From Syncephalis plumigaleata (taxonomy: Eukaryota > Zoopagomycota > Zoopagomycetes > Zoopagales > Piptocephalidaceae): a stretch of 41,963 nt of DNA. Made by a program: the position numbers and the translations under genes. The DNA lies in contig JAIXMF010000092.1 in the NCBI GenBank assembly GCA_025201365.1, positions 1 to 41,963 on the forward strand, given 5' to 3'. A model generated the notes under the pieces. That model ran no database searches, was not told the DNA's origin, and saw only the letters and a program-made list of their open reading frames with translations. Below are positions 1 through 41,963 of the stretch, piece by piece (the first letter of the stretch is position 1; each line of letters begins with the position of its first letter).

Positions 1-404
1 ATGACCCGATTCATATTCCCCTGTGCTACATGGTGTCAGATGTTATTACACAGCATAGTATTGTCATTATCATCATTGCTGAATGAATGAATGAATGAAT
101 TGTGTAATTCTGATGTAGGCTCGCGTATTCTCTAAGACAATAGCCTTGTGCAATATAGATCATTGTTCCCTAAACGAGCCGTAAGCAATATATAAACTGT
201 CGAGTTTTCTCGTTTAACGGAATTGCTATCCTCACACTCATACGCGCTTTACTTTACAGCACACCTTATTTCTTGCGGGCACACGCTGGTTCGTCCATTA
301 TTTTTCAATTAAAACTTATCTTCTACGCTTTTATAAAGCCTTAATCAAAACTCACCTTCTTTTATTTACACGTGAAATTCATTACATCAATTTTCTTAGT
401 AACA
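1..404 (+). promoter_or_regulatory. Upstream region of the secreted repeat-protein gene
   Basis: No gene is visible here. It holds a (GAAT)5 run at 81-100, a TATA-like element TATATAAA at 189-196, and a CACGTG hexamer at 369-374, about 30 bp before the chosen ATG at 405. The stretch just before the ATG is pyrimidine-rich, as at other highly expressed genes in this window. Assignment as promoter and 5' leader is inferred from position. Confidence 0.5.
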
Positions 405-2069
405 ATGAAGTCCGCCGCAATCTACCTATTAATGGCTGCTATCGTGGCCTCATGGAGTGTAGACGCCGCTCCAAATTATAGCGTCTCTAATGACACGCCA
501 TCATCCAGCTATGGTACTCTCGTCCCAGCACCAAGCCACCCATCTGGTGACTACTATTCCACCATTCCTTCTTCTGGAGATAGCAAGGTTCCTGGTCACA
601 AGGATACTGGTAAAGACACTGGCAACAAGGATACCGGTAAGGATACTGGCAACAAGGACACCGGTAAAGACACCGGCAAGAAGACTGGTGATAAGGAAAC
701 TGGTCACAAGGAAACTGGTAAAGACACTGGCAACAAGGACACCGGTAAAGACACTGGCAAGAAGACTGGTGATAAGGAAACTGGTCATAAGGACACCGGT
801 AAGGATACTAGCAACAAGGAGACTGGCCACAACGGTGGATATGGTAACACTCCATCAACCGGCAATCCATCTGGTCACAAGGATACTGGTAAAGACACTG
901 GCCATAAGGACACCGGCAAGGACACCGGCAACAAGGAGACTGGCCACAACGGTGGATATGGTAACACTCCATCAACCGGCAATCCATCTGGTCACAAGGA
1001 TACTGGTAAAGACACTGGCAACAAGGACACCGGTAAAGACACTGGCAAGAAGACTGGTGATAAGGAGACTGGCCATAAAGACACCGGTAAAGACAATGGC
1101 AAGAAGACTGGTGATAAGGAGACTGGCCATAAGGACACCGGTAAGGATACCGGCAACAAGGAGACTGGCCACAATGGTGGATATGGTAACGTTCCATCTA
1201 CTGCTCCCTCTACTGGCAATCCATCGAAGGTCATTCCACCATATGGTATTCCAGCCGGTGAAGCCTCGTCAGGTAATAACCGCGAAAATATTCCTTCCAC
1301 TGGCGTCCCATCTACTGGTGTCCCATCTACTAATGTTCCATCTACTGGCGTCCCAACTACTGGTGTCCCAACTACTAATGTCCCAACTACTGGTGTTCCT
1401 ACTACTGGTGCTCCTACCACTAGCCCTCCAGGTACCGTCCACCGCCGTCCACGCAAGTGCCGCCCTCGCAAGCATCCTAAGAAACCATCTGTTCCCTCTG
1501 TTCCATACATTCCATACACTCCATCTGCTCCAGTAACTCCACCAACCAACGTACCACATGGCACTGACAGCAATGATAAGGTCACCATTACTCCACACAA
1601 TGGTAGCTACGGTAATACTCCAGTTGTCCCACCTGCTCCAGTGACTCCATCTGCTCCACCAACCAACGTACCATACGGCACTGACAGCAATGATAAGAAC
1701 GCCACTATTCCACATAATGATGGCCACGATAATACTCCAGTTGTCCCACCTGCTCCAGCTGTGCCCGCTGCTCCATCTACTCCATCTACTCCATCTACCC
1801 CACCTGCTCCAGCTGTCCCAGCTGTCCCATCCACTGGTAAGGATAATGGTCACAAGGACGCCGGTAAGGACACTGGTAAGACCCCAGGTGCTGGAACACC
1901 AACCACTCCATCCGCCGGTACTCCAAATAAGAGCACCAAGACTCCTTGCCCAAGCACCGCTCCAGCTAAACCGAACGCTCCTGCTGCTCCAAACGCCCCT
2001 GCTGCTCCAAGCCCTCCAGCTGCTCCAGCTAAACCAAGCTTGCCAGTTGCCCCAGTTTACGGCTATTAG
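405..2069 (+). CDS. Secreted low-complexity Lys/Asp/Thr/Gly and Pro/Ser/Thr repeat protein
   Basis: A 554-aa intronless ORF. The frame is open back to 372, but only with a GTG, so the first ATG (405, context AACAATGA) is taken as start. Residues 1 to about 20 form a typical signal peptide (MKSAAIYLLMAAIV core, then small residues), so the product is probably secreted or cell-wall located. The mature protein has three zones. First come KDTG/KETG/KKTGD tetra- and pentapeptides (nt about 595-1185), interrupted by GGYGN-type linkers. Next are PSTGV/PTTGV repeats, followed by a short very basic stretch. Last is a Pro/Ala/Ser-rich half containing two imperfect copies of a PPTNVP...DSNDK...NTPVVPP unit. 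There is almost no cysteine (one in the basic stretch, one near the C-terminus), no recognisable catalytic domain, and no hydrophobic C-terminal tail for a GPI anchor. A wall, mucin-like or adhesive role is inference only. Confidence 0.75.
   Translation: MKSAAIYLLMAAIVASWSVDAAPNYSVSNDTPSSSYGTLVPAPSHPSGDYYSTIPSSGDSKVPGHKDTGKDTGNKDTGKDTGNKDTGKDTGKKTGDKETGHKETGKDTGNKDTGKDTGKKTGDKETGHKDTGKDTSNKETGHNGGYGNTPSTGNPSGHKDTGKDTGHKDTGKDTGNKETGHNGGYGNTPSTGNPSGHKDTGKDTGNKDTGKDTGKKTGDKETGHKDTGKDNGKKTGDKETGHKDTGKDTGNKETGHNGGYGNVPSTAPSTGNPSKVIPPYGIPAGEASSGNNRENIPSTGVPSTGVPSTNVPSTGVPTTGVPTTNVPTTGVPTTGAPTTSPPGTVHRRPRKCRPRKHPKKPSVPSVPYIPYTPSAPVTPPTNVPHGTDSNDKVTITPHNGSYGNTPVVPPAPVTPSAPPTNVPYGTDSNDKNATIPHNDGHDNTPVVPPAPAVPAAPSTPSTPSTPPAPAVPAVPSTGKDNGHKDAGKDTGKTPGAGTPTTPSAGTPNKSTKTPCPSTAPAKPNAPAAPNAPAAPSPPAAPAKPSLPVAPVYGY
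595..1185 (+). repeat. Coding minisatellite, KDTG-type repeats with 117-bp higher-order period
   Basis: Tandem 12-15 bp units encode GKDTG, NKDTG, KKTGD and HKETG blocks. Larger blocks recur around GACTGGCCACAAC at 821, 938 and 1163; the first two are 117 bp apart and nearly identical. The array stays in frame throughout, which points to slippage or unequal exchange under selection for the reading frame. Confidence 0.85.
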
Positions 2070-2229
2070 TCAGTATTAATTAAAATCGCGTTATCAGCTA
2101 GCTGATATCGACGTGTTACCACCACTCCTTAACTATCTTGATAATAAATAGCTAATGTTTAAACAAACTTATTCTAGAATACGTGTACAATTACTATTTA
2201 TTGATAACATTAAAAGTTAGAACCTAACA

Positions 2230-2556
2230 ATGTTAACTGGTTGGAAAAACCTTGTGTTCTTTCCTCTTGACTTTTTTTACTATTCCAAATTGATGTCTAG
2301 CTCTCGTAAACAAGTGTTGTCATTATATCGTGCAGCATTACGCGCTTGTCGTTTATTTCCAGTGCCGTCATTACGACGAAAGCTAGAACATAACATTCGC
2401 GATCTTTTTGACCTCTATCGCTATGAAACTCAGGCTAAACAGATAGACATACTTGTTAGTAATGGTAAAGCTGATATAGAATTCTTAGCTTCATTCAGAC
2501 AACTGGACGAGACTACGTTAAAGCGACTATTCAAAGGACGTGACATAACGCGTTAA
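2230..2556 (+). CDS. LYR-motif (Complex1_LYR) family protein
   Basis: A 108-aa intronless ORF. The first ATG (2230) has A at -3 and is used here. An internal ATG at 2293 would give 87 aa starting just before SSSRKQVLSLYR, which is the usual N-terminus of LYR proteins, but its context is poor. The motif L-Y-R at residues 32-34, the following ALRACRLFP and the helical pattern IRDLF...YRYET...GKADIEFLASF match the LYR superfamily. These are small mitochondrial proteins that bind acyl-ACP and assist Fe-S cluster or respiratory-complex assembly. I cannot place it in one subfamily. The 21-residue N-terminal extension could be a targeting sequence. It lies about 160 bp downstream of the repeat-protein gene on the same strand; no functional link is evident. 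Confidence 0.75.
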   Translation: MLTGWKNLVFFPLDFFYYSKLMSSSRKQVLSLYRAALRACRLFPVPSLRRKLEHNIRDLFDLYRYETQAKQIDILVSNGKADIEFLASFRQLDETTLKRLFKGRDITR

Positions 2557-2943
2557 AGACTAGCCAGTCATGAATGCTCTTTCTGCAAGACTACTACTAT
2601 CACTAGAAATGCGCACTCACATGTTTATTATTACATTAGCCTACGTAACTTGATTATTTTACTTAATGTCTTTGATGGAATACTCGCAATCTTTCTGTAA
2701 TATATATGTACTTGATAGCTCTATATTATCGATTGCATTATAATTAATAACAACGTGGTTTATTACTTCTTAATGAGACTAATGAAACAAATATTCGCGT
2801 ATAAGAATCATGTAACCCTTGCTCGTACGTCAACAAATAACCACCACCATTTGCCATAATCAAGATGGAAACAAAAAGTAATATTAACATATGTATGTGT
2901 ATGTGTATGTCTACCGATGACCCTGCTTTCTCTCTTTCTCTCT
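2557..2943. other. Intergenic region, convergent genes
   Basis: About 390 bp between the LYR gene (+) and the SMG5-like gene (-). It is AT-rich, with a TATG/TGTA-rich run near 2891-2912 and a TCTC run near 2930-2944. I see no gene, only presumed 3' regions of both neighbours. Confidence 0.6.
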
Positions 2944-5900
2944 CTATTCCATTAAAGTATCCCATTCTTGTGGTGTAGCAGTTTGAATACCAAACCATGA
3001 CGCGTACTCGGACAAACTTGAATTACCGGTGACGAGTATCACACTGGCACTCAAGAGTGCACGTACATCCTGACTCATTTCTGCCTTCACGCCAGCTTCT
3101 TGTAAATACCATAAGCAGCATCCAAGGATAGGTCGGAATTGTCGTGGCACTAATTCCATGCTACGTAGTCTCGTTGGCTTAGCCATCAGTTGAGCGTAGT
3201 CAATTACGGGTTCTGTCGTCTTGGCCTCCAGCAACGCTTGCGTGGAACCGCCATCATGCGATGTCACGTACGTGTCGTTGCCAATCGATCCAAACACATC
3301 GTCGTCTGTGCCTAGTAGATTACAAATAGCACTTTCATTATTGTTCACGGGTAGCATAAATGCTCCTGCATCCTGCCAATGGTTCAATTGATGACGTGCG
3401 TCCTGTGTTACAATTCCACTATCTTTTCGTAGCAATGCTCGGTCAAGCATACGAATAACATCGCGTGCCGCACTGTTCTCCCGTTGATTTCCCTTTTTCA
3501 GATTGTCCAGCTGCTCAATAACTAATCGCAACATGTTAATGATACATACATGCACACATGCACATAATAGCAACTTACCATTCAATGGTACCATAACTCG
3601 ACAGAGACGATGCTGGAACCAACGACGTACCAGTGGTTCATGCCACAACAGTGCATCAAGATCAACTACGGCAATACGTCGCCGGCTGTCTATATGTATT
3701 TCACCTAGGCTGGCTTGCAGACTGTTGACCTGCTCCCGTAAACGTTCTGCCGCCAACGTCTGCATTAATCGTTCTTTCTCTTGTCGCTGTAGTAATAAAT
3801 ACATTTAGTTAAACGCCATTAATACTCATTACATCTAGTGTGCCTCACCTTTGACTCTTCATCTTTCACCCGCATACCAGTTTGCGGTGACCATTCAATT
3901 TCGGGAAATGACTATCATTCGATAGATAGATAGATATATAGATATATAATTGTTAGCGTTTGTTAAAGAGGTATTCACGTCTATTCACTTACATCGCAGG
4001 CAGCAAATAGTTGTACGGCATTTTGAATACGTGCCAATCGTACACTGGCCATGGCAGCTGGTGTTCTTCGATAGTTCAAATTGAACTCCAAAGTACGTTG
4101 CTTAGCACGCAACGGCAAGGTGCCCCATAGCATCCAGTCTTCGGGCAATGCATTCTTCACCGAATTGACATTTTCCACTTTGTTCTTCACGGCATTGAGC
4201 CATTTCGCTAAAGCTTGGAAGAACGGCCAGAACTAGCGCTATCATTAGCAAATAATCTTCCTTCATAGTACTCTTCACTTACAATTGTTCTATTGGATGA
4301 TGGTGATGATGGTGATGATGACTGTCCTCCGGTAGTCGGTTTACTTAGCATAACTAGTTGACCGATCAATTCCAAGTGACTAGTACAGAAATCGCACCAT
4401 ATAACGAGGGATGCCGTCAATGGCGACATTAACCAATAGAGCGTGGTATCCTCTTTCTTGTCGGCTTCATAGGAGAGTAGCGTGTGCATCCACTCGATTA
4501 TTTTAACCTGGAAACTAATGGCAAACTGAAATGTATCCTTCTGCGCTTGTCGTATCCTATGCATCCTATCTGATTCGGATTTAGTGCCCAGCAGTAACAT
4601 TATCCTTATTATTAAAGTCATTGCTATTTACCTTTATATCTAACTATGTCTTTTTGTAAATACCACATGGTACCAAGACAAATGGCAAGCATCTTGAATG
4701 CGATTTGCTGTTTAGCATTAGTGTCGTTGTAATTGGCGCGAGCAGCATCCTTGTAGCAACTGTCGAGCCACTCGATGACAGGTGAGAGTGCCTTATTAAG
4801 TAGGCTGTCCACTGCGGTGGCCGTATCAAGTGATTCGCTATTGGCCACAGCAGCGTGCCATTGAATAAACGACTTGATTAGGGTTAAATCAGTACTAGAG
4901 TCGACCATCGATTAGTATAATCCCCAATGATCCAATAACTAGCCTGCTATCAACTCACCCGGCGTAATTAAATGTAAGATCGATTTTATCCTGTTGTAAT
5001 TTATTGTAGAACGAGTAGAGATTGTCGCGAGCATTCACCGATGGCTGCGCTGTTGATAAACTATAGAATGTAATAATGCAACGGTTAGATTCATCTTGAA
5101 ACGCACTAATGCCACAGCCATTACCTAAGACAATTCCAGTACACGACATCAAGCCAATACTGCCTACTATTGGCAACAATCGCCAGTTGACCATAGGCTT
5201 TCCCTAATGGCAACCATAGGAACATGTATATAGAGATAGTTAGCATTCCATTTACTAGTATCCTCCTACCATCTCTTCTTACCGCTATTCGGCGCACACC
5301 ATGAAGCCTTGGCGTACCATTGTTCCGTTTCACGCCATAGTCGTTCCGGATTATTGAGAAGCTTGCTATCCATTAAAGTAAGTCTGTAGCGACTTAGATC
5401 GCCTAGATACACGTAGCACCGTTGCATACAACTGCCGTACGACTCTAGCTGACTTGTACTCCTCCCTCTTCCTCGTAATCTCTCTGTACACAAATGCAAA
5501 GCATCGTTAAACATATATCATTACATAGCGTCAGGCATTATTCGCACGTACGGACACCTATTTTGTCTATTGGCATTTCTAGCTGTCGGTGGATATGCTC
5601 CACCATCCATTGGTAGAAACCACAAGCTTGATCTAGCAGATTGTTTAATCGTTCAAGGCACATCTTGACTTTATGATTCTCTCGAGTTTTCTGACACTAA
5701 TTAAAATAGTTGGCATTGCCCATTCAAGTAAGTAACCATTCGATCGAGCAATAGCAGCATAGCTGAACACATACCCGATGCAATCTACGGCGTAATATTT
5801 CAATACGTCGATAATAAGCATTGTTCCACAATCGTTCATCGACATTCTCAATAAGGCACAAGTTACTATCCACTAATAGTAGTTCCTCGGCTATTAATAA

Positions 5901-6202
5901 ATAACTAAGTGTTTACCAAATAAGGTAAATAATCTGTTTGCTCGCCTATAACATCGAGTACTTACCTTTGAATCTGCCATTCATACTGTGCCTCTGCCGT
6001 GTCGGATTGCGGCTCTATACGAGGTGAAGCGCCATCAGGTTGTGCCCGTGTTTGCGGCTGGTACTGCTTCACTAGTTGCTCTTGTCTTTGAAACAATCTA
6101 CAAGTAAGTCAACGTGATAAGTGTCAGCCATCTACCACTAATAAACCAGCAGCAGCAGCCGTATAATTACTCTAATAAACGTTGGGAATCTTCAGATGGC
6201 AT
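2944..6202 (-). CDS. SMG5: SMG5-like nonsense-mediated decay factor (EST1/14-3-3-like domain plus C-terminal PIN)
   Basis: Thirteen exons on the minus strand: 6202-6171, 6097-5966, 5865-5775, 5690-5552, 5483-5283, 5203-5125, 5060-4959, 4894-4632, 4569-4283, 4232-3993, 3911-3849, 3786-3579, 3521-2944. They sum to 2415 nt, 804 aa. Family marks in order: GFYQWMVEHI, then the hallmark YLGDLSRYR (about residue 150), then GKAYGQLAIVA and a YWNCLSLSTAQP block of the 14-3-3-like/TPR domain. The second half has LPEDWMLWGTLPLR and FPEIEWSP, matching the SMG5/6/7 middle region, then ERLMQTLAAERLREQV just before a PIN domain (about 580-800). That pre-PIN block and the PIN fit SMG5 better than SMG6. SMG5 works with SMG7 and PP2A on phosphorylated UPF1. 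The SMG6-type acidic TDDxN segment reads VTGNSSLSE here, so nuclease activity is unlikely. The donor of the exon ending at 5552 is ambiguous (alternative about 6 nt upstream). Confidence 0.85.
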
Positions 6203-6436
6203 ACTCTCTACAACTATACATGACAAATATTCGAGTTAAGCAATAAGAAGAATAGAAATAGTGACAGTTCAAGAAGTATGAACTAACGGTAGTAAAGTGG
6301 AAATAAATGAAAGTAACAAGTTGGCAAGTAGGTAGGCTGCAGATCCCGGTTTTTCCTCTCTCTCTCTCTCACCAGAGCGTTACTTTTTCTGCACCATTCC
6401 ACTACACTTGCAGATCTGTAGGCTGCCGCTTAAACT
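6203..6436. promoter_or_regulatory. Divergent promoter between SMG5-like and RNase H2C-like genes
   Basis: The two start codons are 234 bp apart on opposite strands, so this interval must hold both promoters. It includes a TCTC run around 6355-6371. No clear TATA box is visible in either direction. Confidence 0.5.
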
Positions 6437-7217
6437 ATGGATACATTCAAGATTCGTATACCGGTCACGCGTGCTGGACAACCCTCGAAAATGCATCACC
6501 TACCGTGTGCGATAAGCCACAATGGTACGGCCAAGGTGGACATGTTCTTTCGTCCAGTACAGAATCCGGAAACGACTAAGGGTAATATTTGAATGAAGTC
6601 TAGTTTTACTTGTGATATTCTTAATAAGTAGCAATGATACACCGTGTAGAATGGGAGGCGTCTTTACGCGGTAGAGCACTGGTTGGTCGTGAGATAGCGC
6701 TACCCGCTGGCTATGAAGGTAGTATACCGCCGAGTTCAATGATGATATCGCACGAGTGATAACACGAGTCTACTACATGTAGGCTTGATTCTGGAGGAAT
6801 GTCATACAGCATCTACCAGTGTTACAATGGCGGCAAATGATTTAAACCATCGACGCTCTACGGATGATCTGAAGGGATTGTCCAATTTGAATGAACAACT
6901 ACAGTCGGCGGTATTGCGCTATCAAGTGCAGGGCTCGTTTGATCATTTGACTCGTTGGCGCCACGATTACGCTCCCAATCCAGTTGCAGATCCATGGATT
7001 AAGGCACTTGAATGGACACGATTAAGTGAGCTAGTAAGTATTAGTGCAGTGGATAGGTTAAAGCAATACGATTAGTAATGAGCTTTGCTAGATACACATG
7101 GATGATGACGATAATGATACATTGAGCGAAATGACTAAACGCAAACGAGATGATAATGATGACGATAATGACACATCCGCAGATACGTCCAGTGTAATTC
7201 GACCTCGTATAGAGTAG
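6437..7217 (+). CDS. RNASEH2C: Ribonuclease H2 subunit C-like protein (Rnh203/RNASEH2C)
   Basis: Four exons: 6437-6581, 6632-6718, 6783-7033, 7092-7217, summing to 609 nt, 202 aa. The start ATG gives MDTFKIRIPV; the next in-frame ATG opens MHHLPCAISHNG. HHLPC..I.HNG near residue 20, EASLRGRALVGREIALPAGYEG and the later GLILEE and WRHDYAPNP...WIKALEWTRLSELIH match RNase H2 subunit C. This is a non-catalytic subunit of the trimeric enzyme that removes ribonucleotides and RNA-DNA hybrids from the genome. The C-terminus is an Asp/Asn-rich tail containing a KRKRDD basic cluster, a possible nuclear signal. Subunit C is poorly conserved, so the assignment rests on these ordered blocks and the typical size. 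Confidence 0.8.
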
Positions 7218-7600
7218 ATTGTATTTATTATTCGCGAAATGCTTGGGTTTATCTACGCAGAATATTAAATCCGTTATAACAATTAGTCAAGTATTTATAC
7301 GATATTTATCACATTGTTACTTGTTCAGACAATAAAATGATTAGCATAAATGGATTCACCGAAATAATTGAATTAATAATATGAAATTATGGTTAATATT
7401 AAAATAAAGTTCCAATTAGAATAACTAAAGTGATAAGAATAAGTAATAATAGCATGGTATGAAATGTAAATGGTTAATCTTGCTAAATGGCCACATTGAA
7501 TACGTGGCAATTGAAGAATATGCTAATAGCAATGAGCTTGTAACAAGTCTATCGATGCGAATAAATGTAGAGATTATCCATCTATCCTGTCTTCTCGTCA
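7218..7600. other. Intergenic region between convergent genes
   Basis: About 380 bp of AT-rich sequence between the RNase H2C-like gene (+) and the seven-helix protein gene (-). Several AATAAA-like motifs (for example near 7331 and 7403) fit 3' end formation. I see no gene. Confidence 0.5.
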
Positions 7601-8875
7601 TTATGCTGGAGAACTCGGTGCTCTTGATAACGCGTCACTATTGCCGGTGTAGGTGTAGTAATCACGTCGATGTCCCTCGGTTGCCGCGGCCGATGTCGGC
7701 GATCCTCCTTGACCACTTGATGTCATATGAGCCGATCCTGTATTGACCTGTAGCTTACTGCCATTGTTGCCACCAATATTGCTGACATTATTGGACGGTA
7801 CATTGGAGACAGTACGCGATCCTCCTCTGCTCTTCAGTTGATTGCGCGAACTACGGAAGATGAACGCATATATAATCCACTCGATAAAGCAATAAACGAT
7901 AATCTGGTGCATGATTAGATCACCAATTTGAACACGCTGTTTTATCTCGGGGAAATGGCTCAGGATATGACGTACGGTAGTGCCTATAATGTTGAACAAT
8001 GGCAGGGCAAGCACGGCCAGAAATATCTTTCGAAAGTTACTCGCCACTTTCTTCTCCTTCTCCTTGACGTCGTAAGATTTCGTGGATGAAATTGTGTGTG
8101 ATCGTATGATACGATAGAAGCCATAGCAGTAATAACTGCTAACGGCAAGGATTAGTGCGTAGTTTAGTAGCGAAGCTATCGAGAGGATACGATTACTATT
8201 AAAGCGGAAGACAGGCTCGTTGGCGGCTCCCCCGTAAGTGACCATGACACCCGACACGAGCGTAAATAGGATCCAGATGGTGGTGTAGGTCACGTTGAAC
8301 CAGTAGAGTGCACGAAATGGTGGCACGTAGAGTACATACTTGTTGTGTTGCATGAACGCTTTAGTGGTGGGCGTCATCACAGTCGGCGAACTATCTTGAG
8401 TGGCAATACGAGCACGGCTACGATTACGATTACGCTCGTGCGTACATATCTTCTGGCTGAAGGCCGGTGGAATATGCGAGATAATGCCAATGGTGAATTG
8501 AACGAGCGTGATACGGACGGTGGCCGTGGCAAGCAGGTAGACCACCTCATAGGCCAGTCCATCCCGTTGCCAATCGATGAACAAAATGGTAAACGCTATG
8601 GTACGTAGCAGTTTCTCGAGGAACCATCCCACCACTAGAACGTCCACCGGCAACGGCATCCAGTAGTCATCTATTCGACGATAGAGTGCCGTGATGAGAC
8701 GATGCCGCATTCGAAAGACGAGTACGAAGGTAGCGATCAATAGAGTGATAACGGTGCACACGAAACAAGCGGTGTATACGGCTTTCAATGTACTGACGTT
8801 CGCGCACACATATCCGCTTACCGCGATGATACATTGCACATCACTACTATCTTGTAGTGGCCGCTCTTCATCCAT
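7601..8875 (-). CDS. Seven-transmembrane protein, unassigned family
   Basis: A 424-aa intronless ORF from ATG 8875 to TAA 7601. I count seven hydrophobic helices: about residues 31-54, 77-98, 107-131, 190-216, 230-255, 275-298 and 315-336. A hydrophilic Arg/Ser/Thr-rich loop lies between helices 3 and 4, and the C-terminal tail of about 85 residues is Ser/Asn/Gly-rich and probably cytoplasmic. The helix count and long tail resemble GPCR-like or THH1/TOM1/TOM3-type proteins, but I see no diagnostic motif such as DRY or NPxxY, so no family is claimed. There is no cleavable signal peptide: the N-terminus is acidic with two cysteines before helix 1. Lack of introns contrasts with the intron-rich neighbours. 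Confidence 0.75.
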   Translation of the reverse strand: MDEERPLQDSSDVQCIIAVSGYVCANVSTLKAVYTACFVCTVITLLIATFVLVFRMRHRLITALYRRIDDYWMPLPVDVLVVGWFLEKLLRTIAFTILFIDWQRDGLAYEVVYLLATATVRITLVQFTIGIISHIPPAFSQKICTHERNRNRSRARIATQDSSPTVMTPTTKAFMQHNKYVLYVPPFRALYWFNVTYTTIWILFTLVSGVMVTYGGAANEPVFRFNSNRILSIASLLNYALILAVSSYYCYGFYRIIRSHTISSTKSYDVKEKEKKVASNFRKIFLAVLALPLFNIIGTTVRHILSHFPEIKQRVQIGDLIMHQIIVYCFIEWIIYAFIFRSSRNQLKSRGGSRTVSNVPSNNVSNIGGNNGSKLQVNTGSAHMTSSGQGGSPTSAAATEGHRRDYYTYTGNSDALSRAPSSPA

Positions 8876-9352
8876 TATGACTATATATTTATAGTTTTAT
8901 ATATATCTAGTAGTTGATTAAAACGAAGGTACCTTGATGATTATTTATATACGGTATGTGTATATGTGTATATATGAATGTATGTATAAATTTTTGTACA
9001 AACTAATAAAGAGAATGAGAAATGATTATATTGCCATGCTGCCCGTATCATTCGTATTATTGAATGCGTGCATCCACAACAACAACAATGTTACATTACA
9101 GGTATTGCATTCTATACGAGAGTGAGGATGGGTGCTGCCGTATGTACGTTAAGGTAAACCGGTTTATTGTACTAATAGTTTTCTGTTGAAGCCATGCGGT
9201 GTCACTATTACATGCCATAAACGAATGATGCTAACAAGGCTAATGAATATGCAGATGTGCGCGTGTGTGTAGATGCGTATTCTGATTACGGTCTTCATAA
9301 CACATTTCCGTACCATGGAATACTTTTATCAATTAGCCTTTCCATACAACTA
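8876..9352. other. Intergenic region upstream of the seven-helix gene
   Basis: AT-rich, with TATATATATC near 8899 and several TATG/TGTA runs (8950-8990). It is presumed to hold the promoter of the minus-strand seven-helix gene. No open frame here is convincing. The TA target duplication of the adjacent element is at 9351-9352. Confidence 0.45.
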
Positions 9353-10437
9353 CAGGGTTTTTCCATCCAATTAGCGCAGCTGGCTTTCTGTTTTATGAAT
9401 AAATAATAGTTATGTTAACACTTACAATTACCCTGTATTTTGGGGTGTAAGATAGCGATAACTATCACGAATAAATTGTTTCCTGTTGTTTGGTTCCTCG
9501 ATGTCCTTGTCCTCCTTGTCTTGAATGATTGGAAGCAACGACACTTGGATGAGGGTGTGTTGGAACATCGGTTCCACTACGAAGGCAGTTGGTGATTTGA
9601 ATGAAATCCAGACGAGCAACCATAACCCCGATTCCACAAACGATACTCGAATCCTTTAACTTGCATGTCCTCTTAATCATTGTTTCGATGTGTGCATCTA
9701 ATAGAATAATGGATTAGTATACTGTAATAAATATCAAGTTGTAATGAGGTATACTTACCGTAAGGGATCATGACAAGTAGTAGGACACTTTCTCATTGAT
9801 AGTGTGGGAGCTATGGTTGCTCGATTTGCTCAAGCACAATGTGTACGCGATATACAATAAGGTAGTGTGAGTAGAGTGTAATAGGGACGATTGAACTGGA
9901 AGATGAAGATAAGTTTATTCAATTCGTACAAAATAGGACCCATATTTATAGTGGATAATGTAACAATATTCAATATTGAAACTATGGTGAGTGTTGAAGG
10001 GACATGGCTGTAATACCAACATAGATACCAATCTCATGATGCAGGAGTGATAGATGACAATAATGAGCAATAAGAAGCGCATCTCAGAAAGGATTATGTA
10101 TACCCATAGATACATTTCATTAATGGTGTTACCTTCAGGTGCTTAAAAAAGGAGGATCAGTGCAACAACGAGGATCAAACAGCGGAAAACAACTTATCCG
10201 TGATTGTTATCGCTTTGCATCCAAGATATGTAAGTTCTATCAACGTGTCTATTATTAATATCACTAATTGTAATATGTGATATCGCGATCATTAACATCT
10301 CCCTCAACTGCTAGGGCAATGACAACTACTCAATTATAATAGCAATACGATGATGGTATTAACAATTGTGCAAATCTGTTTATTAATAAACTGCAAACGT
10401 TAAAGGATAAATGCACTAATTGGATGGAAAAACCCTG
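9353..10437. mobile_element. Tc1/mariner-like non-autonomous (MITE-like) element, 1085 bp
   Basis: Perfect 22-bp terminal inverted repeats, 9353-9374 (begins CAGGGTTTTTCC) and 10416-10437 (ends GGAAAAACCCTG), are each flanked outside by TA (9351-9352 and 10438-10439). A TA target duplication with CAGGG-type ends is the signature of Tc1/mariner/IS630 elements. Similarity between the ends continues inward with single mismatches for a few more bases. No intact transposase frame is visible inside. Further inverted matches lie in the same order: AGCGATAACTATCACG-like blocks at 9454-9469 versus 10199-10214, and CGAGCAACCATA at 9613-9624 versus its complement at 9812-9823. The element may therefore be a foldback of two diverged halves. 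It could instead be a diverged head-to-head gene pair whose ends happen to match. Confidence 0.6.
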
Positions 10438-10807
10438 TATGTATAATAAAATGTGAGAAGCAATAGCCACTAAGATTTACAATTTCCAACAGCATAAAAC
10501 ATTATTTTCAAGTTTATTTTTACAGCCTTTTTTATTAGCACATCAATCGTTGGTTTGTTTGTTTGCTGTTTGTTTGTTTGTTAGTCTTTTTACGAATTCA
10601 TGTATGAATTCACTAGTAATCATATCAATACTACTAGAGAAGGTAACGTTGAATATACAAGACTGCCCAAACTACTATTGATAATATTAACTAGGATACA
10701 CGACAGCTATTACATGTCAACGCATTGCTAGGTTAGATTGTAGCGGTATTGAAAGCAGAAACAACAACAGAGTACCAGTAATCAATTAGCTGGCCAACTT
10801 GTAATTC
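10438..10807 (+). promoter_or_regulatory. Upstream region of the PPR gene
   Basis: 370 bp, AT-rich, with a (TTTG)n-type run at about 10550-10580 (TTGTTTGTTTGC...). It starts at the TA flank of the inserted element, so the insertion lies within about 370 bp of the PPR start codon. No gene is seen. Confidence 0.4.
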
Positions 10808-13582
10808 ATGGTTACAGCGGTCAAGTATCTACGTCAACCGTTGCAGCTGACAGCTCGCTTGCCTAATATTCTTATACCATTATTAGCGCCATGTTACGCG
10901 GAATTAGAATTGCATTCAACCACCCGCGATCACTGCAGGGACACTCGACGCAATCAAACTGGTCAACATAAAGTGGCTAACCCTTCAGCGAGTAAGCAGT
11001 GTATTTCTCGGCCATTCAACAGTGAGTCATGTCGATGGCGATATAGCTCAACAGAAAGGTGCTATTTTACACGTAGAAACCCCGCTAGTACCTCCGGTAT
11101 CCAGCAATATCAATCGCGTTGCTTCCAACATACATCATGCCAATCCGCTCCTCACACACCAGAGGAAAGGCAAAAGCAACTGACCGATCATCAAGCAACA
11201 TTGGACGATACACTTACCTTATCATCAGTCAATAGAAATGTAGAAGAAGGAAAAGAGGGAGTAAAAAGTCCATTTATTGATGATAAAACAGCACGCAAAT
11301 TTGAACAAGACGATATTTATTGGAGGCGTTTAGCAGTGGTCGAACTAGTCGCAAAGAAGCTCACTGTATGGTTGTTTCGATTTCGTGAACGAAATGGCTG
11401 TAAATCAATCGATTGGCATAAAGATGTCATGCCTGTACTCGCTCTGGATAAGCAGGTGCACATGGGACGTGGCTGGCATTCCATACCGCATGCTAAACAC
11501 CTCGCCACCACTGTCATGCATCCCAAGGCTAAGCATCGACCCATTAGAGACATGATTAAGCGATTGATGAGCCAAGGAATCCGACCGGACGTGTTTCTAT
11601 ACGCGGTGCTAACGAACGCGGCAGCACGTATTGGCGATGGAGAAATGGCCTGGCAAGGATTGCGAAGATTGGCCTGGCTAGAGGCGATACCTACCAACAA
11701 CTTTTACACGCACGTAATACAACGATTAACGGTGGCGCACGAGAAACAGGAGCAACGAAAGGTGCCTTTAAAAGCGCTGCCACCGGTGGAGAACACGAAA
11801 CTGCGCGAGATTACCGAATTGGAGCAATTGGTGGCGCGTGGCAAGGCCGTCAATCGTCGTGCGGTATTTGTCGATCGTGCACCCTACTGGATAGAGCAGA
11901 TCTCCATTATGATGAAGGAGGAGGACGAGCCGGATAACGAGATGATCGCCACCTGTCGACTAGTGGCCTGTGTGTGCAATGGAGGTAGACCCGCGCTTAA
12001 CGAGCATGTGCTAGCGCGTATCACGAAACTGATCGAGGATAATGTTGACGAGAGCACGCTGGAACCATCGATACTTGCTACGTGGAAATTTGAGAAATTA
12101 TACGCGGAACTCTTGCAAAACGAGCTAATTGCCGTTAAACCGGTGCATAGTCGTATACTCAACATGCTACTAAATAATTATTTATTAGATCATGCAATGG
12201 CGTGGCATTTACGTTTAGCGCGTTCCATTGAATGGACGCCCACACGGCCATCGTCGGCGGTTACATTCTCCATCGGTCAGGATAAGCACGCGTACGATAT
12301 GTTATCGGTGAAGCCGTGGTATCAATTGGACGAACTGGATTCATCGTTGAAGACCGCATCCTCTGGAGATGTTAGTACATTACCCTCCTATTTGGATTCA
12401 TCTAATCGTTTGCTCATTGCTCTAATACGAGCTAAACGTTTTGACGAAGCCATACTGGTATACGACGATCTAATACGTTTAAGTGCGATACCCGATCACT
12501 ACACACTATGTACCCTCGCATTCTGTTGCGCCATGGCCGGTAATTACGTCTACTTGAGTAGAGTGTTCGAGGATTTCAAGCGATTTAGTCTACCTGTTAA
12601 TATCATCTTCTATAACGGTTTGTTATCGGTGCTAGTGAAGCAGAATCATCAGCCGGCTATTCGACAATTCTATACGCAAATGCTCGATTTAAATCTTACG
12701 CCCAATCGACGTACCATTCATTTACTTCTCGAATCATGCGCGAAAATAGGAGATACCGAGAGTGCTCTTTATTTCTATAAAAGAATGCTCGCCACGCATA
12801 TCAATCCGATTGCACGTACATTCGCACACCTGATCGATGTTTACGCACGACATGCCAATGTTACCGGTGCCATGCGAGTGATGAAAGAAATGCAACGGCA
12901 ACAAGTACCAACTGCTCTACCTGTGATTAATGCTCTGCTCTCGGTCTATGCACGTACTGCCAACTCGATGGCAGCCAAGCGTTGTCTCCAGTTAATGCTG
13001 GCGCAGCCTATCGTCTCTAAACTACGACCTAATGTTGTTTCTTACCTCTGGTTATTTCGCGCCTATTATTGGGAGACACTGCATCGGCATTATACAACGC
13101 ACGCTACATCTTCAGGCCATCATTCGCGGATGCAGTCATTCATCACCACTGCCAATCTAACCTACTCGACCAGTACAATGGAGATGTTCAAGTCGGTATT
13201 CGCTAAAACGACTACACCATCTGATGAACCGCCCACTCTACCTGTATCACTTGCACAGATACCGATGCAATCTATTAATGATTATGATGCCTCGGTACTG
13301 CCAGATATGTACTTTGACGCTATAGACACACGCGATAGTCAGCCTGCCATTGACACGCCATGGCAACTGTTTCGTTGCATGACTATTCACGACGGGTTAA
13401 CGCCCAACTCGCTCATTTACGATACACTATTTGCTACATTGGCCATTGCTGGATTGGACGTTGAATTTAGATTTATTTGGTACGACTTGAATTCTCGTGC
13501 AAGACAGGACAGCACGCTCACGAACTACGCACAGACGCTGCGTGACATATTGGCAAAGGAGGGGGTAGCCTGGCAGGGATAG
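10808..13582 (+). CDS. Pentatricopeptide repeat (PPR) protein, probably mitochondrial
   Basis: A 924-aa intronless ORF. The N-terminus is rich in Arg, Gln and Ser with almost no acidic residues for the first 35 positions (MVTAVKYLRQPLQLTARLP), as expected for a mitochondrial presequence. PPR-type helix pairs of about 35 residues are clear at about residues 245-300 (SQGIRPDVFLYAVLTNAA) and in a run at about 530-740. Examples are NIIFYNGLLSVLVKQ, LTPNRRTIHLLLESCAK, INPIARTFAHLIDVYAR and RPNVVSYLWLFRAYY. PPR proteins bind organellar RNA and act in processing, stability or translation. Nothing in the sequence identifies the RNA target or a specific orthologue. The C-terminal 180 residues are less repeat-like. 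The lack of introns over 2.8 kb is unusual here but common for PPR genes. Confidence 0.85.
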   Translation: MVTAVKYLRQPLQLTARLPNILIPLLAPCYAELELHSTTRDHCRDTRRNQTGQHKVANPSASKQCISRPFNSESCRWRYSSTERCYFTRRNPASTSGIQQYQSRCFQHTSCQSAPHTPEERQKQLTDHQATLDDTLTLSSVNRNVEEGKEGVKSPFIDDKTARKFEQDDIYWRRLAVVELVAKKLTVWLFRFRERNGCKSIDWHKDVMPVLALDKQVHMGRGWHSIPHAKHLATTVMHPKAKHRPIRDMIKRLMSQGIRPDVFLYAVLTNAAARIGDGEMAWQGLRRLAWLEAIPTNNFYTHVIQRLTVAHEKQEQRKVPLKALPPVENTKLREITELEQLVARGKAVNRRAVFVDRAPYWIEQISIMMKEEDEPDNEMIATCRLVACVCNGGRPALNEHVLARITKLIEDNVDESTLEPSILATWKFEKLYAELLQNELIAVKPVHSRILNMLLNNYLLDHAMAWHLRLARSIEWTPTRPSSAVTFSIGQDKHAYDMLSVKPWYQLDELDSSLKTASSGDVSTLPSYLDSSNRLLIALIRAKRFDEAILVYDDLIRLSAIPDHYTLCTLAFCCAMAGNYVYLSRVFEDFKRFSLPVNIIFYNGLLSVLVKQNHQPAIRQFYTQMLDLNLTPNRRTIHLLLESCAKIGDTESALYFYKRMLATHINPIARTFAHLIDVYARHANVTGAMRVMKEMQRQQVPTALPVINALLSVYARTANSMAAKRCLQLMLAQPIVSKLRPNVVSYLWLFRAYYWETLHRHYTTHATSSGHHSRMQSFITTANLTYSTSTMEMFKSVFAKTTTPSDEPPTLPVSLAQIPMQSINDYDASVLPDMYFDAIDTRDSQPAIDTPWQLFRCMTIHDGLTPNSLIYDTLFATLAIAGLDVEFRFIWYDLNSRARQDSTLTNYAQTLRDILAKEGVAWQG

Positions 13583-15258
13583 TAAGGAAAAGAGGAAAAA
13601 TAGCACAGACAGTCGACCAGCCAAGGATGTGCTAAAAAAAGAGAGAGGAAGAGAGGTAGACAGGTAAGCAGGCAGGCGTAGCTCTGCACTAGTTAAGTAA
13701 GGAGATGAAGAAGAACGTGTATTGCACACATGCACACATACAGATGCAATGCAATGCAATGAAAGGGAAACGCCTTGCACGCAGTATATGATTAATGATT
13801 CTGGTCAATTACACGGTTATTATTGACATCTACTTTGCGTTCCATCTACTTGCTGCACTTCCTTTGCCATTAGCACACATGCATATAGTGCTCTTGGCAC
13901 GACTCAGCTCCACTCTTTAGCCATCAATTCATTCTAATCATCGCGTTTAGTTAAAAGTCATATCCAAACACCTTGCGCATAGTGCAATGGCGAGTAGACT
14001 TGAACTAGTTTGCTATAGTGCCTATGCCTGTTTGCTTATTTATTTATGGCTGATAATGTCGATATTTGCTAATAAACCGATTACATTTGTAGAACCTGCA
14101 CCTTCAGATGTGTACACCCACACGCGCACGTAATAATAAACAAAAATAGATCATCATTACCATGAATTATCCTAATCGTGTGTATGTGTAACTAGCGAAA
14201 TCGTTATTAATCCAGTTTAATCTAGGCCAATTTTGTCTAACCAAGCCGTTGAACATGTCAAAGGATTTGCTAGTCAGCGTTTCGTGCAGAGAAACCTTGT
14301 CCTACCATATCGAGAAAGGGTAAAAAACGCACTGTTGTACATGCATACAATTTACAGCAGCATCTAATTATCGTGCGTTGCTGTTTAGTTAGTGCATGTT
14401 TACCATCATCATCTACACCACACTCTCCTACCCTGCCCTTACTCCACCAAGCATCCCGGGGAAATCCAAATTTAGCCAAACGCCATTGGCATCGCTGCTA
14501 ATCGAACAGACATTGTCACGTTGCTGCGGACAAGCCGTAACATTGATGTAACTAAACTATGCTGGCTGCGACGCTCTCTCTCTCTCTCTCTCTCCCTAGT
14601 TCTAACTTTAGTCTACATGTCTGTGCGCTTCTCTCTCTCGCTGCCTTGCTCTCGCTGTCTTGCTCTCTCTCTGGATAAACATTAGCCGCCCTTAGTGAAA
14701 GCGTATCAATCCATGTAGCATACTGAGCAATTATCACATGTAGCTACGCTCGAGCGCGAGTGAGTTCCTATTCACTCCACCGGGCAATGGCGACTATTTA
14801 AACAAAGTAATTTGTCGCGAGTATTTGTATATGATTATCCTTACCTTCATCCACTTTCAAGCCTAGTCTTCTTACTAGCTCTACCGTTACTACCACCACT
14901 ATCATCGCCACTTTGTGCTCACCTCCAATTTCTCTCTCTCTTCCCTCCCTCCTTCTTTCACTCTAGTAGTAGTCCTGTTGATAAACATACAGTATTTCTT
15001 TTGTTTATTTATTCATTCAGTGAACCACTATATCTTGCTCTTGTCCTATTCCTTGTTCTCTCGTTCTCTCCCAATTTTTACCTATATATCCGATCTTTTA
15101 TCCTACGTCAATACACTACCCTCCTCCCTTTCCCCTTCTCTCTATACATATACATACATATACATATAGATATACCTGCTCTTTCTTCCATTAACGTATA
15201 GATTAAGAACGAGTCTGTCTTTATAATTCACCCGCTGGATATATTGTAATTTTTACCA
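13583..15258. other. Gene-poor stretch with CT-rich tracts
   Basis: About 1.7 kb without a supportable gene. It holds a (TC)n run at about 14573-14597, more TCTC blocks to 14672, and a strongly pyrimidine-rich zone at about 14920-15160 ending in TACATA repeats. Open frames here start with TTG/GTG or only follow the CT composition. The last part is presumed promoter of the small acidic gene that follows. Confidence 0.5.
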
Positions 15259-15577
15259 ATGGCCATGCCTGATTGGGACGATACATTCGATCAATTGATA
15301 TTCGATAGTAAGTAGTAAAGAAAGTATCCCCGGTTCTTATTACTTTTATACTAACTATTATTTATATTTAGGGCATAGCCACGTTCCAACACGTGAAACA
15401 TTCGATGATTATGATGACGTCGTCGTACCAGACTTGAATCTAGTCATTATAGAGGAGGACGACCTTAACAGCGATCATCAAATAGTGCCCGATATCAATT
15501 ATGACACGATGATAGCATATGCCAATTCAGCCGACCCGCCATCCTACCAATACCTACAGCTATCCTCATTTGCCTAA
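15259..15577 (+). CDS. Small acidic two-exon protein of unknown function
   Basis: Exons 15259-15307 and 15372-15577 sum to 255 nt and encode 84 aa. The 64-nt intron has GTAAGTAG at its donor, an ACTAACTA branch-like motif and TATTTAG at its acceptor; the phase-1 junction restores an open frame. The protein starts MAMPDWDDTFDQLIFD. It is very acidic (clusters DDYDDVVVPD and IIEEDDLNSD), has no cysteine, no membrane helix and no signal peptide, and ends with a PPSYQYLQL segment. Two adjacent in-frame ATGs (15259, 15265) are possible starts. I recognise no family. The perfect splice signals and reading frame argue for a real gene. The acidic disordered look would fit an adaptor or chaperone-like binding protein, which is a guess. 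Confidence 0.55.
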
Positions 15578-17600
15578 ATAGACTTTATATTATCTAAGGC
15601 TGGTCCTTTCCATTTAGAGGATAGCCTGTCGTTGTTATTGGCACTGTTCTTGGCACATCATTTCAGATCCTTTCCGTCTACTTGTATCATTGTCACCACC
15701 ACATCAGATGGCCATACTTTCTTGCACAATATTCCCGCATTCCGCCATAGAGTTACTTTTTATTATCGTAATGATCATCATTTGTTATTATTTCTCGTTA
15801 ATGACTTTACGCTCGTCTAACATAATTATATCAACTCACGTTTAAAGCATTTCAACAACAACAACAACAACAAGAACAGCAAGACTGTTCACCAATATGC
15901 TCTTGATCCTGCCTCTTCATAGGCCAGTTACCGAGTCAACAAAATAATCCTAATTGACGGCTCTACACCATACTTTCTTGGATAGATCGTCATCAACATT
16001 ATAATGATTCCTATTCTCATTTTTTCATTACCATTAACGTTTCTTTTATTACCATCAGCATCGATACCATCATTTGTAAGCAATGCTCTTTACAGCACGA
16101 CTTACAATGCATCATTATTCGAGCCTGCTCGTGTAATCTTTTATGCAAAGCTGCCTAGATTTTATACATACATGCATACATATTATACATCTGCCTTTCT
16201 TTTCTTCGCGTATCAGTGATCGTTTTTGCCTTTTGGGATGATTTATTCTGCGTTAATTTCATCTTCTCTTCTAATGTTTGTTGCCTGCCCCGTCCTGTCT
16301 TGCCCCGTCCTATCTCGCTTGTTTCTTTCACTTTGTTTCTTTCACAATTGCCTCTCTCCCTCTCTCTCTCCCTCTCTCTCTATGTCTTCCTTTCTCCTTG
16401 TTCCGCAATCCATTGTCGGTATGATCGTAACATATTGCCAGTTAGCGCATTCGCTACACTGGTCATATTACTAACAATAAGATCAAACATCATTATTGCT
16501 GAGGTGAAATAAACCTCGAAGCTATTAAAGATGCTTGTCATTATTCTCTCCAATAAAACACTAGTCCTATTTTTGGCCTATTGTTTGTAACTAGAAGTGT
16601 ACATTATTGAACAAATGAAACATGCCAGTTTTACGGATAAATCATCATCGTTTATACTGCTGCTGCTGCGATAGCATGGTGTGCCGTATTGTAGGTAATC
16701 GTTACAGGGCAGCTAGTCGATACAAGTTTAATAATGACAAAACGGTTATTGAACCGCACAGGCAAAGCAGTGCAATAGATTTGATAACATTGCTTCAATT
16801 ACTGCTTAATCATTTCTGGTCATTAACGTCCTTGACGACCCTACTTGTTTCATGTGCTAAACAACATCAACGTCATAGCCAAATATCAACTCGCTAATTC
16901 TGTCGATGTGATGCAGCAATCCTTTGTCATCTGTCGTCAATTCATCTCCCATCTCCCAACTGCATGGCATCTAAAACACAAAGTTGATATTGATGCTGGC
17001 AGGAATAGATGTTGTTTGAGCGAATTACTGCTTCAAATGCAAAACAGATCTTTCGTAACTGCACGTAGACCGAGAGTCGGATTAATGTAATATAAACAAG
17101 TTGCTCATAGACTAGCACAAAGATATACTTCATCATTACTATTTGTATTGATCTGCTGGATAACAACGATAAAACAAGGCATACGTATGTGTATATGTGC
17201 ATGTTATACTTTTTTATTGATTCATAGACTATAGCATGCAATGATTGAACATCAGTGCGTAATTGAAACACACGACAGTACTAAGGGGGGATTGTTTCAT
17301 TAAACTGCAAATGAGCTAATGAGTTCTATTGCCAACTAGCGTGTTACATGCTATATTCCTAGAATCATATCAAGTGCTACCTATCTACTATAACGGTGCT
17401 GCACCTTCAGGCACAATCATTAATTCACCGAAACTGTAAATCTAACACGTAGCAAACCCGATTGTTTCGTAGTCAACATGTTTTCTCCATCAGGTTATAG
17501 AGTATGAGCTGCATTATAATAGCCAAATAAGTAAATAGTGTCCCTGTTGCCCATTAGCACAAATAATATCAATTAACAGTTTACCGTAATACGTCGTAAA
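15578..17600. other. Gene-poor stretch, 2 kb
   Basis: No convincing gene on either strand. It contains (CAA)n at about 15853-15870 and a strong CT-rich tract at about 16280-16385. An ATG frame of 91 codons at 16622-16897 has a Cys-rich start (CCCC) but no recognisable motif, signal peptide or splice partner; I treat it as unsupported. A (CTG)n run lies near 16660. The CT tract resembles those in front of real genes here, so a missed short or non-coding transcript remains possible. Confidence 0.45.
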
Positions 17601-17804
17601 TCAAGCATGAAGATAATAAATAATAATACGGATGCTGATGATTATGTTTCCTAGGAGGATCCCGTCACAAATGTATGAAATCATGGCAGTATTGAAACCA
17701 CGGACATAAACGGGATTATTACGAGCTGGGTCTACAAAGAAGGCAGTAGAAATGTTGGCGCACATATTTGATACATTGTAAAACAACCTCCTGTAATGGT
17801 TCAT
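17601..17804 (-). pseudogene. Possible remnant of a multi-pass transporter (MFS-like C-terminal piece)
   Basis: A 67-codon minus-strand frame has the order NVSNMCANISTAFFVDP, then a short hydrophilic RNNPVYVRGF loop, then a hydrophobic stretch ending IIISIRIIIYYL. The arrangement (membrane segment, DP-containing loop, YxxGF, membrane segment) recalls late segments of fungal MFS permeases. No flanking exon with further helices or usable splice pattern is visible, and upstream in frame there is a stop. If real, it is a relic; it may equally be a chance frame in AT-rich DNA. Confidence 0.25.
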
Positions 17805-17949
17805 GGATGTCCGCTATTTGGGGCGCTTGACACTGCTACGTGACCGACTAGCAGGCGTACCAGCAAGCAAGCAAGCAACAGCACCATTACAGCCATCAAA
17901 CTATGTATCAGTGCTGAAGCTTGACATGTAGACCTCATAATATGCATCT

Positions 17950-18244
17950 TCCCTATATATAGAGCCGGTATGTTGAAGTTGTCAGCACAATCTACATCAA
18001 CACACCATCCTCTTACCTTCTTCGCCTTCTACGAAAACAGGGCTGTGCCTTGGATTTACGTATCTCGCTTACGCGCATTGATTAGAACGACAACGAACAC
18101 CACGCTCTCATACACATTCTCCCTCATACGCCCTCCTATACGCTCTCTCTCTTTTACTCTCTCTTACTCTCTCTTACTCTCAAGCACGAACATCTTCATT
18201 GCGCAATTACGTCTGACATCATCGATATCTTCCCATCCATAAAA
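17950..18244 (+). promoter_or_regulatory. Promoter and leader of the LPMO-like gene
   Basis: A TATA element CTATATATAG lies at about 17953-17962. A pyrimidine-rich block of repeated TTACTCTCTC units lies at about 18138-18182, and the ATG at 18245 has A at -3 (AAAAATGA). The TATA-to-ATG distance of about 285 bp implies a long leader, or an unseen intron in it. Confidence 0.5.
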
Positions 18245-18913
18245 ATGACTCGTCTCACATCAACCTTTGGCTCATCTTTGTGCGCCATTGGACTCCTCGC
18301 ACTCACGGCAGTATCTAGCGTTGCCGGTCACGGACACATGAGCTCACCGACACCGCGTGGTATCGAAAAACTAACTACAAATATTGACGATCTAAACAAT
18401 CCCAACTCTAAGGGTCTTTGCCGTGGTGAACCCGAAGGCAAGGTCACCAGTGTCTCGGGCTCTGTTACACTACAGTTCGATATCACCGCTAAGCATATTG
18501 GCCAATGCATTGTGTATCTATTGGACACCAATTTAGGTAACCAGCAGAAGATTGCCGAAAAGCAAGATTGCGTCACTGCAGAAAAGGGTGGCCCTTGGAC
18601 CGTCAAACTTCCAGCTGGTGTAAGTGGTCGCAAGGTCCTACGCTGGTATTGGAAAGCCACTCACTTGGCGCCTAACTTTGAGTACTTTGAAAATTGTGCC
18701 GATATTGACATTGGCGGCGGTGGTGGCGGTGGCAGCTCAGATAACAAAGAGGACTCTGCTCCACCATCCGAAGGTGGCAACAAGAAGCAGAAGCCCTCTG
18801 ATGGAGGTGAAGGCACATCTTCTCCAGCATCCGAGGGTGGCAACGAGGAAAAGAAGCCCTCTCGTGGCAATAAAAAGCGCAAGAGCAAGCGCAAGCCAAA
18901 AAAGCAGGACTAG
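18245..18913 (+). CDS. Secreted LPMO-like copper/chitin-binding protein
   Basis: A 222-aa intronless ORF. A signal peptide (residues 1-28, hydrophobic core CAIGLLALTAVSSVAG) is followed directly by His29 in HGHMSSPTPRG. An exposed N-terminal His after cleavage is the hallmark of lytic polysaccharide monooxygenases, where it forms the copper-binding histidine brace. A second candidate ligand is His140 in WYWKATHLAPNFEYFENCADI, a C-terminal block that resembles chitin-active LPMO or chitin-binding families. Four cysteines (59, 88, 109, 151) could form two disulfides. The core ends near residue 156. It is followed by a glycine run (157-163), two DSAPPSEGGNKK-type repeats and a very basic tail (KKRKSKRKPKKQD). 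The family is probably AA10/AA11-like, but the exact AA class cannot be fixed by eye. An extracellular role on chitin or wall glycans is inferred. Confidence 0.7.
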   Translation: MTRLTSTFGSSLCAIGLLALTAVSSVAGHGHMSSPTPRGIEKLTTNIDDLNNPNSKGLCRGEPEGKVTSVSGSVTLQFDITAKHIGQCIVYLLDTNLGNQQKIAEKQDCVTAEKGGPWTVKLPAGVSGRKVLRWYWKATHLAPNFEYFENCADIDIGGGGGGGSSDNKEDSAPPSEGGNKKQKPSDGGEGTSSPASEGGNEEKKPSRGNKKRKSKRKPKKQD

Positions 18914-19292
18914 AAAGCTACCACTAAGCATTGTAATAACACTTTATTCTGCTTTGCTGGCAAAGTAGATTCTGTTTAGTTCTATTACTGTCTTGAACCT
19001 GGCGTTCTATTACAAGTATTCTAACGTCTTTTATTTTATTCGTTACTTTACTATTGCATTCTTGCCACACCATCATTAATCTTCCTCTTCCTCTTCTGCA
19101 ATACCACTTACTAGCATCACGAAATCTTATCTCTGTCGAATAAATGAGTACAAATTTGAAAGCCAAACATTGAACCAGTCTTGTATATATCACATGCTGT
19201 AGCATATTAAACTAGCGTCATTCTACTCGCATATTATCATGCTACTATTTATTTGATGCAGTCATTTTGTTTGTTTTACTATCATTGTCGAA
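18914..19292. other. Intergenic region between convergent genes
   Basis: About 380 bp separate the LPMO-like gene (+) from the 3' end of the asparagine synthetase-like gene (-). A TCTTCCTCTTCCTCTTC run lies at about 19080-19096. No gene is seen. Confidence 0.5.
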
Positions 19293-21613
19293 CTAGATTG
19301 CTCGATGCGTGCCACGTTCCTTGCCACTCTCCATCTTTGCCGTACGCGCACCAAACTGTATCGCACGCTTCCATCGTGTACTCGTGTCTTTCAAGTTTAA
19401 TTCGCATGCTGCCATTGCTCGTAGTAGCATCTTCTCTCCTACACCTCGCGGTAAGCGTGGATCCGTTTTTACATGTATCGGTAGTTCGCACGCGTAACTG
19501 ACTACATTTTCATCTAGAAATGGGAAGCGAACCTCGCGTGCTCTATCAGAAATAATCCTATCATCGCGCCCTATTCATTATCACTCCCGTTAACAACACA
19601 GCGATAGTTGCCCATGCCATTTATTCTTACCGAGATTACGCGACGATATCCTATCTATATCTAATTGCACCTATATTATCCGTATAGAGATCGTTAGCTT
19701 TACCATAAGCTACGGTAGGTGCATCTATCATTTTTACCTCATCGATAAGACTGGACCAGCCACCTCGTCGCCATGCCTCTCGATGTCGAGTATACCCGGC
19801 AAATAACTCGTCGGCTCCCAGTCCACTTAGTAACACCGGGCATTGACTGTCATATGGCTCGGAATCATCCAGATTAGCAGTGGTCCGACTGCCTTTACCG
19901 CCCGCAGCAAACCACAATGCCATGGCAATACTCTACCAATACTATAAATACAAATACAAATACAAATAGTAATCTACTCACCATATCCATGAGTGTGGTG
20001 GCTGGTGCCATCAGTTGCATAATATGCGATTTAGCCGCACAAGCATCGGCATATGGTACATTAACCTCGACAAATTGCCATGGTCGATTTGGTGCTAAAC
20101 GTCTAGGAGCAGGGCAGTATTGATTAGTGTAAGTCCATCTAATTTAGCATTCATTACACGCATACTGTAATTCTGCAAGACCGCATCGACCGGTTTTCCT
20201 ATCAGGCACTTCGTAGGCAGTTGCAGTGTTGTTTTTATTCAGTGTACGTGGGTTCTCGAACGCCACATTAATCAGATCCACCGGCTCACCCGTCGGTAAA
20301 TGTCGATCTGCCAGTGCAGCCAGACACATACAATCAAGACCACCAGAGAATAGAATGCCTAATCTGGATTGTTTCTTACTATGAAGATAGTAAATAGTTA
20401 ACAGGCGAGTATTCCGTCGTAGCATCCCAACCTTACCTATGGCCAGGAATGTCAATTACTCGACATTGCACGGCATTTGATAGTAATTGCAGTAATTTCT
20501 GTTGTGGTGCTTTTAATAATGATACATAGTTTGGATCATCCCAAGGTAGTAATTCTTCATGTATTGGCAATAAATCCTCATCTGCATCAGGTATTGCTTT
20601 GTTAAGACGACCGAATGGCAACGGCTAATACAGCAATAATGATTAGTCTATCTTATAGTAACAAATGATACTGTATTGCTTACAAGATAATCATCGGTGC
20701 TTGTTTCCACTAGTTCCGGTGATATCCATCGTGTCATCTTCATGCTATGCGGTATCGTATCATTGCCATCTAGTAATCGAGACAAGTCAAGAGAAAAGAT
20801 CCCCATCGCGGGCACTTCAGTTGCATATTCCGTTGGTAATGGCATAGCATCGTTACTTGTTGTATTATCCCGCATCCCCTCCTCATTATTAGTTGGCTCA
20901 AGTCCCACAGATGCTATAACAAGTCTATCAATATCATCTTGTCGATAATAACGCCATAACAACGACCTCCTGCCGAGACAATCGCGTCCAAACCATAGAC
21001 GACGCTGTTTAGCCTACAGAGGTACAGCACGGGTAGCTTAGTTGCAGCAAATGTGCCGTACATTCACTTACCTGGTAATAAATAAAGCCAAATGGACCTC
21101 GAATACGATGCAACACGTCTAATGGAGATGCAGCCGCGTCTAATGCTTCTAACAAACACAAGCCATCATTTCTATGTCCAATCTAGGCAGGTCATTCGTT
21201 GATATTTGCGCATCTACAATAAACTAAACATCTAGCGACTTACCTCTAGTCCAGCGAACACTTCTCCATTCCAGCATAATATATTGCCATGTTGATCTTT
21301 CAGCGGTTGTTGCGTAGGCTGCGGTCCTCTTAAATGAAGCGTTGCTCCTTCAAAGTACATATCAATCATTCTATCCGTCGATGCAGCATCCTCGTTTACA
21401 CCGCTATCCAATCTACACTGACAATATCCAGTAGCATCTGGACCTAGTGTTACTATGATTAAACAACTGTATTCTATACAATAGCGTATTCCAATTACCA
21501 CGTCTTCGATTAGCTTCAACAAGTGGCTGCCATTCCTTTAACGCTACACTACACGGCTGTTTCTCAATAGACGATATCGTGCCAACTTGTAAGGCAAATA
21601 CAATACCGCACAT
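19293..21613 (-). CDS. ASNSD1: Asparagine synthetase domain protein, ASNSD1-type
   Basis: Ten exons: 21613-21499, 21443-21244, 21182-21072, 21013-20684, 20624-20437, 20378-20166, 20102-19982, 19932-19704, 19654-19631, 19570-19293. They sum to 1809 nt, 602 aa. The protein opens MCGIVFAL, so Cys2 can be the nucleophile of a class-II glutamine amidotransferase domain. NRRRGPD, GNILCWNGEVFAG and RGPFGFIYY follow. The synthetase half has the PP-loop LFSGGLDC, then PVDLINVAFENP, EVPDRKTG, RPWQFVEVNV, TTLMDMSIAMALWFAA and SGLGADELFAGY. The C-terminus has ISSRNLGRDDRI, VRFPFLDENVVSY and LPRGVGEKMLLR. These blocks follow ASNSD1/YML096W-type proteins rather than classical ASNS. Their substrate is not well established, so asparagine synthesis should not be assumed. 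A 24-nt micro-exon (19654-19631) is needed to join ISSRNLG to the rest. Confidence 0.88.
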
Positions 21614-21856
21614 TATAGCTAGACAGAGAGTACAATTATAGAGAGCAGCAGTAGTAGTAGTAGCAATTCGTTGTTGTTATTGTCGTCACTTGTTGAATGT
21701 GTTATGATCACGTTCGACTGACACTTTCCATTTCATCAATGTCTTTTCTTTTTCTTCTTCAACTATTGGTCGTATTATTCCACTACCCTATTACTACCAC
21801 TATTGCTATTGATACTATATCATTTACTAGTAGCTAGTCACTATTGTTTAACAGAC
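21614..21856. promoter_or_regulatory. Divergent promoter with (AGT)n microsatellite
   Basis: 243 bp lie between the divergent start codons of the ASNSD1-like (-) and PAM2/SMR (+) genes. A GCAGCAGTAGTAGTAGTAG run lies at about 21644-21662 and a TTTCTTTTTCTTCTTC tract at about 21745-21760. The interval should drive both genes. Confidence 0.5.
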
Positions 21857-23736
21857 ATGCAGTCGGCCTTTACTGATAGCAATAATACTCGTCGCTCAGC
21901 CATTACCGAGCTAGCTTCAGAGTTAACGGAATTACGTGTAAATGCTACTGAATTCATACCTACATTCTCACTGTCAGGTAGGCTTGACGTGACAACAAAC
22001 AAGCAGAATGTGCCTTTGCCACGACGTGTAACTAACTAATTAAACTAATTAAAGAAGGAACACCATTATTCACTACGGTATCCTCGTCAGTAGCGCTGCA
22101 AAGTATGGAATTGACGTCGAATTCATGGACGAGCCAGCCACCAAGTGTCACTGCTGATAATCAATCGTCGTATCTTTGGAAGTCTAGTAGTTCGGCAGCA
22201 ACAACATGGAAACGACCAAGTTATACGTCTTCATTCGCTACTATTGATTCAACATCGTCATCTTCTGTGAATATAATGGATAATGACTCGGAACAAACGT
22301 TCGATGCATTTGTTACTGATTTAACGCGTAATCTTCTCGAGTTAACAGAAATTGAAGATGACACAGAGCAAATTTATTCGTCTAAATCAACATGTACAAA
22401 TACTAATACGACTAATAACGACAATGATACGATACTCGATGCCAAAGTAGAAGAGGCGCCACAAGCATCAGAATCATCGACCAATATGACACAGGTCTTT
22501 GAACCAGAGAGTATGTCGCCGTTTCAGCTATTGCAAGTGGTATTCTATGATCGACCAGCCGACAGTATCAATAAACTACTTGAAGAGAACAATTATGATG
22601 TAGAAGCGGTGTTCTCTGCAATTACAGGCATTGTACCGAGTAGTAGCAACGGCAAAGACGCGGATGAATCGACAGAACGACGATTAAGTCGACGGGAAGC
22701 AAGTAAACCGCGTGGTAATCAAATATGTCGACACTTCCTGGATGGAGGATGTTTTCGATCCGACTGTTGGTATAGCCATGATCTAGATGCATTTCTATGT
22801 AAATTCTGGATTCGTGGCCAGTGTCTTAATGCGCAGTGCCCATTCTTACACGGCGTAGATGAAGAAGTGGCAGCGCGTTTTCTCTCACAAAGCGAAGAAA
22901 TCGACGGTAGTGCAAGCGGATGCGGTGGCCATTCACGTAATAAAACGCAGAAACCGCCTGATATGTCTGATTTCCCTCAATTGACGGCATCGAATTCAAA
23001 GGAATCAGCAGCCAGGTCTGCAAACAACAAGAAGACTGCAAACAAATCTAAAATACCACTACCATTCGCTAAAGTTGCTCACAAAGCAAATACTAGTATA
23101 TCTAGCAATGGTAGTAACAATACAGCCATCGGTGCTTTACAATATACTCAGCCTACACCATCTACTAAAACACCAAGCACGGCCAAGCAAGAAAAACACG
23201 ATCAGGGTCAATCGCTTGCTCATCCAGGTCTGGCTTATCGTACGGTATCATTACCACGCTTACCTACAGGTGGTAGCGTGGCAGCACTTTATTATAAATA
23301 TCGTAGGGAAGCTACAGTTCAATTCCGCGCACGGTCTGCGTATTTGCAACGTGCTCATGAAGCGTATCGTCAAGGCAAATACGCGGTGGCTAAGCGATTT
23401 TCACTGCTAGGTCAAGGCCATAATGCGGAAATGACAAAGTATCATCGTATGGCTGCCGAACAAATATTCTCGGCGCGTAATCAACCAGGACGAGAGGCAA
23501 TTATTGATCTTCATGGACTACATACAGACGAAGCTATCTACTTCTTAGACGCTCGACTATGGGATCTTGAAGCTGAACACACGCATCGATGTTTCGTCTT
23601 TACGGGATCGGGCAACCATTCCAAGGGTCAGGCTAAATTATTACCGGCAGTTCTTGACTATCTCATGAATGAAGGATTTACCATGGCTGATTGTTCGCCT
23701 GACCGACGCGGTGGTATGCTTATTGTTGAATGGTAG
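21857..23736 (+). CDS. PAM2 - CUE-like - two CCCH zinc fingers - DUF1771 - SMR domain protein
   Basis: Two exons, 21857-21977 and 22055-23736 (1803 nt, 600 aa); an acceptor 3 nt further on is also possible. Exon 1 carries LRVNATEFIP (residues 26-35), which matches the spacing of the PAM2 motif that binds the MLLE domain of poly(A)-binding protein. A CUE-like helical segment follows (SPFQLLQVVFYDRP...NYDVEAVFSAI, about 195-230). Next come two CCCH fingers, both C-x7-C-x4-C-x3-H (CRHFLDGGC...H and CKFWIRGQC...H, about 263-302). After a Ser/Asn linker there is a DUF1771 helix (YRREATVQFRARSAYLQRAHEAY), then a SMR domain with IIDLHGLHTDEA (about 523) and FTGSGNHSKG. SMR domains can be RNA endonucleases and CCCH fingers bind RNA, so a role in PABP-linked mRNA surveillance or decay is inferred. 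Domain order recalls plant CID5-7 and N4BP2-like proteins. Confidence 0.85.
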
Positions 23737-24411
23737 CCTAGAGAAAATAAAATAAACTAGTTTGGTGAATTAAAAATGATAGCTGCCAATAAATGAAGCG
23801 GTAGTAATACTTGTTGTAATGCGTAAGCAGTATTATTACTACTATTGAAATAATTGATGTATGGTCCAAGTTTTGAATACATATGTAAAAGTAACGCACC
23901 ACGTAGATCATCATAATAATCCATTGATGCACTGCTATGGCTAGTACACGCAAGCGTAGATGTGTAGTGGGATTAGTTATTAGCATATGCGACATGGATC
24001 ATCATGAAGAGTGCCTGATGTTGACAACAACAAGTCAGTCAGGTTTGTTTCGTATTAAATACTTTATGATATTGACAACGACTAGTAGAGCATAGCTTGT
24101 ACGTGGTCAGTAGCATTACAGCTTGTTGCCTAGTTGTTTACATGTTTATCGAGTGTGCATTACAGCTTGTTGCCTAGTTGTTATTGCGCTATCGAGACAA
24201 ATTGAACATCATGAGTTGGTTCTCTATCTATCTCTCATCTATTACATAGCCGTGCACTCGTCGTGCTATTCAACTGCACGATACATTATAATAAACAAGC
24301 TTGTACACATCAATGACTTGCCGGTGAACATTGCAATCTATAAGGTTTATAATAAACACGAATGAGTATGAAGAGAAGGAGATGGCTGGCGTGGATCTGC
24401 TGCCACAGCTG
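23737..24411. other. Intergenic region containing the outer edge of inverted-repeat arm A
   Basis: Convergent 3' regions of the PAM2/SMR gene (+) and the TPR gene (-). The duplicated sequence starts at 23885; 23737-23884 is unique. A minus-strand ATG frame of 85 codons (23995-23738) runs across the junction, and its C-terminal part differs in arm B. I regard it as probably non-coding. Confidence 0.5.
24114..24182 (+). repeat. Direct repeat, two 25-bp copies 44 bp apart
   Basis: The unit beginning CATTACAGCTTGTTGCC occurs at 24114-24138 and 24158-24182. The same pair is present in arm B (about 40638-40706, opposite strand), so the small duplication predates the large one. Confidence 0.8.
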
Positions 24412-26552
24412 CTATTTATCCATGTTGTCGATCATACGTCGTAGTCGTTCGTCTACACCTTGCACGCCACTGGGACGAGCATCAATTGCTATTCGGCGCT
24501 GATCCAATTCCAAATAGCTAGTCGTCATATTGCGAAGCATGTCTCTGTAGCGGTGATCGTCAATGCTATAACTGGAGCATAGTTGATGAAGCACCGTGGA
24601 CATCACCGCGAGCTGTTGTCGCTTACAGCGTAGCTGCGTGGACCAGTTGCCATCGGTGAGCATGTCCAATTCGTATGCATGTTTCCGTGGCCGTATTGCC
24701 GTTGCAGCTGCATTGGTGGCTGCCTGTTGCATCGATGACGGGAATATCGCTGGGTTGTTGAGTATGGTTAGCGCGTCATTGTGACGATTGTTCTGCAGAA
24801 ACAGCACAGCAATGTAAATATCCGATAGAAATCTATAAACAGAGCGTCAATACACGCTGCTAGACGATTGTGTGATGACACGCGAGTAGACGTCTTACTT
24901 GATACGCTGTGCCGCTATCTTGGCTTCCTCCTCCTCCTGATCGTCTCCCGTAAGCCATGCTGTGTCAATGTCAATGAACTGGCGTAATAGTAGCTTGGCC
25001 GTGGCGTATTCCTGTCGCTGTAACTCGCACCAGGTCCATGCCACTAGGCCATAGGCATACGGTAGACGATACGTGGTGGGTAGTCCACCGAGTCCGTTCA
25101 CCAGCTCATTAATGTCTTTCGATTGCACGTCCACCGTGGACTCATCGAGTAGCATCACCAAATACTGGCGGAAACATGCCGCTGCATACTCCAATGAATA
25201 GGCTGTGTCGCGACTAATTCTGTTGCCAATCATTAGCAAGCAGCAGTCGATTGTCTGCTCTACTTACGTTATATTTAGTAGCTGTTCTAATGCATCAATC
25301 ATTCTACGATGTATATCGGATATTCGTGAGTGTGATCTCAATTGGTACTGATGTCTATCCTATAGCTTTTACATGAGCTATCCATGCATTCATTATTATT
25401 CTTCTACTGCTACTACTTACTAATTCATCAACGTATAAATAAATAATAGCCTCGCCTAGTAGTAACCAGTAGATGGACGACGTGTATTGCTGTTTATCCA
25501 GTTGTCTAACTAAAAACTCTTCTACCTGATTAATGGTGGCGATCAGCTGGCCCGTGACCAGTTGAACTAGACATCGATTGATAAACAATGCCTCGCGTAT
25601 TGAACAGCAGCCATGTTGCATACGATAGACTAGCATGCCGTTAGTTTATAGTAAATTAGTAAATAAACATGCACACATGCGTCAATAGTTGCTACTTACA
25701 TTGACCACGCGTCCGCTGTTTCTCTTCTCTATCCAAGAGTGCTGTTGCTTCATTAAAGGCGTACGCCGCAAGTCCCCATTTACCCTGTTGCAAGTAGATG
25801 CATCCGCGTGCATTCTGATCAATCGCTCGAGTGTCTGCCGTGTCCACGGTCCAGTTCACCAGGTCATACGGCGTATCCGTCTGATAGCACGCGAGGGCCA
25901 ACTGCGAACGTAAATGCCAATGAGCCACGTAAAGCGGACGATGCGTATCTTCGTGCGACTCCTCGGGAATGTTCAACTGCAGTAGATTGCCTACGGCATC
26001 CCATTTCCTACCGGATGCCAGCTGGACACGCGCCTCGTATAAGCGATAAACAATGTCAAAGTAGCCTGGCTCGTCTGGCGTTGCGTGCTTATCCACTGAG
26101 TCGGGCGCTAGTTTCCCGAAATACTCGATAGCGCATCGTATGTTGCGTTCGCCGAGGAACAAATCAAGCGCCAGCAGTACGAGCGACACCTCCAACCGTG
26201 ATTCAGCCTTACGCTCGTTAAAGCATACCGCTTGCAGTATGGTCAGCGCTTTCTGAGGCCGATTAGCGTAGAAACAATAGAGCGCGCGATTGAACTGAGC
26301 GATAAACGTGGAATCAGTGCTGCGCTTCCCGTCAGGAATTGCTTCGTGCAGGTCAAGCCACTGTTCAAAGGAGGCGGCGTATTTCTGTTGGGTTGCATAC
26401 CATTGCGCAACTACGAGATTACGCTTGACCAGTTCGTTGCCACCGTCAAGCAGCTTGTCTAGTTCGGTAAGTGCCACGATTGCCTGCTCGTATTCACGCT
26501 CACGAAAGGCAACTGTAGCTTCTAGGGCCAGCTCACGCGATACGGACGACAT
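24412..26552 (-). CDS. TPR protein resembling CCR4-NOT subunit CNOT10 (intact copy)
   Basis: Five exons: 26552-25700, 25629-25421, 25347-25268, 25219-24899, 24832-24412; 1884 nt, 627 aa. The ATG at 26552 is the first in a frame open further upstream only through GTG. The protein is almost all helical with TPR-like pairs: LALEATVAFREREYEQAIVA at the N-terminus, STFIAQFNRALYCFYANRPQ, then ARGCIYLQQGKWGLAAYAFN and C-terminal SDIYIAVLFLQNNRHNDALTIL. The last two resemble the corresponding CNOT10 repeats (NNxGCIH...K..LA..YF and LY..EA.LLL). CNOT10 pairs with CNOT11 on the NOT module and is missing from budding yeast. Confidence in TPR is high and in CNOT10 moderate. The gene lies 375 bp downstream of H4 on the same strand and is duplicated in arm B. 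Confidence 0.6.
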
Positions 26553-26927
26553 TATTAGGGAAGGCGAGAGGGTGGTAAACACACAACGTATAATAAATCA
26601 ATTAGACGAATGACATGACAAGACGTTAGATGAGATGATAGAGAATATGATACAAAACTAGAACATTGATGCTGTTAATGATGATAATGATAATGATAAT
26701 GATGATACGTTTATATGAAACCGTTTCCGCAAACGGATATAGTTTAATTGCTGTACTATACAGAAGAGCGAGCTAAGCAAAAAATAATGCCAAAGTGAAA
26801 AAGTATTCGTCGTCGTCGTCATCATCAGTGGTGAGACGTGGAACAAATACCAATAACAACACGAGAGAATGAGAGTGCGCGTGCGTGCGTGTGTGCGTAG
26901 GCGCTGGCGAGAGTGCAAACGAATGGT
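26553..26927 (-). other. H4 3' region and TPR-gene upstream region
   Basis: 375 bp between the H4 stop and the TPR start, holding the 3' end of H4 and the promoter of the TPR gene. It contains (ATGATA)n at about 26677-26706 and GTCGTCGTCGTCATCATC at about 26809-26826. The same sequence is present in arm B. No gene is seen. Confidence 0.55.
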
Positions 26928-28128
<1,201 letters not shown>

Positions 28129-28587
28129 ATGTCACCACTACCATCATTCATGTCTATTCTGACGCAGATTAGAACGTGTGTGCGGACACGTTAGTCGTCT
28201 TTGAGATGCGCTTTTGCAGGCCGTCTCGCCTAACATATCATATATACACAATCATCATTGTCCTGCTGTGCCCCATAGGCTTCTCTTTCTCACCGGCCTA
28301 CCTGCTCAATGTCCCTTCCTCTCTGGCGTGTCCCGCGCGCCCTTTGTTTATGGTCTCTTTGGTGATGTTCGTTTTTGCTTGTTTCTCTGGGCATTGTCAG
28401 CGCCGCTTTCTTATCTCCTCCTACTCTATTTCTGCTGGTGCATGCGTGCATGTGTAATAATAATACAATCTCTATCGTTTCCGCATTCATATTGTGCAAT
28501 TCTAAATGTTTGTTTATCATGATGTACTCTTGTATTTGTTTTGTTTGTTTGTTTACGCGAATAATACGCGTGTATCTTGTTTTTATT
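28129..28587. other. Intergenic region between convergent H3 and AOS1
   Basis: About 460 bp, CT/GT-rich, holding the H3 3' region. Open frames in this stretch have no recognisable content. TTTGTTTTGTTTGTTTG runs lie near 28536-28553. I did not find a metazoan-type histone 3' stem-loop. Confidence 0.5.
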
Positions 28588-29966
28588 TTATTTTAGTGTA
28601 TTAATCAACCCTGTGCCTTCAACGCCATTATATGCAAAGAAATTAGCCACCGGTAGATCCTTGCCTGATACCACTTTGAGTATCTCCTGTGCGAGTATTC
28701 CTCCTAATATCGCGCATACTGGTGCAAATTCTACTTGGCTTGCATCCGCCAATTGTCTAAATACTCGATGGTTCACGTTAGCAACGTTTTTTACTAGTTC
28801 TTTTTTTCTCTCTCTTTTTTTACCTGATCAATTCATCAGGAACTACAGTTTCTGCTACCCCCATCGCGTCAGTTACGCGTTTCCTTATTATTTTTAACTG
28901 GTTGAGATCATTCGCGTCCTCTGCTTTCGGTAAACGCTGATGTTCAGTCTCAAACTCCCACAATGCTAACACAAGGATTATAATAGTTAATTTTGATGTA
29001 GCTTCTAAGCTTTACATATTCAACCTACTTCGTAATGTAAAATAAAGCGGTGATACTTTGCGTCTCAGCTGCTTTGCCGTTAATCCCGTCCATATTGCTG
29101 CTAGTGCTGACGCCAATGACACATACACTTCCGTGTGCTCAGTTCTAATTGTACTCTTCTCTGCACCTGCTTTACCTGCTACTTGTTGCTCCCTTGATTA
29201 TAGCAATATGTCGATTAATGATAGATCCCGTCTAGTAAACGCACTTACTCTATGTATCTATGTGTAGCCAAATCACTAAAGATATACCCAAATGTTCCAT
29301 AGGTTTGTGCCGAGAAGAATCCAATACTATTTGTTCGACATACTTCATCTAATGTCACCTGTCGTGTGATGTACCAGTTAGTTAGTAGAGAGTGCTACAT
29401 CGTCATACGAATAACTACTTGGTATAGCGTACCAGCTGAGGCAATGCTACGCCTGACCAGCATATAATGTTGCTTTTATCGAATTGCTTCACGTCCAGTT
29501 CACGCGTGTTCATGCAATACACCTCAATGTTTACGCGTGGATTCAATTCGCGTAGCGCTTTAGCTGCGACTTCAACACGCTATTTTACAAGTACGCCTTA
29601 GTATATTACTAGATGACTAGCTAACTGACTAGCTAGCTAGCTAATCAGCTACTAACCGGTTGACCAACGTGTGCTTCCGTAAAGTAGAACTGCGCTTCTA
29701 GATCTTGCTCTCGTATTAACACATCGTCCACGAGGATTAGACGACCAACACCCGCTAATACGAGGTTTTTACAAGCCTCGTTGCATAGTGCAGTATAGCC
29801 TGCAAACACGACCGTTGCTTGACGAATTCTACATTGACCGTAACGGCAATTAAGCATAGTGCTTCCTCTTTAGCCTATTGTTACTCTACCTCTCCTGCGA
29901 CTCTAGTCCCCATAAACGAATCTGACGATCATAGAGGGCGGCTTCATCTTGCGTAATAGTGGCCAT
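28588..29966 (-). CDS. AOS1: SUMO-activating enzyme subunit 1 (AOS1/SAE1)
   Basis: Seven exons: 29966-29890, 29828-29657, 29579-29433, 29358-29249, 29192-29029, 28965-28824, 28756-28588; 981 nt, 326 aa. The N-terminus ITQDEAALYDRQIRLWGLE is diagnostic for the E1-like family. ACKNLVLAGVGRLILVDD, EQDLEAQFYFTE, RVEVAAKALRELNPRVN and FGYIFSDLATHRYIE follow. The C-terminus has SPLYFTLRTLWEFE and VEFAPVCAILGGILAQEILK, both typical of AOS1. With UBA2 it adenylates SUMO. It lacks the catalytic Cys domain, as expected for this subunit. The usual GxGxxG nucleotide loop reads AGYTALCNEA and so is degenerate. The acceptor of exon 5 (AAG at 29193) is non-preferred; a TTAG some 50 nt downstream is an in-frame alternative. 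Confidence 0.9.
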
Positions 29967-30378
29967 GATTGAATAAATGTAGTAGTAGTAGTGACAACAG
30001 CAATCATAATAATGGTAATAAATGAATAAATAAACGATGGCCATGTCAGATTTAGATACGCATTAAATTAAATTGTAAGCAGCATTTGATATGTACATAA
30101 AGAGTAGTTAAAGTGTATATACCCTTACTTATCGTAATCGTATATCTCGTCGAATAATGCATTAAATTGTACTTTCATTGTACGGTACGGTATTTAACCG
30201 TATTCTTAATGTAAATACGTAATAAAATACATTATAATTACAAACAATCTAAATTATATTCGAAATCATTAGTCAATATTCTATAATGTTATGTGCATAT
30301 ATTTGCGTTCATTTATATTTTATCAAATACACATAATGATATAGATATATATTAACAATTTCGCGTATATTCATTTAT
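29967..30378. other. Intergenic region, AOS1 promoter
   Basis: About 410 bp of very AT-rich DNA upstream of AOS1 (-) and downstream of PSMG4 (-). A GTAGTAGTAGTAG run lies at about 29980-29992. No gene is seen. Confidence 0.5.
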
Positions 30379-30862
30379 TTATTTACTAGCAAGTGTCTCT
30401 TTAAGCCACGTCAAAAGAATACGCTCTGCATACACGGTGATATCCGTGTCGGTGGGTAACTCCCAGCTTACGTAGAAGGGTGTACGGAAGCGTTGAACTA
30501 GATTGACGTTTTCCTTTTTATTAGCCACACCATTGACACTTGACACGTAACCGCTACTACACCTACCTAGTCGACGTCCAAGTTGACAGGCAAAATCCTC
30601 GCTCGTATCGCCCAGTACTGTAGTGGCAAATGCCGCGCCCTTTCAATGCTACAGGTAAGTGATTTGTCTCGTTAGATTATGCACGACTTGCAATTACCTG
30701 TGTCGTGTTGGATGAGGGTATGGCCAGCGACATGTTCGTCAATACAGGCGTACTGCTTACCCATAGCATAGCACTGTCGGGTAGGTTTAGCAGCTGGAAA
30801 TACACGGGCGTGTCCATAAACCGCGTCGTGTGTTGACAGGAAACTATGGCCGAGGTAGTCAT
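30379..30862 (-). CDS. PSMG4: Proteasome assembly chaperone 4 (PSMG4/PAC4)-like
   Basis: Three exons: 30862-30698, 30639-30567, 30497-30379; 357 nt, 118 aa, close to the 123 aa of human PSMG4. Matching blocks in order are TPVYFQLLNLPDSAMLWVSS (compare VHFHVMRLTDSLFLWVG), NMSLAIPS, TTVLGDTSEDFACQLGRRL and FYVSWELP near the end. The family helps assemble the alpha ring of the 20S proteasome together with PAC3. The second exon uses an AAG acceptor, which is unusual but forced by the reading frame: a TAG slightly upstream brings in a stop. The start codon is 416 bp from that of POL1, in the opposite direction. Confidence 0.8.
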
Positions 30863-31277
30863 GTGGCAGTACTATACGATAATGATAAACAGCAACAACA
30901 AGCTAGATGATGAAAGAGGAAGGAGAATGCTCGTTGATCAGTATGTGAGACACTTATTAATAGTACGTGGATTGGAAGCTAATAATAATAATAATAAAGA
31001 TTTGTCGTCATTCCTATGCAACTTGCACTTTCACAACTACTGTACTATGCCGGTATACATGCGTAAACGCGTTGAATCCTCATACAGTTCATGTATGCAA
31101 TACAAATAGCGTAATAGCTCCGTAGTATGAACGCGAGATATATTAATTTGTAGGCGCGCTTTTTTTTTTCTTATTTCCTCCATTCTCCCTTTCATTATTT
31201 CCTTTGATTTTTCCGCGTGTATTAGCCTCCTATTACTATTTCTTTCCATTAACCGTTGCCGGTAGCTAACGACAGTC
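30863..31277. promoter_or_regulatory. Divergent promoter between PSMG4 and POL1
   Basis: The interval contains an (AAT)n run near 30982-30997 and a long T/CT tract (about 31158-31205) before the POL1 ATG. A plus-strand ATG frame here (30846-31109) overlaps PSMG4 and has no recognisable content. No MCB-type ACGCGT box is obvious within it. Confidence 0.45.
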
Positions 31278-34200
31278 ATGGATAATCGTTCTCGTCGTAG
31301 TAAATCCTCTAAGCAGAATGATCGTTTCGCTCAATTACGAGAACTGAAACGAACTGGCCGTACGGGTCTGACCACCTATGAGGTAAAGGATGAGGCGATA
31401 TTCGACGAAGTAGACGAGAAGGAATACCAGGAAATGTTTAAACAGCGTGTTATGGAAGACGACTTTGTCGAGGACGACGACGGTCATGGCTATGTCGACT
31501 ATGGACTTGATGCGTGGGAGGACTCGGATCCTGCTGGTAGTTACGACGACGACGAGGAAGGAGCCTCTGGCGCGGATAGCAAGGAGAAGCGTAAAGCGGA
31601 TAAGCGTAAGAAGAAGGCGGTCTACAAGCAAACTCGCGACACTATACCTGTCAAGGCGGAACATCAGATTGGCGCGTTTTTCCAACGAGGACGCACTGAT
31701 GGCCATAAAAAGGTAGTGTATCAGTTGCCGAGTAGTATAGCAAAAGCAATAATAAGCCGATCTAATACAATATATGCAGGTCACTACTGATGCACAGGAT
31801 GATGCATTCATGTCAAATTTACTTGGTGATCTTGACCAGGCTATTAAGTCGGAATCTACGATAGATACGAATAGTCAAATGTCTGGTCAATCCATAGCAG
31901 CTACCCATAATGTCGCATCGATATATCGTTCTAAGCCAGCCAGTAGATTAGCAAACTCGAGTGTAAAGTCAAAGATGGAGCTGCTGGCACCTATTACACT
32001 ACCTGACGATCCCATGTCATCTGATTATACGACGAGCATAGAAGCACCGGTAAGCTGACAGCAGCTCAATTGGCCGTATCTAACATATACATATATACAT
32101 ATATATAATAGAAGATGTCGCCGATAGATATGAAACCATCATTGAATACTGCAAGCATGTCCGCAACATCTGAACCGGTGGCAGTCAAGACAGAAGAGAC
32201 GATTGCGGAAGACTTTGACAAATTAATCAATGACGTCGACTGGGCCGACATGGATATGGACATTGACATGGACGTTGACACGGATGCGGATAATGACAAT
32301 AAGCCAGCAGAAACCAAGGCGCAACCAACTATATTTGCTAATGTGGATAAGAATGCCGATTGTACAGATTGGACAGCTGTTCCTATCCAGTCGTCAGCAG
32401 TACCAGCGCCAGATATTCTGACTGATACTGCTACTACAACATCGTCATCATCGTCATTTACTCAGAGTAGCCAGAGTAGTCAGAGTAGTCAATGGAGTCA
32501 GGATACTTCGATACTGGAATCAGATGGCACATTACGTATGTACTGGTTTGATGCCTATGAAAAGAATGGAACGGTATATGTATTTGGTAAAGTAAGTATA
32601 TATTCATCATAATTGAAACCAATTAATAATCTTATAAACAATGTATATATATAGATCTATCATCGAGCATTGGGTCGATTCGTTAGCTGTTGTCTTACGG
32701 TGGCCAATATCGAGCGTAATGTCTATTTCCTCAAACGAGACACCGTACTCGATCAAGGTAAGCGAGTAGAATAGTGTATGGTACATATCGATTAGCAAAC
32801 ACTAACAATGCCACGCAATAGATGATCAGAGCGTGACGTTCGATGCATTGTATGAAGAAGTCGGAAAAGTGTGTCAGCAGCATCGTATTTCACGCTGGGC
32901 AGGCAAGGAAGTAATGCGTAAATACGCGTTTGAACTACGAGATATACCGGCCGAATCCACTTATCTTAAAATGGTGTATTCCTATACAGGTAGTAACATA
33001 TAGTGAGCAGTTACTTGATTATCTAATACATTGAACTGGTTATAGAATCTGCTTTACCGGCAGATCTCACGGGACGGACGTTCTCTCATGTCTTCGGTAC
33101 ACACACAAGTGCTATGGAGCAATTCATCATGAAGCGTAAACTAATGGGACCATCATGGCTCGTTATCAAAAACCCCAATCTATCATCTCGTAATGTAAGT
33201 GACTGCCAATGACAGCGATGCAATTCATTGCCGCGTATTAACATCATCCAGTTATCATGGTGTAAAGTAGAAGTATCGATTAGTGATCCAAAGCATGTTC
33301 AAGTGCTACGTGAACTGGATGCATCCGATGCCGTATTACCACCACCGCCATTAACCATAATGAGCTTGTCGTTACGCGTTGTAATGAATCGGCAGAAGCA
33401 TGTTAATGAGATTGTTATGGGTAGTGCATTAGTGTATCAACAAGGTAAAACTACCATTTATTCATTCGTAGATGTATAATCTAATCGGATGAGCGCGCTC
33501 TAGTTAATATCAATGATCCTACACCGGTGGAGAAACTACCACATGAAGCGTATTCCGTAATTCGTCAACTAAATAATACGCCATTTCCTATGGGATTGAA
33601 TCAGCTACTACAGAAGCATAATTTACGCACTGAATTGGCTAAAACAGAGCGTGCTTTACTGAACTATTTAATTAGTAAGCGATGTCTATGTGTTTGTTGA
33701 GAGAGAGCTTGTCTAACATGCACGCGTATGTGTATGTGCTTGTATTATTGCCATTTAGCAATGATCTATAAAATAGATCCCGATATCATTGTAGGGCATA
33801 ATTTCCTAGGATTCGATTTGGATGTCCTACTACATCGTATGAAGGCAAATCAGATTGATACATGGTCTCGTCTAGGTCGTCTTCGCCGTACCATGTAGGA
33901 TTTGTTCACTTCTTGTAGCGCGTATTAATATTAATATGAACATTATCGTTACTATTGTTATTACATTATTAGGTGGCCCAAATTACAAGCAGGTGCTGGT
34001 GGTATGGGCGAGACGACATTCGCGGAACGTGCCATAGTTAGTGGCCGTATTATTTGCGACACATATCTGTCGGCTAAGGTAAGTTCACGTCATCACGATT
34101 ATATGTCATATATTTACTCTTCATATATATAATCCACTAGGATTTGATCCGATCAAAGAGCTTTCGTCTCACGGAGTTGGCGTCAAGCCAGTTGAAGATT

Positions 34201-37040
34201 CAACGGGAAGACATTGAATTTGAGCAGATACCTAATTATTTCAAATCGGCCAATTTGCTTGTTCATCTAATTCGACATTGTGGATTCGACAATTACTTGG
34301 TTATTAGTCTAATGTCGAAGCTTCAAGTGTTGCCACTTACACGCCAGTTAACCTCATTGGCGGGTAATCTATGGTAAGTGTAATCGGTGCATGATGTACG
34401 AGACAATGACTAACTAGTCCATGCTAACAGGGCTCGTACCATGTCGGGTGCAAGAGCAGAGCGTAATGAATATCTACTGTTGCACGAATTTCATCAACGT
34501 AAATTTATCATACCAGATAAATGGCATGGTACAGGCAATGCTATAGCGATAGATGCTAATGATGAAGGTGAGTAGTCATAGTAGTAATGGCAGCAATAAT
34601 AATGGCAACAATATATTACTGTAGGGTCGAGACCAAAGACCGAGGGCAGACGTAAACCAGCCTATGCAGGCGGTCTTGTACTGGAGCCTAAGAAAGGATT
34701 CTACGATAAATACGTGCTTATGCTTGATTTCAACAGTCTATACCCATCGATTATTCAAGAGTTTAATATTTGCTTTACCACCGTGGATCGACCGGTAAGT
34801 TTGCACTAATAAAAAAGAAGCTAGGCTGATGCTAATGAAACGAATGCAATCCAGCTCAATAGTGAACAAGTGCCTGAAGTGCCGGATAGCGATTTTGAGA
34901 CCGGTATTCTACCTCGATTACTAGCCACACTCGTTGATAAGCGTCGACAAGTGAAGCGTCTAATGAAGGATCCCAAATGCACTACCGTAGAATACTCGCA
35001 ATACGATATTCGACAATTGGCGCTAAAGTTGACCGCCAATAGTATGTACGGTTGCTTAGGTTTTACCAATGCTAGATTCTACGCCAAATCATTGGCCATG
35101 CTCATCACGTCAAAGGGTCGAGAAATTCTACAGAGTACAGTTGAACTGGCCGAATCCAAAGGCTTAGATGTAGGCTAATGATAGAGAAGTGACTAGAAGG
35201 ATAGCTTACAAACACTTGTTTAACTAGGTTATATATGGTGACACCGATTCTATTATGATCTACACGAATACCGATGATTTGAATCAAGTTAAAGAGATTG
35301 GACAAAGCCTGAAACGGGATGTCAATAAGCGATACCGCTTATTAGAGATTGAAATGGACGGCTTCTATCGTCGTATGCTATTACTGAAGAAGAAGAAGTA
35401 TGCCGCATTAATGACAGAGGAGAAGAATGGCAGTCTGGTAACAACCATGGAGACGAAAGGTCTAGATCTCGTGCGACGTGATTGGTGCGAGCTATCTCAT
35501 GATGTATCCGAGTAAGTATGCTATCTAGCAGTTGTGATCAAGCTATAACCGTTTGTGCCTAGTTATGTATTGAAGCAGATTCTATCGGGTGATGGACGAG
35601 AAGAGATTCTCGATCGTATACATCAGTATTTAATGACGGTTGGACGTGAGACACGAGGCGATCTAGTACCCATTGATAAATTTGTTATTAACAAGGTGAT
35701 TTATTGTATATGAGTATATGGATATGTATAGGATAAATAGTTAACATTGCGGTATTTTGTATTAGGGATTGACCAAGCATCCTAATGAATACGCTGATGC
35801 CAAGAGTCAACCGCATGTTCAAGTAGCAAAGCGAATGATCCTCAAAGGTATTAGTGTTCGTACAGGCGACACAGTGCCATTCGTTATTTGTCAACAATCG
35901 GCCGTGACCTCGGAGACACAACCAGCAACTGGATCGTACGCAGAACGAGCACATCATCCCGATGATCTACGACGACCAGGATCCAATCTTACTATTGGCA
36001 AGTAGATGCTGGATTACCCTACAATATAGGATAGCTAATAAGCGTTGTATAGACTTTGAATGGTATCTGGGACAGCAGGTGCATCCACCTGTAGCACGTC
36101 TTTGCGCACCCATCGAAGGTACTGATGCTGGTCGATTGGCCGATTGTCTAGGTAAATAAATACACTCCAGATGGTATCGTGTACTAGCTACTAATGCTAT
36201 GCTGATCTTGATTGTATAGGATTGGATGCGAACAAGTATAGATCAACGACAATGGAAACTACGCAGGCTAGAGAGTTCGTTACACTGGATTCGCAAATTA
36301 CCGATGAAGAGCGATTCCATAGCGTGGACAAGTTCTTTGTTCGTTGTCCATTCTGTCAAAAGAGCAATCTATTCCATGGTGTAGCGCTGAACAAGGTACG
36401 TATCATTATTATCAAGTACATGTATATCATAGTATCTAATGGTGTATACATATATTAGACGACGCCCGAATACACTGGATTGCAATGTCCCAATAACGCA
36501 TGTCAGGCTATCTTGCCTGTAGGTTCCATTGGATTCCAGTTGAATAGCACGCTACAAAAGCACATCCGCAAGTATCAAGAAGGCTGGCTTCTATGTGACG
36601 ATCCCTCCTGTCAAACGCGTACTCGAATGCTTTCAGTACGTGGTCGTCGATGTGGACAAGCGGGCTGTCGTGGCATGTTGCGCTTAGAGGTAGGTGGATT
36701 AGTTTGCACTTATTATCATGGGATATTTACAATGTTCATACCTTTAGTACTCGGATACCAGTCTGTATAATCAGCTCTTGTATCTTAGTCGTCTGTTCGA
36801 CTATGAACGTGCTCGTGGACACTCTACAAACGATGAAGCTATACAAGGTAATGTAAACGACTTGTATGATCTCAATAGCATCTAACATCACATGAAACAG
36901 CCCAATTAATGAGTGTAACTATCGATGAACGCAAGGCACTTGCTCAACTTGGCGGCATTGTTAATCGATACTTGGAGCGTAACGCTCGTCGCTACGTTGA
37001 TCTGGGCGCTCTACTCTCGTTTTGTCGCTTAGCCATTTGA
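31278..37040 (+). CDS. POL1: DNA polymerase alpha catalytic subunit
   Basis: Twenty-two exons: 31278-31712, 31780-32049, 32112-32591, 32655-32757, 32822-32989, 33046-33194, 33252-33444, 33504-33674, 33759-33894, 33973-34078, 34141-34373, 34431-34567, 34625-34794, 34855-35169, 35228-35511, 35563-35695, 35766-35997, 36053-36151, 36220-36395, 36459-36689, 36748-36847, 36901-37040. They sum to 4461 nt, 1486 aa (human POLA1 1462). The N-terminus is acidic and disordered, with the [13 protein letters not shown] motif. The exonuclease-like domain includes [19 protein letters not shown] (about 660). Polymerase motif A is [17 protein letters not shown] (about 895), motif [10 protein letters not shown] (about 976) and motif C YGDTDS (1025-1030). 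The C-terminal CysA/CysB modules show [21 protein letters not shown] and CGQAGC. All catalytic motifs are intact, so this should be the functional replicative primase-polymerase subunit. The intron at 35998-36052 is GC-AG. Confidence 0.95.
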
Positions 37041-37480
37041 TAATGTAAAAGGACATTTGGGTGTAAATGAATAAATTAATAAAAACTGCTAGAAGTGATT
37101 ACTAGTTTTAATGATTCCGTATTTGCTCATTAATGGTTCCCCTTTTTTTATCACCTTTCGTTGAAGTATTTTTACACACTTGCCATTTCCTCATTTTACG
37201 TAGAAATGCTTTGCACACCATTTACACACAAACTACGTAGAATCGAAATGCACATAGCTAGCCATAACATCACGTGATGGTATAAACAACACACACCAAT
37301 CAACACTAGTTATTTCACGTGATTAATTATTTGGATTTTCCTCTGATCCTATAAAGGGGCGCTCCCCACCCTCCACCGTCAAGGCGATCATTTTTCGGAT
37401 CGTTTGATTTCTACTACCTGCTGCCTTTGTCGTTTACTCTCAGCTTTAACCCACTCTATTCTTGCTTATCATAACACATC
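37041..37480 (+). promoter_or_regulatory. Promoter of the arm B histone H4 gene
   Basis: CATCACGTGATG lies at 37268-37279 and a second TCACGTGA at 37315-37322. CCAAT is at 37296-37300 and TATAAAG at 37350-37356, about 125 bp before the ATG. A CT-rich leader runs from about 37405. Outside the last 29 bp the sequence is not a copy of the arm A H4 upstream region, yet it has the same element types and TATA spacing. The first part of the interval is the POL1 3' region. Confidence 0.65.
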
Positions 37481-37894
<414 letters not shown>

Positions 37895-38269
37895 ACCATT
37901 CGTTTGCACTCTCGCCAGCGCCTACGCACACACGCACGCACGCGCACTCTCATTCTCTCGTGTTGTTATTGGTATTTGTTCCACGTCTCACCACTGATGA
38001 TGACGACGACGACGAATACTTTTTCACTTTGGCATTATTTTTTGCTTAGCTCGCTCTTCTGTATAGTACAGCAATTAAACTATATCCGTTTGCGGAAACG
38101 GTTTCATATAAACGTATCATCATTATCATTATCATTATCATCATTAACAGCATCAATGTTCTAGTTTTGTATCATATTCTCTATCATCTCATCTAACGTC
38201 TTGTCATGTCATTCGTCTAATTGATTTATTATACGTTGTGTGTTTACCACCCTCTCGCCTTCCCTAATA

Positions 38270-40409
38270 ATGTCGTCCGTATCGCGTGAGCTGGCCCTAG
38301 AAGCTACAGTTGCCTTTCGTGAGCGTGAATACGAGCAGGCAATCGTGGCACTTACCGAACTAGACAAGCTGCTTGACGGTGGCAACGAACTGGTCAAGCG
38401 TAATCTCGTAGTTGCGCAATGGTATGCAACCCAACAGAAATACGCCGCCTCCTTTGAACAGTGGCTTGACCTGCACGAAGCAATTCCTGACGGGAAGCGC
38501 AGCACTGATTCCACGTTTATCGCTCAGTTCAATCGCGCGCTCTATTGTTTCTACGCTAATCGGCCTCAGAAAGCGCTGACCATACTGCAAGCGGTATGCT
38601 TTAACGAGCGTAAGGCTGAATCACGGTTGGAGGTGTCGCTCGTACTGCTGGCGCTTGATTTGTTCCTCGGCGAACGCAACATACGATGCGCTATCGAGTA
38701 TTTCGGGAAACTAGCGCCCGACTCAGTGGATAAGCACGCAACGCCAGACGAGCCAGGCTACTTTGACATTGTTTATCGCTTATACGAGGCGCGTGTCCAG
38801 CTGGCATCCGGTAGGAAATGGGATGCCGTAGGCAATCTACTGCAGTTGAACATTCCCGAGGAGTCGCACGAAGATACGCATCGTCCGCTTTACGTGGCTC
38901 ATTGGCATTTACGTTCGCAGTTGGCCCTCGCGTGCTATCAGACGGATACGCCGTATGACCTGGTGAACTGGACCGTGGACACGGCAGACACTCGAGCGAT
39001 TGATCAGAATGCACGCGGATGCATCTACTTGCAACAGGGTAAATGGGGACTTGCGGCGTACGCCTTTAATGAAGCAACAGCACTCTTGGATAGAGAAGAG
39101 AAACAGCGGACGCGTGGTCAATGTAAGTAGCAACTATTGACGCATGTGTGCATGTTTATTTACTAATTTACTATAAACTAACGGCATGCTAGTCTATCGT
39201 ATGCAACATGGCTGCTGTTCAATACGCGAGGCATTGTTTATCAATCGATGTCTAGTTCAACTGGTCACGGGCCAGCTGATCGCCACCATTAATCAGGTAG
39301 AAGAGTTTTTAGTTAGACAACTGGATAAACAGCAATACACGTCGTCCATCTACTGGTTACTACTAGGCGAGGCTATTATTTATTTATACGTTGATGAATT
39401 AGTAAGTAGTAGCAGTAGAAGAATAATAATGAATGCATGGATAGCTCATGTAAAAGCTATAGGATAGACATCAGTACCAATTGAGATCACACTCACGAAT
39501 ATCCGATATACATCGTAGAATGATTGATGCATTAGAACAGCTACTAAATATATCGTAAGTAGAGCAGACAATCGACTGCTGCTTGCTAATGATTGGCAAC
39601 AGAATTAGTCGCGACACAGCCTATTCATTGGAGTATGCAGCGGCATGTTTCCGCCAGTATTTGGTGATGCTACTCGATGAGTCCACGATGGACGTGCAAT
39701 CGAAAGACATTAATGAGCTGGTGAACGGACTCGGTGGACTACCCACCACGTATCGTCTACCGTATGCCTATGGCCTAGTGGCATGGACCTGGTGCGAGTT
39801 ACAGCGACAGGAATACGCCACGACCAAGCTACTATTACGCCAGTTCATTGACATTGACACAGCATGGCTTACGGGAGACGACCAGGAGGAGGAGGAAGCC
39901 AAGATAGCGGCACAGCGTATCAAGTAAGACGTCTACTCGCGTGTCATCACACAATCGTCTAGCAGCGTGTATTGACGCTCTGTTTATAGATTTCTATCGG
40001 ATATTTACATTGCAGTGCTGTTTCTGCAGAACAATCGTCACAATGACGCGCTAACCATACTCAACAACCCAGCGATATTCCCGTCATCGATGCAACAGGC
40101 AGCCACCAATGCAGCTGCAACGGCAATACGGCCACGGAAACATGCATACGAATTGGACATGCTCACCGATGGCAACTGGTCCACGCAGCTACGCTGTAAG
40201 CGACAACACTCGCGGTGATGTCCACGGTGCTTCATCAACTATGCTCCAGTTATAGCATTGACGATCACCGCTACAGAGACATGCTTCGCAATATGACGAC
40301 TAGCTATTTGGAATTGGATCAGCGTCGAATAGCAATTGATGCTCGTCCCAGTGGCGTGCAAGGTGTAGACGAACGACTACGACGTATGATCGACAACATG
40401 GATAAATAG
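38270..40409 (+). pseudogene. CNOT10-like TPR gene, frameshifted duplicate
   Basis: Second copy of the TPR gene, with exons 38270-39122, 39193-39401, 39475-39554, 39603-39923 and a fifth from 39990. All splice sites are preserved. Compared with arm A, one G is missing after position 40208. The frame then ends in HSR and a stop at 40216-40218, giving 563 aa instead of 627 and removing the last helices. The lost frame resumes and runs to the original stop at 40407-40409. Two substitutions in exon 4 (39688, 39823) change Val to Met and Ala to Thr. The first three exons show no difference. A truncated product could still fold in its N-terminal TPR part, so early pseudogene is the best description. 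A sequencing error at one base is the main alternative. Confidence 0.7.
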
Positions 40410-40935
40410 CAGCTGTGGCAGCAGATCTACGCCAGCCATCTCATTCCCTTCATACTCATTTGTGTTTATTATAAACCTTATAGATTGCAATGTTCACCGG
40501 CAAGTCATTAATGTGTACAGGCTTGTTTATTATAATGTATCGTGCAGTTGAATAGCACGACGAGTGCACGGCTATGTAATAGATGAGAGATAGATAGAGA
40601 ACCAACTCATGATGTTCAATTGTCTCGATAGCGCAATAACAACTAGGCAACAAGCTGTAATGCACACTCGATAAACATGTAAACAACTAGGCAACAAGCT
40701 GTAATGCTACTGACCACGTACAAGCTATGCTCTACTAGTCGTTGTCAATATCATAAAGTATTTAATACGAAATAAACCTGACTGACTTGTTGTTGCCTAT
40801 ATCAGGCACTCTTCATGATGATCCATGTCGCATATGCTAATAACTAATCGCACTACACATCTACGCTTGCGTGTACTAGCCATAGCAGTGCATCAATGGA
40901 TTATGATGATGATCTACGTGGTGCGTTACTTTTAC

Positions 40936-41404
40936 CGTAAGACTTTGATGTTACAATATACAAGTTCAATTTATTTTACGTATCAGCTAGTAACATCCAA
41001 TACCAAGTACTAAAACTCTTTAGGAATAGCAACGTGTTTATTGATTTATCAATCAATAAGGTGTTTTGGTGTACGTGTAAGGTAGTATAAACTAGATCAT
41101 ATATAGATGCATATAAGAATGCTTGAGAATCAGTATACCAACTCTACACCAACAGTTAGCAGCTATGTTAATGAGTGACGCAGCAGAATTATTACTATCT
41201 AGATTATATTTGATCACTATATTATGCACGATCATTTGTATATGCATTACACTTTAGCTATAACAGGGCATTTTAAATAGTACTACGAATGGATTTCTCT
41301 TAGTAGTTGTTCGTTTATTGATCGTGTTTACGCGAAAACATCAAAGCTCAGTATCAATACTTTTAGTATATTGTATTGAGCTGATCACTTTGCTTGTACG
41401 GCAG
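40936..41404. other. Unique flank beyond arm B
   Basis: AT-rich sequence with no supportable gene. It follows the abrupt end of the inverted repeat at 40935. It is probably the 3' flank of the kinase-like gene on the minus strand. Confidence 0.45.
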
Positions 41405-41963
41405 TTAGTTCGTCGTTGGCAGTTGGCCCGGTAATGGTTGTGTGTTTTCTAACGGGTTAGTACGTGGCAAAGATGGAAGCTTAGCAATAATGCTTCTAAC
41501 TCCAGCAAATGTATCTGTTACTTCAGGATAATAGATCTCGATGAACGATTTTAAAAACAATCTTCTTCTTTCAAGAAGTTCATGAATTCTCAAGGAGGAA
41601 TATTTTCGATGATCGGTGATTAGTTTAAACTCATATCCATAATATATTCCGCAGGTTCAATGTGGAGAATAGTTCCGGAAAGGACTCTCACATCTAAGCA
41701 AAAGACATTAGATAAACCGCTATGCTTAAATGGCTCGTTTCTATCTACATCCTGAGACCCAATCTGGATACCATCCTAATTTATGAGCCATCTTATGTGC
41801 TTCTATAAGCTGCTTCAAGTAGCTCTCCCTCAATCCTGGAGTTTCATGCTTGATCGAGCGAGAAAAAATTGAATAATCTTTTTGATAGTTGATGTATTCT
41901 ACCAAATAGCAGACATTATCCTTCTCTGTATAATATACTATTGGACAGCCTATAGATCTCATG
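41405..41963 (-). pseudogene. Partial kinase-like gene running off the window, possibly broken
   Basis: Minus-strand frames at 41962-41741 and 41593-41405 look like pieces of one gene. The first reads CPIVYYTEKDNVCYLVEYI, then PGLRESYLKQLIEAHKMAHKLGW. This is the pattern of a protein-kinase-like hinge (xxLVxxYI) and the helix preceding the catalytic loop (LIEAHKMAHKLG). Where a catalytic HxD or HGD segment would follow, the frame hits a stop (WYPDWVSGCR*). A different frame continues with DVDRNEPFKHSG...VFCLDVRV. A plausible C-terminal piece (IHELLERRRLFLKSFIEIYYPEV) ends at TAG 41405. I could not connect these pieces with a consistent splice, so the gene may be decayed or contain an intron I misread. 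The N-terminus lies outside the window. Confidence 0.35.

Follow-up and report, generated by a model that had tools for sequence, protein, structure and literature searches.

Two histone H4 loci in an inverted pair in Syncephalis plumigaleata, with a putative recent gene conversion tract in one haplotype

The genome of Syncephalis plumigaleata (assembly GCA_025201365.1) contains two canonical histone H4 genes: locus A with an H3-divergent promoter and locus B, a solo gene behind POL1. Both lie in nearly identical, inverted arms on contig JAIXMF010000092.1, of which positions 1 to 41,963 (forward strand, 41,963 nucleotides) form the window analyzed here. How did the two arms come to carry the same H4 gene and the same neighbor behind different upstream sequences, and is their likeness due to gene conversion?

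A blastn comparison of the window with itself aligns 37452-40935 with 27370-23885 over 3486 columns (99.369% identity, 20 mismatches, 2 gap openings, E=0), which confirms the inverted pair around H4 and a TPR-like gene reported in the first-pass annotation, as well as its inner edges 29 bp upstream of both H4 start codons (27341 on the minus and 37481 on the plus strand). The arms, their genes and the genes of the spacer are as follows.

23885 to 27370, minus strand: arm A (A1) with H4, intact TPR-like gene and 3' flank, from the blastn self-match and the four-arm alignment
24412 to 26552, minus strand: arm A TPR-like gene, 631 aa in a model of five exons, intact in both A1 and A2; its Pfam TPR matches are weak and fall short of the curated cut-off
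26928 to 27341, minus strand: H4-A, two exons (27341-27258, 27155-26928), 103 aa
27718 to 28128, plus strand: H3, divergent from H4-A, Pfam Histone (E 9.4e-47)
28591 to 29869, minus strand: ThiF-family gene, AOS1-compatible, ThiF with 40.2 bits at 29648-29869 (over the cut-off) and 21.9 bits at 28591-28827 (below it)
31278 to 37040, plus strand: multi-exon gene for DNA polymerase alpha (POL1) with its stop near 37040, Pfam DNA_pol_alpha_N, DNA_pol_B and zf-DNA_Pol
37452 to 40935, plus strand: arm B (B1), the inverted copy with intact H4 and frameshifted TPR-like gene, from the same two sources as arm A
37481 to 37894, plus strand: H4-B, two exons (37481-37564, 37667-37894), 103 aa, same protein as H4-A
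38270 to 40218, plus strand: arm B TPR-like gene with frameshift, 567 aa in B1, three more 1-bp deletions in B2

On its outer side arm A ends about 150 bp beyond the stop of a CCCH/Smr gene (gene end 23736). Contig C168 of the same assembly is allelic to the window and shows the same arm pair, junctions, layout and spacer orientation, giving four arms in total: A1 and B1 of the window haplotype, A2 and B2 of the second haplotype on C168. The spacer had been described as POL1-AOS1-H3; H3 and DNA polymerase alpha are borne out by Pfam, and the ThiF-family gene is consistent with AOS1. Inversion of the spacer through the arm pair, suggested earlier, is not seen on the two contigs, which have the same orientation (n=2). 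An Rfam search of the window at gathering thresholds gave no match, and a scan of the extracted loci found no run of at least three TTAGGG units. A 109-bp satellite occurs also inside contig C1, and its classification as purely subtelomeric was dropped because of this internal copy.

H4 is intact in all four arms and encodes an identical 103-aa protein, with a single silent difference, in B2, among the coding sequences. H4-B combines the canonical protein with a promoter behind POL1 that is not shared with H3. According to PMC10878826, two genes for canonical H4 are usual in fungi, one of them divergent from H3, and hhfA and hhfB of Aspergillus nidulans are likewise one gene sharing the divergent H3 promoter and one unpaired gene. 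Unlike that paired and solo arrangement, as far as it is described there, the two genes of S. plumigaleata lie 10 kb apart in inverted orientation and have 3.5 kb in common, including the downstream neighbor. The literature searches made brought up no report of a comparable inverted H4 duplication.

Both A arms carry an intact TPR-like gene, and both B arms a frameshifted one; the B1 product, which retains 567 of 631 aa, may be functional. The protein may resemble CNOT10. PDB sequence searches with it gave nothing significant, and an AlphaFold model of the first exon, made without alignment, has a mean pLDDT of 50. Over its full length the gene shows dS 0.041 and dN 0.007 between A1 and A2.

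Divergence was counted in the gap-free columns of the four-arm alignment. A1 and B1 differ at 18 of 1567 columns in the outer part (23885-25500) and at 0 of 1837 in the inner part (25501-27341), so that the divergence growing away from H4 which the first-pass annotation noted holds for the window pair; it is not general, as A2 and B2 differ at 29/1567 outer and 19/1837 inner columns. Counted by segment, the A2-B2 differences (11/471, 9/597, 9/499, 8/500, 7/600 and 4/737) drop clearly only in the last segment, which bears H4. Seventeen sites divide the four arms two against two: all nine locus-type sites lie at 23915-24999, all six haplotype-type sites at 25526-27245, and two (24808 and 25269) are of neither type. 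AU tests follow this switch. For 23885-25000 the haplotype tree is rejected (p 0.0006; third tree p-AU 0.04) and the arms group by locus, whereas for 25501-27341 the locus tree is rejected (p 0.005) and the arms of one haplotype share alleles. For 25001-25500 the third tree is favored (p-AU 0.03 for the other two), and none of the trees is rejected when the arm is taken over its full length. The last A1-B1 substitution, at 25269, sets the outer limit of identity; over 25270-27370 the two arms differ only at a microsatellite (27169-27178) and at 27366. The stretch defined in this way is:

25270 to 27341, no strand assigned: stretch of arm A in the window haplotype putatively converted from arm B, from site patterns, pairwise counts and AU tests, without A1-B1 substitutions in gap-free columns

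The best reading of these patterns is that in the window haplotype some 2.1 kb of arm A was recently replaced by arm B sequence, presumably by ectopic gene conversion. The direction had been left open; B to A would be the most economical choice under parsimony among the four arms. In the inner part A2 alone has 16 changes, B2 alone has 3, and 5 split A1+B1 from A2+B2; because of the excess on A2 this arm appears to carry the unconverted A sequence. Conversion from A to B in the window haplotype is disfavored, since it would leave an inner paralogue branch of no more than 3 changes over 1837 columns, compared with 1.5-1.9% in 23885-25000. A phase switch between the contigs was rejected by reasoning: a swap of alleles keeps locus-type sites locus-type. 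The tract had been thought to be centered on H4; it does adjoin H4, but instead of being centered there it extends outwards for about 2.1 kb, starting where the homology ends on the inner side.

An assembly artefact, in which the inner portion of the window contig's arm A was built from reads of arm B, would also leave A1 and B1 free of substitutions over about 2.1 kb. We consider it very improbable, since A1 is not a plain copy and departs from B1 at the microsatellite and at 27366, and since the four arms were assembled separately, with private changes; in yeast, moreover, long-read assemblies of such repeats are accurate according to PMC9731477, with the proviso that the read type may differ here. 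Purifying selection on H4 alone, in line with the near-invariant coding sequence, deserves practically no credence as the cause of the likeness near H4. The identical tract includes the H4 intron, the spacer between H4 and the TPR-like gene and much of the latter, a region in which the other haplotype does differ, and selection gives no account of the grouping of A1 with B1; as sole cause of the gradient it is disfavored by the site patterns and AU tests.

The earlier view that gene conversion maintains the pair goes too far: a single event is supported, in the window haplotype, and the A2-B2 pair is not homogenized. An ancient pair under recurrent concerted evolution, with conversion resetting both arms, would resemble the flip/flop region of Saccharomyces chromosome XIV, where PMC9731477 describes 4-kb inverted repeats around a 24-kb spacer. 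Both systems have near-identical, gene-bearing inverted repeats of about 4 kb flanking a spacer (10 kb here), and in both, by that account, copies of one strain group together through conversion. Unlike the situation here, homogenization in Saccharomyces is described there as recurring across strains and species, with both orientations occurring; in S. plumigaleata it affects part of an arm in one haplotype, and both contigs share a single orientation. Such recurrence would fit the one supported conversion and also the TPR coding part that was compared, where synonymous divergence is similar for paralogues (0.039, A2-B2) and for alleles (0.033, A1-A2). We regard it as improbable, given the lack of homogenization in the second haplotype and the B-private frameshift retained by the outer part in both haplotypes.

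The age of locus B as an H4 locus is addressed by the sequences upstream of the two genes, in which the following cores were recognized.

27463 to 27514, minus strand: H4-A promoter core CCAAT / TCACGTGA / TATAA, by sequence pattern
37270 to 37354, plus strand: H4-B promoter core with two TCACGTGA elements (37270 and 37315), CCAAT at 37296, TATAA end at 37354

The CCAAT, TCACGTGA and TATAA elements lie at -185/-166/-131 from the ATG in B and at -173/-144/-126 in A. The composite of the three, composed with both promoters already in view, has five matches in the 32.6-Mb assembly, four of them H4 promoters, and none for the reversed control. The fifth (C1:451803), with no reading frame above 102 aa in its 3-kb locus, is taken as chance; the arrangement is rare in the genome away from H4 genes. 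The best local match between the A and B promoters exceeds the controls only slightly (32; reverse complement 30, shuffle maximum 30). The claim that locus B has a histone-type promoter of its own is upheld, and this promoter speaks for an older H4 locus at B; that B was an H4 locus before being overwritten is supported, not proven. The region 37090-37455 shows no allelic differences against a background of about 2%. Low B1-B2 divergence was dropped as a mark of the arm itself, as the stretch begins about 360 bp inside the unique promoter sequence and extends about 0.7 kb beyond the outer edge.

A simple inverted segmental duplication would have set about 3.5 kb of A beside POL1 without a prior H4 gene, a histone-like promoter being already present or evolving there and the later conversion being real. 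The non-histone neighbor and flank within the arms are what a plain duplication would carry along. We nevertheless judge this unlikely: a rare H4-type composite stands at B at matching distances from the ATG, although the flank match ends 29 bp before it, and an arm divergence of 1-2% leaves little time for a promoter to evolve.

On balance we favor, with some confidence, an older H4 gene at B, inverted copying from A to B and later conversion from B to A in the window haplotype. Recombination between the H4 genes would first have copied about 3.4 kb (H4, its TPR-like neighbor and 3' flank) from A to B in inverted orientation, with B keeping its own promoter. This copying may have been one-ended and break-induced, starting in H4 homology and ending by joining to non-homologous DNA. 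Afterwards the TPR copy at B would have decayed and H4 stayed intact at both loci. More recently, in the window haplotype, arm A was overwritten over its inner 2.1 kb, probably by ectopic gene conversion from arm B.

The recent event is like ectopic (interlocus) gene conversion of duplicated genes in its non-reciprocal copying and its local switch from locus to haplotype grouping, with no difference in kind. Known biology is not overturned; this would be ordinary gene conversion in a neat natural example, where the two haplotypes present in a single assembly allow ectopic conversion to be distinguished from common ancestry and from selective constraint on H4. If B is an older locus, the pair would exemplify a histone gene replaced beneath a retained promoter, with the neighbor gene as a marked passenger. 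As a tentative suggestion, one H4 coding sequence may stand behind two independent histone promoters, recombination swapping the gene and its neighbor and leaving the promoters in place, which would keep the H4 protein matched at both loci and let regulation diverge; the tract stops before the frameshift of the B passenger, as if longer tracts that broke the working TPR copy were selected against.

The near-identical inverted arms claimed in the first-pass annotation at 23885-27370 and 37452-40935 were recovered by self-comparison of the window at 99.37% identity. Each arm carries H4, a TPR-like gene and a 3' flank. A 601-base query from the outer end of arm A was found at four places in the assembly (32.6 Mb, 383 contigs, the window being one whole contig, C376): both window arms (A1, B1) and two on contig C168 (A2, B2). 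The window is allelic to C168:70001-115875, with three long blocks at 96.6, 97.2 and 98.5% identity and 88.8% in the repeat-rich first 1.8 kb. C168 carries the same inverted pair and the same 10-kb spacer in the same orientation, and the arm-mediated spacer inversion that had been suggested was not seen on the two contigs. A 44-bp tandem unit (window 24113-24156) is present in two copies in A1, B1 and B2 and in one copy in A2.

H3, a CCCH/Smr gene outside arm A and DNA polymerase alpha were identified in the window by Pfam, as was a ThiF-family gene that is consistent with AOS1. The H4 search of the assembly gave eight matches (two exons of each of four genes), all within the four arms, and all four genes encode an identical 103-aa protein. 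A second H3 on C58 and C223 (fetched stretches L031 and L032) differs by two residues from the H4-paired H3; the same H4 search found no match on these two contigs. On contig C57 (L034:4811-5308) a divergent H3-like gene occurs in pieces with 48-80% identity to H3 and is perhaps a CENP-A. A 554-aa frame at window 405-2069 has a signal-like start, KDTGKDTG-type repeats and no Pfam match, and its repeat region is strongly different between the two contigs. Between the ThiF gene and POL1, a minus-strand frame at 30382-30642 weakly matches proteasome assembly chaperone 4 (16.8 bits, below the cut-off of 31).

Each arm stops 29 bp short of its H4 ATG; past that point the two upstream sequences show no overall alignment. 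The H4-A promoter has the order CCAAT (-173), TCACGTGA (-144), TATAA (-126); the H4-B promoter has CCAAT (-185), TCACGTGA (-166, with a second at -211), TATAA (-131). Their best local match scores 32, a value reached in 0 of 500 dinucleotide shuffles (maximum 30), but the reverse-complement control scores 30, so the match is mostly the palindromic site itself; looser scoring gave 24, 22 and 16. All three copies of TCACGTGA in the window lie in H4 promoters, versus 0.59 expected from base composition, and none occurs in 80.3 kb of other assembly DNA, a non-random sample of ten stretches chosen for satellite. The site also lies within the spacer between H2A and H2B and close to an H2A.Z-like gene on two contigs, and is absent upstream of the solo H3 in 10-kb stretches of C58 and C223. 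The composite pattern CCAATN{3,33}TCACGTGAN{5,35}TATAA has five matches in the assembly, four being the two H4 loci on each of two contigs, and none when read backwards; as it was composed after both H4 promoters had been seen, its recovery of H4 is no test, and what is informative is how rarely it occurs elsewhere. It misses a near variant in the H2A-H2B spacer. No allelic difference between the two contigs occurs in 37090-37455, before H4-B, or in the H4-H3 promoter (27246-27705), against a background of ~2% for the unique stretches 10354-23853 and 28854-37353 taken together.

The H4-type promoter layout, the rare composite and the invariant 37090-37455 support locus B as an established H4 locus. 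The earlier proposal that B was already an H4 locus gains support from B's own promoter; simple duplication of the arm is a less likely alternative. According to PMC10878826, two canonical H4 genes are usual in fungi, one divergent from H3. From the anatomy of the arms we infer a break-repair origin of arm B: after a break at or beyond a solo H4-B, the broken end would have invaded H4-A, and repair synthesis would have run across the TPR gene as far as 23885 before ending in a non-homologous join. Such repair would give the inner junction at H4, the intergenic outer junction, the inverted orientation and the retained B promoter.

The four-arm alignment contains 17 two-against-two sites, with all by-locus sites confined to the outer and all by-haplotype sites to the inner arm part:

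By locus (A1+A2 against B1+B2), nine sites: 23915, 24020, 24199, 24301, 24360, 24378, 24393, 24613, 24999; two are 1-bp indels
By haplotype (A1+B1 against A2+B2), six sites: 25526, 25942, 26072, 26621, 26892, 27245 (1-bp indel)
Neither grouping, two sites: 24808, 25269

A 4-bp microsatellite length change is also common to A1 and B1. AU tests rejected the haplotype tree for 23885-25000 (p 0.0006, with the third tree at p 0.04) and, for 25501-27341, the locus tree (p 0.005); for 25001-25500 the third tree was favoured, both others having p 0.03, and over the whole arm no tree was rejected. Across the 1837 gap-free columns of 25501-27341 there is no difference between A1 and B1, and A2 and B2 differ at 19. 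Changes there comprise 16 private to A2, three private to B2 and five splitting A1+B1 from A2+B2, counts that fit a single transfer of B1 sequence into A1 while A2 retained the earlier A sequence. On the outer side the closest A1-B1 substitution is 25269, so the tract would measure no more than ~2.1 kb inside the arm; it may extend inwards to the point where homology stops, with a single A1-B1 difference (27366) beyond the H4 ATG. The divergence gradient described around H4 is present in the window, but is best read as the mark of one event in one haplotype; A2-B2 has no comparable gradient, its marked drop lying in the H4-holding segment. Five B2-private substitutions lie within 160 bp (25307, 25314, 25398, 25460 and 25465, arm A coordinates), perhaps copied from an unsampled allele.

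The nearest described system found is the Saccharomyces flip/flop region (PMC9731477), where inverted repeats of 4 kb undergo homogenization within strains and bring about re-inversion. Of the two haplotypes here, homogenization was seen in only one and inversion of the spacer in neither.

Allelic divergence is low in window 37090-41628, which spans the B promoter, arm B and ~0.7 kb beyond: 20 mismatches were counted in eight 500-bp bins (37354-41353; ~0.5%) versus ~2% elsewhere. This stretch could be an allelic conversion tract. A 109-bp satellite array of 18.1 copies (C168:113921-115875, L009:3921-5875) begins 3.1 kb outside arm B2 and runs up to the contig end; its unit has 189 assembly matches, and those listed are spread over at least 10 contigs, with positions close to contig ends as well as interior ones in C1.

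The TPR-like gene, in a five-exon model made by hand, encodes 631 aa in A1 and A2. A 1-bp deletion, also present in B2, cuts the B1 product to 567 aa, and B2 has three further 1-bp deletions in modelled coding exons. Between A1 and A2, dS is ~0.041 and dN ~0.007. Between the end of the putative tract and the site of the frameshift common to both B arms (24613, A coordinates) lie ~0.65 to 0.9 kb, so that the open TPR frame was kept in arm A. The simplest reading of these sequences is that arm A holds the working TPR-like gene and arm B a decaying passenger.
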